Below, one piece after another: positions 1 to 64,000 of a stretch of DNA of 64,000 nt (positions are counted from its first letter, which is position 1; each line of letters opens with the position of its first letter). The DNA comes from an uncultured Gammaproteobacteria bacterium. Its GTDB lineage: Bacteria; Pseudomonadota; Gammaproteobacteria; JAADHQ01. The notes beneath the pieces were generated by a model, which made no database searches, was not told the DNA's origin, and saw nothing but the letters and a program-made list of their open reading frames with translations. The position numbers and the translations under genes were made by a program. The stretch lies in contig CAMYJD010000001.1 of assembly GCA_947258655.1 (NCBI GenBank), positions 81,242-145,241 of the forward strand. The letters are read 5' to 3'.

Positions 1-125
1 ACGACCCGACAACTGGTGATATGTTCGGCAAAGCGTTCCAGTTTTTGTGCTTTCTCGCGCACCTTGGCTTCTACTGCATCTGAATGTTCGATATTATGAA
101 ATGTAATTTGCAATGGGATTTGCAT
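1..125 (-). CDS. HPF/RaiA-family ribosome hibernation factor (5' end only)
   Basis: Reading leftward from an ATG at 125, the frame stays open to the window edge and gives about 41 residues beginning MQIPLQITFHNIEHSDAVEA. This matches the N-terminus of the HPF/RaiA (sigma-54 modulation) family, which binds the 30S decoding region and idles ribosomes in stationary phase. A strong ribosome-binding site, GGAGGTGA, lies two bases upstream of the ATG (128-135), which fixes the start. The C-terminal part is outside the window, so long and short HPF forms cannot be told apart. Confidence 0.8.
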   Translation of the reverse strand, partial: MQIPLQITFHNIEHSDAVEAKVREKAQKLERFAEHITSCRV

Positions 126-482
126 ACTCACCTCCAATTCCTACCATTTAATATATCTTCCCGTTTAATATAGTAAGACCGAAATCCAGCTGGTCTGCAA
201 TGATCTAGATCAAGGATATGTACAACTGCACTGTTAATAGTTCATGAAGCCCTGTTAATAAGTTAGTCTGTTACACGGTTTTTACAAGGACCAGCCCGCA
301 GCGCATGGCTGACAAAACACCGCGTTCACTGCGAACCTGCATATTCGATGCATGATGCATGAATGTTTGCATGCTATTGAAAAAACATGGATTATATTCA
401 CAATTCTGCTTTTTTACGGCGATACGACTGGCGCCGGTAAACTGGAATATATTATTGTCATTAACCATGAAGGGACTGTTAA
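126..482. other. Intergenic region between hpf-like gene and rtcA
   Basis: This 357-base divergent region holds no convincing gene. Open frames on the minus strand here run antisense into rtcA and have no family resemblance. It must contain the promoters of both flanking genes. No sigma-54 promoter of the kind that drives E. coli rtcA, and no rtcR-like regulator gene, was seen. One FNR/Anr-like palindrome is listed separately. Confidence 0.6.
200..213. promoter_or_regulatory. Candidate FNR/Anr-type box
   Basis: The sequence ATGATCTAGATCAA differs at one position from the FNR/Anr consensus TTGAT-N4-ATCAA. It sits about 75 bases upstream of the hpf-like start codon. Hibernation and universal-stress genes are often under oxygen control, so it could act there. 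A single short match has a substantial chance rate. Confidence 0.3.
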
Positions 483-1499
483 ATGCTAAGCCTGGATGGA
501 TCATTCGGTGAAGGCGGCGGGCAAATCCTGCGCACGGCATTGGCACTGGCCGTCTGCACCCAACAGTCGTTTCATATCACCCGTATCCGTGCTGGCAGAA
601 AAAAACCTGGTCTGCAACCCCAACATCTTGCCGCAGTCAATGCAGCGGCGAAGATATCGAATGCGCAGGTTCGGGGGGCGACGAAGGGTTCAGGTGAACT
701 CGAATTTACTCCACACACGGTACGGGCCGGCCATTATCATTTCGATATTGGCACCGCAGGCAGTACTACGCTGGTTCTGGAAACCATACTACCGGCATTG
801 GCATTAGCCGATAAGCGATCGACACTGACATTACAAGGAGGAACCCATAACCCGTTTGCCCCGCCCTTCACCTTTATAAAGGAAACCTTTATTCCACTCA
901 TTAACAGGATGGGACCCGTCATAAGCACTACACTGGAACGCCCCGGCTTTGCACCCCGAGGTGGTGGCAAGCTACATTTTACAGTAGAGCCGGTAACACA
1001 ATTACAACCGCTGCAACTGTCTGAACGCGGTGCAATCCGGCAACAATACGCCGACATACTGATCGCCAACCTACCAGCACATATTGCCGAACGTGAACTG
1101 GCTGTCATTCGCAATGTTCTCGCCTATCCAGCAAAACATCTGCATATCCATGTGAATAACAAGACCATAGGGCCCGGAAACGCTGTCTCGATCATCATCA
1201 AAAGCGACCATGTAACAGAATGTTTTACTGCTTTTGGTCAGCGCGGATTACCGGCCGAGCAGGTCGCGATGGAAGCAATCGGGCAGGCGCAACGTTATAT
1301 TGATGCAGGAGTACCGGTTGGACCCTATCTGGCCGACCAACTGTTACTCCCTTTGGCATTGGCGGGAAGCGGCGAATTTGTCACAATGAAACCGAGCCTG
1401 CATACGACGACAAACATGTCTGTTATCTCGCAGTTCATGAACATTACATTCACAAGCAGGGAAATAAGCCCGCAGGTATGGCAGATCGTTTTGAATTGA
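483..1499 (+). CDS. rtcA: RNA 3'-terminal phosphate cyclase RtcA
   Basis: 338 residues, the usual RtcA length. The enzyme converts an RNA 3'-phosphate to a 2',3'-cyclic phosphate with ATP, through a covalent enzyme-AMP intermediate. The N-terminal signature GSFGEGGGQILRTALAL, the block HNPFAPPFTFI and the region GPYLADQLLLPLALAG are all present. His307 in PSLHTTTN matches the adenylated His309 of the E. coli enzyme. The ATG at 483 is followed directly by the conserved N-terminus. It is 17 bases from a downstream phosphoribosyltransferase gene on the same strand, suggesting co-transcription. The partner ligase RtcB, the regulator RtcR and Rsr/Y-RNA genes are not in this window. Confidence 0.95.
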   Translation: MLSLDGSFGEGGGQILRTALALAVCTQQSFHITRIRAGRKKPGLQPQHLAAVNAAAKISNAQVRGATKGSGELEFTPHTVRAGHYHFDIGTAGSTTLVLETILPALALADKRSTLTLQGGTHNPFAPPFTFIKETFIPLINRMGPVISTTLERPGFAPRGGGKLHFTVEPVTQLQPLQLSERGAIRQQYADILIANLPAHIAERELAVIRNVLAYPAKHLHIHVNNKTIGPGNAVSIIIKSDHVTECFTAFGQRGLPAEQVAMEAIGQAQRYIDAGVPVGPYLADQLLLPLALAGSGEFVTMKPSLHTTTNMSVISQFMNITFTSREISPQVWQIVLN

Positions 1500-1516
1500 A
1501 ATAAGGAATAACAGCG

Positions 1517-2116
1517 ATGCAACAACCTTTTAAAATCGAGTTTGTCAGCTGGAACAGGATTACACGCTTGTCCTGTCTACTGGCGGATAAAATCGCTGCA
1601 GACGATTATCGGCCCGATCTTGTCATAAGCATTGCCCGTGGCGGTTATGTACCGGCAAGACTGCTCTGCGATTATCTCGATATCTATAATCTCACCAGTA
1701 TTCGCATAAGCCATTATCTCGGCGGAGCCAATAAAATCGAAGCCGCAAGATTATCGATCCCGCTCAAGCTTGATATAAAGGGAATGAACATCCTCCTCGT
1801 CGATGATGTTGATGACAGTGGCGATACATTGCAACTGGCGCTTGAACATATCAATCGCGCTAATCCGGCCCGGATCAAGGTGGCTGTATTACACCACAAG
1901 TCAGTCTCAACAATTACACCGGATTACTATGCACAAAAAATCGTCAAATGGCGCTGGATAACCTACCCATGGGCCGTCGTTGAAGATGTACAGGGTCTTA
2001 TCAGAAAACTGGATCCGCGACCTGCAAATGCACAGGCAGCAATTGACTATTTCTCCAAAACCTATCGTACAAAAATCCCTTTACAGATAATGGAACAGGT
2101 ATACAGGAATATCTGA
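1517..2116 (+). CDS. Phosphoribosyltransferase (hypoxanthine/xanthine type, COG2236-like)
   Basis: 199 residues with a type I phosphoribosyltransferase fold. The PRPP-binding loop ILLVDDVDDSGDTL is at residues 92-105 and an upstream ISIARGGYVPARLL segment forms the other side of the active site. It resembles the archaeal/bacterial purine-base enzymes grouped as COG2236. The base substrate cannot be read from sequence. An RBS-like AAGGAA precedes the ATG. It follows rtcA by 17 bases and probably shares its transcript, so a role in nucleotide or RNA-end metabolism is possible but is inference only. Confidence 0.8.
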   Translation: MQQPFKIEFVSWNRITRLSCLLADKIAADDYRPDLVISIARGGYVPARLLCDYLDIYNLTSIRISHYLGGANKIEAARLSIPLKLDIKGMNILLVDDVDDSGDTLQLALEHINRANPARIKVAVLHHKSVSTITPDYYAQKIVKWRWITYPWAVVEDVQGLIRKLDPRPANAQAAIDYFSKTYRTKIPLQIMEQVYRNI

Positions 2117-2216
2117 TATTCAACAGGAACGGGAAAATATCATACGAGCATCATATACATTCGTTAGAATTTACGAAATCCCCTTTGTCTTCACTGCTGA
2201 GATTATGGTAAATGTT

Positions 2217-2753
2217 TCAACTTCCACTGTATTTTAATTTTATAGTTACATTCACTATTTGCAGGACTACTCGATATTTCAGCTTACCCTGATGCATGAC
2301 TGCATATTTACAAAATGCAGGTGCATTTATATTTTTCGTCAAGCGGCAACTTGATTTCCCGGGAAAAAATGATTTGAACATATCAATGTATTTTTTCTTC
2401 TGCTGATAATTTATTTGCGGATCGAGGAGATCAAAATTTGCGCTGACCTGATATTTGATGCTTTTGATCGGCACATTAGGATTTCGACTCACCATGATGC
2501 TAGCCTTGCCTTTTTTATATCCGACAACAACGCCACCACGTACTGTCGGCGCGTAGCCTGTGTCCATTAATGCCTGCTTGACATGAACAGCACTCATACC
2601 AATTTTGATATCTTCTATATATGGAACCTCATCTTTGACAGACAGTGGTAATGCAGGCAAACCGGATTGCGCGTGAGATGTTTCAATGACACATATACCA
2701 GTGCCAAACAGCAATCCCGCAAAACCTGTAGCACGTAACATGATATTTATCAT
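2217..2753 (-). CDS. Secreted protein of unknown function
   Basis: 178 residues beginning with a signal peptide (hydrophobic stretch at residues 5-22, cleavage likely after SHA at about residue 28). The mature part has a short Pro-rich start and a segment IEDIKIGMSAVHVKQALMD that resembles the small domain common in secreted outer-membrane-assembly-type proteins. Two cysteines flank a basic stretch near residues 136-148 and could form a disulfide. GAGGAA seven bases upstream supports the ATG at 2753. It has no operon partner. The family was not recognised. Confidence 0.7.
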   Translation of the reverse strand: MINIMLRATGFAGLLFGTGICVIETSHAQSGLPALPLSVKDEVPYIEDIKIGMSAVHVKQALMDTGYAPTVRGGVVVGYKKGKASIMVSRNPNVPIKSIKYQVSANFDLLDPQINYQQKKKYIDMFKSFFPGKSSCRLTKNINAPAFCKYAVMHQGKLKYRVVLQIVNVTIKLKYSGS

Positions 2754-3132
2754 TTATAATTCCTCAACTACCGCATCCACACTTGATCTGCTCAATTACC
2801 ATTTTGGGCGTATATACTATACATATCATGCGGAAATAAGCAAAATGGACCAGAAAATAAGTGCCGCTATAATAGCGCAATCCATGCTTTGACTACCACT
2901 GCAACTACATATCAATTACGCCCGATCGGGTACATACAAGAAAGCGATGATATCGACATTACACTATACGCAGATAGTGAACGTATGACCGCTACTGTTT
3001 GCTAATAAACTGGATGGGAGGAGTGTTTATCGTAAGACTGGTTCTGAGAGCTATTATGTATAATTTTTTACTATCATGGCAACCAATTACAATTGGCGCA
3101 TAACAGCTGTGCCATAATTGGCAGCTGGAAAA
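2754..3132. other. Intergenic region, no gene recognised
   Basis: About 380 bases between the secreted-protein gene start and the 3' end of ygfX. Short open frames have no family resemblance. An imperfect hairpin at about 3105-3127 (CAGCT...GCCA/TGGC...AGCTG) lies just after the ygfX stop and may help end that transcript, although no U-run follows. A small CCAATT/AATTGG palindrome lies near 3083-3096. Confidence 0.5.
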
Positions 3133-3579
3133 TTATCCCGCTTCCAGGCGCATGCGCACTAACAGGTCTCGAAAGGTCTTGCTGTCGAGGGAATCCCGTA
3201 ACAGGATCGCTGTGCGTCGGCCACCTTCCTGGATGTGGAAATTCAGTACCACCAGATGGGTATGCACATAACTGCTGGGTAACAGGCTTGCCTTGAGTTC
3301 CTGCCTGTGGCCATTGATAAGTGTCCAGTCGCCTTCATCACTCCAGACCATGCTGAGCAAGGCGTACTTGCCACGTCCCAATACATGTACAGTAAATGTT
3401 GTGTAGAAATTGGCCAGTACCGCGATTGACAGAACAATCGACAGCCAGCCAGGCACCGTCAGATTGGTAGCCACTACCAGGGCCATGCCATGCAGCAAAA
3501 ATAAAGCCAGGGACAGATTCCTGGAACTACGAGGTTGCAGATGTAGCGATTGACCGTATTTTTTTGATGACACTGGCAA
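3133..3579 (-). CDS. ygfX: YgfX/CptA-like inner-membrane protein
   Basis: 148 residues. It has an N-terminal basic segment with LHLQPRSSRNLSLALFLL, then two adjacent transmembrane helices at about residues 22-60, then a soluble region with WTLINGHRQEL. This is the layout of YgfX (CptA), the membrane partner encoded after sdhE. The start used is a TTG inside sdhE, giving a 53-base overlap. A GTG two codons further in is an alternative. The pairing has been described as toxin-antitoxin in E. coli, but the neighbouring protein is better supported as the SDH flavinylation factor. Confidence 0.75.
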   Translation of the reverse strand: MPVSSKKYGQSLHLQPRSSRNLSLALFLLHGMALVVATNLTVPGWLSIVLSIAVLANFYTTFTVHVLGRGKYALLSMVWSDEGDWTLINGHRQELKASLLPSSYVHTHLVVLNFHIQEGGRRTAILLRDSLDSKTFRDLLVRMRLEAG

Positions 3580-3799
3580 TACCTTGATCAGCGGCGATGG
3601 ATTTACCCATCAATAAATCAAACAAAACTGCGTCCGGATATTCCAGCAAGGTTTCGAAGGCCTTACGATCGGACAGTTGCAAACTATCATACCCTTCTAA
3701 TATGAAGTCTTTTAACAATAAATCAAGTTCCAGCATACCACGCCTGCAGCTCCAAAGCAGCCGGTCCTTGCTATATTGATTACTGTATTTTTCGGCCAT
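3527..3799 (-). CDS. sdhE: Succinate dehydrogenase flavinylation factor SdhE
   Basis: 90 residues with the hallmark RGMLELD motif (RGxxE, residues 20-24) that is required for covalent attachment of FAD to SdhA. The rest follows the small all-helical SdhE/YgfY fold (LLEYPDAVLFDLLMG). It is placed downstream of sdhB in the same orientation, and the following ygfX overlaps its 3' end. Cytosolic. The start at 3799 gives a normal N-terminus, although the ribosome-binding site is weak. Confidence 0.93.
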   Translation of the reverse strand: MAEKYSNQYSKDRLLWSCRRGMLELDLLLKDFILEGYDSLQLSDRKAFETLLEYPDAVLFDLLMGKSIAADQGIASVIKKIRSIATSATS

Positions 3800-3869
3800 G
3801 ATAACGGAATCTTAAACTTACGCCTCTTTATGGGGCAAAATAAGCAACAAGGATCATGTATTTCTCTAA

Positions 3870-4565
3870 TTATATCGATCGTTTCAACATTAAGTGTCTG
3901 ATTTTACCAATTGCATTGGTTGGATTCAGTCCCTTCGGACATACATCGACACAATTCATAATGGTATGGCAACGGAACAGGCGATAGGGACCTTCAAGTT
4001 CCTGCAGCCGTTCCACTTCGGCCTGATCACGACTGTCGGCCAGAAAGCGCCAGGCCTGCAACAAGGCCGCGGGTCCGAGGAATTTATCCGGATTCCACCA
4101 AAACGATGGACAGGCCGTGGAACAGCAGCCGCACAGGATGCATTCATACAGACCATCGAGACGGTCACGCTCCTCGGGGGATTGCTTGCGCTCCACATCT
4201 GGCTCCGGATCATGCACGATCAGATATGGCTTTATATTGCGATACTGCTGATAGAATTGCGACATATCCACAATCAGATCCCTAACCACAGGCAAACCCG
4301 GCATCGGTCGCAATTTGACCGGCTCACTCAGGCTATGCAACGGTGTAATGCATGCCAGTCCATTGCGACCATTGATATTCATTGCATCCGAACCACACAC
4401 TCCTTCCTGACATGAACGGCGAAAACTGAGACTTTCGTCCTGCTCTTTCAGTTCCAGTAATGCATCCAGCAACATCATTTCATCGCTCACTGCCTGCAAT
4501 TCCATATCCTGCATATACGGCTTGTCATCTTGCTCAGGATTATAGCGGTAAATCGAAAAGCGCAT
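3870..4565 (-). CDS. sdhB: Succinate dehydrogenase iron-sulfur subunit
   Basis: 231 residues, typical for SdhB. It carries electrons from FAD to ubiquinone through three clusters. The 2Fe-2S ligands are in SCQEGVCGSDAMNI with a later GLACITPL. The C-terminal half has CILCGCCSTACPSFWW (4Fe-4S) and CHTIMNCVDVCPKGLNP (4Fe-4S and 3Fe-4S). A GAGGA site precedes the ATG. It starts 12 bases after the sdhA stop, as the last structural gene of sdhCDAB, and sits on the cytoplasmic side of the inner membrane. Confidence 0.97.
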   Translation of the reverse strand: MRFSIYRYNPEQDDKPYMQDMELQAVSDEMMLLDALLELKEQDESLSFRRSCQEGVCGSDAMNINGRNGLACITPLHSLSEPVKLRPMPGLPVVRDLIVDMSQFYQQYRNIKPYLIVHDPEPDVERKQSPEERDRLDGLYECILCGCCSTACPSFWWNPDKFLGPAALLQAWRFLADSRDQAEVERLQELEGPYRLFRCHTIMNCVDVCPKGLNPTNAIGKIRHLMLKRSI

Positions 4566-4577
4566 GATTATCTGTCC

Positions 4578-6338
4578 TCAGTAGACGCGTGGTTTTAACG
4601 GGAACGGCGCAACAGTAATCGGTTTGATGCGCACCGGCTTGTAATCCAGGCGCCCGTCTTCAAAATAAAGCGAGTGTCTGAGCCAGTTATTGTCATCGCG
4701 CTCGCTGTAATCCACACGTGAATGGGCGCCCCTGCTCTCGGTACGTGCCAGTGCCGAGGCGACGGTGGCAATACCGATGTCCATCAGGTTCTCCAGTTCC
4801 AGCGCCTCAATACGTGCGGTGTTGAATACCCTGCTCTGGTCCTTGATGCGTGCATGTTGCAAGCGCTGTCTGAGTACATGGACCTTTTCCAGTCCTGTAC
4901 TCAGATGCTCATGCTCGCGGAAAACCCCGCAATGATCCTCCATAACCTTGCGAAATTCCGCCCTGAGAGCGGGTACCGATTCACCGTCACCGCCCTTGTC
5001 CCAGCGTGCCAGCCTGGCCATGGCACGGTCAATGGCATCATCATCGACCTGCCGATGATAGCGGTGTTCGTTCAGATACTCGATAATATGGTTCGCCGCC
5101 GCACGCCCGAATACGAGAATATCCAGTAATGAATTTCCACCAAGTCGGTTAGCACCATGTACCGATACACAGGCACACTCGCCAGCGGCATATAAACCAG
5201 GCACCGGCTCTTCAGGACCTTCCTTCTCAGGTACGACGACCTGGCCGTGACGATTCGTTGGTATGCCGCCCATCGTATAATGCGCGGTTGGATAGACCGG
5301 TATCGGACTTTCTATCGGATCGACATGGGCGAAGGTGATGGCTGAATCGCGGATACCGGGCAGGCGTTTCTTGATGATGTCCGCGCCGATATGGTCCAGC
5401 TTCAAATAGACATAATCCTTGTCGGGACCACAACCCCTACCCTCCCTGACCTCGATGGCTATGGCACGGCTGACGATATCACGACTGGCCAGGTCCTTGG
5501 CGCGCGGTGCATAGCGCTCCATAAAACGTTCGCCATCTGCATTGACCAGGTACCCACCCTCACCACGCACACCTTCTGTAATCAAAATCCCCTTGCCGGC
5601 GATTCCGGTAGGATGAAACTGGAAGAACTCCATATCCTGTAACGGTACGCCGGCACGCAACGCCATGGCCATACCGTCGCCGGTATTGATAAGCGCATTC
5701 GTGCAGGTCCTGAACAGCTGTCCGGCGCCTCCGGTTGCAATCAGGGTTGTCTTGGCCTCGATCACGATCGGCTCTCCAGTTTCAATCTCGAGTGCCAGAG
5801 CGCCAAGGATATAACCCTCCTTGTCCTTGATCAGGTCGATGGCGAAAAACTCATCGAAGAAATGGGTACGTGCGCTGATATTTTGCTGGTACAGCGTATG
5901 CAAAATGGCATGTCCGGTGCGATCGGCAGCAGCACAGGTACGTGCGGCCTGCTCACCCCCGTAGTCCTGGCTCTGACCACCAAAGGCGCGCTGGTAAATA
6001 TTGCCGTCCTCCCGGCGCGAGAACGGTACACCAAAGTGATCCAGTTCATAAACGACCTTGGGTGCAGAGCGACACATATACTCGATGGCATCCTGGTCGC
6101 CGAGATAGTCGCTGCCCTTGACGGTATCAAACATATGAAAATGCCAGTTATCTGGTGATACATTCGCCAATGCCGCATTCACACCACCCTGCGCGGCCAC
6201 GGTATGGGAACGGGTTGGAAAGACCTTCGATACAACCGCAACCTTGGCATCGGCACGCGCCAGTTGCAACGCGGCACGCAGTCCGCCGCCACCGGCGCCG
6301 ATGATCAGGGCATCAAATTTTCTTCGTGTTACCGTCAT
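4578..6338 (-). CDS. sdhA: Succinate dehydrogenase flavoprotein subunit
   Basis: 587 residues from the ATG at 6338. The open frame extends 68 codons further upstream, but those codons lie antiparallel to no known domain and overlap sdhD. The internal start gives a four-base ATGA overlap with sdhD and a length matching E. coli SdhA (588). The dinucleotide fold [15 protein letters not shown] is at residues 10-24. His45 in [10 protein letters not shown] is the covalent FAD attachment site. Active-site blocks [20 protein letters not shown] and HYTMGGIPT are intact. It oxidises succinate to fumarate. Confidence 0.97.
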
Positions 6339-6676
6339 TTCAGTATCGCCATCAACAACACCCGTGTTAACCATAGCAGGCAGGCCAGTAATCCCAAACC
6401 GCACAGCATCAACGCCAGTGAGCGAATCGCGATCGGGTGAATATAGTCCATAATCACATCTTTGATCCCTACCCAGGCGTGGGTAAACAACATCAGGAAA
6501 CCAATATAGATAAAGATGCCGTTGACTGGATTCCTGATCCATGCAAGCCAGTGCGGGTAGTCAAATTGATCAAGGAATATCATTGAAATAACAAAATAGA
6601 TCAGAAATAGGGCCAGATACAGGGCACTGACCCGTTGCCAGATCCATGGCAGCAAACCTTGCACCTGGCGGCTCAT
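6335..6676 (-). CDS. sdhD: Succinate dehydrogenase membrane anchor SdhD
   Basis: 113 residues from the ATG at 6676 ([19 protein letters not shown]). The frame is open further upstream, but only this start gives the family N-terminus and the ATGA overlap with sdhC. There are three transmembrane helices. The heme b ligand and quinone-site region [16 protein letters not shown] is in the second helix region. It overlaps sdhA by four bases, so the subunits are translationally coupled. Confidence 0.93.
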
Positions 6677-7056
6677 AACACTGCTACCAGATAGACAATC
6701 ATGGGAACCATGAATCCGGCTGCGATAACGATGCTGGCGCTGAGGCCGGTAGCACATTTCCCCGAAACAAGCTCCAGATCAACGAGAAAATAACGAATAC
6801 CGGCGACAAAATGATGAGAAATAGCCCATAATAACAGGTACAGATACAAACAGGCCAGGGGGTGCTGGGTAATCTGTAATGCAGTATTGAACGACTGGCC
6901 ATCACGCAGTGAAAGATCGAATAGATAGATCAGAAAAGGCAGCGACAGGATGAGCAATATACCGGCTACACGATGCAGAATGGAGGCGATGGCCGTTGGC
7001 GGAAACCTGATTGTAAGCAGATTCAGATATACTGGTCTTGTCTTAGGTTGTAGCAT
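6673..7056 (-). CDS. sdhC: Succinate dehydrogenase cytochrome b556 subunit SdhC
   Basis: 127 residues from the ATG at 7056, which has AAAGGG a few bases upstream. A GTG two codons earlier is possible. It has three transmembrane helices, the conserved SILHRVAGI near the N-terminus and SHHFVAGIRYFLVD with the heme-ligand histidine. It is the first gene of the sdhCDAB-sdhE-ygfX unit. The promoter must lie in 7057-7236, shared back to back with ygfZ. Confidence 0.95.
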   Translation of the reverse strand: MLQPKTRPVYLNLLTIRFPPTAIASILHRVAGILLILSLPFLIYLFDLSLRDGQSFNTALQITQHPLACLYLYLLLWAISHHFVAGIRYFLVDLELVSGKCATGLSASIVIAAGFMVPMIVYLVAVL

Positions 7057-7236
7057 CCCCACCCTTTTAGAGGTTCTTCATTAGCCTATAACTTAGTATA
7101 CTAGGAAATTAACGCAAGTCATTCTTTAAATCTGTTGGTCTGTGCTGGCGTAACTCGGATTCGATGTTATCTATCGAAAACTGATGAATCTGTCCGCAAC
7201 GATCAACATCGTAAATAGTTGAAAGAGCACTTTGTT

Positions 7237-8295
7237 ATGAAGCAAGACTGGACTGAATTTCTGATCAATAACGGCGCAGAGTTTGAGGATTGTGTGTTAC
7301 AGCATTTTGGTAATCCTGTACGCGAACTCAGACTGGCCAGCAATGGCGACATCCTTACCGACCTGTCGCACACCGGGCTGATCGCCATCCGCGGTGATGA
7401 TGCCGAAGCGTTTCTACAAGGGCAGTTTACCAACGATATCCGTAAGGTCGATAATGAACATGCGCAGATCAGCGGTTACTGCAGTCCCAAGGGGCGACTG
7501 CTAAGCAACTTCCTGATCTTCAAACGCCATGACAGTTACTTCCTGAGGCTGTCCAAGCCATTGATTGACAGCACCATTAAAAGGCTGAAGATGTTCGTGC
7601 TGATGTCTAAGGTTATTATGGAAGATGCCAGCGAGGGCCAGATTCACATCGGCTATAGTGGGCCGAATACGGAAAAGGAACTGGCCAACATCTTCACCAA
7701 AGTGCCGCAGCAGGACTTCGACACACTACAGCACGGTGAGATCACTATAATTCGTCTGCCTGGCATCAATCCACGCTTCGAAATCCTTGGCCCGCTCGAT
7801 GACATAAAAAAATTATGGACAACGCTGAACGTGCGCGGCGCACCGGTGGGCTCGGAAGTATGGGCGTGGCTTACAATCCAGAATGGCTTACCGCTGATCA
7901 CGGAGCAGACAGTCGATGCCTTTGTACCACAAATGGTCAATATGCACGTCATCAATGGCATCAGCTTCAAGAAGGGTTGCTATACGGGACAGGAAATCGT
8001 CGCCCGTATGCAATATCTGGGTAAACTGAAGAGACGCATGTACCTCGCCAATATCCAGATCGAAGACAGACCTGCCGATGGGGATACCCTGTTTGCTGCT
8101 GCCTCAAAAAGTGGTCAGGGTGCCGGCAGGATAGTCAATGTCAGCGCCGCCCCGGAAGGCGGATTTGATGTACTCGCCGTTATCGAGATAAAAAGCGTAA
8201 ATGCAGGCAGCATGCACCTCGGCGACGTCAACGGACCCGAACTAAAGATTAAGGAATTGCCCTATGTGGTCGATGAAGGAGGTAATGAAACCTGA
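7237..8295 (+). CDS. ygfZ: YgfZ, folate-binding Fe-S cluster/tRNA-modification helper
   Basis: 352 residues from the ATG at 7237, which has AAAGAG nine bases upstream. A TTG at 7219 is the alternative. It is a GcvT-like aminomethyltransferase fold with the YgfZ hallmark KKGCYTGQEIVAR, whose cysteine is functionally essential in the family. The family uses tetrahydrofolate and supports maturation of certain Fe-S enzymes such as MiaB. It diverges from sdhC, whose product carries no Fe-S but whose operon does, a pairing often seen in gammaproteobacteria. Confidence 0.93.
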   Translation: MKQDWTEFLINNGAEFEDCVLQHFGNPVRELRLASNGDILTDLSHTGLIAIRGDDAEAFLQGQFTNDIRKVDNEHAQISGYCSPKGRLLSNFLIFKRHDSYFLRLSKPLIDSTIKRLKMFVLMSKVIMEDASEGQIHIGYSGPNTEKELANIFTKVPQQDFDTLQHGEITIIRLPGINPRFEILGPLDDIKKLWTTLNVRGAPVGSEVWAWLTIQNGLPLITEQTVDAFVPQMVNMHVINGISFKKGCYTGQEIVARMQYLGKLKRRMYLANIQIEDRPADGDTLFAAASKSGQGAGRIVNVSAAPEGGFDVLAVIEIKSVNAGSMHLGDVNGPELKIKELPYVVDEGGNET

Positions 8296-8322
8296 ACTAA
8301 ACAACAGCGCTGGGGGTATTGC

Positions 8323-9159
8323 GTGGATACTGTAGAACAAATATTGGCCGGATTTCTTGATGATCTGGAAAACAACCGCCTTATCCTGCCAACCCTGCCG
8401 GAAGTTGCATTACAGGTCCGTGATGCCGTCGAAAGCGACAAGGCCAGTGCCGGCGAAATAGCCAAGATTATCAGTATGGATGCCGCCCTGTCTGCACGTC
8501 TGCTGCAAGTCTGTAACAGCCCCCTGTATCGAACCCGGCGCACGGTTGAGGACCTGCAAACGGCCGTCGCACGCCTCGGTAATATCCAGGTTAGAAACCT
8601 TGTCAGCAGTCTGGTTATGCAACAGATGTTTCAGGCCACCTCCGATGTGCTGGATAAAAAAATGCGCGCAACCTGGGAACACTCAACCAACGTCGCATCG
8701 ATCTGTTATGTACTCGCATCCGCCGCCGGTGTACCCAAAGACCAGGCATTGCTGGCGGGATTGATCCATGATATCGGCGCACTGCCTATTATCGTCCATG
8801 CCGAGGATATACCCGAACTGCGTGACGACCAGGTCTTGCTTGATAAAGTGATCAGTAAACTGCATACAATGATTGGTGAAAAGATATTAAAGGACTGGCA
8901 ATTCCCACAAAGCCTGGTCAATGTCGCCGCACAGCATGAAAACCTGCAGCGTGACCCAGGGGGCGAAATCGATTACGTCGATATCGTTATTGTCGCGAAT
9001 TTACAAAGCTATATCGGCACCTCTCACCCTTATAATGATCTCGACTGGAGCACGATACCCGCCTTCCAGCGCGTGGGCATTGAACCGGAAATAAATATCG
9101 TTGATATCGAGGAGAATCAGGAAGACCTGCATGAGGTCAGATCGATGCTTGCCTATTGA
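8323..9159 (+). CDS. HDOD-domain regulatory protein
   Basis: 278 residues made almost entirely of one HDOD domain (about residues 15-215). Typical segments are LPTLPEVALQV, DAALSARLLQVCNSPLYR and AGLIHDIGALPII. HDOD proteins are non-enzymatic relatives of HD phosphodiesterases and usually act in signalling or stress responses. There is no GGDEF, EAL or receiver domain. The start is a GTG with GGGGG seven bases upstream. It follows ygfZ by 27 bases and may share its transcript. The partner protein is unknown. Confidence 0.9.
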   Translation: MDTVEQILAGFLDDLENNRLILPTLPEVALQVRDAVESDKASAGEIAKIISMDAALSARLLQVCNSPLYRTRRTVEDLQTAVARLGNIQVRNLVSSLVMQQMFQATSDVLDKKMRATWEHSTNVASICYVLASAAGVPKDQALLAGLIHDIGALPIIVHAEDIPELRDDQVLLDKVISKLHTMIGEKILKDWQFPQSLVNVAAQHENLQRDPGGEIDYVDIVIVANLQSYIGTSHPYNDLDWSTIPAFQRVGIEPEINIVDIEENQEDLHEVRSMLAY

Positions 9160-9590
9160 GCAACGATTTACTCCTCATGCATACCAGAGCGGTAAGACGA
9201 TAGCTGCGATAATAATCATTGCTTCGTATCATGATTGCATGCGGCCATCATGACACCTCCGCCATATCAGTATGATAGATACCTCTGTTGATTGAACAAG
9301 CCGGTTTTCATTTATCACCTTAGTTTTTCGTCAAGTATTCATAATATATCTGCTTGTACAAGTCCTGGCATGATGGTTATGCCAATTGCATCTATCATAC
9401 TGAAAAAACAACAATAATTTAATGAAATAAAATGCAGCAGAATTTTTGGGGAAAGCGATGATTCAAGAACCCTGCTGACAGTGCCGATATAATTACCGAC
9501 TCGACAGAGTTAATAATTTAATTTTATATGTTAATATTGCCGTCAGGATTAATGGCGATATATGCCCATAATATTTATGAGTACATTATA
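9160..9590. other. Intergenic region with a spaced inverted repeat
   Basis: 431 AT-rich bases without a supported gene. A perfect 14-base inverted repeat, TCAGTATGATAGAT at 9267-9280 and its complement at 9390-9403, encloses 109 bases. This could be a structured RNA, a cruciform or a remnant element. A second small pair, CAGCAG/CTGCTG, lies at about 9432-9478. The region must also hold the promoter of the downstream protease gene. Confidence 0.5.
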
Positions 9591-10070
9591 ATGAAATACA
9601 TTCTCGTCTCTTTATCCCTGCTGTTTGTCACGATCGGCAGCAATATCGCCTCCACCCAAAAACCTACGACCAGCGTCATGATGACAACCCATGGTGCCGC
9701 CACCTACTACGTCAAGGGTGAGATACTGGGGCTTGGCAGTGTCGAGATGATGGTCGATACCGGCTCAGGCTATAGCACGATCAACGAGCAGACACTGAGT
9801 GTATTGAAACAGAATGGTACTGCTAAATATGTAAAGGACCTGATAGGCGTGCTGGCCAATGGCGATAAAATGCGCGTCAAGGTATATCGTCTCAGTGCCA
9901 TCAACATTGGCGAGCAATGCTGGTTACATGATGTTGACGCGGCTGTATTCCCTGGCAAGACACGCCAGATTCTCGGACTGTCGGCGTTACGCAAAACCTC
10001 CCCATTCATGTTCTCGATGGAACCGCCGGAACTGATACTCAGTAACTGCAAGGCAAAACTGGATTCATAA
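9591..10070 (+). CDS. Secreted retropepsin-like aspartic protease (clan AA)
   Basis: 159 residues from the ATG at 9591. An earlier in-frame ATG would add 21 residues before the signal peptide and is unlikely. A signal peptide covers residues 1-22. The catalytic loop MMVDTGSGYSTI with Asp56-Thr-Gly and the later segment ILGLSALRK follow the single-domain retropepsin-like family (TIGR02281-type), which works as a dimer. It is probably periplasmic. The substrate is unknown. Two cysteines (CWLHD, SNCKAK) may form a disulfide. Confidence 0.8.
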   Translation: MKYILVSLSLLFVTIGSNIASTQKPTTSVMMTTHGAATYYVKGEILGLGSVEMMVDTGSGYSTINEQTLSVLKQNGTAKYVKDLIGVLANGDKMRVKVYRLSAINIGEQCWLHDVDAAVFPGKTRQILGLSALRKTSPFMFSMEPPELILSNCKAKLDS

Positions 10071-10147
10071 ACATCCCTGAACCTGACTTTCCGGCCAGTC
10101 GCCTGTCATGACGACGAGCCAGAAAGACAGGTTCAATCGCATCATCG

Positions 10148-10408
10148 TTATTTTTCCCCATAATCGGGGACTTCCACTTCAAAGGCACTGAACTCCGACA
10201 TATCCAGGTGTCCATCACTGTTTTTATCCGCCTTGGGATAATAATAAAACACCCGATGTTTGTCCCTGGCCTCATACTGGCTGATATAGCCGTTATTATT
10301 CTGATCAAGGTCCTTGAAACGCATTTGCTGTTGGCTGTCCTGACCACCAGCATGAGCGAGCGTAGTCAAACAGGCGACTACTACCATCACAGTTATATGC
10401 TTGTACAT
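10148..10408 (-). CDS. Secreted EF-hand calcium-binding protein
   Basis: 86 residues from the ATG at 10408, which is preceded by an ideal GGAGGTGATCC. A GTG three codons earlier overlaps that site and is rejected. The signal peptide ends near AHA (residue 20). Two canonical EF-hand loops follow: DLDQNNNGYISQYE and KADKNSDGHLDMSE, with acidic residues at the calcium-binding positions. It is likely periplasmic. It is convergent with the protease gene. A decayed relative appears at 13627-13755. Confidence 0.85.
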   Translation of the reverse strand: MYKHITVMVVVACLTTLAHAGGQDSQQQMRFKDLDQNNNGYISQYEARDKHRVFYYYPKADKNSDGHLDMSEFSAFEVEVPDYGEK

Positions 10409-10788
10409 CTGGATCACCTCCTCATAGCTTGTCTGTCAAACCATGAGCAAGGCATCTGACGGCCTAACGTCAATTAACAATTGCGTGGTTAAGAATAAGT
10501 AAATAATCTGGCCACCGGATACCCTATTATCAATCTGTATGGCATGACAGATTCATGTAGGTACATTACAGCAAGGAAAACGACCGTCCTCCTGATCCAA
10601 GTCTAGTTATTTGCGACCGGGCTTCAACCATACTAAAAACAGTCGATTATATTGCGACCGATATATCGTCAAATCATCACATTTTGTGTGCGCACTATTG
10701 CTTTGATTCGCGACTATAGTGCCAATCGATTGTATGTCATAAAACGGCAATACGGCTGTGCTGGTCAAGGCCCGCAATGACAACAGCT
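10409..10788. other. Intergenic region, no gene recognised
   Basis: About 380 bases between the EF-hand gene and the lysS stop. No coding frame with family resemblance was found. A nine-base direct repeat TTGCGACCG occurs at 10611-10619 and 10652-10660. The region contains the EF-hand gene promoter and the lysS 3' end. No clear intrinsic terminator for lysS was seen. Confidence 0.5.
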
Positions 10789-12303
10789 CTATTCCGGGCG
10801 CATATGCGGAAACAGCAACACATCCCGGATCGATGGTGAATCGGTAAACAACATAACCAGGCGATCGATACCAATGCCCTCTCCCGCGGTCGGTGGCATG
10901 CCATGCTCCAGGGCGCAGATATAGTCGGCATCGAAATGCATGGCCTCCTCATCGCCGGCATCCTTGTCCTCGACCTGCTTCCTGAAACGTTCGGCCTGAT
11001 CTTCGGCATCGTTCAGCTCGGAGAAGCCATTGGCCACTTCGCGCCCACCAACAAAGAACTCGAAGCGGTCGGTGACAAAGGGATCATCATCACTACGACG
11101 TGCCAGCGGCGACACCTCGGTCGGATAGGCGGTGATAAAGGTCGGATCCTTCAGACGGTGCTCGACGGTCTTTTCGAAGATCTCGATCTGTACCTTGCCG
11201 AGTCCGTAACTGTCCTTTAATGGAATGCCCAGACCCGTGGCAATGGCGCGCGCCTTATCCAGATCCTGCAGCATGTCGGCGCTGATCGAATCATTAAAGT
11301 GCAGGATCGATTCGACCACGGTCATACGTGCAAACGGCTTGCCAAAGTCATATTCATCACCCTGATAATGGATCGTGCTGGAGCCGATCACATCCTCGGC
11401 AATCCCGCGCAGCATTTCCTCGGTCAGGTTCATCAGATCATTATAGTCTGCATAGGCCTCGTAGAACTCGAGCATTGTGAATTCGGGATTATGCCGAGTC
11501 GACAGTCCCTCATTGCGGAAATTACGGTTGATCTCGTAGACGCGCTCGAAACCGCCGACTACCAGGCGTTTCAGGTACAGTTCCGGGGCAATACGCAGGA
11601 ACAGGTCCATATCCAGCGCATTATGGAAGGTCGTAAAGGGCCGTGCCGACGCACCACCCGGGATGACCTGCATCATCGGTGTTTCCACTTCCATGAACTG
11701 CTTGTCATTGAGGAAATTACGAATGTAGTTAATGATGCTGTTACGAATATTAAAGGTTTTGCGCGTAACCTCGTTCATAATCAGATCGATGTAACGTTGA
11801 CGATAACGTGACTCGGTATCGGTCAGACCCTTGAACTTTTCCGGTAACGGACGCAGGGCCTTGGTCAACAGACGAATATTCTCGACCTTGACCGATAACT
11901 CACCCTTGTTGGTTTTCATCAGCACGCCTTCACCACCGATGATATCGCCGATGTCCCATTTCTTGAATTGCGTGTTATAAATCCCTTCCGGCAGGTCATC
12001 ACGGACCACATAAAACTGGATACGACCGGACATGTCCTGGATGGTCGCAAAACTGGCCTTGCCCATGACCCGTTTCAGCATCATACGCCCGGCAATGCTG
12101 ATACGAATATTTAATTCATCCAGCTCTTCCTTGCTCTTGTTGCCGTATTCGGCGTGCAACTCAGCGGCGAACACATTGCGCCTGAAGTCGTTCGGAAAGG
12201 CGTTGCCTTCTTCGCGTATCGATGCCAGTTTGGCGCGACGCTCGGCAATCAGTTTGTTTTCATCCAGTTGTGACTGTTGATCGGGATTCTTGCTATCACT
12301 CAT
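10789..12303 (-). CDS. lysS: Lysyl-tRNA synthetase, class II
   Basis: 504 residues, standard LysS length. An N-terminal OB-fold anticodon-binding domain (about 60-145) precedes the class II catalytic core. Motif 2 region [20 protein letters not shown] continues to [20 protein letters not shown]. Motif 3 is [20 protein letters not shown] near the C-terminus. It charges tRNA-Lys. It follows prfB by 24 bases on the same strand, the same prfB-lysS order as in E. coli, so the two are co-transcribed. Confidence 0.97.
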
Positions 12304-12327
12304 GTTGTCTGTCTTTTCTGTTTCTCG

Positions 12328-13426
12328 TTATAGGCCACTCTTTAAACTCGCCTCGATAAAGGCATCGAGGTCACCATCCAGCACCGCCTGCGTGTTACCG
12401 GTCTCGACACTGGTGCGCAGGTCCTTGATGCGCGACTGGTCCAGCACATAGGAACGGATCTGACTGCCCCAGCCGATATCGGACTTGGTCTCCTCCAGCG
12501 CCTGCTGGTCGGCACTCCGCTTCTGCACCTCCATTTCATACAACTTGGCCTTCAATTGCTTCATTGCCGTGGCCTTGTTCTTGTGCTGGGAACGGTCGTT
12601 CTGACACTGTACCACAATCCCGGACGGTTGATGCGTAATACGTACGGCGGATTCGGTACGGTTGACATGCTGACCACCGGCACCACTGGCGCGGTAGACA
12701 TCGATCCTCAGGTCAGCCGGATTGATATCAATATCGATATTCTCATCGATCTCGGGTGACACGAATACGGCCGCGAATGAAGTATGGCGGCGATTACCCG
12801 AGTCGAACGGTGATTTGCGCACCAGCCGGTGCACGCCGATTTCGGTGCGCAGCCAACCGAACGCATATTCGCCGTCGAAACGGATCGTCGCGCTCTTGAT
12901 CCCGGCCACTTCACCGGGCGACACCTCGATCAACTCGGTCTTGAAGCCATGACGCTCACCCCAGCGCAGGTACATGCGCAGGATCATATTGGCCCAGTCC
13001 TGGGCCTCGGTGCCACCAGACCCGGCCTGGATATCGAGAAAGGCATGACAGGCATCCATTTCCCCGGAGAACATGCGCCGGAATTCGAGTTCGGCCACGC
13101 GGATCTCCATAGCGGCCAGGTCGGCCTCGATCTCGGCCAGCGTGGCCTCATCGGACTCCTCGGCCGCCAGCTCGAGTAATTCAGCGGTATCGGAAAGTCC
13201 GGATTCCATCGCCTCGATGGTGTCGACGACCTTTTCCAGCCCGGCACGTTCCTGACCGAGCTTCTGCGCGCGCTCGGGATCGTTCCAGACATCGGGTTGT
13301 TCGAGTTCGCGGATGACCTCGGTCAGTTGTTCTTTCTTGTCTTCATAGTCAAAGATACCCCCTGAGGGCCGTGGTGCGCTCTTGCAGGTCTTTGATTTTC
13401 AATAAAACGGGGTTAATTTCCAGCAT
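12328..13426 (-). CDS. prfB: Peptide chain release factor 2, with programmed +1 frameshift
   Basis: The product is read from two frames: 13426-13352 (25 codons) and then 13350-12328, with one base skipped. Joined length is 365 residues, equal to E. coli RF2. The zero frame stops at a TGA at 13349-13351 directly after CTT. The tRNA anticodon-mimic SPF is at residues 205-207 and the catalytic GGQ at 250-252, exactly the E. coli positions. RF2 ends translation at UGA and UAA. The frameshift makes RF2 control its own level, because poor termination at the internal UGA favours shifting. An ordinary gene finder would start the gene at an internal ATG at 13209 and lose 72 residues. Confidence 0.97.
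13348..13363 (-). promoter_or_regulatory. prfB recoding site (SD-like stimulator and CUU-UGA-C slip site)
   Basis: On the minus strand the site reads AGGGGG-TAT-CTT-TGA-C. AGGGGG (13358-13363) pairs with the anti-Shine-Dalgarno of the elongating ribosome. CTT (13352-13354) is the slippery P-site codon and TGA the in-frame stop, followed by C, the context that makes termination inefficient. This is the canonical RF2 autoregulatory element. Confidence 0.96.
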
Positions 13427-14004
13427 TATGTAAACTTTCAGGCACAATTTAGGTAACAGCCGCCTATGATACAACAGCTGGGGGGAATTTGACTAACTAA
13501 TGTCACATTACCTTCGGATGTGCAGGAATCGGGATCCGCGTAACTATCGCTGCCTGGGATACCACTGCCAGCTCGATAGCGCAACTATCAACTTCACGAA
13601 CAGAATCACTATAAGCACATTACTACTCAGAAAACAATTGAAACCACGTTTCGCAATAATTCCAATTTCGCGTTGTGGTCCAGATCAGCCGCATTATGCC
13701 CACGTTTCTCGTTCTGGTCAGATACGACTTGATTTTTATTCACATCTGCTGGCATACAAAACAGGCCCGTACCAACAGAAAAATATCTAATTTAGACATC
13801 AACATATACACAGACCGGTCCCAGCGACAACCACCCGGGCACCTTCAATGCACAATTATTTCGCTCGCAGATCCAGTAATCTCTGCTATATATTATTGAT
13901 AACAGTCAATTTACATTAACTCCATTATGGAGATCATCTAGCTGGCGATATTATCTGTTGTATGATTAACTGCAACAAGACCAAGCTATCGGGAAGGAGT
14001 CCGC
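13427..14004. other. Intergenic region upstream of prfB
   Basis: 578 bases between prfB and the divergent acidic-tail gene. Plus-strand frames of 70-96 codons have no family resemblance and no ribosome-binding site. The minus strand carries a decayed EF-hand gene fragment (listed separately). In E. coli recJ lies directly upstream of prfB. Here that junction is opened by this region and the gene at 14005. GGAAGGAG just before 14005 is the ribosome-binding site of that gene. Confidence 0.55.
13627..13755 (-). pseudogene. Decayed EF-hand protein fragment
   Basis: A 42-codon minus-strand frame encodes two consecutive EF-hand-like loops, DVNKNQVVSDQN and DLDHNAKLELLR. The spacing resembles a small EF-hand protein such as the one at 10148-10408. 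The loops have lost key features: Gly at position 6 is Gln or Ala, and the final Glu is missing in both. There is no signal peptide and no upstream extension before a stop. It is best read as a pseudogene remnant. A chance resemblance is possible but two loops in order argue against it. Confidence 0.5.
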
Positions 14005-14592
14005 ATGTCCATATATACTGCAAGGCGACATTCAAGCCTGTCACGGCTCTATCATGTCATGGCGACGCTGTTTCTCTGCCTACCGCTTTCTGTCCCCGCC
14101 GCTGAACCGTTCGAACTGACGACAAACCCGAGCCAACTTGTCACACTAAAGGCCAAAAACGCACCGCTGAAGGCCGTTGTCGAACAAATTGCGCGTGAAC
14201 TCAATATCGAACTGGACGCCGATTTTCGTGATAATGCGACCGTCAGCGTCGATTTCGACCGGCTCCCGCTCGAACGCGCCCTGCAACGCCTCGATGCCAA
14301 TTTCATTACTGTGACCGGCAAGGAAGGTGGCGGGATCGCCAAGATATTCCTGCTGCCGCGCGGCAAGGGATCACCGTCAATCGTAACCCAGCCTAGACCA
14401 CGTACAATCCCAGAGCCGACAACTGTCGTTGAGTCTGAAATACTGACAGACGATGACAACAACGTGGTCGCATCAAGACCGGCTGGCGGACAAGCAGAGG
14501 ACGATGAAGAAGACGATGAAGAAGACGATGAAGATGATGAAGAAGAAGAACATGAAGGCGATAATGAAAGCCCGGCAGATCAGGAAAGGTAG
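14005..14592 (+). CDS. Secreted protein with secretin-N/STN-like domain and acidic tail
   Basis: 195 residues. A signal peptide ends near PAA (about residue 33). Residues 45-105 (LVTLKAKNAPLKAVVEQIAR, then VSVDFDRLPLERALQRLD) have the repeat pattern of the STN/secretin short domain found at the front of secretins and TonB receptors. The C-terminus from about residue 165 is almost pure Asp/Glu. No secretin barrel follows, so it is not a secretin itself. GGAAGGAG supports the ATG. It lies between recJ and prfB on the opposite strand. Function unknown; an envelope accessory or cation-binding role is speculation. Confidence 0.75.
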   Translation: MSIYTARRHSSLSRLYHVMATLFLCLPLSVPAAEPFELTTNPSQLVTLKAKNAPLKAVVEQIARELNIELDADFRDNATVSVDFDRLPLERALQRLDANFITVTGKEGGGIAKIFLLPRGKGSPSIVTQPRPRTIPEPTTVVESEILTDDDNNVVASRPAGGQAEDDEEDDEEDDEDDEEEEHEGDNESPADQER

Positions 14593-14632
14593 GTACTGAT
14601 CCGTTTACCCTGACAGGTTTTTCTCATGCTTT

Positions 14633-16372
14633 CTACTGTCCCATCAATTCTAGATACTCGACCATCAATTGCAGGCTGCGCTGACCGCGAAACTCGTTGA
14701 CATCGAGGCGGTAGGCCAGTCTGACGGACTGTTGCTCGCGGGGGCAATCATTATCGACGGCATTGAATGCAATCGCATCGATCGTTTTCGCGGAATGCAG
14801 GGGTTGTACGACCATTTTCAGATGACGCTCGCCGACAATGCGTTGTTGTATGACTCTGAACTCGCCTTCGAACACCGGTTCCGGAAAGCCCTGCCCCCAC
14901 GGCCCGCCCTGTCTTAATAGTTCGGCCAGATCGAGGGAATAATCCTGTTCATGCAGTTCTCCATCGGTATGGATACTGCCGTGCAGGTCGTCCTCATCGA
15001 CCCAGCGCATGACCTCTTCGCTGAATGCGCTGCTAAAATCATCCAGTCTGTTACGCTCGATACTGAGACCGGCCGCCATCGCATGGCCGCCGAACTTGGA
15101 AATCAGGCCCGGATGCCGGGTGGCTATCGCATCGAGCACGTCGCGGATATGCACGCCCTGGATCGAACGTGCCGAGCCCTTGATCTCGCCTTCTGCGCCG
15201 TCGGCGAAGATAATCACCGGACGATGATAGCGTTCCTTGATACGCGAGGCGAGGATACCGATCACGCCCTGGTGCCAATTTGGATCATACAGGCATATCC
15301 CTATCGGGATCGGTGCGCTATCCTCGTCCAGATTCAGCCTGTCGAGTACGGCAAAGGCCTGTTCGCGCATGCCGGATTCGATTTGCTTGCGTTCCTGGTT
15401 CAGGCTGTCAAGTTGCACGGCCAGCTCGCGTGCACAGCCGGGATCATCGCTGAGCAGGCATTCGATACCGACTGACATGTCTTCAAGACGCCCGGCTGCG
15501 TTCAGGCGCGGTCCCACGGCGAAACCCATATCACTGGCGACGATGCGCTCGCGCTTGCGTCCGCTGACTTCGAGCAGTGCATCGATACCGGCACAACCCT
15601 GCCCGGCGCGGATACGCCGGAGGCCCTGCTCGACCAGGATACGGTTGTTCGTGTCCAGAGGTACGAGATCGGCGACGGTACCGAGCGCGACCAGGTCCAG
15701 TAATACGGCCAGGTTAGGTTCTGCAATGCCATGCTGCTGAAACCAGTCCTGTTCACGCAAGCGTGCGCGACAGGCCAGCAATACATAAAAGATCACGCCG
15801 ACACCGGCCAGGTTCTTACTGGCGAAACGATCGCCGTGCTGGTTCGGGTTTACTATCGCATGCGCATCCGGCAGGGTTGCGCCCTGCAAATGATGATCGG
15901 TAACGACGACCTGCATACCCAGTGCACGCGCACGGGCCACGCCCTGGATACTGGAAATACCGTTGTCGACGGTAATCAGCACATCTGGTTGATACTGGCT
16001 GGCGACTTCGACGATCTCCGGGGTCAGGCCATACCCGTATTCAAAACGATTCGGCACCAGGTATTGCACAGACGTAGCGCCCAATGCGCGTAAACCACGC
16101 ATCGCGACGGCACAGCTGGTCGCACCGTCGCAATCAAAGTCGGCGACGATCAGGGTCTTGCGGTTATCGCGGATTGCCGTGGTAATGACAGCAACGGCCT
16201 CGTCGATGCCTTTCAGGTCTGTCAGCGGTAATAGCTGGTTCAATGTGCGTTCCAGTTCGTCGACCGAGCGTACGCCTCTGGCGCTGTAGATGCGTTGCAG
16301 GATGGGGTGTAAGTCGGCGCCAAGTCTGGCAGTGGATTCCGTGATGTTGCGTTGTAGTAGTTTTTTTATCAT
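14633..16372 (-). CDS. recJ: Single-stranded-DNA-specific 5'-3' exonuclease RecJ
   Basis: 579 residues, usual RecJ length. It has the DHH-superfamily motifs in order: VADFDCDGATSC, LITVDNGISS and VVVTDHHLQG, which bind the two catalytic Mn/Mg ions. A DHHA1 domain with FGGHAMAAGLS and a C-terminal OB-fold follow. It serves RecF-pathway recombination, mismatch repair and base-excision repair. It is on the same strand as prfB-lysS, the E. coli gene order, but separated here by the gene at 14005-14592. It is convergent with that gene, 40 bases apart. Confidence 0.96.
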   Translation of the reverse strand: MIKKLLQRNITESTARLGADLHPILQRIYSARGVRSVDELERTLNQLLPLTDLKGIDEAVAVITTAIRDNRKTLIVADFDCDGATSCAVAMRGLRALGATSVQYLVPNRFEYGYGLTPEIVEVASQYQPDVLITVDNGISSIQGVARARALGMQVVVTDHHLQGATLPDAHAIVNPNQHGDRFASKNLAGVGVIFYVLLACRARLREQDWFQQHGIAEPNLAVLLDLVALGTVADLVPLDTNNRILVEQGLRRIRAGQGCAGIDALLEVSGRKRERIVASDMGFAVGPRLNAAGRLEDMSVGIECLLSDDPGCARELAVQLDSLNQERKQIESGMREQAFAVLDRLNLDEDSAPIPIGICLYDPNWHQGVIGILASRIKERYHRPVIIFADGAEGEIKGSARSIQGVHIRDVLDAIATRHPGLISKFGGHAMAAGLSIERNRLDDFSSAFSEEVMRWVDEDDLHGSIHTDGELHEQDYSLDLAELLRQGGPWGQGFPEPVFEGEFRVIQQRIVGERHLKMVVQPLHSAKTIDAIAFNAVDNDCPREQQSVRLAYRLDVNEFRGQRSLQLMVEYLELMGQ

Positions 16373-16409
16373 GAGTGAAGTTTAATTTTTTTAATCTTGA
16401 TCCCCATCC

Positions 16410-16484
16410 CCTATCCCCTCGACTTTGGCTCCGGGCGTCGTTCTAACGACTCCATCCATGGAGTCGTACCGGAGGTAGGATAGG
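16410..16484. repeat. Nested inverted repeat between rpfE-like gene and recJ
   Basis: Three nested inverted pairs: CCTATCC (16410-16416) with GGATAGG (16478-16484), CTCCGG (16429-16434) with CCGGAG (16469-16474), and ACGACTCCAT (16446-16455) with its complement (16458-16467). Together they can form an imperfect long hairpin just upstream of recJ and downstream of the rpfE-like gene. No T-run follows on either strand, so it is not a classic intrinsic terminator. Confidence 0.55.
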
Positions 16485-16630
16485 ACGAACAGGATTTTAT
16501 AGTTAATCACTTACTGTAAATCAATGTCGCCTGTGAAAAATGAGTTATTGAGAGCCAATGGCTCATGTCTTAACGAATTCTTTTGCTGGTCGCAGCGAAT
16601 AACACATCAGATTTATGTGTCAGTGTCGCA

Positions 16631-17659
16631 CTATATTCGCGATCTTCGCATGCGCCAGAAGCGCCATAGGTGATTTTTCTTTAACTTGTATGTTACCCCA
16701 TTACAGGGCAACAAACTGACACTGGCAATACGGCGCTGCCTCAGTGCACGCAATAACGGCGCAAACCAATTATTTTCCAGTTTCGATAATTTGTCGATAT
16801 GATAATGACTATCCAATGAAAGCATGTCTTCCTCGCTCTGCTCGATAACCACCAGTGCATGAACTTCACTGGACTTGTCCGTTACAGCAGCTTTATCAAG
16901 CAGTGCTTCAGCCGATGCAGGCATAGAATGCACGGTGGTACCAGCCAGCAGTGCGAGTCCTTTTACAAAAGGTTCGTCGCTAAACACGGCATGCCAGTGT
17001 CCACGGACCTGTTCAGGCATCTTCCCCGGGCCCCAGCACCAGATACTGTTGACCGGGAATTGATCTTGCCCAACACGTTGCTGGTTGACCGCGGATGCAT
17101 GCAACAACATCTGCACTTCATTCATGAAGCGGTGCCAGTGCGTCTGGTCAGCACCCTGCGGCAAGAAAGGCTCGACACTGCGCCCAAGGACCTCGTCCAT
17201 AGCATGGAAGCGTGACTTGGGTCGCTGCTGCAAACACATATACCAGCGATTGCCAGCATAGGCTTCAAAGCGGTAGCCATCATCGGCATACAGGTTATTC
17301 AGTTCCTGTTGCAGTGCATCGACCTCGCTACGCTGCAGTTCAAGCACATCACTGCCACGGATAACCAGGCGATCCTTGTCCGCTTCCATATAGACCGGAT
17401 CAACATGCATCCAGACCTTGTCGTCCTTGCGGCCACTATCCGCATAATGCGATACGGCTGCAACCGCAATACTGTCCGCATCATGCTGCAATTCAAACTG
17501 ATCCGCGACACAGGCATGGTATGGTTTGGCAGTGCCAACCTGTTGATCGGCGCGTGCCAACAGGGTTTGCAGTGCTGCAAGGCGTGGCATGGACTGCCGT
17601 GCCTTGCCGATGCACTCGAACAACCCGGGGACAAGCAACGTGATATGGTGTGTCGTCAT
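16631..17659 (-). CDS. RpfE-like protein (COG4255, phosphoglycerate-mutase-related)
   Basis: 342 residues. It starts MTTHHITLLVPGLF and contains NSIWCWGPGKMP, features of the COG4255 family that includes Xanthomonas RpfE and is distantly related to cofactor-independent phosphoglycerate mutase. The metal-binding residues of the enzyme are not evident, so catalysis is doubtful. In Xanthomonas rpfE also lies by recJ, prfB and lysS, so this location supports the call. No clear ribosome-binding site precedes the ATG. A hairpin separates it from thrC upstream. Function is unproven in any lineage. Confidence 0.75.
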   Translation of the reverse strand: MTTHHITLLVPGLFECIGKARQSMPRLAALQTLLARADQQVGTAKPYHACVADQFELQHDADSIAVAAVSHYADSGRKDDKVWMHVDPVYMEADKDRLVIRGSDVLELQRSEVDALQQELNNLYADDGYRFEAYAGNRWYMCLQQRPKSRFHAMDEVLGRSVEPFLPQGADQTHWHRFMNEVQMLLHASAVNQQRVGQDQFPVNSIWCWGPGKMPEQVRGHWHAVFSDEPFVKGLALLAGTTVHSMPASAEALLDKAAVTDKSSEVHALVVIEQSEEDMLSLDSHYHIDKLSKLENNWFAPLLRALRQRRIASVSLLPCNGVTYKLKKNHLWRFWRMRRSRI

Positions 17660-17691
17660 GGAGGAAGGTCAGTAATATCGCATACCTCCGC

Positions 17692-17720
17692 CCTGCCCCT
17701 CGATTAAATTGAGGGGCAGG
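17692..17720. repeat. Intercistronic hairpin between thrC and rpfE-like gene
   Basis: Perfect 10-base arms CCTGCCCCTC (17692-17701) and GAGGGGCAGG (17711-17720) enclose a 9-base loop. It sits 15 bases after the thrC stop in the thrC-to-rpfE direction. There is no T-run, so it may protect the upstream mRNA 3' end or attenuate read-through rather than terminate fully. Confidence 0.6.
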
Positions 17721-17734
17721 CGAGAAGGATATTG

Positions 17735-18877
17735 TCAGGACATGTTGTCGAGTATAGCGGTTTTAACAGAATCGAGTGTCGCCTCTACCGTCAACATCGG
17801 CGCCGTACTCTGTTTGATCGCGGTATCCGGGTCCTTCAGACCATGCCCGGTCAGCGTGCAGACGATACTGCTGCCCTCCGGAATCTTGCCGGTGTTGATG
17901 TCATTCAATGCCCCGGCCAGTGATGTCGCCGATGCCGGTTCACAGAACACACCTTCATTTTCTGCCAGCAGTTTTTGGGTGGCGAGAATCTCTGCGTCGC
18001 TACATTCATCAAACCAGCCACCGGACTCGTCCTTGACCTTCCAGGCCATGTCCCAGCTTTGCGGATGACCGATACGGATCGCCGTGGCGACGGTATCCGG
18101 ATTGTCGACCATCGCGCCGCGCATGAAAGGTGCGGAACCGGCAGCCTGATAACCGACCATCTTCGGGCGGTTACCGACAATGGCGCCACCGGCATAGCGG
18201 CATTGACCGTGACAGAACGCACAGGCCTCGGTAACGTGATCACCGGACGCGGATGAGTACTCACAATAACCGATCCAGTGTGCGGTGATATTGCCGGCAT
18301 TACCGACCGGCAGGCAGTGATAGTCCGGCGCGCGTCCCAGTTCCTCGACGATCTCAAATGCGGCGGTCTTCTGTCCCTGCAAACGATACGGATTGATCGA
18401 ATTGACGATCGTGACCGGTGCTTCCTCGGCCACTTCCTTGACCAGGCGCATGCCATCATCAAAATTACCCTTGATCTGGATGACGACAGAACCATGCATC
18501 ATCGCCTGGGCCAGTTTACCCATCGCGATCTTGCCTTCCGGTATCAACACGAATGCAGTAATGCCGGCGCGTGCTGCATAGGCCGCAGCCGCAGCCGAGG
18601 TATTGCCGGTGGATGCACAGATGATTGCGCGGCTGCCTTCCTCCACCGCTTTCGTGACCGCCATGGTCATACCACGGTCCTTGAATGAACCGGTTGGATT
18701 CAGACCTTCGTATTTAACATAGATATCGACATCCTTGCCGATAATTCCGGGGATGTTATTCAGGCGTATCAGGGGTGTATTGCCCTCGCCCAGACTGATT
18801 ATGCGCGTGTCATCATGTACCGGCAGGCGATCCCGATAGCGATTGATCAGTCCGGTATAACGTTCTCTGAAAGGCAT
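17735..18877 (-). CDS. thrC: Threonine synthase with Cys-rich insertion
   Basis: 380 residues of the short (class II-like) threonine synthase type. It forms threonine from O-phosphohomoserine with PLP. Lys66 in NPTGSFKDRG binds PLP, CASTGNTSAAAA forms the phosphate-binding region and PVGNAGNITAHWIGY the PLP-phosphate loop. An unusual stretch at about residues 205-232 carries Cys205, Cys219, Cys222 and Cys226 (EACAFCHGQCRY), a possible metal or redox site inserted before the KMVGYQAAGSAP block. GAGGTTA supports the ATG. It follows hom by about 65 bases and completes the aspartate-to-threonine branch. Confidence 0.95.
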   Translation of the reverse strand: MPFRERYTGLINRYRDRLPVHDDTRIISLGEGNTPLIRLNNIPGIIGKDVDIYVKYEGLNPTGSFKDRGMTMAVTKAVEEGSRAIICASTGNTSAAAAAYAARAGITAFVLIPEGKIAMGKLAQAMMHGSVVIQIKGNFDDGMRLVKEVAEEAPVTIVNSINPYRLQGQKTAAFEIVEELGRAPDYHCLPVGNAGNITAHWIGYCEYSSASGDHVTEACAFCHGQCRYAGGAIVGNRPKMVGYQAAGSAPFMRGAMVDNPDTVATAIRIGHPQSWDMAWKVKDESGGWFDECSDAEILATQKLLAENEGVFCEPASATSLAGALNDINTGKIPEGSSIVCTLTGHGLKDPDTAIKQSTAPMLTVEATLDSVKTAILDNMS

Positions 18878-18941
18878 TAGTGTAACCTCGATAAAATATT
18901 ATGAATGATTGTCTGGCCCTGCCCATGGCAGGACACTTTAG

Positions 18942-20255
18942 TTAACTTCCCAGTGACTCGACCCGAATTCGCACGACCTCATCAGTAATAGCCGCAAGGG
19001 CTTCGATCCTGCTAATGGCATCGTTCATACTGCGCTCAGTGACGGTATGGGTCAGCATGATGATCGGCACATCGGTTGCGCCCTCGGGCGGTTCCTTCTG
19101 GATAATCGCCTCGATACTGATCTGCTGATCGCCGAGGATGCGGGTCACATCGGCCAGTACACCGGGCTGGTCGCTGGCCTTCAGGCGCAGGTAGTAGGCG
19201 GTTTCGACGTCGTCCATACCGAGTACACGGGTATCGGTCATCGCATCGGTCTGGAAAGCCAGATGCGGTACGCGATTTTCCGGGTCCACAGTGAGCACGC
19301 GTGCCACGTCAACAATATCGGCGACAACGGCAGAGGCCGTCGGCTCGGCGCCAGCGCCAGCGCCATAGTACAGGGTCGGACCCACTGCATCGCCCTGTAC
19401 GAGCACGGCGTTCATGACCCCGTCGACATTGGCAATCAGGCGGCGTTCCGGAATCAATGTCGGATGTACACGCATCTCGATACCCTTGTCGGTACGGCGA
19501 GTTATACCCAGGTGTTTGATACGATAGCCCAGTTCCTCGGCATAACTGACATCCTCGCGCGTAATACGGCTGATACCTTCGGTAAACACGGCGTCGAACT
19601 GCAACGGAATACCAAAGGCTATCGAAGCGAGGATTGCAAGTTTATGCGCCGCATCGATACCCTCGACATCAAAGGTCGGATCGGCCTCGGCATAACCGAG
19701 TTCCTGTGCTTCCTTCAATACATCAGCAAAATCCCTGCCCTTGTCGCGCATCTCGGTCAGGATAAAATTACCGGTACCGTTGATTATACCTGCTATCCAT
19801 TCTATTTGATTGGCGGCCAGACCTTCACGGATGGCCTTGATAATAGGTATGCCACCGGCCACGGCCGCTTCAAAGGCCACCATGACACCCTTGTCATGTG
19901 CGGCAGCAAAGATCTCGTTACCGTGCTTGGCAATCAGGGCCTTGTTGGCCGTAACTACATGTTTGCCATTGGCGATTGCTTTCAGCACCAGATCGCGTGC
20001 CGGTTCATAACCACCGATCAGTTCGACGACAATATCCACGTCCGGGTCATTGACGACCTGGTAGGCATCATCCGTTATTTTGATACCTTCAAGACTGCCA
20101 AGACTATCAGGATTATATTCACGTGCAGCCACATGGGTCACGTTGATTTCGCGCCCGACACGACGCGTTATCTCTTTGGCATTGCGCGCCAGTACATTGA
20201 AGGTGCCACCGCCTACGGTGCCCAGACCCATCAGGCCAATATTTACCGGATTCAA
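18942..20255 (-). CDS. hom: Homoserine dehydrogenase
   Basis: 437 residues, monofunctional form. An NAD(P)-binding Rossmann fold begins [15 protein letters not shown]. The catalytic domain has [14 protein letters not shown] and [19 protein letters not shown], and a C-terminal ACT domain (about 350-430) is the site for threonine feedback in this family. It reduces aspartate semialdehyde to homoserine. It overlaps alaC by four bases (20252-20255) and precedes thrC, so these form one operon. Confidence 0.97.
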
Positions 20256-21460
20256 TTCTCTTCTCCTACTGCAATATCAAGGATGTTGTCCTTGCGAAAC
20301 ATGGCTCGAATCCCGCGTATCGCCTGCCGGGTTCGATGTTCATTTTCTATTAATCCAAAGCGCACATGGTCATCACCATAATCACCAAAGCCGACGCCGG
20401 GCGATACGGCAACCTTGGCGTCTTCGAGTAATTTCTTCGCAAACTCCAGTGAACCGAGATGGCGATAGGCTTCCGGAATGGGCGCCCACACAAACATCGT
20501 CGCCTTCGGTGGCTCGACATGCCAGCCGATCGCATTGAGTCCGTTGCACAACACATCGCGACGTGCCTGATACATATCCGAGATCTCCTGCACACAATCC
20601 TGCGGGCCTTCGAGCGCGGCAATGGCAGCGACCTGAATAGGTGTAAACGTGCCGTAATCCAGATAGGATTTCATCCGCGCCAGCGCGGCGATCAGCGTCG
20701 GGTTGCCGCACATGAAACCGACACGCCAGCCAGGCATGTTATAGGTTTTTGACAGCGAATAGCTCTCGACCGCTATTTCCTTGGCCCGCGGTACCTGCAG
20801 GATCGAAGGCGCCCGGTAGCCATCAAAAACAATTTCGGCATAAGCCAGATCATGGATGACCCAGATCTGGTGTTCCAGTGCGATTTCAACGACGCGTTCA
20901 AAAAACTCCAGATCGACACATTGGGTCGTCGGATTGCCGGGGAAATTCAGGACCAGCATCTTCGGCTTAGGCCAGGAATCCTTGATTGCCTTGACCAGTT
21001 CGGCGAAAAAATCCACCCCAGGCACCAGCGGTACATGGCGGATATCGGCACCGGCAATGACGAAGCCATACGGATGGATCGGATAGGCCGGACTGGGTAC
21101 CAGTATCGCATCGCCGGGACCGACCGTGGCCAGGGCCAGATGAGCCAGACCTTCCTTGGAACCGATAGTGACTATGGCCTCCGTTTCCTGGTCCAGATCA
21201 ACGGCGTATTTGTTGCGATACCAGGTGCAGATCGCCCGCCGCAGGCGTGGTATCCCCCTGGATACCGAGTAACGATGCGTATCGTCCCGCTGGGCGGCCT
21301 CGACCAGCTTATCGACAATATGCTTCGGTGTCGGCTGATCCGGGTTTCCCATGCCAAAATCAATGATATCCTCCCCGCGCGCACGCGCCTTGGCCTTCAG
21401 TTCATTAACAATGTTAAAAACATAGGGCGGCAAACGCTTGATTCTGGGAAATTCGTCCAT
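20252..21460 (-). CDS. alaC: Alanine/glutamate-pyruvate aminotransferase AlaC-like
   Basis: 402 residues of fold-type I PLP aminotransferase. The PLP lysine is in [17 protein letters not shown], with FPGNPTTQC and a C-terminal [11 protein letters not shown]. It groups with AlaC/LL-diaminopimelate-aminotransferase-like proteins that commonly precede hom in gammaproteobacteria. Glutamate-pyruvate exchange is the expected reaction. A diaminopimelate role cannot be excluded by eye. It is the first gene of alaC-hom-thrC and its promoter lies in 21461-21620, divergent from the Mth938-like gene. Confidence 0.9.
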
Positions 21461-21620
21461 TATTACGGGAACCTGTTTACAATCAGTTGGTTAAACAAAC
21501 AACGAACATTACGCATATTAGGAAATACTGTCAATTGTTGTTAGCCGTCCATTATAAGGTTTTTGCTCCCATATTCGAGCTTTCCTTGAAGAAATTGTCA
21601 TTTTCGGCTAGTTTTCCGTC

Positions 21621-21995
21621 ATGAAACTCAGCCTCGATTACAACACGTCCAAATATACGATCAATGCCTACGACACAGCTGCGATCACTGTCAACAATGA
21701 ACGCTATAGCGGCAGTATTGTCGTCACGCCGGAGCGCTTGCTGGATAGCTGGGAACCGACACAAATCGAACATGTCGATGCGTCCCATATCGAGCTCCTG
21801 GTCAGCCTGGATCCCGAGATCATCCTGTTGGGAACGGGCACATCACTGTGTTTTCCGCATCCATCCATAAGCGCGATTGCATTACAGCTGGGTATCGGCT
21901 TCGAGATCATGGATACCGGCTCGGCGTGCCGGACGTTTAATGTACTCGCCGCAGAAGGCAGGAATATTGCTGCGGCCTTGATGATCAGTAGCTAG
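21621..21995 (+). CDS. Mth938-like domain protein (DUF498)
   Basis: 124 residues forming one Mth938-like domain: N-terminal YTINAYDTAAITVNNERYSG, middle PEIILLGTGTSLCFPHP and C-terminal DTGSACRTFNVLAAEGRNI. The family includes the mitochondrial complex I assembly factor NDUFAF3, but bacterial roles are largely unknown. Cytosolic. It diverges from alaC. Its stop codon lies inside the first copy of the CTAGTTGCGAG repeat that follows. Confidence 0.9.
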   Translation: MKLSLDYNTSKYTINAYDTAAITVNNERYSGSIVVTPERLLDSWEPTQIEHVDASHIELLVSLDPEIILLGTGTSLCFPHPSISAIALQLGIGFEIMDTGSACRTFNVLAAEGRNIAAALMISS

Positions 21996-22180
21996 TTGCG
22001 AGTGGCTAGTGGCTAGTGGCTAGTAAAAGAGTGGATCGTTAATTCTTTTTTCCTCGCTACAGGCTAAATATTCATTGGCTAGTTGCGAGAAAAAAACAAT
22101 ATAGCTGCTGTCTAGTGTCGAGTAGCCAGTACAAGACTGGATTGTTATTTCTTTTATCCTCGCTACTAGCAACTCGCTAC
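21992..22180. repeat. Degenerate CTAGTTGCGAG/GGCTAGT repeat array
   Basis: Two diverged copies, 21992-22060 and 22079-22166, each start CTAGTTGCGAG and end TCCTCGCTAC with a central GTGGATCGTTAATTC or CTGGATTGTTATTTC block. A short tandem GGCTAGT run (22002-22024) lies in the first copy, and an inverted CTAGCAACTCGCTAC end follows the second. The copies fill the space between two convergent genes and reach the stop codon of the upstream one. It looks like a palindromic intergenic repeat family that should recur elsewhere in this genome. Confidence 0.7.
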
Positions 22181-22184
22181 TTGT

Positions 22185-22499
22185 TCACCGCAGCGGGCAC
22201 ACTTCCACCCCTTCCTGCTCTGCGCGTACACCGTTGATGGCCTTATCCGCGCGCAACGCACGGACGATGCTGTCGTAGGTGGCAAACGGCACCGACTTGT
22301 CGAATACAATATTCACAAAACCGGTTTTGCTGACTTTATAGGATGCATTCGCGCTCAGGTCGTGATCAAACAACAGGCTTGCGACCTGATAATCTGCCGC
22401 CCTTTGTTTTTCCAGTTCCGCTTTGCTCAGAACATGTTCCGATGTACAAGCGGACATGAACATAAGCATAAAAATAATGACGATTTCGCCAGGCTTCAT
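22185..22499 (-). CDS. Small lipoprotein downstream of rpoS
   Basis: 104 residues from the ATG at 22499 (a GTG one codon earlier is possible). The signal sequence ends in a lipobox FMSAC, so Cys18 (from the ATG) would be lipidated. The mature part has a compact alpha/beta pattern (SYKVSKTGFVNIVFDKSVPF) ending GVEVCPLR. It begins about 10 bases after the rpoS stop, so it is probably the last gene of the surE-rpoS operon and stress-induced. The family was not recognised. Confidence 0.75.
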   Translation of the reverse strand: MKPGEIVIIFMLMFMSACTSEHVLSKAELEKQRAADYQVASLLFDHDLSANASYKVSKTGFVNIVFDKSVPFATYDSIVRALRADKAINGVRAEQEGVEVCPLR

Positions 22500-22509
22500 C
22501 ACATGAGTG

Positions 22510-23556
22510 CTACTTGAATAAGATTTCTTCTGAAAAGCCTTCGCTTTCCATGATCTCGCGTAAACGCTTCAGGGCATCCATCTGTATCTGGCGCACGCGT
22601 TCACGAGTCACTCCGATCTCCTTGCCAACCTCTTCCAGTGTCGAGCGTTCATAGCCATGCAGACCGAAACGCCGTTCCACGACTTCACGCTGCTTGTCGT
22701 TCAGACGCTCAAGCCACGTATCGAGGTTACGATTGATGTTCTCGTCCTGCAGCAGGGTTGACGGATCCGGGTTACTTTCATCCGGAATGGCATCCAGTAA
22801 CATGCGGTCTTCGTCATCACCAATCGGCGTATCCACCGACGTGATACGCTCATTCAGACCCAGCATGCGCTTGACTTCACCGATGGGCTTGTCCAGCAGC
22901 GTCGCAACTTCTTCGGCTGTGGGTTCACGCTCGAGGTCCTGGGTCAGTTTACGCGTGGCACGCAAGTATAGGTTGATTTCCTTGACGATATGGATAGGCA
23001 GACGGATGGTGCGGGTCTGGTTCATGATCGCTCGTTCGATCGTTTGTCGAATCCACCAGGTCGCATAGGTTGAAAATCGGAAGCCGCGTTCCGGGTCGAA
23101 TTTTTCAACGGCGCGAATCAAACCCAGGTTACCCTCCTCGATCAGATCGAGAAGCGCAAGGCCGCGGTTCATATAACGCCGAGCAATCTTGACGACCAGG
23201 CGCAGATTACTTTCAATCATGCGCGTGCGCCCACTCTCATCGCCCTTCTGTGCCAGACGCGAGTAATGCACCTCTTCCTCGGCAGTTAGTAACGGTGAAA
23301 AACCAATTTCATTCAGATACAGACGTGTCGCATCCATCTGTCCATCGGAAAATTCCCGCGTATGCCTTGTTATTTTTTTATCGGGTAACTTTTCATCGGC
23401 TTCCGCAGCTTCGGGGGGATCCTCATGGCTGTCGGCTTCAATTTCTTCGGCGTCCATATCCACCAATGCATCCTCCTCATCTACTGCATCAATCGCGTCC
23501 AGCTTTTGTGTGTCATCTGCCTTGTCAGAAGGCGTATCTTTGGTCTTTCTTGGCAT
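22510..23556 (-). CDS. rpoS: RNA polymerase sigma factor RpoS
   Basis: 348 residues, close to E. coli RpoS (330) with a longer acidic N-terminus. Region 1.2 has [16 protein letters not shown]. Region 2 has [20 protein letters not shown] and [17 protein letters not shown]. Region 4.2 has [20 protein letters not shown]. It directs the general stress and stationary-phase response. It lies 191 bases after nlpD, which is the usual rpoS leader arrangement. AAGGT precedes the ATG inside a small AATACC/GGTATT hairpin that could limit ribosome access. Confidence 0.97.
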
Positions 23557-23747
23557 TCAAATACCTTGGTATTACCCGGGATACGTCAAACATATTTTAC
23601 CCTGCCATGTTCTTGTTCAAATTGCATTTTATCAGGGAGTCTGTTTGGTATCTTACCATTACACTATGTAATTACTACATGTTTTCTGCATATATCGACA
23701 ATAAATTTGCATAGTTGAGAGCATGACGTTTCTGCAAACCTGATAAT

Positions 23748-24506
23748 TCATTTTTTCGGCAGATAATACAATGGATTGACGGGTTTTCCATCCTTGCGTA
23801 TCTCGAAATGCAACATCGTTCGATCGGTACCCGAGCGGCCCATTTCTGCAATCTTCTGACCTTGTCTGACCGATGCACCCTCCTTGGCCAGTAAGCGCCG
23901 ATTATGTGCATAGGCACTCAAATATGTATTGTTATGTTTAATAATGATAAGTTTTCCGTAACGCAATAAGCCATCTCCACTGTATACCACCTTACCTGCT
24001 GCCGCTGCGATCACCGACTGACCGGAACGGCCCGCTATCGCAATTCCTTTTTTACCCGAATCGGTACGGGAGAAACCACGAATCAACTTTCCGCGCGCAG
24101 GCCATAACCAGCGGCGGATCTTGGTGGATACCACCGGCTTGTTGTTCGATTGTCTGGGTTTGTTCGATTGCTTCGACGGACGGGATACAGTGGAGGGGCG
24201 TCTAGTTGTTTTCGCTTTCGCAGTGCTTTTCGGGGTGGATCTATGCGCTGATGTTTTTTTCTTGTGCGGGGCTTTCAGCCTCAGGACCTGACCGGGGTAG
24301 ATCGCATAGGATCGGGATACGCCGTTCCAGCGGGCCAGCGCGCGATAGTCCAGGCCATAGATCCAGGCAATGGAATAGACGGTTTCACCCCTGGCGACCC
24401 GGTGATAACCTGTGTTCTTCTTCGTGCGATCGGAAACCGGTGCCTGATAGTGGCTACTGCATGACGACAGCAGTGCAACGATCAACAGTAATATGAATCC
24501 TCGCAA
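23748..24506 (-). CDS. nlpD: NlpD, LysM-LytM amidase activator lipoprotein
   Basis: 252 residues with a TTG start preceded by AGGAA. The lipobox LLSSC places the lipidated Cys at about residue 16. A LysM domain (YHRVARGETVYSIAWIYGLD) covers about 34-78, followed by a basic Ser/Thr/Lys linker and a C-terminal M23/LytM domain. The HxxxD zinc motif is replaced by KKGIAIAGR, and only LHFEIR remains, so the protease domain is degenerate. In E. coli NlpD activates amidase AmiC at the division septum. It starts four bases after yqaA and precedes rpoS. Confidence 0.95.
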   Translation of the reverse strand: MRGFILLLIVALLSSCSSHYQAPVSDRTKKNTGYHRVARGETVYSIAWIYGLDYRALARWNGVSRSYAIYPGQVLRLKAPHKKKTSAHRSTPKSTAKAKTTRRPSTVSRPSKQSNKPRQSNNKPVVSTKIRRWLWPARGKLIRGFSRTDSGKKGIAIAGRSGQSVIAAAAGKVVYSGDGLLRYGKLIIIKHNNTYLSAYAHNRRLLAKEGASVRQGQKIAEMGRSGTDRTMLHFEIRKDGKPVNPLYYLPKK

Positions 24507-24510
24507 GCCG

Positions 24511-25092
24511 TCATTCCTGGCGGAAAATCAAATACGCGACAAGCAACAAAATCACGACAAGCCAACCAAGGCGGTCGATATAGTGATGCAGTTTTTTCTC
24601 CATCCTTTCTCCGCCCCATACCATCAAGCCTGACACCATGTAAAATCGTGCGCCACGGCCGATCACTGATGCAAGCACGAACGGTAGAAACGGCATTGCG
24701 ATAACACCGGCGGAGATCGTAAACAGCTTATACGGTATCGGTGAAAAACCGGCGACCAGGATTGCCCAGAAACCCCATACATCAAACCAACCACGTACGC
24801 GGATGAATTTTTCCCAGTAACCCCACTGATGCAGATAGGGCTCAAGAACATCAAAAAAATACACACCGATCAGATAACCGGCCACACCACCAACAACCGA
24901 GGCGATGGTCGTCAGCCCGGCAAAAAACCATGCGCGTTGTGGCTGTGACAACGACATCGGTGCCAGCATCACATCGGGTGGAATTGGAAAAAACGAACTC
25001 TCGGCAAAACTCAGGCCGGCCAGGTAGCGCGGGGCAAAGCGATGCCGGGACCAGGCCATGACTTTAGAATACAGCGCGGAAAAAATTCTCAT
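24511..25092 (-). CDS. yqaA: YqaA/DedA-family inner-membrane protein
   Basis: 193 residues with about four hydrophobic segments. It has the SNARE-associated/DedA-like features SFAESSFFPIPPDVMLAPM and WAILVAGFSPIPYKLFTIS. DedA-superfamily proteins move or scramble phospholipids or undecaprenyl phosphate. The YqaA branch is less studied. It overlaps the pcm stop by one base (TGATG) and ends four bases before nlpD, so it is firmly inside the surE-rpoS operon. Confidence 0.9.
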   Translation of the reverse strand: MRIFSALYSKVMAWSRHRFAPRYLAGLSFAESSFFPIPPDVMLAPMSLSQPQRAWFFAGLTTIASVVGGVAGYLIGVYFFDVLEPYLHQWGYWEKFIRVRGWFDVWGFWAILVAGFSPIPYKLFTISAGVIAMPFLPFVLASVIGRGARFYMVSGLMVWGGERMEKKLHHYIDRLGWLVVILLLVAYLIFRQE

Positions 25093-25760
25093 CAGCTCTC
25101 TCCTCCCAACAGGGGCACAAAACTGACCGGTTCAAACAATTCCTGTTCAAATCCTGCTTCAGTGCGATCAATAACGGCCAGTTGCTGCGCGCCGCCCTGC
25201 TGCCCGACCGGGATCACCACCCTGCCACCCACTGCCAGCTGACTTAACAGGGCCTCGGGCACAGAACTCGGTGCCGCAGTCACGATAATACCATCAAAAG
25301 GGGCCTTGGATTTCCAGCCCCATGTACCGTCACTGTGTTTGAACCTGACATTGGTCAATTTCAGTGAGCGTAGTCGGCGCCGCGTCTGCTGCAACAGCAC
25401 GTCGATTCGTTCCACGCTGTACACCTCGTCGACCAGCTGCGCCAGGACGGCTGTCTGATAGCCACAACCGGTACCGACCTCGAGTACCCTGGCGGGCACT
25501 CCCCGGGCCACTAACAATTCGGTCATGCGTGCAACGATATAGGGTTGCGATATCGTCTGTCCCTGACCAATCGGCAATGCGGTATCTTCATAAGCGCGAC
25601 TGGCCAATGCCTCATCTACAAATAAATGACGCGGGGTATTTCTAATGACTTCCAGTACGCGCAGGTCGTGTATACCTTTTTCTACAAGCCGTTTGACCAG
25701 GCGCTCACGCGTCCTCTGTGACGTCATGCCTATTCCACGGATCATCGATTCGGTAATCAT
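25092..25760 (-). CDS. pcm: Protein-L-isoaspartate O-methyltransferase
   Basis: 222 residues. The SAM-binding motif [18 protein letters not shown] and the family signature [19 protein letters not shown] are intact. It repairs isoaspartyl residues in aged proteins, a stationary-phase function. Start ATG overlaps the surE stop by four bases (25757-25760), and its stop overlaps yqaA. Cytosolic. Confidence 0.96.
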
Positions 25761-26509
25761 TTACACGACTCCAGCCACTTACGAGTATCCTCAAGGGACG
25801 AAAACTGGGTCAGGTCGGTATGAATCGGCGTGATCGATACCCGGGCCGCGCGAATCGCATTAAAATCGGTGCCCTCGCCGGCATCGGCTTCGGCACCACA
25901 GGGGCCGACCCAATACACGGCCTTGCCGCGCGGATCCAGCATCTCGATAACGGGCTCGGACTTGTGGCGGTTGCCCAGCCGGGTTACCTCTATCCCGGTC
26001 AGGCTGTCATAGGGCAGATCGGGGACATTGACATTCAGTATCGTATCAGCGGCCAATGGATGTTTTTTGATACGTTGGATTAATTCGACAATGACACGGG
26101 CAGCGGTGTCAAAATAGCGTGGCATTTCATCACAGACCAGCGACACAGCAATGGCCGGCAGACCCAGGAAACGTCCCTCCATGGCCGCCGCAACCGTACC
26201 GGAATACAACACATCATCGCCCATATTGGCGCCATGATTGATCCCAGATACCACCATGTCCGGTTCGTCCTGTAATAGCCCGGTAATCGCCAGATGGACA
26301 CAGTCGGTCGGCGTACCATCGACACCTATAACACCATTTTCGGCATGAAATGCCCTGATCGGGCTATCAAGGGTCAGCGAGTTACTGGCTCCACTGCGGT
26401 TTCTGTCGGGGGCCACCACGGTAATTTCGGCTATTTCCTTTAATCCCGCGGCCAGTACACGAATCCCTGTTGCCTGATAGCCGTCGTCATTACTGACCAA
26501 TATATTCAT
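25757..26509 (-). CDS. surE: 5'/3'-nucleotidase SurE
   Basis: 250 residues. The metal-binding acidic pair is in [12 protein letters not shown]. The phosphate loop is [12 protein letters not shown], and the family block [20 protein letters not shown] follows. It removes phosphate from nucleoside monophosphates in stationary phase. It is the first gene of surE-pcm-yqaA-nlpD-rpoS-lipoprotein. In enteric bacteria truD lies immediately upstream, but here truD is 30 kb away at 57088. Confidence 0.96.
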
Positions 26510-26682
26510 AAGATGTAATTCAAGCCCTGGGCTGTTCTGTATAATTATTAAGATGATAAGGGATACTATACTTGATTACAGCCTGCTCTCAAAATATTGC
26601 TGCATACTCCGACGGTGGGCCATCTCATAGTCACCATCGTATTCATGTTATGCTAAGCCATTGACAATGGTAGAAATACAGT

Positions 26683-27231
26683 ATGAAGCCTAAAGACCCT
26701 ATTGAGCAAAAAGATCGCGACCTGTTCAGACGGGCTGTTGCAGACGCGCGTCCAATGTATCATGACAGGATTAAACCACATAAAAAACGCCCAAAAGCAA
26801 TTCCAAGACAGACGGAATCGAGCGAACAGCGTGTTATCGTGGATATGATGTCTGATGAATTTGATACCCTTGATGTACAAACGGGTGAAGAACTGCACTT
26901 CGTACGCGATGGAATCCAGGCAAAGGTCATCCGTAAACTGAAGCGTGGCCAGTATCGGCTCGAGGCGGAACTGGACCTGCATGGCCTGAATGTCGATGCG
27001 GCGCGGCGGGCAATCAGTGAATTTCTCGAACTATGCCAGCACGAACATCGGCGCTGTGTGCGTATTATTCATGGCAAGGGATTGAGCTCCAGGCACAAGG
27101 GTCCGGTTCTCAAACACATGGTCAATCGCTGGCTCAGACAACGCAAGGATGTGCTCGCATTTACATCAACAATACCCCAGCACGGCGGCACCGGGGCGAT
27201 TTATGTATTACTGAAACGCGCCCCCAGATAA
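26683..27231 (+). CDS. Smr-domain protein (SmrA/B-like endonuclease)
   Basis: 182 residues. A charged N-terminal half is followed by a C-terminal Smr domain from about residue 92: ELDLHGLNVDAARRAIS, then RCVRIIHGKGLSSR, ending HGGTGAIYVLLKRA. The LDLHG and HGKG motifs are the nucleic-acid-binding and cleavage core of the family. E. coli SmrB cuts mRNA at collided ribosomes. Whether this protein does the same cannot be told because orthology within the family is uncertain. Divergent from surE. Confidence 0.9.
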   Translation: MKPKDPIEQKDRDLFRRAVADARPMYHDRIKPHKKRPKAIPRQTESSEQRVIVDMMSDEFDTLDVQTGEELHFVRDGIQAKVIRKLKRGQYRLEAELDLHGLNVDAARRAISEFLELCQHEHRRCVRIIHGKGLSSRHKGPVLKHMVNRWLRQRKDVLAFTSTIPQHGGTGAIYVLLKRAPR

Positions 27232-27315
27232 GTGCTGATGTATACCAGGCCAGGAACTCCCTGCAGGCCGGCACGCTGGCGACTGCCTACATAAGGTTCG
27301 GACGAGTCTGCATCC

Positions 27316-27588
27316 TTAATGGCGATAGCGCCGGCGAATCCTGGAATTTCGGGGCCTGGCCCTGTTCACAATAATGGTGCGTCCTTTTAGCGGGCTCTCG
27401 TCCAGGGCCTGGATCGCATTACTGGCATCCGCATCGTCCAACATCTCGACGAACCCATAGCCCTTGGATTTACCGGTAAAATTATCGGCAACAATATTGG
27501 TGTTCAACACTTCGCCGAACTCTGAAAAACTCTCTTTCAGTTCATCTTCAGTCACTGCATAGGGAAGATTACCGACATAAATTTTCAT
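27316..27588 (-). CDS. RRM RNA-binding protein
   Basis: 90 residues, one RNA-recognition motif. RNP2 is IYVGNL (residues 3-8) and RNP1 is KGYGFVEM (about 46-53). The tail is very basic (RPRNSRIRRRYRH). This is the small bacterial RRM type, often cold- or stress-responsive. AGGA precedes the ATG. It is convergent with the Smr gene and has no operon partner. Confidence 0.93.
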   Translation of the reverse strand: MKIYVGNLPYAVTEDELKESFSEFGEVLNTNIVADNFTGKSKGYGFVEMLDDADASNAIQALDESPLKGRTIIVNRARPRNSRIRRRYRH

Positions 27589-27803
27589 TGAAAATCCTGT
27601 TTTTCATACCCGCATGATTGTTAAATCAATTTAAGTGAACACTGTGACTGCGCAGTGACTGGAATTGCAGTTTCGGGTTTTCTGGACAGATGCAATAGTT
27701 ATGAAGTTTGTTCTGCTTGCACTACAAGTATAAAACGTGATCAGGATATTTCCACTTTATGTAATAATGGTCTTTAACAAAGTGTTACCTGCATCTGAAT
27801 ATG

Positions 27804-28196
27804 TTAATCGGCAGGATGATCTGTTAGCAATGCTTCCATTTGCGATGTGTGTACGGGCTGGACCAATACCGTATCAAGCGGATAGATCTCATTGAGTTTA
27901 TCGACATATTGACGTTCCGACTTGTCGACCATGACAATCACGCGGGCCCGGGCCTTGAATTTCAACAGGCTCACCAGAAACACATCCAGATTACTGATAT
28001 GCACACCACTGTAATTACTGCCGTAGGCATAAATAAATTCGGCCACGACAATGTCCGGTAGTTGTTTTTTCAGCTCGGCATTGGCCTTCCTGACCGAATT
28101 CAGGCGGATGTCCCTGATACCGAGTTTCTTATACAGAGTGGAGAAATCCGGATGGGCCGGTGACTCGATAATCGAAAAAAGTGTTTTATTAGACAT
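27804..28196 (-). CDS. Uncharacterised protein, receiver-like fold
   Basis: 130 residues from the ATG at 28196. A GTG five codons earlier is an alternative, and neither has a strong ribosome-binding site. The order of hydrophobic strands (PDIVVAEF, ARVIVMVD, DTVLVQPV) and the final helix resemble a CheY-like receiver, but the phospho-acceptor Asp is not found in the expected place. It may be a pseudo-receiver. No recognisable family. Confidence 0.55.
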   Translation of the reverse strand: MSNKTLFSIIESPAHPDFSTLYKKLGIRDIRLNSVRKANAELKKQLPDIVVAEFIYAYGSNYSGVHISNLDVFLVSLLKFKARARVIVMVDKSERQYVDKLNEIYPLDTVLVQPVHTSQMEALLTDHPAD

Positions 28197-28241
28197 AACA
28201 AAATCAATCACATTTAATATTAATATATGCCAGGCAATGAT

Positions 28242-28784
28242 CTATCCCCTGAAGGCCTCGTCAGAATTCATATAGGCCGTTTCTGCCACACTGCTTGGTC
28301 TGCCCAGAATTTCATTCCGATGCGGGAAGCGGCCAAAGCGCTCAACAATAGAACGATGATGTAACGCGAATTTGGCGTTTTCATCCAGGCCCGCATCACT
28401 AAACAAGCGTACCCCATCATCCTGATCCTGCATGTTTTCACTGTGCATGAACGGCATATACATGAACATCAGCCTGTCTGGTGCGATCTCCTTATCGAAA
28501 CCTTTTTCGATCGCTTGCCGCGCCGTCGCAATACCCATGGCCTCGGTGGCAAAACTCTTTGCCTGCCCGCGGTACATGTTCAATGGCAATTGATCGAATA
28601 CAATAATCAGGGCCAGGCAACCATTGGCCGTCGCTGTCCAATGTTCAAGCTTGCCCTGTCGCGCCTGCTCCCACACCCCTTCAAAACGTGTACGAATATC
28701 GGCATCTATCGCCGTTGTGGACTTGAACCAGTGCTTGGTCATCGGTTCACTAAACCAGTAATCCAGGATTTCGTCGGCACTCAT
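28242..28784 (-). CDS. DUF924 family protein
   Basis: 180 residues with the DUF924 pattern: ILDYWF at the start, LALIIVFDQLPLNMYRGQAKSFA in the middle and a C-terminal RFGRFPHRNEILGR. The family is all-helical and TPR-like, with unknown function. It begins nine bases after the stop of the YaiI gene and is probably co-transcribed with it. Confidence 0.9.
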   Translation of the reverse strand: MSADEILDYWFSEPMTKHWFKSTTAIDADIRTRFEGVWEQARQGKLEHWTATANGCLALIIVFDQLPLNMYRGQAKSFATEAMGIATARQAIEKGFDKEIAPDRLMFMYMPFMHSENMQDQDDGVRLFSDAGLDENAKFALHHRSIVERFGRFPHRNEILGRPSSVAETAYMNSDEAFRG

Positions 28785-28793
28785 ATGCTTGTG

Positions 28794-29252
28794 TTAGTTC
28801 CTGCGCATAACATGTTGAGTCAGGAAGCGATCGAGTTCATTGGCAAAGTTTTGTCGGTCGCGTTGACTCAGGCTGGCAGGCCCTCCGGTCACAACACCGG
28901 CACCTCGGAGCTCTTCCATAAAATCACGCATACCGAGGCGCTGCCTGATATTGTCCTCGCTATAAAACTCACCACGCGGATTCAATGCATGCGCCTGCTT
29001 GGCGATGACCTCGGACGCCAACGGAATATCGGCCGTGATGACCAGATCTCCGGCCGCCAGGCGCTGGACAATCTCGTTGTCGGCGACATCAAAGCCTGCG
29101 GACACCCTGACCGACTTGATATAGCGCGAAGGTGGTGTATGCAATGGCTGATTGGCCACCAGCGTCGTCACCACCTGCACACGCTCCGCGGCCCGAAACA
29201 GGATCTCCTTGATGACCTTCGGACAGGCATCGGCATCCACCCATATCTGCAT
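28794..29252 (-). CDS. YaiI/YqxD family protein (DUF188)
   Basis: 152 residues. It starts [20 protein letters not shown] and contains [17 protein letters not shown] and GEFYSEDNI, the signature of the DUF188 PIN-like/NYN-related family. A nuclease role is suspected for the fold but not shown. It is the first of a two-gene unit with the DUF924 gene. Confidence 0.92.
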
Positions 29253-29401
29253 GACTTCCCCATATGAAATAGTCTAAAAATAATCCAATTTAACATGATA
29301 ATTCGTCGAAAAACCATTATAATGGCATTTCTTGAGATTGTATTCCCTCCATCGTGATCAGGGGTAGTCTCCCCCAAGCCACCATTCACAGGTATTGTTA
29401 C

Positions 29402-31180
29402 ATGACTGCAGATACATCAGTATCGCCTACGTTTTCTGATTTAAACCTTAGCAAGGCGGTGCTTAAGGCGCTCGCAGATGTCGGTTACGAAACCCCGTCC
29501 CCGATCCAGGCACGCATGATACCGCACGTACTGGCAAGCCGGGACGTATTGGGGCAGGCCCAAACCGGAACCGGCAAGACTGCGGCCTTTGCATTACCCA
29601 TATTGTCCCGTATCGATGTCAAACAGAAACTACCCCAGGTACTGGTGCTGGCGCCGACACGAGAACTCGCGATCCAGGTGGCTGAGGCCTTCCATCGCTA
29701 TGCTGCGCACCTGAAGGGATTTCATGTATTACCGGTGTATGGTGGCCAGGACTACAGCGGTCAGATTCGCGCGCTGAAACGCGGTGTTCATGTGGTTGTC
29801 GGCACACCCGGCCGGGTCATGGACCACATGCGCAGAGGCACGCTGAAACTGGATAGCCTGAAAACCCTGGTACTGGACGAGGCCGATGAAATGCTACGCA
29901 TGGGCTTTATCGATGATGTCGAATGGATACTCGAGCAAACGCCGGACGAACGTCAGATCGCACTGTTCTCGGCCACGATGCCCGCTGCGATCAAAAAGAT
30001 TACCCAAAAATACCTGCAGGATCCTGTCGAAGTCATGGTCAAGGAACGCACCACCACGGCGGCGACAATCAAACAGCGCTTCTGGCTCGTCAATCGCCTG
30101 CATAAACTGGATGCACTGACACGTATCCTCGAATCCGAACACTTTGATGCGGTGATCATCTTTGTGCGTACAAAGACCGCAACCATTGAACTGGCGGAAA
30201 AACTCGAGGCACGCGGCTATGCCAGTGCCGCACTGAATGGCGACATTGCGCAGAAACAGCGTGAAATGACGATCGACAGGCTCAAGTCCGGCAAGCTCGA
30301 TATTCTCGTCGCCACCGACGTCGCCGCCCGCGGCCTGGATGTCAATCGCATCAGCCATGTCATCAACTATGATATCCCGTATGACACAGAGGCCTATGTC
30401 CATCGCATCGGTCGAACCGGACGTGCCGGCCGTAGCGGTGAAGCCATATTGTTTGTCGCGCCAAGAGAACAACGGCTGTTACGTGCCATCGAGAAGGCGA
30501 CCCGACACAAAATCGAAAAAATGGAGCTGCCCTCCACCGAGATCATCAATGACAAGCGCATTGCGCGCTTCAATCAGCGTATTACCGATACGCTGGCCGA
30601 GGAAGGCCTGGAGTTTTATCAAAATCTGCTGCAGCAATATCAACAGGAACACGATGTTCCCGCACTGGATATAGCCGCTGCACTGGCTCGCCTCGCTCAG
30701 GGAGACGCGCCGCTATTACTGGACACCCGCCCCGAAAAAGCAGGCAAACACAAGGATAGCAGCGCCGACAAGACAAGGGCTTCTGTAAAATCCCGGCCTG
30801 TTTCCGAGCCTGAGCATGGCATGCAACGTTTTCGTATAGAGGTGGGGCATATTCACGAGGTGAAACCCGGCAACATCGTCGGCGCGATAGCCAATGAGGC
30901 CGGCCTCGAGAGTCAGTATATTGGTCGCATTACTATTTACGATGATTACAGCACTGTCGACCTGCCCGAAGGGATGCCGCGCGAAATATTCAAGGACCTG
31001 CAAAAAACACGCGTCGCCGGACAGCCAATAAGGATCTCGATCGCGGGTGAAAAAAAGAAGCAAACAGCCGGCAAACGTAAATCCGCGGACAAACCACGCG
31101 CTTCAAGTAAAGCTGCGAAGCACCGTGGTAAAACCAAACCGGCGCGTGATAAGAAGAAACAGACTGGTAAGAAGCAATGA
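29402..31180 (+). CDS. deaD: DEAD-box RNA helicase DeaD/CsdA
   Basis: 592 residues from the ATG at 29402. An upstream GTG would add 16 unlikely residues. Motifs in order: TPSPIQARMIP (Q motif), AQTGTGKTAA, PTRELA, LDEADEML, FSATMP, ARGLDV and HRIGRTGRAGR. A DbpA/CsdA-type RNA-binding fold occupies about residues 475-550 (RFRIEVGHIHEVKPGNIVGA), and a Lys-rich tail follows. In E. coli CsdA helps ribosome assembly and mRNA decay in the cold. Cytosolic. Confidence 0.95.
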   Translation: MTADTSVSPTFSDLNLSKAVLKALADVGYETPSPIQARMIPHVLASRDVLGQAQTGTGKTAAFALPILSRIDVKQKLPQVLVLAPTRELAIQVAEAFHRYAAHLKGFHVLPVYGGQDYSGQIRALKRGVHVVVGTPGRVMDHMRRGTLKLDSLKTLVLDEADEMLRMGFIDDVEWILEQTPDERQIALFSATMPAAIKKITQKYLQDPVEVMVKERTTTAATIKQRFWLVNRLHKLDALTRILESEHFDAVIIFVRTKTATIELAEKLEARGYASAALNGDIAQKQREMTIDRLKSGKLDILVATDVAARGLDVNRISHVINYDIPYDTEAYVHRIGRTGRAGRSGEAILFVAPREQRLLRAIEKATRHKIEKMELPSTEIINDKRIARFNQRITDTLAEEGLEFYQNLLQQYQQEHDVPALDIAAALARLAQGDAPLLLDTRPEKAGKHKDSSADKTRASVKSRPVSEPEHGMQRFRIEVGHIHEVKPGNIVGAIANEAGLESQYIGRITIYDDYSTVDLPEGMPREIFKDLQKTRVAGQPIRISIAGEKKKQTAGKRKSADKPRASSKAAKHRGKTKPARDKKKQTGKKQ

Positions 31181-31515
31181 AAGCTCACACGGTCACGCGC
31201 GCAATGCGGGACCATATTGAGCTGCTGCAAGCCCCGGCACCAGCCATATGCTCAGGCTTGTGATCCAGCTGAGCCGGATATTTGCATACAACTCATAAAT
31301 CCTTTTACTCATCCAACGCACCACACAGTCATTGATTTTTATTTTGTTTAAACATTGCCTCGCATTGTCTGTCTGGAATATCTCAGCATAGACAATGTGT
31401 ATACCGGCTCTATATGCATAAGCGAAGTAAATATCGACACTGCTCTCAAGATCAAATACATCAATAACTTATAGCATAGCTTTGATACTCATTGAAACTA
31501 TGCGATGATATCGCC
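31181..31515. other. Intergenic region before the metal-uptake cluster
   Basis: 335 bases. A 28-codon frame (31177-31263) overlaps the helicase stop by four bases but has no recognisable features. A weak inverted pair GCATAG (31474-31479) and CTATGC (31498-31503) just before the next gene could be an operator, but it does not match a Zur consensus I can name. Otherwise AT-rich and presumably promoter. Confidence 0.45.
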
Positions 31516-31830
31516 ATGTTGAGACAGGCATTACAGCACAATACCTCGACCCACGGTCTGATCCGACTGATACTGGCCTGTGCATTGGTGTTTGCCGCAC
31601 TGCATGTTAGCTTGCATGATCTGGACACACACAGCGATGTGGATGATGCGGATATTTGTCAGGTTTGCCGCATCCATCATGTCCCGGCTGTATCTGTGCC
31701 GCTGCCTGCCCTGTCTGTCCCGCTACAACTCGTCGAATACATACTCCCGCTATCAGATTTTCAATTTCGAAAATCATCCCTTAACTCTATCCAATGGGCG
31801 CGCCCTCCTCCTGTGCTGATTGACGCTTAA
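31516..31830 (+). CDS. Small membrane-anchored Cys/His protein (DUF2946-like)
   Basis: 104 residues from the ATG at 31516 (a TTG 24 bases earlier is also in frame). One hydrophobic helix at residues 14-31 (GLIRLILACALVFAALHVSL) is followed by a DxDxHxD stretch and CQVCRIHH. Such a Cys/His patch could bind metal on the periplasmic side. It sits first in a cluster with a porin-like protein and a metal ABC binding protein and permease, similar to the short DUF2946 proteins found by metal transporters. Function unproven. Confidence 0.6.
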   Translation: MLRQALQHNTSTHGLIRLILACALVFAALHVSLHDLDTHSDVDDADICQVCRIHHVPAVSVPLPALSVPLQLVEYILPLSDFQFRKSSLNSIQWARPPPVLIDA

Positions 31831-31914
31831 CAAAACCGCTGATGCAAACCGGTGTAATACACCAGTGCGCGGCGTCAGCAACAATGTCTAGCCAATGAAT
31901 CAGAACAGGAGTCC

Positions 31915-33291
31915 ATGTTGGATCATTCTTCTTTATGTATGAAACGGGCAAGTGCTGCTATCGCTGCGTTCATGCTCTACCCGCTGTCAACCTTTGCCGA
32001 CCCACAGGCCGGTGCCGTGCGTGAGCAAATCGATGCAATCAGACAGCAAATGCAACAGATGCAGAAAACCTACGAACAGCAAATCAATGCACTGGAACAA
32101 CGCCTGCAGGTAATGGAAGCGGAAGCACAGAAAAGTACCGACACCGATATTGGCGTGCCTCAGCCCGCACCGGAAACGCCAACGGCCGCTGGCAGTGGCT
32201 TGCAAATCGGTGTGTCCGGCCTGTTTGCGGCAGGCGGATCCAGTGTCGGCAATGATGAACTCGAGAGCCTGCAGGCGGGCGCCCATGACCCGAACCAGAA
32301 CGGCTTCACGGTCCAGAACCTGGAGCTGACGCTAAGTGGCACGGTCGACCCCTATATCGATGCACAGGCGAATGTAATCCTGCAGATCGACGCGGAAGGC
32401 GAAACCGTTGTCGAACTGGAAGAGGCCTTCTTCACGACCCGCGGGCTGCCCTCGGGCCTGCAGGTCAAGGGCGGGCAATATTTCACCGAGTTTGGGCGCC
32501 AGAATCCGCAACACCCGCATGTGTGGTCCTTCGTCGATCAGCCCGTGGTGTTATCGCGTTTCTTCGGTGGCGACGGCCTGCGCAGCCAGGGTGTGCGCGT
32601 TTCCAAATTACTGCCAACGGACTGGTATTCGGAACTCTATGTCGGCATGCAGAATCCGAAAGGCGAAACCGTCAGCAGCTTCTTGAACGCTGCGGGTGAA
32701 GACATTGGCGGCTTTACGCTGATTGACCGTGATCCGCGCAATTTCTCTGATCTGCTCTATTCGGCACGCTGGCTCAACGGCTTCGATGTATCAGACAAGG
32801 TCAGCATGAACGTCGGCGTGTCCGGGCTGTGGGGACCCAATGCCAGTGGCAACAACACCGATACCAGCATCTATGGCGCGGACCTGTATCTGAAATGGCA
32901 GCCTGTCTACAGTCAGCGCGGTTTTCCGTTTGTGTCCTGGCATAGCGAGGTATTGCAACGCCGTTACGAGGCAGGCGATCCCGGCGATCCGAATCGTCAG
33001 ACACTGAAGGACTGGGGACTGTTCACCCAGGCACTATGGGGTTTCAAGCCCGGCTGGGTCGCCGGACTGCGTGCCGAATATGCCAGTGCCGATGGCGATG
33101 ATGGCACTGATCCACTGCGCGATACACGCAAACGCCTGTCACCGAACCTGACCTGGTATCCGAGTGAATACAGCAGGGTACGTCTGCAATACAATCGTGA
33201 CTGGACCGAGCATTTATCCGACAAGACGGTCGACTCCGTATTCCTGCAAATGGAATTCAACCTCGGCAGCCATGCTGCGCATAAATTCTAG
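31915..33291 (+). CDS. Outer-membrane porin-like protein of a metal-uptake cluster
   Basis: 458 residues. The signal peptide ends at TFA (residue 31). A coiled coil of about 45 residues follows (REQIDAIRQQMQQMQ onward), as in porins O/P that trimerise through an N-terminal stalk. The remainder has alternating aromatic beta strands (VRLQYNRDW, VFLQMEFNLG) ending in a C-terminal aromatic residue, F, the BAM signal. AGGAGT precedes the ATG. It lies nine bases before the substrate-binding protein gene, so metal or metallophore passage across the outer membrane is inferred. Confidence 0.8.
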   Translation: MLDHSSLCMKRASAAIAAFMLYPLSTFADPQAGAVREQIDAIRQQMQQMQKTYEQQINALEQRLQVMEAEAQKSTDTDIGVPQPAPETPTAAGSGLQIGVSGLFAAGGSSVGNDELESLQAGAHDPNQNGFTVQNLELTLSGTVDPYIDAQANVILQIDAEGETVVELEEAFFTTRGLPSGLQVKGGQYFTEFGRQNPQHPHVWSFVDQPVVLSRFFGGDGLRSQGVRVSKLLPTDWYSELYVGMQNPKGETVSSFLNAAGEDIGGFTLIDRDPRNFSDLLYSARWLNGFDVSDKVSMNVGVSGLWGPNASGNNTDTSIYGADLYLKWQPVYSQRGFPFVSWHSEVLQRRYEAGDPGDPNRQTLKDWGLFTQALWGFKPGWVAGLRAEYASADGDDGTDPLRDTRKRLSPNLTWYPSEYSRVRLQYNRDWTEHLSDKTVDSVFLQMEFNLGSHAAHKF

Positions 33292-33299
33292 GAGACGGT

Positions 33300-34211
33300 A
33301 TGAACAGATTGTTTTACTTACTGTCTGCACTGCTGATCCTGATAAGCCCACAACTGGGTCATGCAGCATTGAAGGTAGTAACGACGACCCAGGATTTGGC
33401 CGCCATCGCTCAAGCGGTCGGTGGCGAACAGGTACAGGTACAGAGCCTGACCCCCGGAACCCGCGACCCCCATTATGCCAGCGCCAAACCCAGCATGATC
33501 CGCAAGGTCTTCCGCGCCGATCTGTTGCTGGTCATTGGCGCCGATATGGAAACCGGCTGGTTGCCGCCATTGTTGCAATCGGCGCGTAACAACCGTGTGC
33601 AACCGGGCAATCCGGGCTACCTGGACCTGTCCGCTGCCGTCCCGTTACTCGGCAAGCTCAATGGCCCGATGTCCCGCGCCATGGGCGACGTGCATGCCAG
33701 CGGCAACCCGCATTACTGGCTCGATCCACGCAATGGAGTCCGCATCGCCAGCGCCATCGCCTCGCGCCTGACTGAACTGGACCCGGCCAATACGGACGCC
33801 TATCAGCAACGCCTGCAGACCTTTACCCGAACCCTGAACGACAAGCTGGCCGTGTGGACAGCAGCACTTGCAGCAATGAAAGGCAAGCCGGTCATCGCCT
33901 ATCACAAGTCCTTTATCTATCTGGCGGACGCGTTCGGCTTTACTATCGTCGACGAAGTCGAGCCCAAACCGGGGATTTCGCCGAGTGCAGCGAGCCTCGC
34001 TGCACTGGTCACCCGGATCAAGGACGAAAAGATAGCCCTGTTGATCATGGAACCCTATTACGAACGCCGTTCTGCACAATTCCTGCATGAAAAAACCGAC
34101 ATCCAGGTTGCGGTTCTGCCCCAGTCAGTCGGTGCGCAGGCCGGGATCGGCAACTATATCGAGTTGTTCGACGCCATAGTCGCAGAACTGAAAAAAGCCA
34201 TGGACACTTAA
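33300..34211 (+). CDS. Zinc/manganese-type ABC transporter substrate-binding protein
   Basis: 303 residues of the cluster A-I (ZnuA/TroA) family. The signal peptide ends at GHA (residue 22). Likely metal ligands are His58 (RDPHYASAKPS), a His in GNPHYWLDPRN, a His in IAYHKSFIYLA and an acidic residue in LLIMEPYYERR. There is no His-rich loop, unlike E. coli ZnuA, so zinc versus manganese is open. Its stop is one base from the start of the permease gene. Confidence 0.9.
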   Translation: MNRLFYLLSALLILISPQLGHAALKVVTTTQDLAAIAQAVGGEQVQVQSLTPGTRDPHYASAKPSMIRKVFRADLLLVIGADMETGWLPPLLQSARNNRVQPGNPGYLDLSAAVPLLGKLNGPMSRAMGDVHASGNPHYWLDPRNGVRIASAIASRLTELDPANTDAYQQRLQTFTRTLNDKLAVWTAALAAMKGKPVIAYHKSFIYLADAFGFTIVDEVEPKPGISPSAASLAALVTRIKDEKIALLIMEPYYERRSAQFLHEKTDIQVAVLPQSVGAQAGIGNYIELFDAIVAELKKAMDT

Positions 34212-34212
34212 C

Positions 34213-35028
34213 ATGGAAGCCTGGTTGATCCTGTTACCGGCGTTTGTCATGAGCACATTGATGATCCTGAGCCATACCTATCTGGGCCTGCATGTGCTCG
34301 CACGCGGCATCATCTTCGTCGACCTGGCCCTGGCCCAGGTTGCGGCCCTAGGTGTCAGTATCGCCTTCCTGCTCGGCGAGGATGCCCACGGCCTGCATGC
34401 CCAGCTATATGCCTTTGCAGCAACGCTGAGTGTTGCTTTTGCCTTCGCCGGCCTGCGCCGCATCCCTGGCAAGATCACGCGGGAGGTCATTATTGGCTGT
34501 GTGTATGTCGTTGCCACGGCCCTATCCATTGTCATCCTGAGCCGTTCTACCCAGGGCATGGAAGAACTGCGTTCCCTGTTCAATGGCAATATACTGTGGG
34601 TGAACTGGCAGGAAATCGCGATACTGGCCGCTGTCTATCTCGCCCTTGCTGTGTTTCATCTGCTATTCCGCAAACGCTTTCATGCGCTGTCTTTCGCAGA
34701 CAAGGAACAGGAAGCGCCGGGCTTCCTGTGGGAGTTCCTGTTCTTTGCCACGTTTGCGATTATCATCACACTCGCCGTCAATGTCGCCGGTGTCTTGCTG
34801 GTATTTGCATTCCTGATTATCCCGGCATTCAGTGCATCAATCGTCGCCCGTTCACTAACGGCCCGCCTTTTGCTCGGATGGTGCCTGGGTATAGGCGGGA
34901 CAGTCGCCGGGTTGTGGCTGTCATTCAATGCGGACCTGCCGGTTGGTGCCACCGTAGTATCGGTGCTGGGACTGCTGCCCCTGATTGCTCTCATCCTGCG
35001 TAAAGCACAATCAGCTTACAGGGCTTGA
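34213..35028 (+). CDS. Zinc/manganese-type ABC transporter permease
   Basis: 271 residues with seven to eight hydrophobic helices of the ABC-3 (ZnuB/TroC) family, for example MSTLMILSHTYLGLHVLARG at the front and AVNVAGVLLVFAFLIIPAFSA later. Start ATG is directly after the binding-protein stop, so they are translated together. The ATP-binding subunit that must drive it is not encoded next to it or anywhere in this window. Confidence 0.9.
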   Translation: MEAWLILLPAFVMSTLMILSHTYLGLHVLARGIIFVDLALAQVAALGVSIAFLLGEDAHGLHAQLYAFAATLSVAFAFAGLRRIPGKITREVIIGCVYVVATALSIVILSRSTQGMEELRSLFNGNILWVNWQEIAILAAVYLALAVFHLLFRKRFHALSFADKEQEAPGFLWEFLFFATFAIIITLAVNVAGVLLVFAFLIIPAFSASIVARSLTARLLLGWCLGIGGTVAGLWLSFNADLPVGATVVSVLGLLPLIALILRKAQSAYRA

Positions 35029-35136
35029 ACTATATCAAGCATCTACAGGCCAGCCAAACCCCCGTATATAGGGTACGACTGGTATATTAAACATTACAGC
35101 AGCCTAATCACTGACAAGGCCGGTTGTGATCAGATC

Positions 35137-35565
35137 TCATGGGCGCCAGTATTTGTAATTCTGCATTTGCAAGCTGATGACCTCTGGCGCACCGGCCGGG
35201 ACAAACTCGACTTCGAGCGGAAACTGGTTATCCTTCAGACCCCAGGCACGCATACTGATACGGCAGGCCCTGAACTTGACGCCACGGTTGGCCAGCTTAG
35301 TCAATAGCTGTGCGGTTTCCTTGTTCTCCTCCAGCAGTGCATGGATACCGTCTTCATAGGCGACTACCACGATATCAAGCTTGTCGTCGCCAATATCGTC
35401 GAGCACTTTATCGATTTGCAGGAATGCCCGGCGATGGCCGTAATTGTCTGCATTGCGGGTCAACTGCATTACGAAGGGGACCGGCGCATCCGCCGCATAC
35501 ACTGTTGATATCATCCCTTCAGCAAGAATGAAAAAGGGGAAAAACAACAACCACAATCGTTTCAT
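35137..35565 (-). CDS. Periplasmic DsrE-family protein
   Basis: 142 residues from the ATG at 35565, which has GGAGT ten bases upstream. The longer open frame lacks a signal sequence and is rejected. The signal peptide ends at YAADA (about residue 24). The mature part has the DsrE/F-like alpha/beta pattern: LDIVVVAYEDGIHALL, then a single Cys in VKFRACRISM. Cytosolic DsrE proteins carry sulfur; exported single-Cys forms are uncharacterised. It follows the mer-type genes on the same strand after 103 bases. Confidence 0.75.
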   Translation of the reverse strand: MKRLWLLFFPFFILAEGMISTVYAADAPVPFVMQLTRNADNYGHRRAFLQIDKVLDDIGDDKLDIVVVAYEDGIHALLEENKETAQLLTKLANRGVKFRACRISMRAWGLKDNQFPLEVEFVPAGAPEVISLQMQNYKYWRP

Positions 35566-35668
35566 ATTAAATACTCCAACAATTTTAAAGGCTGCATATC
35601 TAGTATATGCAGCATTATTTGCTACCTGTATCTTCATACCTGAGCGTGATATTGCCCTGTATCCGGGA

Positions 35669-35884
35669 TCAGCAACAGGCATTGCCGCCTTGTTGCACAG
35701 GAGGACATGGAACCGTGCCATAAGAGCAAAATACACAACAGTCCCCTTTCTTCGGTTTCAGCAACGTGGCGCATCCCTTGCATTGATAAAACCATTGACA
35801 GGCATTTGTCGGCATAGTTTCAGTTTCCTGATGACCACAAACAGGACAAGTAATCATGGATTGTAAAATGACCGGCTTGCTCAT
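35669..35884 (-). CDS. GDCCVxC-domain protein (mercury-associated)
   Basis: 71 residues with three Cys pairs. CPVCGH near residue 13 and CKGCA near 35 form a small zinc-ribbon-like unit. The family hallmark GDCCVFCSYGTVPCPP is followed by a C-terminal CC. Some members of this family contain selenocysteine, but here the codons are ordinary Cys. The family is found beside mer genes. Its ATG overlaps the merC stop by four bases (ATGA), so translation is coupled. Confidence 0.88.
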   Translation of the reverse strand: MSKPVILQSMITCPVCGHQETETMPTNACQWFYQCKGCATLLKPKKGDCCVFCSYGTVPCPPVQQGGNACC

Positions 35885-36297
35885 GACATGGCCTCAGTGG
35901 AATTCATTGCACTACATTGACGTTTGGCCGGCAACACTAGGTCTACAATTGCGACAATCAACATCAGTAGCAACCCCGCATAAAACAGGTATGTACTCCA
36001 GGCATAACTCCACAGTGGATATAACGTCAGCAAGACCATGGCTGGACCGGCAACACCTGCGAACAGGCGCAGCCAGCGCCGATGTGACTGGAATGCCACC
36101 ACGTTTGCGACCAGTGCGACCCAGGCGAATATCGGCAACAATGTATTAATAAATACACCTTCATATTGGGCGAGAAAACCCAGACCCAGTGATGCACTCA
36201 ACGCACCGAGGGCCGGAAAACATGACGCACAGCCCATCGCTGCTGTAATCACACCTAAAGAACCTGCTTTTTCAATGAGTTGTATAATCCAGCGCAT
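35881..36297 (-). CDS. merC: Mercury transporter MerC
   Basis: 138 residues from the ATG at 36297, preceded by GAGGTGG. The open frame runs 49 codons further but through the operator. Four transmembrane helices are evident. The metal-binding pair Cys23/Cys26 is in MGCASCFPAL, followed by the family segment GLGFLAQYEGVFIN and a C-terminal AKRQC. It takes Hg(II) into the cytosol. Usual partners MerA, MerT and MerP are absent nearby, so imported mercury would need another sink. Confidence 0.9.
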   Translation of the reverse strand: MRWIIQLIEKAGSLGVITAAMGCASCFPALGALSASLGLGFLAQYEGVFINTLLPIFAWVALVANVVAFQSHRRWLRLFAGVAGPAMVLLTLYPLWSYAWSTYLFYAGLLLMLIVAIVDLVLPAKRQCSAMNSTEAMS

Positions 36298-36330
36298 AAT
36301 CCACCTCGCAACTTGAATTCTGATACGGGC

Positions 36331-36362
36331 AGTATAAACTCTGTACCTAGGTACAGAGTCAA
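36331..36362 (-). promoter_or_regulatory. merC promoter with MerR operator palindrome
   Basis: A perfect 22-base palindrome, ACTCTGTACCT and its complement (36338-36359), lies between -35 TTGACT (36357-36362 complement) and -10 TATACT (36331-36336 complement). The spacer is 20 bases, longer than optimal, as in MerR-family promoters where activator-bound DNA is untwisted to bring the boxes into phase. The core GTAC-N4-GTAC matches the mer operator. It controls merC-GDCCVxC and probably represses merR. Confidence 0.9.
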
Positions 36363-36376
36363 GCAGGATGGTCATT

Positions 36377-36796
36377 ATGAACCAGGCCAGGCAGCAACAA
36401 TCGGAATTAACCATCGGGCGTCTGGCACGCGCCACTAATGTCAATGTCGAGACCGTGCGTTATTACCAGCGTATCGGCTTGATAAGCGAGCCCCGCAAAC
36501 CCCGGCACGGCTACCGCAAATACACATATCAGACGGTCTCACAAATCAGATTCATAAAACGCGCCCAACAACTGGGCTTCAGTCTGCGCGAAATTGCCGA
36601 CCTGCTCGAGCTGGGTGACGGGCATTGTCGGGATGTGCGCATGCGCGCCGAGAAAAAACGCGACAAGATTGATAAACAGATTCGTGACTTACAGGCCCTG
36701 CAGGACACCCTTGATCAACTGATCAGTGCATGCAACAGTGGAAAAGACACGCACAAATGCCCTATTGTTGAAACGTTACTGGAGCAAGACCAGTAA
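36377..36796 (+). CDS. merR: Mercury-responsive regulator MerR
   Basis: 139 residues from the ATG at 36377, with AGGA eight bases upstream. An ATG three codons earlier lies over that site. The helix-turn-helix is LTIGRLARATNVNVETVRYYQRIGLI without its last residues, a standard MerR start. The three mercury-binding cysteines are present: Cys84 (GDGHCRDV), Cys119 (SACNSG) and Cys128 (HKCPI). This Cys pattern separates it from ZntR/CueR types. It diverges from merC across the operator. Confidence 0.93.
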   Translation: MNQARQQQSELTIGRLARATNVNVETVRYYQRIGLISEPRKPRHGYRKYTYQTVSQIRFIKRAQQLGFSLREIADLLELGDGHCRDVRMRAEKKRDKIDKQIRDLQALQDTLDQLISACNSGKDTHKCPIVETLLEQDQ

Positions 36797-36814
36797 TACT
36801 TTTTATCTCAGGTG

Positions 36815-37011
36815 AATAGTTCGGATTTGATCTGACATATGAAAAAATAGATTTATACATGGCCAGACAATATTGTCTGGCCATGAAGGCATCATACACC
36901 CTATTGCAATCTTCCAGGAAAATTTGCTTAACAGGCAGAAACCGGCCAGAAACGGACGGATAATGTCTCTGAGTCTTTACTCTGATCCCCAATATTATGA
37001 CCCGAACTATT
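36815..37011. mobile_element. MITE-like element with 10-bp terminal inverted repeats
   Basis: Ends AATAGTTCGG (36815-36824) and CCGAACTATT (37002-37011) are perfect inverted repeats bounding 197 bases. Inside is a perfect 28-base palindrome (36858-36885, CATGGCCAGACAAT and its complement). The stretch TTTACTCTGATCCCC at 36976-36990 resembles sequences I recall beside REP-associated Y1-transposase elements in proteobacteria, though that is memory-based. There is no transposase gene. It lies between merR and the receiver-MBL gene and could also act as a bidirectional transcription stop. Confidence 0.5.
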
Positions 37012-37041
37012 AATGCAGGGCGCCGTCACGATAGCTTGAAC

Positions 37042-38274
37042 TTATAATACAATGGATTCGCGCTCTTTCGGTGCCAGACAGATTGTCTTGGAACCTAACT
37101 CGTTGAGTAATGCATGTGCTTGATTCAGTTTTTTATCGATATCATCATCATTATGTGCCGGATCATGATGATATAGAAAAAGTTGTCTAACATTTGCGCG
37201 ATGCGCTGTATGGACTACCTCACTGACACTGGAATGCCCCCAGTCTTCATGCTCACTGTACTCATTATCAAAATAGGTACAATCAGTGATCAACGCATCA
37301 GTATCACGAATAAATTCTTCGAGCATATTGCGGTAATGACTGCTATAGGACGGTGAAGTATCCGGATGAAGTTCCTGGTCGGTGATATAACAAATTGATC
37401 GGCCATCATAATTGATGCGATAGCCAAGACAATAACCGGGATGATTCAACAACATCGTATGCACCTCTACCCCATCCATATCATAGACACCCTCGACCAG
37501 GTCCCTGAAATACACGCGCGCAGCAAATTGTTTCATTGTCACCGGGAAATAGACATCATCCATCTGCGCCGCAATAACCTCGCGCATGGTCAGGCTACCC
37601 TGTGCGGGTCCGCAAATCTCGAATTCATTACCTTGCATGTATAAGGGCACAAAGAAAGGTAACGCATTGATATGATCCCAGTGTGAGTGCGATATAAATA
37701 TCTTCGCGACCACGTTTTTCTTGTGTTCGTTCAACAAATGACTGGACAGGCTGCGTATCCCGGTACCCGCATCGAAAATAAACAAACGGTCTTGCGGCAA
37801 GGACAATGTCACGCACACGGTATTTCCACCATAACGCATACAGTCTGGTTCAGGTGTAGGCAGTGTTCCACGTGCACCCCAGAATGTCAGCGTAACCTGT
37901 TTACTGATTATTTGATCCAAGTCCTCTACAAAGGTCTCGGCATTCACTGGCTTCAGCATATAGCCGTTTGCACCGGACTTGTATGCGCGACTACGATCCC
38001 ATTCATAGGATTTGGATGACAACATAATGATACAGGCATTACTTAACTCAGGACATTCACGCAGCCGCGTACACAATTCCTGCCCATCCATACCAGGCAT
38101 CATAATGTCCAGCAATATGACATCTGGCTGAGTGGACGGGATCAGTGCTAGTGCATCACGACTGGAATGACTGACCTGCACATCATGCCCGGCATCGCTC
38201 AGCAACGTTGTTACGAGCTCGGTAATGGCAGGATCATCATCGACGAGAAAAAATAAAAGTGATTCGGTCATCAT
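37042..38274 (-). CDS. Response-regulator receiver fused to metallo-beta-lactamase hydrolase
   Basis: 410 residues. Residues 5-122 are a receiver with the acidic pocket LVDDDP, phospho-acceptor Asp56 in VILLDIMMPGMDG and Lys108 in YMLKPV. Residues 127-400 are an MBL-fold hydrolase with metal site SHSHWDHINALP (His196, His198, Asp200, His201) and later DCTYFDNEY and YHHDPAHND. The MBL part resembles RNase Z/PhnP-type phosphodiesterases rather than antibiotic lactamases. The fusion suggests hydrolase activity switched by phosphorylation. No histidine kinase is adjacent. The substrate is unknown. Bracketed by repeat relics. Confidence 0.9.
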   Translation of the reverse strand: MMTESLLFFLVDDDPAITELVTTLLSDAGHDVQVSHSSRDALALIPSTQPDVILLDIMMPGMDGQELCTRLRECPELSNACIIMLSSKSYEWDRSRAYKSGANGYMLKPVNAETFVEDLDQIISKQVTLTFWGARGTLPTPEPDCMRYGGNTVCVTLSLPQDRLFIFDAGTGIRSLSSHLLNEHKKNVVAKIFISHSHWDHINALPFFVPLYMQGNEFEICGPAQGSLTMREVIAAQMDDVYFPVTMKQFAARVYFRDLVEGVYDMDGVEVHTMLLNHPGYCLGYRINYDGRSICYITDQELHPDTSPSYSSHYRNMLEEFIRDTDALITDCTYFDNEYSEHEDWGHSSVSEVVHTAHRANVRQLFLYHHDPAHNDDDIDKKLNQAHALLNELGSKTICLAPKERESIVL

Positions 38275-38860
38275 AGCAAGTGATGCTGCATATTTAAGTA
38301 ATCATATAGGCACATAACAGTTTGTCAGATACCCCTATATATAAGACTAATATAAGTTTTATCAAAATATTTATCGTACCTGGACATGACTTTGATTGCA
38401 TTGCAATACTAAACTACAACGCCTCTAATATCACACCAAGACCAGAACTGTTGCCAACATGCAATTAAACTAATTATGCATCTGCCATTATTTATTATTT
38501 AGCATAGATTAGATTAAAGGAAAAATAAAAGTATTTTCTTTTGAATTCAATGATATTCCATTATTATTTTGAACAAAGTCCTGGCTAAAGGCCATTATTT
38601 CATATACATGTAGCAACTAAAGTATACTCTATAGTAATTATATAGCATAAGATCAAGAATAATTTTGGTCAGAGTAAAACTCTGTTAGATTCCCTACTCT
38701 CAGGGAACGACGATCACTGCCTGCTAAAGGTCGACTCCTGCCTGACCGCCTCATTGCTGTTAATGTCCTCTTTTCTGGATTTTCAGCATATTGACTCTCA
38801 GGCAATATTGAAACTGGTCTATCAATCTGTCAGATCGTGTTTAGATATTTTAACTTTTTC
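38275..38860. other. AT-rich intergenic region with repeat relic
   Basis: 586 bases without a supported gene. The first 380 are strongly AT-rich. At 38658-38682 AATAATTTTGGTCAGAGTAAAACTC resembles, in reverse orientation, the AATATTGGGGATCAGAGTAAAGACTC stretch of the element at 36815-37011. A weaker match (TGTCCTCTTTTCTGG) follows at about 38763. The region may be another decayed copy of the same element. It also carries the promoter of the receiver-MBL gene. Confidence 0.45.
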
Positions 38861-38894
38861 AACTGAATACGGCCCTTGCGGGCCGTATTCAGTT
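38861..38894 (-). repeat. 15-bp perfect hairpin with GCAA tetraloop after comEA-like gene
   Basis: Arms AACTGAATACGGCCC and its exact complement flank four bases that read GCAA on the transcript of the upstream gene, a GNRA-type stable tetraloop. It begins 10 bases after the comEA-like stop codon. No U-run follows, so it fits an mRNA 3'-end stabiliser or a weak terminator. Confidence 0.7.
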
Positions 38895-38903
38895 ACATAT
38901 TGA

Positions 38904-39560
38904 TTACTTTTTATCTTTACCAGACTTTTTAGACTTATTGTCTTTCTTGGATTTCTTGTCCTTGACGGACTTTTTGGCTTTGTCAGACTTCTTTGCCTTC
39001 TTTTGTTTACTATCTTTGTTGGATTTACTGGACTCATCCTTGTTCACCTTGTCTTTGTTGGTCTTGTTGGACTTCTTGGATTTATCATTTTTATCCTTCT
39101 TGCCCTTGGCGTCTTTTTTATCATTATTCTTCGCCTTGTCCTGTTTGTCCTTGGTAGATTTTTTTGCGTCTTTGTCTTTACTGCCCTTCTTGCCTTGCTG
39201 TCGATCCCTTGGCGAAGACTTGCTTTCATCTCGCAGCGCCGACTTTTCATTGCTTCTTTCTGTAGCCCTGGTCAGACCACGGCTAGTCGACATGTTTTTA
39301 CGGTTATTATTATAGAGTTCCTTACCAATTCCGGGAACTTTCTGTATATCTTCAGCACTTTTGAATGAACCGTGTTTTTTCCGGTAATCGATAATGGCTC
39401 TGGCCTTGACCGGTCCGATACCTGACAGGTTTTGTTGTAATGCCTTTTCATCGGCCTTGTTGATATTTACCGTGTCTGCCGACACGTTGATGGGCACAAG
39501 GGTTAACACCAGCATCATCATAATAACGATTAACGGAATGCTCTTGAACTGCATATTCAT
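38904..39560 (-). CDS. ComEA-like helix-hairpin-helix protein with lysine-rich tail
   Basis: 218 residues from the ATG at 39560, with GGAG nine bases upstream; an ATG five codons earlier overlaps that site. The signal peptide ends near VSA (residue 28). A ComEA-type double helix-hairpin-helix follows (VNINKADEKALQQNLSGIGP, then IQKVPGIGKEL), which binds double-stranded DNA in competence proteins. The last 125 residues or so are dominated by Lys, Asp, Ser and Asn in KDKKSKK-like repeats. A normal ComEA ends after the HhH domain. The tail could bind DNA or acidic surface polymers. No other competence gene is nearby. Confidence 0.85.
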   Translation of the reverse strand: MNMQFKSIPLIVIMMMLVLTLVPINVSADTVNINKADEKALQQNLSGIGPVKARAIIDYRKKHGSFKSAEDIQKVPGIGKELYNNNRKNMSTSRGLTRATERSNEKSALRDESKSSPRDRQQGKKGSKDKDAKKSTKDKQDKAKNNDKKDAKGKKDKNDKSKKSNKTNKDKVNKDESSKSNKDSKQKKAKKSDKAKKSVKDKKSKKDNKSKKSGKDKK

Positions 39561-39890
39561 AATGACACGCTCCATTATAGATTCAATTGACAGTCATACT
39601 GTTCACTGTCAGCGCATCATATACAGTGTCTCCTGGGTATACCAGTTAGCAGGAATGCATTTAACGAACATTTTACAATTGAGCTGCGATAACTTTTTAT
39701 CCGCTCAAAAATATACGCTATTCATCTATATGAGTATTAATCGCTGCTTATTGAGATGAAATCTATGGTCGGATAAAACGTCATGCTTCGCAAATGATAT
39801 CATGACCTGGACTACACATTAGCCATGCACAGAGGACCGGCTTTGCCAGTTTTCCGTTGAGAAAATATATAAATCAACTGCAGGTGCCGT
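39561..39890. other. Intergenic region, no gene recognised
   Basis: 330 AT-rich bases between the comEA-like gene and the protease gene stop. No coding frame with family resemblance. It holds the comEA-like promoter. No clear terminator for the protease gene was seen. Confidence 0.5.
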
Positions 39891-41192
39891 TTATTGCCCT
39901 GCCAATACAATCATGACCGATTCCTGTATACGCGCCGCCAGGCCTTCGAGGTTATCTCCCTGACTAGCCAGTTCGGTCAGTGGTTGTTGTGCCTGCGGCA
40001 GTTTTTCCATCAACGCCTTCAATACATCCACCTTCAGGGCAAAACTGATATTGGGCAACAGCGTGGTTGTGCCGGTGCGATCATCGGTTGTACCGAGCAT
40101 GGAGGTAACGATACCGACGACCTCACCCTTCATGTTCAGCAATGGTCCGCCACTGTTTCCGGGCTGCACAGGAACCGAAATCTGGTAATTGCTGCGATCC
40201 CCCCGCAGTCCATTTACAGAGCTGATGATGCCATCTGTCAATTTTGGTGTTTTACCCATAATATCGATGCGTGGATAACCTATCGTAAACACAGTGGCTC
40301 CGAGGCGTGCATGGTTGCCTGACAAAGGTAAGGCCGGCGGCATTTTGTCCAGTTCGATAACGGACAACAAGGCCAGATCATTTTGCTTATCGCGTAATAC
40401 CACCCGTGCATGAATACTGTCACCGGCGGTATTAATCAATGTAACTTCATTACTATCGGCAACGACATGATTATTCGTTACCGCATAGCCATGGGCGATA
40501 GGCCAGGCCGTGCCCGATGACTTGTTGGCAAATATGTCCAATGAAGCATCATGCTCCGCCTGTGGTGCATAGGTTGTCAGTTTGGCCTGTAACTCGACGG
40601 CACGTGAATGATCCGGTGATATTCGCTGTATGGCTTGCAGTGATTCGCGTGATTTGTCCACATTTCCTGTTTGTAGGTAGGCCAGACCGGCCAAGTAAAA
40701 CCATTTCACGGCCTTGTTATGCTCGACCGGCATACGCTTTCCTTCCGTATACAGTACGCCGAGATTGTACTGGGCGATGGCAAAACCCTGTTGTGCTGCC
40801 TGTTTAAGCCAATGAATGGCCTGCCGTATGTCCTGTTCTACACCCCTGCCCTGTAGATACATTTGTCCGAGATTAAACTGCGCTGATTTATGACCTTGTT
40901 TCGCGGCACGTTGATACCATTGCGCAGCCATTGCGTGGTTTTCGGCCACACCCTTGCCATAGTCGTACATGACACCCAGATTGATTTGCGCATCAGTATT
41001 TCCCTGTCTGGCAAGCGGCTCCCAGATTTTCATGGCCTCGGAATACTTTCCCTGATCATAGGCCTCCCAGCCCTGGGTAAATTGCTGATCGCTAGGAGCT
41101 AGCGGCTTCGCATAGACATTAATAGGCAACAACAAGCCGAGTATGATCGCCGAGTTCAATAGTGGTCGTCTGATTTGAGTGATAAGGCCCAT
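39891..41192 (-). CDS. Periplasmic Sel1-repeat/trypsin-like serine protease
   Basis: 433 residues from the ATG at 41192, with TGAGGT eight bases upstream. The signal peptide ends at VYA (about residue 28). Residues 35-175 form three to four Sel1-like repeats (YGKGVAENHAMAAQWYQRAA, LQGRGVEQDIRQAIHWLKQA), then a short TPR-like stretch. The C-terminal half is an S1C trypsin-like domain with the triad His242 (VTNNHVVAD), Asp272 (QNDLALLS) and Ser347 (QPGNSGGPLL). There is no PDZ domain, unlike DegP. The repeats probably choose the substrate or partner. Envelope quality control is a reasonable guess. Confidence 0.9.
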   Translation of the reverse strand: MGLITQIRRPLLNSAIILGLLLPINVYAKPLAPSDQQFTQGWEAYDQGKYSEAMKIWEPLARQGNTDAQINLGVMYDYGKGVAENHAMAAQWYQRAAKQGHKSAQFNLGQMYLQGRGVEQDIRQAIHWLKQAAQQGFAIAQYNLGVLYTEGKRMPVEHNKAVKWFYLAGLAYLQTGNVDKSRESLQAIQRISPDHSRAVELQAKLTTYAPQAEHDASLDIFANKSSGTAWPIAHGYAVTNNHVVADSNEVTLINTAGDSIHARVVLRDKQNDLALLSVIELDKMPPALPLSGNHARLGATVFTIGYPRIDIMGKTPKLTDGIISSVNGLRGDRSNYQISVPVQPGNSGGPLLNMKGEVVGIVTSMLGTTDDRTGTTTLLPNISFALKVDVLKALMEKLPQAQQPLTELASQGDNLEGLAARIQESVMIVLAGQ

Positions 41193-41423
41193 ATTAAATA
41201 CCTCAATATTTAACATATCCACAAAGTATCATTTACGCATTGGCACTTAAACATGGAGATCGGCTGATATCAGCGCTTGCTTTAATTAAGAAAAAATCAC
41301 TTAACTCCATCAATCATAATTGAACAAATAAAGGCTTATAAGTAACATGAGATTAATGCTATATATTATTGTATATATTGTTATTTTATAGGTATTTATT
41401 CAAATAATTACCCAAGACTGAAC
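41193..41423. other. AT-rich spacer
   Basis: About 230 AT-rich bases between the protease gene start and the terminator of the next operon. It must contain the protease promoter. Nothing else was recognised. Confidence 0.5.
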
Positions 41424-41460
41424 AAAAAAAGGGAGGGTAAGCCAATGGCTCATCCCTCCC
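41424..41460 (-). terminator. Intrinsic terminator of the four-gene envelope operon
   Basis: On the minus strand GGGAGGG pairs with CCCTCCC, with an inner AGCC-ATT-GGCT stem, and the hairpin (41431-41460) is followed by seven T (41424-41430). It lies about 32 bases after the stop of the repeat lipoprotein gene, so it closes that transcription unit. Confidence 0.88.
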
Positions 41461-41491
41461 AATTACTACTGGAGAAGTTAGTAGTATCTAT

Positions 41492-42634
41492 TTAGTTTGC
41501 CAGCTTAACCCCTAATGAGCTCAGGGTTTCCATGGTCAAACCACCTGTGCTCAGGCCTTTTGATCGTTGATAGGCCTTGGTTGCTGACAGCGTTTGCGCA
41601 CCAATGACACCATCCAGCGGACCCGGGTTGAATCCGGCGGCCTTCAGTGATTTCTGTACACGCATTCCCACCTGTGCATTCATGTTGGTCTTGCACAGTA
41701 CCGGGGCCCAGTCCATCTTGCCTTCTGAAACCTTGATACGCTTGGTAATGGTTGCGTATTCAGCCTTGATGGGAATGGACCTGGTCTTTGTAGGCTCAAC
41801 CATTTTGCGTGCCTTGACGATCTTGTATTCAGCCGGAATGGTAACGGTACGTGTTGTTGCAGGCGCCTTTACCACGCGTTTCTTGACTGTCTTGTATTTA
41901 GCCGGGATCGTTACCGAACGTGTTGTCGCCTTGCTGACCAGAACACGCTTGGCTACTGTCTTGTAGGTCGCCGGTACAGTAACCAGACACATGATTTCAC
42001 CGGTTGCTGCATCTACCTTGGTAATCGGACCACTACCCTTCTTCCATACGGTATGCTCGGGCTTGTCCAGCACCTTCTCGTATTCAGTCTTGTATACTGC
42101 AGGCACTTCCTCGATGCGCTCACTTGTAGGTGAGACCAGGACTTTTTCGCTGACCCAACCATACTTGGCCGGAACCACTTCGATACGCTCTGAAGGCTCC
42201 TTGATCATGACACGCTCTTCCGCCATCTTGTAACGCGCCGGTATAATCTCGATACGCTCAGCCGCGTCCTTCTTCAACACCGTCAGTGTTTCGGTCTTGT
42301 ACTTGGGTGCCGTAAATACACGTGCATAGCATTCACCCGCCTTGGCATTGGGCGGCAATAACTCCGGTGTGGTCATCGGGGCACTTGTTTGACCTGTAGC
42401 TGCTGTAGTATAGGTCTCACGCTCCTGCTCCAGGCGACTACGAGCAGCCCTTTCTTCTTGCAAGGTAGCTTCCAGCGAAGATATTTGCTTGTCTTTTTCA
42501 ACAATAATCATATCTGAACCGGACTTTGCCGTCTTCGTTGTTTTATCCGACATTGTACTACAACCACTCATAACCAGTGCCGAAATCATTACTGGCAATG
42601 CCAGCTTTTTAACTGTAATTTGACTCTTTTTCAT
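41492..42634 (-). CDS. Lipoprotein with 23-residue VPAxYKTV repeats and peptidoglycan-binding domain
   Basis: 380 residues from the ATG at 42634 (AAAGGTG upstream; a GTG three codons earlier is possible). The lipobox VMSGC lipidates Cys25 (from the ATG). A short coiled coil (about 45-80) follows. Residues about 110-320 hold eight diverged copies of a unit of about 23 residues, such as TIPAKYKTVKKRVVKAPATT, IIPARYKMAEERVMIKEPSE and TVPATYKTVAKRVLVSKATT. The C-terminus (about 320-380) is a PG_binding_1 domain (RVQKSLKAAGFNPGPLDGVI). The build suggests a lipid-anchored extended fibre that grips peptidoglycan. Last gene before the terminator. Confidence 0.85.
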   Translation of the reverse strand: MKKSQITVKKLALPVMISALVMSGCSTMSDKTTKTAKSGSDMIIVEKDKQISSLEATLQEERAARSRLEQERETYTTAATGQTSAPMTTPELLPPNAKAGECYARVFTAPKYKTETLTVLKKDAAERIEIIPARYKMAEERVMIKEPSERIEVVPAKYGWVSEKVLVSPTSERIEEVPAVYKTEYEKVLDKPEHTVWKKGSGPITKVDAATGEIMCLVTVPATYKTVAKRVLVSKATTRSVTIPAKYKTVKKRVVKAPATTRTVTIPAEYKIVKARKMVEPTKTRSIPIKAEYATITKRIKVSEGKMDWAPVLCKTNMNAQVGMRVQKSLKAAGFNPGPLDGVIGAQTLSATKAYQRSKGLSTGGLTMETLSSLGVKLAN

Positions 42635-42704
42635 CTGTTTCACCTTTATAATTTAATTGATTGTTAAGATCCAATTTCTCAATACAACTAATTTTTAAAC
42701 ACCA

Positions 42705-43493
42705 CTACTTCGATGCAGACGCCATGTATGCGACGGCTGCCTTGACTTCTTCATCGCTCAAAGCAGGAAAACCACCTTTCGCTGGCATATAGCCCTTGGA
42801 ACCCTGGTAACCCTTTATGGCATGTTCAACCATTAGGTCCATACCCTGAGCCTTGCGTATGGTCCAACTGCTGTCATCCAGTTTTGGCGCCCCTGTCGCA
42901 CCAGAACCGTGACAGGCAACACACTTGCTAGTATAGACAGATTCTCCAAGTTTAAGATCTACAGCGGGCATTTCGGGTGCAGTAGCTGATGATCCCATTG
43001 CGGCAACGGCTGCACCGCCCCCGGTAAGGGTTTTTCCTGCTGATGAATCCGTCAGCATAGTGCTTGCCTTTTCCTTTACAGTTTCCATCGATTCAGTAGC
43101 GCCTTGTTTAGTATCAGCTGCATCGATGTTCTGTGAGGTATCAGTAGACAGCATATCTGCCGCTTTTTCTTTCACATTCTCAACCGTTTCGGTCAAGCCT
43201 TCCTTAGCTTCCTCAACGGTTTCGACGACCTTGGTACTGCCTTTCTTAACAAAAGTGGAAGCAACCTCGGCTGCAGACTTTGTCTTATCGGTTACGACCT
43301 CCTTGATCTCTTCGCCCTTCTCCATTACGGTTTCCGCGGCCTTCGTAGTTGTGTCTTTCACGTCAGTGACTACCTTCGATGCCTTGTCGGCGAGGGATTC
43401 GGTTGATGCCTTATCTGACTCGTCGTCGGACTTGCTACAGGCTATCGTAAGCATTGCAGCAACGCCCAGAGACACAATCATGCTTGCTTTCAT
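42705..43493 (-). CDS. Lipoprotein with amphipathic helical linker and cytochrome c domain
   Basis: 262 residues. The lipobox LTIAC lipidates Cys19. Residues 30-150 are Ala/Lys/Glu/Thr/Val-rich with a repeated 11-residue-like pattern (VKEKAADM, VVETVEEAKEGLTETVENV), like LEA or apolipoprotein helices. Residues 175-262 are a single-heme cytochrome c5-like domain with CVACH at 191-195 and an axial Met in KGYMPAKGGFP. GGAGAG supports the ATG. It would place a heme on a long helical tether at the membrane. Electron partner unknown. Confidence 0.88.
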   Translation of the reverse strand: MKASMIVSLGVAAMLTIACSKSDDESDKASTESLADKASKVVTDVKDTTTKAAETVMEKGEEIKEVVTDKTKSAAEVASTFVKKGSTKVVETVEEAKEGLTETVENVKEKAADMLSTDTSQNIDAADTKQGATESMETVKEKASTMLTDSSAGKTLTGGGAAVAAMGSSATAPEMPAVDLKLGESVYTSKCVACHGSGATGAPKLDDSSWTIRKAQGMDLMVEHAIKGYQGSKGYMPAKGGFPALSDEEVKAAVAYMASASK

Positions 43494-43562
43494 ATTGACT
43501 CTCCAATTGACTTTTATTTCATTATCTGCAGATCCAGATGATCTGCATGGGCAGGTCAGCCT

Positions 43563-43970
43563 TTAATAACTGACCTTTGGCTCCATATTCCTGGCCTGAT
43601 CCACCCAGGACTGGACACTTTTAAGACTGGGTGTCTGCCTGACGAGTTTTTTGGCAGTATTAATCTCTCTCATTTTTTCTGCGAGATTTTCAGCATTTCG
43701 ATTTCTCAGTTCCTTGACGGTATCAACGCCCGCGGCCTCGAGCAACTCCGAATACTGGGTTGAAATACCGGATATACGACACAAATCACAGAGGTTTGTC
43801 CATTTAAGGATACGCGTGTCGTCTATGCCAGTTTTTTCTGCCAGCACCTGGCGCCCCTTGCTAGAACAGGCCTGATCAAGTAATTTATCCGGGTTAGTAA
43901 TACCCTGCGTTCGCAGCAGTTCCCCGAACTTCGGACCGATACCTTCAATATCTTCTATTTTCATTGCCAT
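43563..43970 (-). CDS. DUF4332 helix-hairpin-helix protein
   Basis: 135 residues, all one DUF4332 unit with two helix-hairpin-helix-like motifs (IEDIEGIGPKFGELLRTQGI and LCRISGISTQYSELLEAAGV). There is no signal peptide, so it is cytosolic. The family is found beside diverse genes and its role is unknown; DNA or protein binding is plausible. GGAG precedes the ATG. It lies 69 bases upstream of the cytochrome gene on the same strand. Confidence 0.9.
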   Translation of the reverse strand: MAMKIEDIEGIGPKFGELLRTQGITNPDKLLDQACSSKGRQVLAEKTGIDDTRILKWTNLCDLCRISGISTQYSELLEAAGVDTVKELRNRNAENLAEKMREINTAKKLVRQTPSLKSVQSWVDQARNMEPKVSY

Positions 43971-44036
43971 TATTTTTCTCCGCGTAGATAGCTTTCTATC
44001 TCAATGTCGTTATGCCAACTTGTGCAGGCCCGAGAA

Positions 44037-44360
44037 TCAGAAAAAACTCTTGATCTTGCCGAGTAGACCGCCCGCCCCACTGCCGCCAAGCTGACCAAGG
44101 ATAGTTGGAAGAATAAATTTCATACCCTGATCAACAAGATTACTATCTATACCCAGCTTAGACGCGATCGCTGACAGATCGATGTTTCCAAGAATTGAGT
44201 CCGCATCGCTGTTACCGCCACTATTCTCAAATGCCGAGACAATACTGCTGCCTGCCTCTGGCAGGAACTTCTCTGCCTGCTCCTGACTGAATCCCTTGCC
44301 AACCAGACCAGAAATCATCTCACCTGCCTTGTCACCCAGTATTGATTGTAAAATATCCAT
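44037..44360 (-). CDS. Small DUF937/YidB-like protein
   Basis: 107 residues, Gly/Ser/Leu-rich, with segments ISGLVGKGFSQEQAEKFLPE and LSAIASKLGIDSNLVDQGM and a GGSGAGGLLGKIK end. This resembles DUF937/YidB-type proteins, but the family call is tentative. No signal peptide. GGGGA precedes the ATG. It is the first gene of the leftward unit, and its promoter must be in 44361-44632, shared with the divergent DUF853 gene. Confidence 0.6.
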   Translation of the reverse strand: MDILQSILGDKAGEMISGLVGKGFSQEQAEKFLPEAGSSIVSAFENSGGNSDADSILGNIDLSAIASKLGIDSNLVDQGMKFILPTILGQLGGSGAGGLLGKIKSFF

Positions 44361-44632
44361 GACTCATTCCCCTATTGTCTTAAAGTACCTGCCTTGCGGT
44401 CAGGTTGTGTGTTGATGTGGGAAGTATTGTAGGCCTGAAAAAAATGAAAACAATGGCCTTTACAAACATTTAACAAAGATTTTATAACTGTTAATATTTG
44501 TTATATATTCATATGCCGGTGACATTTGCATAAATACTTAAATTACAATAATAATCAGCTCAGGATGGCAACAGTTTCCTGCAGCTAGAACAGGTCTCCA
44601 GCACTTCGACTGTACAGGATAGGAGTTTAGAT

Positions 44633-46099
44633 GTGACTAACGAAAATGGCATATACATCGGTAAAGGGCAGACTGACATATTTCTGTCACCCGCTCTGGC
44701 CAACCGCCATGGATTGATCGCAGGGGCAACCGGAACAGGTAAAACGGTCACATTACAAATACTGTCCGAGGGATTCTCGGATATAGGCGTGCCAGTTTTT
44801 ATGGCCGACGTCAAGGGTGACCTGGCCGGCATCAGCATGCCCGGCAACACCCATCCCAAACTGGAGGAACGCGCCCGAAATATCGGTATGCAGGATTACA
44901 GCTACAGGGGCTTTCCGGTCGTATTCTGGGACTTGTTCGGCGAACAGGGACATCCAATCAGAACCACAGTATCCGATATGGGTCCACTGTTATTGTCACG
45001 ATTACTGGACCTGAATGACACCCAGGAAGGTGTTATGAATATCGCCTTCAAACTGGCCGATGATGAAGGGCTGCTGTTACTGGATTTCAAGGACCTGCGT
45101 TCAATGATCAATTTTGTTGGCCAGAATGCGAAGGAATTGACGACCAAATATGGCAATGTCTCACCCGCATCCATCGGCGCCATCCAACGCCGTTTACTGG
45201 TACTCGAACAACAGGGTGGAGAAAACTTTTTCGGCGAACCCGCTCTCGACCTGAATGATCTGATGCGTACGGATTCCAGTGGTCGCGGCTATATCAATAT
45301 TCTCGCAGCTGATCAACTGATGATGAATCCCAAGTTGTACTCAACCTTTCTGTTATGGCTGCTGGCCGAATTGTTTGAACAACTGCCGGAAGTGGGCGAT
45401 CCCGAAAAGCCCAAGCTGGTTTTCTTCTTTGATGAGGCACACCTGTTATTCGATGACGCACCCAAGGCATTAGTAGATAAAGTCGAACAGGTTGTTCGTC
45501 TGATCCGTTCCAAGGGTGTCGGCGTCTATTTTGTCACCCAAAATCCGATGGATGTCCCCAATGATGTTCTCGGCCAGCTTGGAAACCGTGTCCAGCATGG
45601 GCTCAGGGCGTTTACACCGCGTGACAAAAAGGCTGTCAAGGCGGCGGCAGACACCTTCCGCGCCAATCCAGATTTCGATGCCAGCGATGTCATCACCCGC
45701 CTCGGCGTCGGTCATGCGCTTGTATCCACACTTGAAAAGAAGGGTGTCCCGGGCATTGTACAAGAAACCACAATACGCCCGCCCAGTTCACGCATGGGGC
45801 CTATCACTACCGCAGAGCGCCAGACCAAACTAGCGGGACCCATGCAGGGCCGCTATGACAAGCCGGTTGACCGCCTCTCTGCTCATGAGCTGCTGCTCGA
45901 AAGGGCAAAAAAGAAAGCGCTCGAAACCGAGCGCCTGGAACAGCAGGCGGAGAAGGATAAGCTCGAAAAAAAATCCACAGCGCGTAAAAGTAATCGCCAG
46001 GGTGTCGGAGAGACCATGCTCAAAAGCCTGGTTCGCAGCATAGGTAGTCGTCTCGGCACCAAAATCGTAAGGGGCCTGCTCGGCTCGCTGCTGAAATAG
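44633..46099 (+). CDS. yjgR: DUF853/YjgR HerA-like ATPase
   Basis: 488 residues with GTG start (TAGGAG upstream). Walker A is [13 protein letters not shown], Walker [13 protein letters not shown]. The conserved YjgR blocks [15 protein letters not shown] and [20 protein letters not shown] are present. The C-terminus is charged, Lys/Glu-rich and ends in a basic helix ([20 protein letters not shown]). The family is related to FtsK/HerA translocases, but its cellular task is unknown. It is 39 bases upstream of a response regulator on the same strand. Confidence 0.93.
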
Positions 46100-46138
46100 C
46101 CCTGGTATATGAACTAATACATAAATTGGAGAGATAAC

Positions 46139-46834
46139 GTGCGCGTAGCCCTACTTGAAGATGAACCTGCACAGGCCGAATTAATTCAAATGTGCCTGAA
46201 GACAGCAAACCATGACAGCCAGCACTTTAGCACCGGCAAATCATTTCTGAAGAGTGTCATGAATGATACGTATGATTTGTTAATCATGGACTGGAATATA
46301 CCAGATGCCAATGGACCTGACGTGCTGAAAGAGATACGTGATAGACTGGACTGGGAAATACCGGTGCTTTTCGTAACCAGCCGGATCAGCGAGGATGATA
46401 TAGTGTATGCGCTGGAACAGGGTGCAGACGACTACATGACCAAACCGGTAAAACAAAAAGAGGTCATTGCTCGAGTCAACGCCCTGGAACGTCGCACCAG
46501 GGCAAAAACGGAAAGGGATACTATACTTGAATTACCCCCTTACACGATAAACATCAATAATCGTGAATTCAGAAAACATGGTACACTCGTTGAACTTACA
46601 CAAAAGGAATTTGATGTTGCGTTATTATTATTCAGCAATCGTGGACGATTGTTATCGAGAAAATACCTGTTACAAAGAGTCTGGGGGCAGACTGCGGATT
46701 TGAACACAAGAACCGTCGATACACACATCAGTAAAATCAGAACGAAACTGGGTATCAACCCGGCCGAGGGCTGGAGGCTCAGTTCGGTCTACCAGCATGG
46801 TTATCGTCTGGAACAAAACGAACAACAACAATAG
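46139..46834 (+). CDS. OmpR-family response regulator
   Basis: 231 residues with GTG start. The receiver has LLEDEP, Asp51 in LLIMDWNIPDANGP and Lys in DYMTKPVK. The C-terminal winged helix (about 135-228) has the OmpR features LTQKEFDVALLLF and VDTHISKIRTKLG. It binds DNA when phosphorylated. Two downstream genes end in a CHASE2 histidine kinase, the likely partner. Confidence 0.95.
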   Translation: MRVALLEDEPAQAELIQMCLKTANHDSQHFSTGKSFLKSVMNDTYDLLIMDWNIPDANGPDVLKEIRDRLDWEIPVLFVTSRISEDDIVYALEQGADDYMTKPVKQKEVIARVNALERRTRAKTERDTILELPPYTININNREFRKHGTLVELTQKEFDVALLLFSNRGRLLSRKYLLQRVWGQTADLNTRTVDTHISKIRTKLGINPAEGWRLSSVYQHGYRLEQNEQQQ

Positions 46835-46894
46835 ACATTCAGGAATACTACGGCAAGTATAAAATTGTAATTCTAACATGCAAGCGGGGCATGT

Positions 46895-48565
46895 ATGTAT
46901 AAAGTGATATCTGAAAGCGAGACAGGCATCCATACGGGAAGTAGAACGATATTGCCATTGGCGATGGTAATGTTTATTGCCTTTTCCTGTTTGCAGGCGA
47001 TCCCACTTCCAGCACTGGCCAAAGACTGGCTTTATACGGTCAGACCAGGCGATAACCTGTGGAGCATAAGTGAAAAATACCTGACGAAAAAAGAATATGC
47101 CAACAGGCTTATTAAACTAAACCGGATAAAGAACCCTGCACATCTGCAACCCGGGAGCAAATTGCGTATACCGATTACATGGCTGAAACGACAACCCTCC
47201 TCTTCCCGTCTGGTACAAGCACAAGGCGAGGTTACTATCATTCGTGCCGCCGGTGAACAACCTCAAAGTAACAACGGCGAAATCAGGTTGTATGTTGGCG
47301 ATACAATTACAACCGGTGCAAACGGCAGCGCAACCCTCGAATTTGCCGACAAATCACGCTTGTTGATACAACCGGACTCCGAACTGGTCATGGATACACT
47401 CAGTATGTTTGGTGACAGTGGCATGGTCGACACCCGACTGCGGCTCCCTGCCGGCCGGGTGGAAACCCAGGTGACACCTAAGAAAGGTCCTGCATCACGC
47501 TATGAAATTACAACACCGGCTGCCGTGGCTGCCGTTCGCGGCACAGATTTCCGTGTCGGTGCCGACCACGAGCAGGAGGTCAGCAGAAGCGAGGTTCTCG
47601 AAGGCAAGGTAGGCATAAAGGGCGCAGACAGTATGCGCAACATACCGGCCGGCTTCGGCACTGTAGCAAAAGCCGGTGAACCCCCAATACCACCGAAGAA
47701 ATTACTGCCTGCACCCAATAGCAAAAATACACAGAAGCATTTTAACCACATCCCGCTCAGATTCGAATGGCAGACGATCGAGCTGGCCAGTGCCTACCGC
47801 GTACAAATTTACTATGCAGTCAATTCAGGTACCTTGGTTGTAGATAAAGTAGTCGAAAACAATAGATTTGAACTTGATGACCTGAAAGATAATGATTATC
47901 TGTTGCGTATCCGCGCAATCGACAGCCTCGGGCTTGAAGGGCTCAACCGCGATCATCATTTCAAGGTCGATGCACGCCCCTTCCCGCCCGTGCTAACAAG
48001 CCCGCTCGACAATTCCCTGCTACGCAGCAGACAACCGGTTTTCAAGTGGACTGACGAAAAAGATTCACCGGCCTACCTTGTACAGATAGCCCGGGATCAG
48101 CATTTCAGAAAAATTGTCCATGAATCTGGAAAAAACCGTGGTAAAGAGTTTGTAATGGCAACACAACTTCCGCAAGCAGCTTTATACTGGCGTGTCGCAG
48201 CTCTCGATAATTCTGGTCTGCATGGACCATTCTCCGCAACTGGCCGTTTCCGAATAAGAACGCTACCGGACATACCGCAGATACGCTCCCTATCATTTGA
48301 ACCTGAAACAATAGAGTTCAAATGGAGCGCCGAACCGGGTGAACTACACTTCCACGTGCAAATGGCGACTGACGACCAATTCGAGAATATCGTCATCGAT
48401 AAAAAAGCCACGCAGACAGGCAGTCTGTCTTTAAAGCGACCTCCGTCAAACATCTATTATTACAGAACAAGAGCAATCAACAGGCATGGTGATACCAGCC
48501 CCTTCAGCACACCGAAAATGATACACGTATTACCATTAAACTATAACAATCCCGACCTCCGCTGA
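46895..48565 (+). CDS. Secreted LysM-FecR protein with fibronectin-like repeats
   Basis: 556 residues. A signal peptide/anchor covers about residues 17-42. LysM is at 46-93 (YTVRPGDNLWSISEKYL), then a FecR domain at about 115-225 (VGDTITTGANGSATLEFADKS, TPAAVAAVRGTDFRV). Residues 280-550 form three fibronectin/Ig-like repeats (LRFEWQTIELASAYRVQIYY, PVFKWTDEKDSPAYLVQIAR, IEFKWSAEPGELHFHVQMA). It likely holds peptidoglycan and presents a signalling domain in the periplasm. It sits between the response regulator and its kinase. Confidence 0.9.
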   Translation: MYKVISESETGIHTGSRTILPLAMVMFIAFSCLQAIPLPALAKDWLYTVRPGDNLWSISEKYLTKKEYANRLIKLNRIKNPAHLQPGSKLRIPITWLKRQPSSSRLVQAQGEVTIIRAAGEQPQSNNGEIRLYVGDTITTGANGSATLEFADKSRLLIQPDSELVMDTLSMFGDSGMVDTRLRLPAGRVETQVTPKKGPASRYEITTPAAVAAVRGTDFRVGADHEQEVSRSEVLEGKVGIKGADSMRNIPAGFGTVAKAGEPPIPPKKLLPAPNSKNTQKHFNHIPLRFEWQTIELASAYRVQIYYAVNSGTLVVDKVVENNRFELDDLKDNDYLLRIRAIDSLGLEGLNRDHHFKVDARPFPPVLTSPLDNSLLRSRQPVFKWTDEKDSPAYLVQIARDQHFRKIVHESGKNRGKEFVMATQLPQAALYWRVAALDNSGLHGPFSATGRFRIRTLPDIPQIRSLSFEPETIEFKWSAEPGELHFHVQMATDDQFENIVIDKKATQTGSLSLKRPPSNIYYYRTRAINRHGDTSPFSTPKMIHVLPLNYNNPDLR

Positions 48566-48580
48566 TATGCGGCGCGTATT

Positions 48581-51214
48581 GTGACAAGCACGAGAGCACG
48601 TCAGCCAGGAAGACCGGAACGAATGCTGTTCTGGTTTGTCATTATCGCCCTGACGATAATACTGATCAAAAGTAACTGGTTATGGCGTCTGGACCAGATC
48701 CTCTATGATGCCCATCTGCAGTTCTGGGGCAGAGCTGCTCCTGATGACATTATAATCATTGCCATTGATGATGAAAGTCTGCACAGACTGGGGCGCTGGC
48801 CATGGTCGCGCGACATACATGCCCGCCTGATCGATATACTTAGTGAAGAAAATGCACGTGCCGTTGCCCTCGATATTATTTTTGCCGAAGCCTCGCAAAA
48901 TAACAGACTTGCTGATCGCAAACTTGCAGACGCCATGTCCAGGAATGGCAATACGATACTGCCTGTGCTGGTAGAACAATCCAGAAGTGGCGGACAACTG
49001 ATCGAAACACTACCCATATCTATGCTCGCAAACGCTACAAAGGCCCTCGGCCATGTACATGTTGAACTTGATCAGGACGGCATAGCCAGAAGTGTGTATC
49101 TGAAGGGAGGTCTGGGTACACCGCACTGGCCCAACCTGGGTCTGGCATTATTACAGCTTGCAGATCCGCTTTACCGGGAAGTGACAATGGGTACTCGCAG
49201 TCCTTCTGATCTGACTGAATCACCATTGGTATGGACACGCGATCATAAAATTCTGATAGCCTATGCAGGCCCACCTGGCCATTTTCAGAGAATTTCCTAC
49301 GCCCAGGTGCTGGAGGGCCGTTTCGCACCGGGCACGTTTACAAATAAACTGGTGTTAATAGGCGCCACTGCCGCCGGTCTCGGCGATGCATTACCTACCC
49401 CGGTCTCCGGCTATACCCACTCCATGCCCGGCGTGGAGATAAATGCCAATATCATCGACACCCTGCGTAATGGTATCGATCTCCAGGACATGCCCGAGAC
49501 TCAGCAAATGCTTATATCGGCCCTGATTATCCTCATTCCTGCACTATTGTTTGTACACCTCACTCCTAGATGGAACCTGATTATCACAACATTACTTCTG
49601 GGTCTCACTCTGCTATCGAGTTTTGTATTGTTGCGCGTCATACATATATGGTTTCCACCTTCATCCGTTCTGTTAGCGCTGATACTAAGTTATCCATTAT
49701 GGAGCTGGAGAAGGCTGGAAAACGCAATGCAATACCTAAATCACGAGCTCAGCCGTCTACATACGGAACAATCCGCAATACCCAGTGACAGCAATATTGA
49801 TATAGCAGCAACAATGAAGTTTCTGGCACAAATGTTACCCATCGGCGGCTGGGCTTTGTTTAATATGGACGGCAAGCTCAAGGCGCACGATGGTCAGTAC
49901 CCGCCAGTCATCAAACTGACTGATATTCCAACCGGACAATGGTATTCACAACCCAATAGCTACTGGCTGGACATGTCGGCAGACCCTGGTCTTGGTTATC
50001 TTGGCTTGACATGGATGGAATCAACACGAGCGGATAAATCACAGCATATGCTTCTTAATGACTTGCTTGAACGTTACCAGTCACAATCACGCTCGGTACC
50101 GGCAGATACCATCGAACTCGTTCAGGCTCGAATAGAACAGGTGCAACAAGCAACTGATCGCTTACAAGCACTGCGTCAGTTTGTTCTGGACGTCATCTCG
50201 CAAATGAGCGATGGCATACTGGTAGTAGATCCTCTGGGTAACATTGTACTTTCCAATGAAAGAGCACAGCAATACCTGGCAGCAGAGAACCACCAGGAAC
50301 TGAATAAGTCACTGTTAACAGATGCCCTGTCAGTAGTGCAAATCCAGGGAGCTCAGTCATGGCCAGGACTGATCAAGGACGTCTTGCTGCAGCGTAGAAA
50401 TATCCAAATCGACGCACAGCATCAAAACGGCAGGGATCTGCTGGTACAGATTGTACCGTTGGACAGGAGCAAGCGTGAACTGGGTGGACTGATTGTCAAC
50501 CTGTCAGATATTTCACCACTCAAATCCAGTGAGCGCAGACGTTCCGAGCTGCTCGGATTTCTGTCACACGACCTGCGCTCACCTCTGGTATCGTTAATTG
50601 CATTAGTGGAGATTTCCCGTAGTAAAAATCCTGGCCCAGAACTGCTGGCATTACTCGACAGGATGGAAGGCTTTGCCAACAATACGATTGATCTTGCAGA
50701 GGAATTTCTGCATCTGGCGCATGCTGAAAGCAGTGAGAATATCCAGTTTAACGATGTTGATTTGATATGGGTTGCACATAATGCCCTCGAGCATGCCTGG
50801 GCGCAGGCTCAGAAAAAAGGGATCTCTCTGGAACATGATTTCAATGTAGACGAAGCCTGGATTCAGGCAGATGCCAATTTGGTCGAGCGCGCACTGGTTA
50901 ATCTCCTTGATAATGCGATCAAATACAGTCCCGCGCAAACACAAGTAAAACTAAGTTTGCAGAAGAGTAATGGCGAATACTATTGCTGCATAAGCGATCA
51001 TGGGCGCGGCATTCCAAAACAGGAAATTCATCGCCTGTTTGATCGTTTTTACCGGGTATCAGAGGGTGATGGTGTTACTCAGGAAAAGGGCGCCGGACTT
51101 GGACTGGCCTTCGTACAGGCAGTTGCACAGCGTCATAACGGTAAAATCACTGTTGATAGCACGCCTGGAGAAGGCTCGCAGTTTTGTCTTATATTACCCA
51201 TATCCGCCGCCTGA
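48581..51214 (+). CDS. CHASE2-PAS sensor histidine kinase
   Basis: 877 residues with GTG start. A first transmembrane helix at about 15-35 is followed by a periplasmic CHASE2 domain (about 40-310), three helices (about 315-390) and a PAS domain (about 540-650). The H-box LLGFLSHDLRSPLVSLI has phospho-His663. The ATPase domain has LVNLLDNAIKYSP, SDHGRGIPKQE and GAGLGLAFVQAV. CHASE2 senses unknown periplasmic cues. It follows the LysM-FecR gene by 15 bases. It would phosphorylate the OmpR-type regulator at 46139. Confidence 0.95.
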   Translation: MTSTRARQPGRPERMLFWFVIIALTIILIKSNWLWRLDQILYDAHLQFWGRAAPDDIIIIAIDDESLHRLGRWPWSRDIHARLIDILSEENARAVALDIIFAEASQNNRLADRKLADAMSRNGNTILPVLVEQSRSGGQLIETLPISMLANATKALGHVHVELDQDGIARSVYLKGGLGTPHWPNLGLALLQLADPLYREVTMGTRSPSDLTESPLVWTRDHKILIAYAGPPGHFQRISYAQVLEGRFAPGTFTNKLVLIGATAAGLGDALPTPVSGYTHSMPGVEINANIIDTLRNGIDLQDMPETQQMLISALIILIPALLFVHLTPRWNLIITTLLLGLTLLSSFVLLRVIHIWFPPSSVLLALILSYPLWSWRRLENAMQYLNHELSRLHTEQSAIPSDSNIDIAATMKFLAQMLPIGGWALFNMDGKLKAHDGQYPPVIKLTDIPTGQWYSQPNSYWLDMSADPGLGYLGLTWMESTRADKSQHMLLNDLLERYQSQSRSVPADTIELVQARIEQVQQATDRLQALRQFVLDVISQMSDGILVVDPLGNIVLSNERAQQYLAAENHQELNKSLLTDALSVVQIQGAQSWPGLIKDVLLQRRNIQIDAQHQNGRDLLVQIVPLDRSKRELGGLIVNLSDISPLKSSERRRSELLGFLSHDLRSPLVSLIALVEISRSKNPGPELLALLDRMEGFANNTIDLAEEFLHLAHAESSENIQFNDVDLIWVAHNALEHAWAQAQKKGISLEHDFNVDEAWIQADANLVERALVNLLDNAIKYSPAQTQVKLSLQKSNGEYYCCISDHGRGIPKQEIHRLFDRFYRVSEGDGVTQEKGAGLGLAFVQAVAQRHNGKITVDSTPGEGSQFCLILPISAA

Positions 51215-51245
51215 AAAAGGAGATACAGCTGAATCGATATGCCCC

Positions 51246-53651
51246 TCAGACAACACTCTTGTCTTCACCAGTATAATCATATACCGTTTCCAGACTATCA
51301 AGCGGCTCGCTATAATAATACCCCTGAGCTTCATCAACACCCAGTTCACCGAGAATAGCATGTATCTCCTCGTTCTCGACAAACTCCGCAATGGTATTAA
51401 TACCGAGCCCATAGGCGATATCGCATATCGCCTTGACAAATATACGATCGCTGGACTCTTGATGCAGATTACGAACAAATGATCCATCTATCTTTATGTA
51501 GTCAACCGGCAAGTGCTTCAGGTAATGTAATGTCGAGAAACCGACACCGAAGTCATCCAGCGCGAACTTACACCCTAATGCCCTTAAGGACTCGATAAAA
51601 CTGCGTGCCTGCGACAGGTTCTCGACAGCCGCTGTCTCGGTTACCTCGAATATCAGATTCTCCGGTATGGCCTTGTAGTGTTGTAGCCAGTACTCGAGCT
51701 TTTCCAGTAATTCCTTACTACCAAAATTCCTGCCTGACAGATTCACGGCAAGGGTCACGGGAGTCCCTTGTGCACTTTCCTTACCCAACTTACGAATTGC
51801 ATTCTCCAGCACCCATTTATCAATATCCCTGATCATTCCAAAGCGTTCGGCGGTATCGATAAATGCCGACGGCATTATCAACTTGTTATTATCCACATCA
51901 TAGATTCGCAACAGGGCCTCATAGTGTGCAACATCACCGCTTTTTATATCGATAATGGGTTGGTAATGCAGCACGAAAAGATCCTCTTGTAATGCACGCT
52001 TGATGCGGTCCTCCCAATGAATCTTCTCTTGCATCTGATGTAGTTGACGATCATCATCATGATACAGGTGAAATCCATTTCTCCCCTCCGCCTTGATCAT
52101 ATACATGGCGGCATCAGCTTTTGCGAGCAGCTCACTAGTTTCATTACTATGCTCAGGGAATACAGCGCCGCCAATACTGGCACTTATATGCGTGAGCAAG
52201 CCCTGCGAGACCAATACCTGCTCGGACAATTTTTTCAGTAATTTGGACGCAATATGTTCGATGTCTTTCGCATTGACTTCTGGCAGGATAATACCAAACT
52301 CATCCCCACCCAGACGTCCGAGAATATCAACATCGCGTATTGAATCCGTAAGGCATTTTGCTACTGCAATCAGATATTCATCTCCACCCTGATGACCGAG
52401 AGAATCATTTATATATTTAAATTGATCAAGGTCTATAAATAGCACAGCACCTTGATGATTGAAACGTTCCGCTGATCTGATGCACCGGTGCAGTTCTTCC
52501 TGAAACCGCCGCCTGTTCATCAAGCCTGTCAGGGCATCATGATCGGCAAGATAAACAATCCGCTCTTCTGCATATTTCTGTTCGGTAATATCGATCATCA
52601 GACCACGAATTATTATTCCATCATCACTATCGTCCACAATATTCAGAATACTTCTTACCCAAAGGTATTCGTTATTCTTGTGTTTCATCCTGTGATCGAA
52701 CGTATAGGAGCGGCCGGGCTTATAATTATTCTTCATTTTTGCCTGCAATATCGGCAAATCATCCGGATGAACGTGCTCACAGAGAAAATTTTCGCCAAAC
52801 CATTCATCGATCTGATATCCCAGTATATTGACAGCCTCATCACTGACGTAGAGATACCGACAATTAAATGGATCCATTTCCAGAACAACGGCATTCACAC
52901 CGTTAAGAAGTGTTTGTAAATGACCGGTTTCACGCCCCAGCGCTGCATGTTTATTCTGAAGTTCATGTTGCATCTCTGACAGGCTTTCTGCCATCAGGTT
53001 GAACGATCTGGCCACATCGGATATCTCGTTATTTCCGTTTACCGGAATACGATAGGACAACTCGCCCTCTGATAACCTAAGTGCTCCCACTTCGAGGTCA
53101 TGTAGTCTGCGCGTCAGATAGATACCAACAAAAATAGTAAATATGATCGATATAATCAGAGCAATTACCGCAATGGCCGTATTTTGCAGACTCGTCTTCC
53201 GGGTTATCTCCTTGACATCACCTTGTGTATAACTTGCCCGCAAGCTTCCGAGATACTGACCTGCCAGCATAATTTTCTGGATTATCGTATACACGCCATC
53301 GGCATAGGTCATGCGATTATGTAGCAGGTCTGCCTGTTTCTCTCCTGCGTTTTCATTATCACCGATATGAGCCTGCATCGTGCCATTGCGATCATATACC
53401 GCCGAATAGACCAGGTTCTTCCTGTTACTCATCAAAGACAGCGAGTCGAGCAACATGGCACGGTCATCCACGGCCAGGCCCGGCGCAAGTGAATTTGCCA
53501 ATACCACCGTTTCCTGCCTGATAGAGCGCTCGAACAACTCCATATGGCTGGAATTAATCAGGCGCACACTGTTCCAGACCAACAACAAAAGCATCGCCGT
53601 TACAACGACGATAATGCCGATAATCAATTTTGTTGACAGTCTGGTATGCAT
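51246..53651 (-). CDS. Membrane sensor with HAMP-PAS-GGDEF-EAL domains
   Basis: 801 residues. Two transmembrane helices (about 10-28 and 158-180) bound a periplasmic sensor. A HAMP segment (RRLHDLEVGALRLSEGELSY) and PAS (about 245-365) follow, then a GGDEF domain with the intact motif at 448-452 and EAL with Glu578 in YEALLRI and DDFGVGFSTLHYLKHL. Both catalytic motifs are present, so it could make or degrade c-di-GMP. The start ATG overlaps the stop of the upstream binding-protein gene by one base (TAATG), coupling their translation. Confidence 0.95.
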   Translation of the reverse strand: MHTRLSTKLIIGIIVVVTAMLLLLVWNSVRLINSSHMELFERSIRQETVVLANSLAPGLAVDDRAMLLDSLSLMSNRKNLVYSAVYDRNGTMQAHIGDNENAGEKQADLLHNRMTYADGVYTIIQKIMLAGQYLGSLRASYTQGDVKEITRKTSLQNTAIAVIALIISIIFTIFVGIYLTRRLHDLEVGALRLSEGELSYRIPVNGNNEISDVARSFNLMAESLSEMQHELQNKHAALGRETGHLQTLLNGVNAVVLEMDPFNCRYLYVSDEAVNILGYQIDEWFGENFLCEHVHPDDLPILQAKMKNNYKPGRSYTFDHRMKHKNNEYLWVRSILNIVDDSDDGIIIRGLMIDITEQKYAEERIVYLADHDALTGLMNRRRFQEELHRCIRSAERFNHQGAVLFIDLDQFKYINDSLGHQGGDEYLIAVAKCLTDSIRDVDILGRLGGDEFGIILPEVNAKDIEHIASKLLKKLSEQVLVSQGLLTHISASIGGAVFPEHSNETSELLAKADAAMYMIKAEGRNGFHLYHDDDRQLHQMQEKIHWEDRIKRALQEDLFVLHYQPIIDIKSGDVAHYEALLRIYDVDNNKLIMPSAFIDTAERFGMIRDIDKWVLENAIRKLGKESAQGTPVTLAVNLSGRNFGSKELLEKLEYWLQHYKAIPENLIFEVTETAAVENLSQARSFIESLRALGCKFALDDFGVGFSTLHYLKHLPVDYIKIDGSFVRNLHQESSDRIFVKAICDIAYGLGINTIAEFVENEEIHAILGELGVDEAQGYYYSEPLDSLETVYDYTGEDKSVV

Positions 53652-54514
53652 TATTCTTGCTCCATGCTCGAATATTTTCGCAGGACATAAAATTCCTGTG
53701 CGATTGCTACACGGTAGCCGGGATAAGACATCGCACTTAATACACGCCGACCCTCATCGCGCTTGAGCATACCCGCCAAAGCTCCCTGTAATCGGCTACG
53801 TAAACGTAAGGGCATGCTGTTAGCCGCAATAATTGACATATTGGGAAATGAAAAACTTGAAGCGATTGAGCGAATGGCTTTTTTCTGCTGCATTGCCTTG
53901 TTATAGATATTAATCGATATCAGCGCTGCATCTGCCTGATCACCGAGAACGGCTTCATATGCCGCGTTATGTGTTTTATACGCGCGAAATTGCGCCTGCT
54001 GATTCCCGTGCAAACCAGATGAATCGAGCATCTCCTTTCCTATCCTGGTAATGATCGCACGTGGTGATGGCGTGGCAATAAGCTTGCCCTGCAACTCCTG
54101 TATTTGCTGAACAGGACTCGTCTTCTTTACCACAAGCTGGACTGACAGGGGCTGTGTAATTGTCGTCAGGACAACATACTGGCCGTTGTCAATAACGGGC
54201 AATACGAAATGCGGAGCAGTTTCGAGAAAATCATATTTACCAGCCCTGGTACGGCGCAGAAATTCAGGAAAATTCTTTGCGGTTTCAAGCAACACCTGAC
54301 GCTGTAGCATTATTTGCAGGTAATCCCTTAGGGGTGCATAGCGTTTGAATTTGGCTACCGGACTTTCGGATGGCAGCAACCCGAATACGAGTGGAACCTT
54401 ATCTGCATCAGCGTGGGTAATGCTCGTTGCTGCGTGCACGGAAGCTGAAAATAATTGTAGCAGGCAGGCACATAAAACCGACAACCAGGTGGAACACATA
54501 ACGCTGTTTTTCAA
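53651..54514 (-). CDS. PhnD-type periplasmic binding protein coupled to the c-di-GMP enzyme
   Basis: 287 residues from a TTG at 54514, chosen because GAGGG lies seven bases upstream and a clean signal peptide follows (ending VHA, about residue 28). The open frame continues 20 codons upstream without a signal. The mature protein follows the phosphate/phosphonate (PhnD) binding-protein fold: VFGLLPSESPVAKFKRYAPL, then KYDFLETAPHFVL and QADAALISINIYN. No ABC permease or ATPase is present. It likely feeds a ligand signal to the periplasmic domain of the downstream GGDEF-EAL protein. Confidence 0.88.
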   Translation of the reverse strand: MKNSVMCSTWLSVLCACLLQLFSASVHAATSITHADADKVPLVFGLLPSESPVAKFKRYAPLRDYLQIMLQRQVLLETAKNFPEFLRRTRAGKYDFLETAPHFVLPVIDNGQYVVLTTITQPLSVQLVVKKTSPVQQIQELQGKLIATPSPRAIITRIGKEMLDSSGLHGNQQAQFRAYKTHNAAYEAVLGDQADAALISINIYNKAMQQKKAIRSIASSFSFPNMSIIAANSMPLRLRSRLQGALAGMLKRDEGRRVLSAMSYPGYRVAIAQEFYVLRKYSSMEQE

Positions 54515-54688
54515 GGTGTTGCCCTCATTATTATATACGCTCATAGCCAATATCATTATATCGGTTACAAACACCCTATCCTTTAGTCTAATCAGGGTTA
54601 TTATAATAATGAACTTTAGAAATATTATTTATCCTATTGTTTTATATATTATTTCTAGATCTTATATTGGCATAAACGACTGATCTGC

Positions 54689-55084
54689 CTACCAACCTCC
54701 CCACCCCGACAGGTATATGATGAATCGCATTCGCTCTTCATCATCCACCTCCTCGATCTCTTCCTGAACTAGCTCGAGCTTGACTCCGAGCGTGGCGGCT
54801 TTTTGCTGCAAGGATTGAAAACCGGTTGTCTGCACTATGTCATCGTAAGTAACATAATCGAAATCCTGCCATTCCGTCTGTAGTTCTCCACCATCACAGT
54901 CCTGCAGCACGTATTCTAAAGTTGCAGTAGCTGTTCCATGCCTGCCTGATGCAGCGGCTTCAATTTGCGACTCTAATGTATCAGTCAGTTCCTGGATCTG
55001 CCGACTGACATGCATCAGTAATTGAGCGGTTGAGGTTCGTTTAGACCCCCTGAACAGGGTTCGCATCTTTTCTATAAAACTCAT
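54689..55084 (-). CDS. Uncharacterised acidic protein
   Basis: 131 residues from the ATG at 55084 (MSFIEKMRTLFRG). A longer frame with earlier ATG or TTG starts is possible and the start is uncertain. It begins with a basic amphipathic helix, then a helix-rich region, and ends in acidic stretches (VQEEIEEVDDEERM) and YLSGWGGW. There is no signal peptide. Not recognised. It is followed on the same strand by the binding-protein gene after about 175 bases. Confidence 0.6.
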   Translation of the reverse strand: MSFIEKMRTLFRGSKRTSTAQLLMHVSRQIQELTDTLESQIEAAASGRHGTATATLEYVLQDCDGGELQTEWQDFDYVTYDDIVQTTGFQSLQQKAATLGVKLELVQEEIEEVDDEERMRFIIYLSGWGGW

Positions 55085-55305
55085 GATGTAGGTGGCCTTT
55101 TGATATTCTTCATTAAATATATCAGACATCGGCACTGAATAATCTCGGCATTTCAACGTGCACTGAATTCTAAATATATACTGCTATCAAACAATATACG
55201 ATCCACACAAAAGAATTAATAGTTCTTAACATTTACCCTGTTCCAACGAGCACAGACACTTAGTAGTATGCATCACGGAAATAAAAACTCTCGGAGGAAT
55301 AAGGT

Positions 55306-55704
55306 ATGGGAATGCTACAGGAATTCAAGTCCTTTGCTATCAAGGGGAACATGGTCGATATGGCCGTCGGTATAATCATTGGCGCCGCCTTTGGTAAAAT
55401 TGTTTCATCACTGGTTAAAGATGTCATCATGCCAGCTGTCGGAGTATTGGTCGGGGGAGTTGATTTCACCGATCTCGCCTATACGCTCCAGGAAGCCAAA
55501 GAAGGCGTCGAAGCCGTTACAATTAAATATGGTGCTTTTATACAGACTATTATTGATTTTCTGATTGTTGCGATGGCGATATTTGTTGCTGTCAAGATCA
55601 TCAACTCGATGAAGAAGAAAGAAGAGGAAGCCCCATCTGAGCCACCCAAGCCTTCTAATGAAGAAGTATTGCTTGGTGAGATACGCGACCTGTTGAAAAA
55701 ATAA
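55306..55704 (+). CDS. mscL: Large-conductance mechanosensitive channel MscL
   Basis: 132 residues, typical length. TM1 has [20 protein letters not shown] with the gate glycines, and TM2 is [20 protein letters not shown]. The C-terminal bundle ends [10 protein letters not shown]. It opens under membrane tension to release solutes during osmotic downshock. GGAGG upstream supports the ATG. A strong intrinsic terminator follows. Confidence 0.97.
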
Positions 55705-55723
55705 ATCCATACAGGGATCGATA

Positions 55724-55750
55724 AAAGGCCGGTTATCACCGGCCTTTTTT
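55724..55750 (+). terminator. Intrinsic terminator of mscL
   Basis: The hairpin AAGGCCGGT-TATC-ACCGGCCTT is followed by a run of T ending at 55750. It starts 20 bases after the mscL stop and is a textbook Rho-independent terminator. Confidence 0.93.
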
Positions 55751-55970
55751 CATAGCACCTGATTAATAAGACATTCTTATTTTTGCTTGTATTATCAATG
55801 CAAACGCAATCGGCATGCAGGGTCCGTAGAGACCCGTCATTCTGTCAGCGCCGCTTTAGCATGTCGACCTTATCAGGTTTATTTGTCACCACAGTAATAC
55901 GGATTAGCCCCGGCCTATCCATTGCCATCATATTAATATGTTATTTTTTGTTATTTATCACGGTCAGATG

Positions 55971-55998
55971 CTTGAACTTCTCGCTGCAGGCCTTATAT
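55971..55998 (+). promoter_or_regulatory. Candidate sigma-32 heat-shock promoter of htpX
   Basis: CTTGAA (55971-55976), a 14-base spacer and CCTTATAT (55991-55998) fit the sigma-32 consensus CTTGAA-N13-15-CCCCATnT with two mismatches in the -10 box. It is about 30 bases upstream of htpX, a known heat-shock gene in E. coli. The leader between it and the GGAGTGA site would be about 20 bases. Confidence 0.65.
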
Positions 55999-56028
55999 TT
56001 TCAATCACAATACTAACGGAGTGAGAAA

Positions 56029-56913
56029 ATGTTCAAGCGTATTGGCCTATTCCTGGCCACCAACATTGCCATCATTTTTGTCCTCAATATAACCATGCGT
56101 CTTTTGGGGTTTGAGTCGATACTGGATCAGCAGGGCGTGGACCTTAACCTGAATGCACTGCTGGTATATGCGGCGATCCTCGGTTTTAGCGGTTCGCTGA
56201 TCTCACTGGCACTATCCAAATGGACGGCCAAGCGCATGACTGGGCTCGGCATCATTGAACAGGCCAGCAACGAACAGGAACGCTGGCTGCTTGAAACGGT
56301 CAAACGACAGGCCCAACAGGCCGGTATCGGCATGCCTGAAGTGGGCGTTTACAATGCCCCGGATATCAATGCCTTCGCAACCGGCATGCGCCGCAACAAT
56401 GCCCTCGTCGCCGTCAGTACCGGACTGCTGCAGAACATGACCCGGGATGAGGCCGAGGCTGTACTCGGACATGAAGTCTCACACGTTGCCAATGGCGACA
56501 TGATAACACTGGCGCTGATTCAGGGCGTAGTCAATACATTCGTTATATTCCTGTCCCGAGTCATCGGACACGTCGTCGATCGCGTTGTGTTCAAGACAGA
56601 ACGCGGTCATGGCCCCGCATTCTGGATCACCGCCATCATTGCCGAACTGGTGTTGGGCATACTCGCCAGCATGATCGTGATGTGGTTCAGTCGCCGGCGC
56701 GAGTTCAGGGCAGACACGGGCGGTGCCAGTCTGGCCGGCAGGGAAAAAATGATTGCCGCATTGCAACGTTTACAGCAAAGTTCAGGACAGGCGCATTTAC
56801 CCGATCAGATGGCGGCCTTCGGTATCTCGGGTAATCTCGGTCAGGGCATCAAACGTCTGTTTTCCACTCATCCTCCATTGGAAGAACGTATTGCTTATTT
56901 ACGTCAAGGCTGA
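56029..56913 (+). CDS. htpX: Membrane zinc metalloprotease HtpX
   Basis: 294 residues. Two N-terminal transmembrane helices (about 5-22 and 43-60) precede the M48 active site HEVSH (His148, Glu149, His152). Two further helices follow (about 165-185 and 200-218), then the third zinc ligand region [13 protein letters not shown]. HtpX cuts misfolded membrane proteins alongside FtsH. GGAGTGAGAAA precedes the ATG. Confidence 0.96.
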
Positions 56914-57087
56914 CTAGAACATCCTGGCGCTACTTAGGCCCTGGCTATATGGCATTCTGTTACTAAAATGCGAGATATAACACTTGTCTGGACGCTCACA
57001 TTCGCATGCCAGTTTCAGTGTAACAACAACGGATCCGGCATGTGATCCGAACCGGCGGCCGCAACAGTGACATACTAGACTTACATG

Positions 57088-58122
57088 CTAGACGCTGCCG
57101 AGTATGAACAATTCATGTAACAATGTCGTCGCGTACTGTCCAGAGGTCAAATCGAATATAAGGCGTATAGTGCCTGCATCCAGCATTTGATACTGCAATG
57201 CCACCGGTTTCATTCTCAGCGCCCTTCTATCCATTGTCATGCCGGCGTTTACGAGACCATTTTTGAACAGTTGCTCATCTGCTAATACATCGTTTTCGAG
57301 TTGCAATACATCCAGTTTCGTGAGTGGCTCGCCTTTTCCCCAGAGCGGGCCACTGGGATGAATATCAAACTCCTGCACTCTTGCTTTTATTTCATCATCA
57401 ACCTGTTCAATGCCAAAGAAACTGTTGCTACCATCGAGTATCATGCAGTCACCACGCAAGGGGGTATGCCAATTTCCCCTCCTGACACGTTCAGCGAGGA
57501 CCTTGTTAAATAAATGGCTACGCGCGGCCGACAGGTACAGGCCTTTTTTGTTGCGGGCCTTGATATTTATTTCCCCCGCAAACAGCGCTCTGGCTTGCTC
57601 GAGATTATTGGCGTCATGGCCAAAGCGTTGCTCGCCATAATAATTGGGCACGCCGTATTGATTGACAAGTTGCAGACGTTGCAGCAATGCCTGCTCATCG
57701 CAGTCGGTATTGTACAGCGTGATTATGAAATGATTTTTTTTTGCCATGCCCGGGCGCAGCTTTGAGCGGTGACGAGTGGCCTGGAGGATATCGATGCCCT
57801 CCAGGCTGAAATTATCCCAGTCAGGTTCCTTGTCCCGATGCAATAACAGGCTGAACCACTGGCTGGTTACAGCATTGCGGTCCTTCAGCCCTGCATAGCT
57901 GACGTCGCGCAGCTTGATATTGGCGAACCTGGCCAGTTCCCGTGCCAGCCACTGGGTGTTTGTGTTTTGCTTTTGAATATACAGATAGACATGCTCACCT
58001 GCGCCATCAGGCTCGAAGGCCAGCGTCTCTTTGACGATAAAATCCTCCGGACTCTGACGAAATCTGGCAGTGGATAATGGCTCGCCAAAGGCCCGCAGAA
58101 TCGTGCAAGCGGAATTGTTCAT
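57088..58122 (-). CDS. truD: tRNA pseudouridine(13) synthase TruD
   Basis: 344 residues from the ATG at 58122, with GGGTGGG upstream; a GTG four codons earlier is less likely. The catalytic Asp81 is in YAGLKDRNAVTSQW, with DFIVKETLAFEPDG at the front and NYYGEQRFGHDANN in the TRUD insertion region. It converts U13 of tRNA-Glu. In enteric bacteria it overlaps surE; here no surE follows and 30 kb of other genes intervene. It is preceded by ispF after about 150 bases. Confidence 0.96.
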   Translation of the reverse strand: MNNSACTILRAFGEPLSTARFRQSPEDFIVKETLAFEPDGAGEHVYLYIQKQNTNTQWLARELARFANIKLRDVSYAGLKDRNAVTSQWFSLLLHRDKEPDWDNFSLEGIDILQATRHRSKLRPGMAKKNHFIITLYNTDCDEQALLQRLQLVNQYGVPNYYGEQRFGHDANNLEQARALFAGEINIKARNKKGLYLSAARSHLFNKVLAERVRRGNWHTPLRGDCMILDGSNSFFGIEQVDDEIKARVQEFDIHPSGPLWGKGEPLTKLDVLQLENDVLADEQLFKNGLVNAGMTMDRRALRMKPVALQYQMLDAGTIRLIFDLTSGQYATTLLHELFILGSV

Positions 58123-58270
58123 TGATATACCCACCCGTTAATACAGTTCCAGCATAACTGCGTAATCGCAGGCATCATGCCAAAGTCCCATGAAACAGCA
58201 TAAGCTGCCAATGTTAATATGGCCTTCGAGGGGATGACACCGGGAACAGGAGATTGGCTACACCGGAATG

Positions 58271-58744
58271 CTATTCGATCAGTAATACAATTGCCTCGGC
58301 TGCAATGCCTTCCTTGCGACCCGTAAAGCCAAGTTTCTCTGTTGTCGTTGCCTTTACATTCATGTTATCGACACTGACCCTGCAGTCCTGCGCCAGATTA
58401 ATTCGCATTTGCTCGATATGCGGTGCCATCTTCGGCGCCTGGGCAATAATGGTACAGTCGGCATTCCCGAGTTGCAGACCCTGTTCCTGCAGTTTTTCCA
58501 TCACCGCTCTTAATAGTATACGGCTGTCGGCATCTTTGAAGCTGGCATCGGTATCGGGGAAATGCCTGCCTATGTCACCAAGACCGGCCGCACCCAGCAA
58601 GGCATCACACAGTGCATGGATCAGTACATCGCCATCGGAATGGGCCTCAAGCCCATGACTGTGTGGAATGACGACACCACCGATAACCAGTTTGCGTTCT
58701 TCGACCAGTCGATGGACATCAAAGCCTTGCCCCACTCTCATCAT
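58271..58744 (-). CDS. ispF: 2-C-methyl-D-erythritol 2,4-cyclodiphosphate synthase
   Basis: 157 residues. Zinc ligands are in [13 protein letters not shown], and [20 protein letters not shown] and DADSRILL complete the active site. It is the fifth step of the MEP isoprenoid pathway. Its ATG overlaps the ispD stop by four bases, so the two pathway genes are coupled. Confidence 0.97.
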
Positions 58745-59463
58745 ATTCGCCCTTGTTGGAGTAGAAAAAATTCTGCCAGAGACAGGTCTTCCGCGCGTGT
58801 AATCTTGAGATTATCACTATGACCTTCAACCAGACAGGGTTGATGTCCGGCCAGTTCGATAGCCGAAGCCTCGTCGGTAATCAGGATATTGCGCTCGAGT
58901 GCCTGTTTGATCGAGCGAAACAGGTCGCCAACGCGAAACATCTGCGGTGTTAATGCATGCCATAGCCGCTCACGATCGACGGTACCTTCAACACGTCCGT
59001 CTGTACCTGCACGTTTCATCGTATCCCTGACCGGCATGGCCAGCAGTCCCCCTACCGGATCCTCAGCCAGCGTTTCGATTAGATATGCAATATCATCCTT
59101 GCGCAGACAGGGGCGGGCAGCATCATGAACCAGCACCCAGTCATTATCGGCGGCATTGGGCAGCAAATGCAGCAAAGCATTAAACACCGAATGGCAACGT
59201 TCCTGCCCGCCATTGACAACAAACAGGTCATCGCGATCTTGCAGGTCCAGTGTCGGCCAGTAAGGATCATCATTGGCGATGGCAATATAGGTCGCTGTTA
59301 TCCGTGGATTACCGAGAAAACAGTCAAGCGTATGTTCGAGCACGGTCTTGCCTGACAACGACAGATATTGTTTGGGGCGATCGGCCTGCATGCGGCTGCC
59401 ACTACCAGCTGCAGGAATGATTACCCAGCAATGTGGCCGGGGATTGGCACTTGCATCAGTCAT
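58741..59463 (-). CDS. ispD: 2-C-methyl-D-erythritol 4-phosphate cytidylyltransferase
   Basis: 240 residues. The nucleotidyl-transfer signature [20 protein letters not shown] is at residues 15-34, and [11 protein letters not shown] and TDEASAIEL follow. It activates MEP with CTP. It lies eight bases after ftsB and overlaps ispF. Confidence 0.97.
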
Positions 59464-59471
59464 CTGTTAAC

Positions 59472-59762
59472 TTATTTTGCGGCCTTATCTTCAACAATCT
59501 GATAGAAAGTTTCATTTTTGTTTTTTATCATGCCAAGCTCACTGCGCGCACGCTCCTCGACCGCTTCCAGGCCCTGCTTCAGATCCTTGACTTCGGCAGC
59601 CAGTGAGTCATTGCGCTCCTTGATTAATTTATTCTCGTGCTGCTGCGCCTCGACCGCTTTGCCAAGCTGATTTACCTCGGCAAGGCTGCCATCACCGACC
59701 CACAGTTTTGCCTGCAAGGACAGGAACAGAATAATCAGAACAAGCGCTATCCATTTAATCAT
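59472..59762 (-). CDS. ftsB: Cell division protein FtsB
   Basis: 96 residues. A single N-terminal transmembrane helix (WIALVLIILFLSLQAKLWVG) precedes a periplasmic coiled coil (about 28-72) and the conserved ERARSELGMIKNKNETFYQI. It forms the FtsQLB septation complex. It lies between eno and ispD, the usual gammaproteobacterial order. Confidence 0.95.
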   Translation of the reverse strand: MIKWIALVLIILFLSLQAKLWVGDGSLAEVNQLGKAVEAQQHENKLIKERNDSLAAEVKDLKQGLEAVEERARSELGMIKNKNETFYQIVEDKAAK

Positions 59763-59799
59763 AGGTCTATAGCAGCCCGGTCAGGATGAGGACCTGCTC

Positions 59800-61444
<1,645 letters not shown>

Positions 61445-61786
61445 ATGATGAATCGATACCTATTGTCACTCATTGTACCGCCCGTTGCCGTTTGTAGATA
61501 TGGATGTGCTGGTTGTTGCGCAGCACCGATAGCCGTATTCTGGCTGGCCGGCATGGCCAGCCTCGCTTACGGGTATCTGGGCGGGCCGTTGGAACTGGCA
61601 GGGATCAGCTGGTATACCGTGAGTCTCGGTGGATTATTGTGGGCGATAGCCTCAGTATGGGCCATGATCACGGTTCACAATGTCAATAGTGAACAGTGCC
61701 AGTCAAAGAGCAGCACCCTGTGCGGTAAAATTTCACCCAAGCTCGATGAAACAGACCCGCTTGATGAAGTACGCAAGGCTCACTAA
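61445..61786 (+). CDS. Small Cys-rich membrane protein
   Basis: 113 residues. A cluster CRYGCAGCCAAP at residues 17-28 sits at the start of the first transmembrane helix (about 28-46), and a second helix follows (about 56-74). A polar C-terminal tail carries two more Cys (EQCQSKSSTLC). GAAAGG precedes the ATG. The four closely spaced Cys could bind a metal or cluster at the membrane face. The family has no assigned function. It is convergent with secF. Confidence 0.7.
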   Translation: MMNRYLLSLIVPPVAVCRYGCAGCCAAPIAVFWLAGMASLAYGYLGGPLELAGISWYTVSLGGLLWAIASVWAMITVHNVNSEQCQSKSSTLCGKISPKLDETDPLDEVRKAH

Positions 61787-61863
61787 CGGGATCTGACATT
61801 CACGACCTGGTCCAGGTTGCCAGCAGCGTTTACCTGCTAAACGACAGTTAGTTTCGCCCTGTG

Positions 61864-61891
61864 ATTCGACCGGCCTCAAGGCCGGTCGAAT
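61864..61891 (-). terminator. Hairpin overlapping the secF stop codon
   Basis: Thirteen-base arms ATTCGACCGGCCT and its complement flank a two-base centre. One arm spells the last secF codons and its TGA stop (61876-61878). No T-run follows on either strand. It lies between convergent genes and probably limits read-through or protects mRNA ends. Confidence 0.55.
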
Positions 61892-62808
61892 TCCTCGCCT
61901 TCCTTTTTGACCGGCATCAGGTCTGCCTTGCTGACACCCAGGTACAGGGCAACACTACTGGCTACATAGATCGATGAATAGGTACCGATCAGCACACCAA
62001 CCAGCAATGCCAGTGAAAAGCCATGGATCACCTCTCCACCAAGGAAAAACAGTGCCAGCAAAACCAGCAAGGTCGTCAAGGATGTAACAAAGGTACGCGC
62101 CAGGGTGTGATTGATTGATGTATTGATGACCTCGATCGGGGTGCCTTTGCGCATCTTGCGAAAATTTTCGCGGATTCGGTCATAGACAACGATCGTATCA
62201 TTAAGCGAATAACCGATCACGGCAAGCAACGCGGCCAGAACGGTCAGGTCAAAACCTATCTGGGTTATCGAAAAGAAACCCAGCGTTAGCAGTACATCAT
62301 GCACAAGTGCTGATACCGAACCGATAGAGAAGCGGTATTCGAAACGCAGGGTCACATAAATCAGGATGCCGATCAATGCATACAGCATGGCCAGGCCGCC
62401 TTTCTCGGTCAATTCCTCGCCAATCTGCGGACCAACATACTCACTGCGTCGCAGCTCGACATCCGCCTCAACCTGTTTCAGCGCATCAAGAACACCCTTG
62501 CTGATATCATTTTGGGAAACACCCTCGCGCGGCGCTATACGAATCAGGACGTCCTTACTGGTTCCGAAGTGTTGAATGATAGGATTGTCAAAACCCTTGG
62601 CAGCCAGAGCCTCCTCAACATCGGCCAGATCGACACTGTCGGGATAACCGACTTCGACCAGCGTTCCGCCGGTAAAGTCTATGCCGAAATTGAGACCGTT
62701 AACTACCAGAGAGCCGATCGATAGCAGTAGTAAAATACCGGAAAAACCCATCGCCAGGCGACGCTTTGACATGAAATCAATATGACTGTTTTTAATAAAT
62801 CCGAACAT
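61876..62808 (-). CDS. secF: Protein-export membrane protein SecF
   Basis: 310 residues with six transmembrane helices. The conserved N-terminal LNFGIDFTGGTLVEVGYP and the membrane-core SLNDTIVVYDRIRENFRK identify SecF. With SecD it uses the proton gradient to complete protein export. It follows secD after 27 bases. Confidence 0.97.
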   Translation of the reverse strand: MFGFIKNSHIDFMSKRRLAMGFSGILLLLSIGSLVVNGLNFGIDFTGGTLVEVGYPDSVDLADVEEALAAKGFDNPIIQHFGTSKDVLIRIAPREGVSQNDISKGVLDALKQVEADVELRRSEYVGPQIGEELTEKGGLAMLYALIGILIYVTLRFEYRFSIGSVSALVHDVLLTLGFFSITQIGFDLTVLAALLAVIGYSLNDTIVVYDRIRENFRKMRKGTPIEVINTSINHTLARTFVTSLTTLLVLLALFFLGGEVIHGFSLALLVGVLIGTYSSIYVASSVALYLGVSKADLMPVKKEGEEFDRP

Positions 62809-62835
62809 GATAATTCCCGTTTGTCCTGTATTGGA

Positions 62836-64000
62836 TCAGATCGACAACTTACTGACTTTTTTTCCACCATACATCAGGTTAATCACCGACCTGGTACCCA
62901 TAATCGCAGTAAACATCGAGGCCAGGATACCCAGCGACAGGGTCACCGCAAATCCCTTGATCGGCCCGCTGCCAAAACTGAATAACACAATAGCCGCTAT
63001 CAGGGTAGTAACATTAGCATCTGCTATCGTCGAGAGGGCCTTCTCATAACCGGAATGTATACTCGCCTGCGGACTGTTGCCGATACGGATCTCTTCACGG
63101 ATACGCTCAAAGATCAGAACATTGGCATCCACAGCCATTCCCACTGTCAGCACAATACCGGCGATGCCCGGCAAGGTCAGCGTCGCCTGCATCACTGACA
63201 ATAACGCGACCACGATAACCAGATTCATGAATAGCGCCAGGTTGGCAATCAGACCGAAAAACCTGTAGTAGACGGCCATAAAGATCAGCACCAGGACAAA
63301 ACCGATAACCACAGAATTAAAGCCCTGATCTATATTATCCTGCCCGAGACTCGGGCCAATGGTCCTTTCCTCGATAATCTCGATCGGTGCCGCCAGTGCG
63401 CCTGCCCGCAACAGGATGGCGAGGTTTCTGGCCTCGTTAGGCGTATCCAGACCGGTAATCTGGAAGCGACGCCCAAGACGTTCCTGGATGACCGCAACAT
63501 TGATGACCTCTTCGATCTTGTCCTTGACCTTGACCGGCTTGCCATCCACCAGACGGGTTTTGACCTTAGTCTCGATATATACAACCGCCAGTGAATCCTT
63601 GACATGGTCCTTGGTGAAATTATCAAAGCGACTGCCACCACGACTGTCCAGGTTGATTGTCACGGAAGGCTGATTATTGCGTGAATCAAATCCCGATGAT
63701 GCATGCGTGATGCTTTCACCGGTCAGAACCACTTGTTTACGCAGCAATACCGGTATGCCCTTGCGGTCATAGTAAATGCGCGTTCCTGGAGGCGCCCGCC
63801 CCCTTTCAACAAAATCCTGCACACTGAGATTTCGTTCATCGACCAGATGCACCTGGAGTGTGGCAGTTGCCCCAAGGATATCCTTGGCTTCGTCAGGGTT
63901 CTGTACACCAGGCAACTGGACTATAATTCTGCGATCGCCATTTTGCTGAATCACCGGTCCAGCAACACCGAGTTCATTGACACGATTACGCAGGGTTGTG
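62836..64000 (-). CDS. secD: Protein-export membrane protein SecD (5' end outside window)
   Basis: 388 in-frame codons up to the window edge, lacking the N-terminal region. The first visible residues are [20 protein letters not shown], so the frame continues upstream. Part of the periplasmic P1 region is present, then the six-helix membrane part with [17 protein letters not shown] and a final helix near [16 protein letters not shown]. It pairs with SecF. Confidence 0.96.

Follow-up and report, generated by a model that had tools for sequence, protein, structure and literature searches.

The DNA analysed (the window) is a stretch of 64,000 nucleotides from an uncultured gammaproteobacterium. 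Its minus strand carries four genes, termed g1 to g4 in reading order, which are followed by a single intrinsic terminator:

44037–44360, minus strand: g1, 107 amino acids, DUF937/YidB-like, without a signal peptide
43563–43970, minus strand: g2, 135 amino acids, DUF4332, predicted tandem helix-hairpin-helix (HhH) protein, predicted cytoplasmic
42705–43493, minus strand: g3, 262 amino acids, predicted lipoprotein with an 11-mer amphipathic stalk and then a C-terminal cytochrome c5-type domain
41492–42634, minus strand: g4, 380 amino acids, predicted lipoprotein with a coiled coil, 23-residue beta repeats and a PG_binding_1 domain
41424–41460, minus strand: intrinsic terminator, hairpin and U7 (−23 kcal/mol, z −5.4)

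The intergenic gaps are 66 nt (g1-g2), 69 nt (g2-g3) and 70 nt (g3-g4), and an SD-like stretch is present for each gene (AGGGG, CGGAG, TGGAG and AAGGTG, respectively). The start of g4 was placed by its ribosome-binding site at the ATG at 42634; the GTG at 42643 in the open reading frame list lies upstream of this codon. On folding against shuffled sequences, none of 200 shuffles was as stable as the terminator at 41460–41424, and none of the three gaps gave a fold clearly above shuffles (z −0.4, −1.0 and −1.8). A generic promoter and terminator scan missed this terminator, and its match count was no better than that for shuffles. The layout given in the initial annotation, four same-strand genes with gaps of 66–70 nt, individual ribosome-binding sites and one terminator, therefore agrees with both the coordinates and the folding. 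Co-production of the genes, also proposed there, is supported by a gene order common to a congener, the single terminator and one conserved promoter/operator before g1.

This congener (G003; contig CAMYJO010000003.1, an uncultured gammaproteobacterium) shares amino acid identities of 51% (g1), 84% (g2), 64% (g3) and 78% (g4) with the locus. The corresponding dN/dS values were 0.12, 0.07, 0.08 and 0.09; in g1 and g3 the synonymous sites were close to saturation. The range of 0.07–0.12 indicates purifying selection relative to the congener, and g1 to g4 are therefore real genes.

By prediction g1 and g2 look cytoplasmic, and neither has a signal peptide. Since export or lipoprotein signals were found on g3 and g4 only, the earlier description of a four-gene envelope operon is overstated. 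The Pfam scores of g1 were E 9e-4 for DUF937 (PF06078; 20.1 bits against a cut-off of 25.4) and E 7e-4 for YidB (PF20159; 20.3 bits against 24.3), and profile-profile comparison with true DUF937 covered 29 columns at 10% probability. Membership of either family was rejected as both gathering scores were missed. The DUF937-like label previously given to g1 thus stands as a weak likeness and not as membership, and because the curated cut-offs were not reached the protein is named DUF937/YidB-like only. The DUF4332 gene was correctly recognised: g2 belongs to PF14229 with E 2.8e-38 (131 bits against 23.2, residues 9–128). Its AlphaFold model has eight helices (pLDDT 95, pTM 0.86), and the compact likenesses found with Foldseek were HhH modules, for example NusA AR2 and RadA, none of them below E 0.001; a Pfam match to HHH_5 agrees with this likeness. 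DUF4332 and DUF937 are families without a settled role, and in the literature searched mention of DUF4332 was confined to a figure legend.

In g3, a Pfam match to Cytochrome_CBB3 (E 6e-15) was found, and residues of about 179–262 contain a heme site, CVACH (CXXCH), and a distal Met in GYMPAKGG, which identify a class I cytochrome of the c5 type. Searched against structures, the heme domain matched c-555, ScyA and c5, down to E 2e-20. The stalk of approximately 115 residues is rich in T, E, K, A and V, and its hydrophobicity has a periodicity peak at 98.5 degrees, as is characteristic of LEA/apolipoprotein hendecads (11/3); the peak was as strong in 0 of 200 shuffles. By inspection, the lipobox LTIAC-S follows a hydrophobic signal; Thr at −3 is atypical and is permitted by the PROSITE rule. 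A stricter lipobox regular expression found g4 and missed g3.

The lipobox of g4, VMSGC-S, was also identified by inspection, and its C-terminus is a member of PG_binding_1 (E 1.5e-7; 31.9 bits against 23), the same domain as in SleB and SltB3. The coiled coil of g4 is short. Its self-identity at a lag of 23 residues was 32.7% against a mean of 8.7%, and AlphaFold modelled the repeats, with low confidence (pTM 0.35), as alternating long and short beta strands. A Foldseek search with this low-confidence model returned no fold for the repeats below E 0.001, and only the PG-binding domain was matched. It is Ser at position +2 that suggests an outer-membrane location for g3 and g4. The earlier view of two unusual lipoproteins, one with heme and one binding peptidoglycan, is borne out by these domain matches and by the lipoboxes in both.

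The heme module is optional, as relatives keep a heme-less amphipathic lipoprotein; proteins of the g3-stalk type without heme are present in the DUF4332 neighbourhood in G047 and in both copies in G360. The four proteins had been proposed to make up a single envelope assembly which positions heme. As the leading idea this physical assembly was rejected, because g1 and g2 are predicted to be cytoplasmic and the heme is optional.

The complete four-gene block was found in two congeners only, G000 and G003, and two further congeners lack g1, g2 and g4. Among 369 genomes sampled across the class, 43 had DUF4332, 45 had g4 and 22 had the two together (5.2 expected; p 8e-12); when collapsed to families the joint count was 17 against 4.7 expected (p 3e-9). 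The significance is inflated by shared ancestry. Gene neighbourhoods were compared at about 50 loci. A g1 homologue lies less than 300 nt from DUF4332 in 8 of 33 loci, and HerA is near DUF4332 in 15. The g4 gene is beside or near DUF4332 in G360 (two copies), G169 and G265, and is often elsewhere in the genome; its family adjoins a Sel1-trypsin gene in five loci. In G265 the gene directly after DUF4332 encodes a lipoprotein-cytochrome c5, and in G014 a membrane-anchored c5-like gene is near it. MscL adjoins DUF4332 in the same two genomes, and an MscS-type channel is directly downstream of it in G047 and G169.

Across 80 named loci from several phyla, HerA was within 3.5 kb of DUF4332 in 31, and DUF2780/DUF2267-like genes (12 loci), DUF937-type genes (7) and MscS-type channels (6) were also found nearby. 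As linkage such as that of DUF4332 with HerA extends across several phyla, the association is old, but the precise set of four genes is an arrangement at the level of the genus. The initial annotation would have been refuted had the neighbours been conserved in close strains only, and this was not the case. The full block is restricted to the two congeners, and beyond the genus the linkages are pairwise (g1-g2, g2-g4, g2-cytochrome lipoprotein and g2-HerA); these are not confined to close strains and recur in other families and phyla.

The operon is flanked by the following genes and candidate regulatory sequences:

38904–39575, minus strand: exported ComEA-like HhH protein, conserved in G003 and G047
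39661–39678, minus strand: operator-like repeat before the ComEA-like gene, one mismatch; exact site at the same place in G003
39891–41222, minus strand: Sel1-repeat and trypsin-like protease (Pfam), conserved neighbour of the g4 family
44426–44453, minus strand: promoter-like TTGTTT-N16-TACAAT, conserved in the alignment, consensus match only
44459–44487, minus strand: candidate operator, three direct-repeat half-sites 11 bp apart (TTATAAA-N4-TTGTTAA-N4-TTGTAAA), conserved in G000, G003 and G047
44633–46099, plus strand: HerA/YjgR-type ATPase, divergent neighbour (Pfam HerA_C, 1e-231)
46139–46834, plus strand: PhoB/CreB-class response regulator, proposed controller (profile matches; association with the operator)
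46895–48565, plus strand: exported LysM and FecR protein, proposed wall sensor (Pfam)
48581–51214, plus strand: CHASE2-PAS-HisKA-HATPase sensor kinase

The whole stretch is kept in G003, with the ComEA-like gene, the Sel1-trypsin gene, g4, g3, g2 and g1, and divergently HerA, the response regulator and the LysM/FecR protein. An operon of regulator, FecR/LysM protein and CHASE2 kinase is linked to DUF4332 in several families. When compared with NCBIfam equivalog cut-offs, the regulator scored 108 against 341 for CpxR, 132 against 380 for BaeR and 152 against 273 for CreB; all are far under the curated values, and assignment as any of these equivalogs was rejected. Wall-binding domains are present in both g4 and the LysM/FecR protein, which was counted towards a wall-stress output.

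The proposed operator and the neighbouring two-component system provide the strongest signal at this locus, and were absent from the initial annotation. Upstream of g1 the sequence is conserved between G000, G003 and G047, though in G047 g1 stands alone elsewhere. From comparison of promoters the motif TTGTNAA-N4/5-TGTNAA, which is new in this analysis, was derived by eye; its half-sites are spaced at 11 bp here and at 10 bp in most relatives. With up to one mismatch, the motif occurs 2.3 times per kb before g1 homologues, compared to 0.026 per kb before 777 other genes of the same loci; the figure for g1 homologues is in part circular, since the motif was derived from their promoters. It also precedes the ComEA-like, Sel1-trypsin (in G003 and G215) and regulator genes, matches which were not used in deriving it. 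The derivation set includes three loci with the regulator and without the operator before g1 or g2.

In an independent set of 75 named loci, the operator precedes DUF4332 in 12 where 0.45 are expected (p 4e-14). All six loci with the regulator nearby have the operator, compared to 6 of 69 without the regulator (p 4.6e-6); here too shared ancestry inflates the significance, and the gammaproteobacterial loci concerned have a DNA identity of at most about 75% where they can be aligned. No operator of this form was found before DUF4332 in G265, G360, G258 or most loci outside the Gammaproteobacteria. Carriage of a LysM/FecR gene anywhere in the genome was a weak predictor, the gene being present in 7 of 10 operator-bearing genomes and in about 6 of 17 that lack the operator. 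A genome-wide search with exact 16-mers was at control level, and only the degenerate direct repeat was informative. The exact operator with a spacer of four gave 17 sites in eight genomes and 6 for the reversed-pattern control, so that a regulon, if present, has few members and many of the single sites are due to chance. The few exact sites genome-wide include promoters of DUF481 outer-membrane proteins in G000 and the unrelated G172, and one before an OmpA-type protein gene in G083. Judged by the enrichment and the association together, a small regulon of the neighbouring regulator appears to share a phased direct-repeat operator, and the regulator may bind and act through it, as the statistical association suggests.

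The reading we favour, at a probability of roughly 0.5, is that an envelope-stress two-component system, encoded divergently alongside, has g1 to g4 as its local output operon. Alternatively, a PhoB or CpxR orthologue encoded elsewhere could bind the operator, which would make the operon a target of phosphate-starvation or Cpx-type control and leave the adjacent two-component genes uninvolved. In the PHO box two TGTCA-type repeats are spaced at 11 bp, and the CpxR box reads GTAAA-N5-GTAAA; the operator repeat resembles both, and similar direct repeats are bound by all regulators of the PhoB/OmpR class. However, the presence of the operator tracks the neighbouring regulator in the independent loci (6/6 against 6/69), and the repeat lies some 30–40 nt upstream of the −10 rather than replacing the −35 as in classical PHO boxes. 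We consider control from elsewhere unlikely.

What the heme is for is the least secure element of the output-operon reading, and here a respiratory shuttle is a live rival. The operon might be mainly respiratory, with g3 a membrane-tethered cytochrome c5 which feeds a reductase or an oxidase of the cbb3 type; the remaining genes would then be incidental. The protein matches c5-type and CcoP cytochromes, and the c5-type genes near DUF4332 in G265 and G014 would be in keeping with such a role. However, the neighbours include no recognised gene for an oxidase, a reductase or cytochrome maturation, the linkages are with envelope and stress genes, and the equivalent lipoproteins of G047 and G360 have no heme domain, making a mainly respiratory operon quite improbable. 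That the genes are a lineage-specific string under a common terminator, without a common function, accords with the restriction of the full block to G000 and G003 and with the absence of g1, g2 and g4 from two other congeners, but is very improbable given pairwise linkages that recur in many families and phyla and a shared operator that recurs with them. The literature searched on YidB and osmotic stress, YjgR/HerA and cytochrome c5 tethers contained nothing that explains the operon.

If g1 to g4 are the output of the adjacent system, the periplasmic LysM/FecR protein and the CHASE2 kinase would detect disturbance of the cell wall. Once phosphorylated, the PhoB/CreB-class regulator would then bind the direct-repeat half-sites before g1 and those before a small regulon comprising the ComEA-like, Sel1-trypsin, DUF481 and OmpA-type outer-membrane protein genes. 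Of the products, lipid-anchored g4 would grip peptidoglycan, as a Pal/Lpp-like tether between outer membrane and wall, and g3 would provide a LEA/apolipoprotein-like 11-mer amphipathic stalk, which in this genus bears a cytochrome c5 domain that may shuttle electrons. The operon would also yield cytoplasmic g1 and g2, and nucleic acid is probably the target on which the predicted tandem HhH protein g2 acts together with the HerA-type ATPase. MscL/MscS, LysM, OmpA and DUF481 recur as companions, which points to osmotic or wall stress as the likely stimulus.

More tentatively, the locus may represent an undescribed and widespread envelope-and-nucleoid stress response of Gammaproteobacteria. In this response a peptidoglycan-sensing LysM/FecR-CHASE2 system with its own direct-repeat operator would control a DUF937-like and DUF4332 core, joined by HerA and MscL/MscS, together with interchangeable lipoprotein modules of the outer membrane, of which one has a captured cytochrome c5 on a LEA-like stalk. 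What is new is that families without a settled role and a known sensor without known targets are joined via a shared operator, and that through gene neighbourhood and operator these families become one testable stress regulon.

Several known systems resemble parts of the locus. The CXXCH and GYMPAKGG motifs and the structure matches of g3 are those of cytochrome c5, c-555 and ScyA, but its domain sits on a hendecad amphipathic lipoprotein stalk and is neither soluble nor on a transmembrane helix. In periodicity and composition the stalk is like the 11-mer helices of LEA group 3 proteins and apolipoproteins, with a weak Apolipoprotein match (1e-4) that is resemblance only because the Pfam score is below the cut-off; unlike these, g3 is predicted to be exported and lipid-anchored. 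With its lipoprotein signal and wall-binding domain g4 is similar to Pal/Lpp-type outer membrane-peptidoglycan tethers, but it has 23-residue beta repeats and PG_binding_1 instead of OmpA-C or an Lpp helix, and no confident fold match.

The Cpx and Bae systems exert two-component control of envelope genes via direct repeats of a GTAAA-like motif. The system proposed here would work like such an envelope-stress response, also through direct repeats, but by the curated cut-offs its regulator is no member of Cpx, Bae or Cre, its sensor is a CHASE2 kinase with a separate LysM/FecR protein, and its target set is different.

The closest architecture is the BiofilmReg operon of Burkholderia contaminans, which consists of a regulator, a LysM/FecR protein and a CHASE2 histidine kinase; a strain with an interrupted regulator gene does not produce biofilm (PMC5192318). 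In Gammaproteobacteria that account describes only a partial version, a LysM-truncated protein and the kinase in P. aeruginosa, and it names no target promoter (PMC5192318). At 46139–51214 all three genes, with a PhoB/CreB-class regulator, a LysM and FecR protein and a CHASE2-PAS kinase, are adjacent, in that order and with the same domain make-up. In contrast to BiofilmReg, a HerA-type gene precedes the regulator and a divergent DUF937-like/DUF4332/lipoprotein operon with its operator is attached, by which a BiofilmReg-type regulator gains a candidate binding site and candidate target genes.

The DUF937/YidB-like gene of the minus-strand operon (g1, window 44037-44360) shares 87% protein identity with a copy in G047, a gammaproteobacterial genome from a different family, where it is located elsewhere in the genome (L071, 8262-8702), compared to 51% with that of the congener G003. 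The block upstream of g1 is likewise much nearer in sequence to the G047 copy than to that of the congener. As both the gene and this block are closer to those of another family than to those of a congener, the sequence comparison suggests that g1 and its promoter were either acquired by horizontal transfer or replaced.

In the peptidoglycan-binding lipoprotein (g4), the cysteines at residues 102, 216 and 314 (numbered as in the window's g4) are invariant in 18 homologues in family alignment A3, and are additional to the lipid-anchor cysteine. In genome G360, the locus encoding HerA, DUF4332, g4 and the amphipathic (heme-less) lipoprotein is present in two near-parallel copies, L137 and L138, on separate contigs.

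Further genes were located in the window:
31915-33291, 458-aa ORF immediately ahead of a ZnuA-like binding protein and ABC-3 permease
37042-38274, fusion of a response-regulator receiver with a metallo-beta-lactamase-type domain, just past the ComEA-like gene
51246-53651, HAMP-PAS-GGDEF-EAL protein, its gene convergent with that of the CHASE2 kinase
53651-54574, phosphonate-type binding protein, adjoining the HAMP-PAS-GGDEF-EAL gene

The 458-aa ORF had no matches in a Pfam search at an E-value threshold of 1e-5.

In a Woeseiaceae locus (L217, 7461-10934), a Kbp/YgaU-like BON-LysM gene, DUF937, dodecin, DUF4332 and an MscS-type channel are found in one string, which is possibly a stress-protein cluster.
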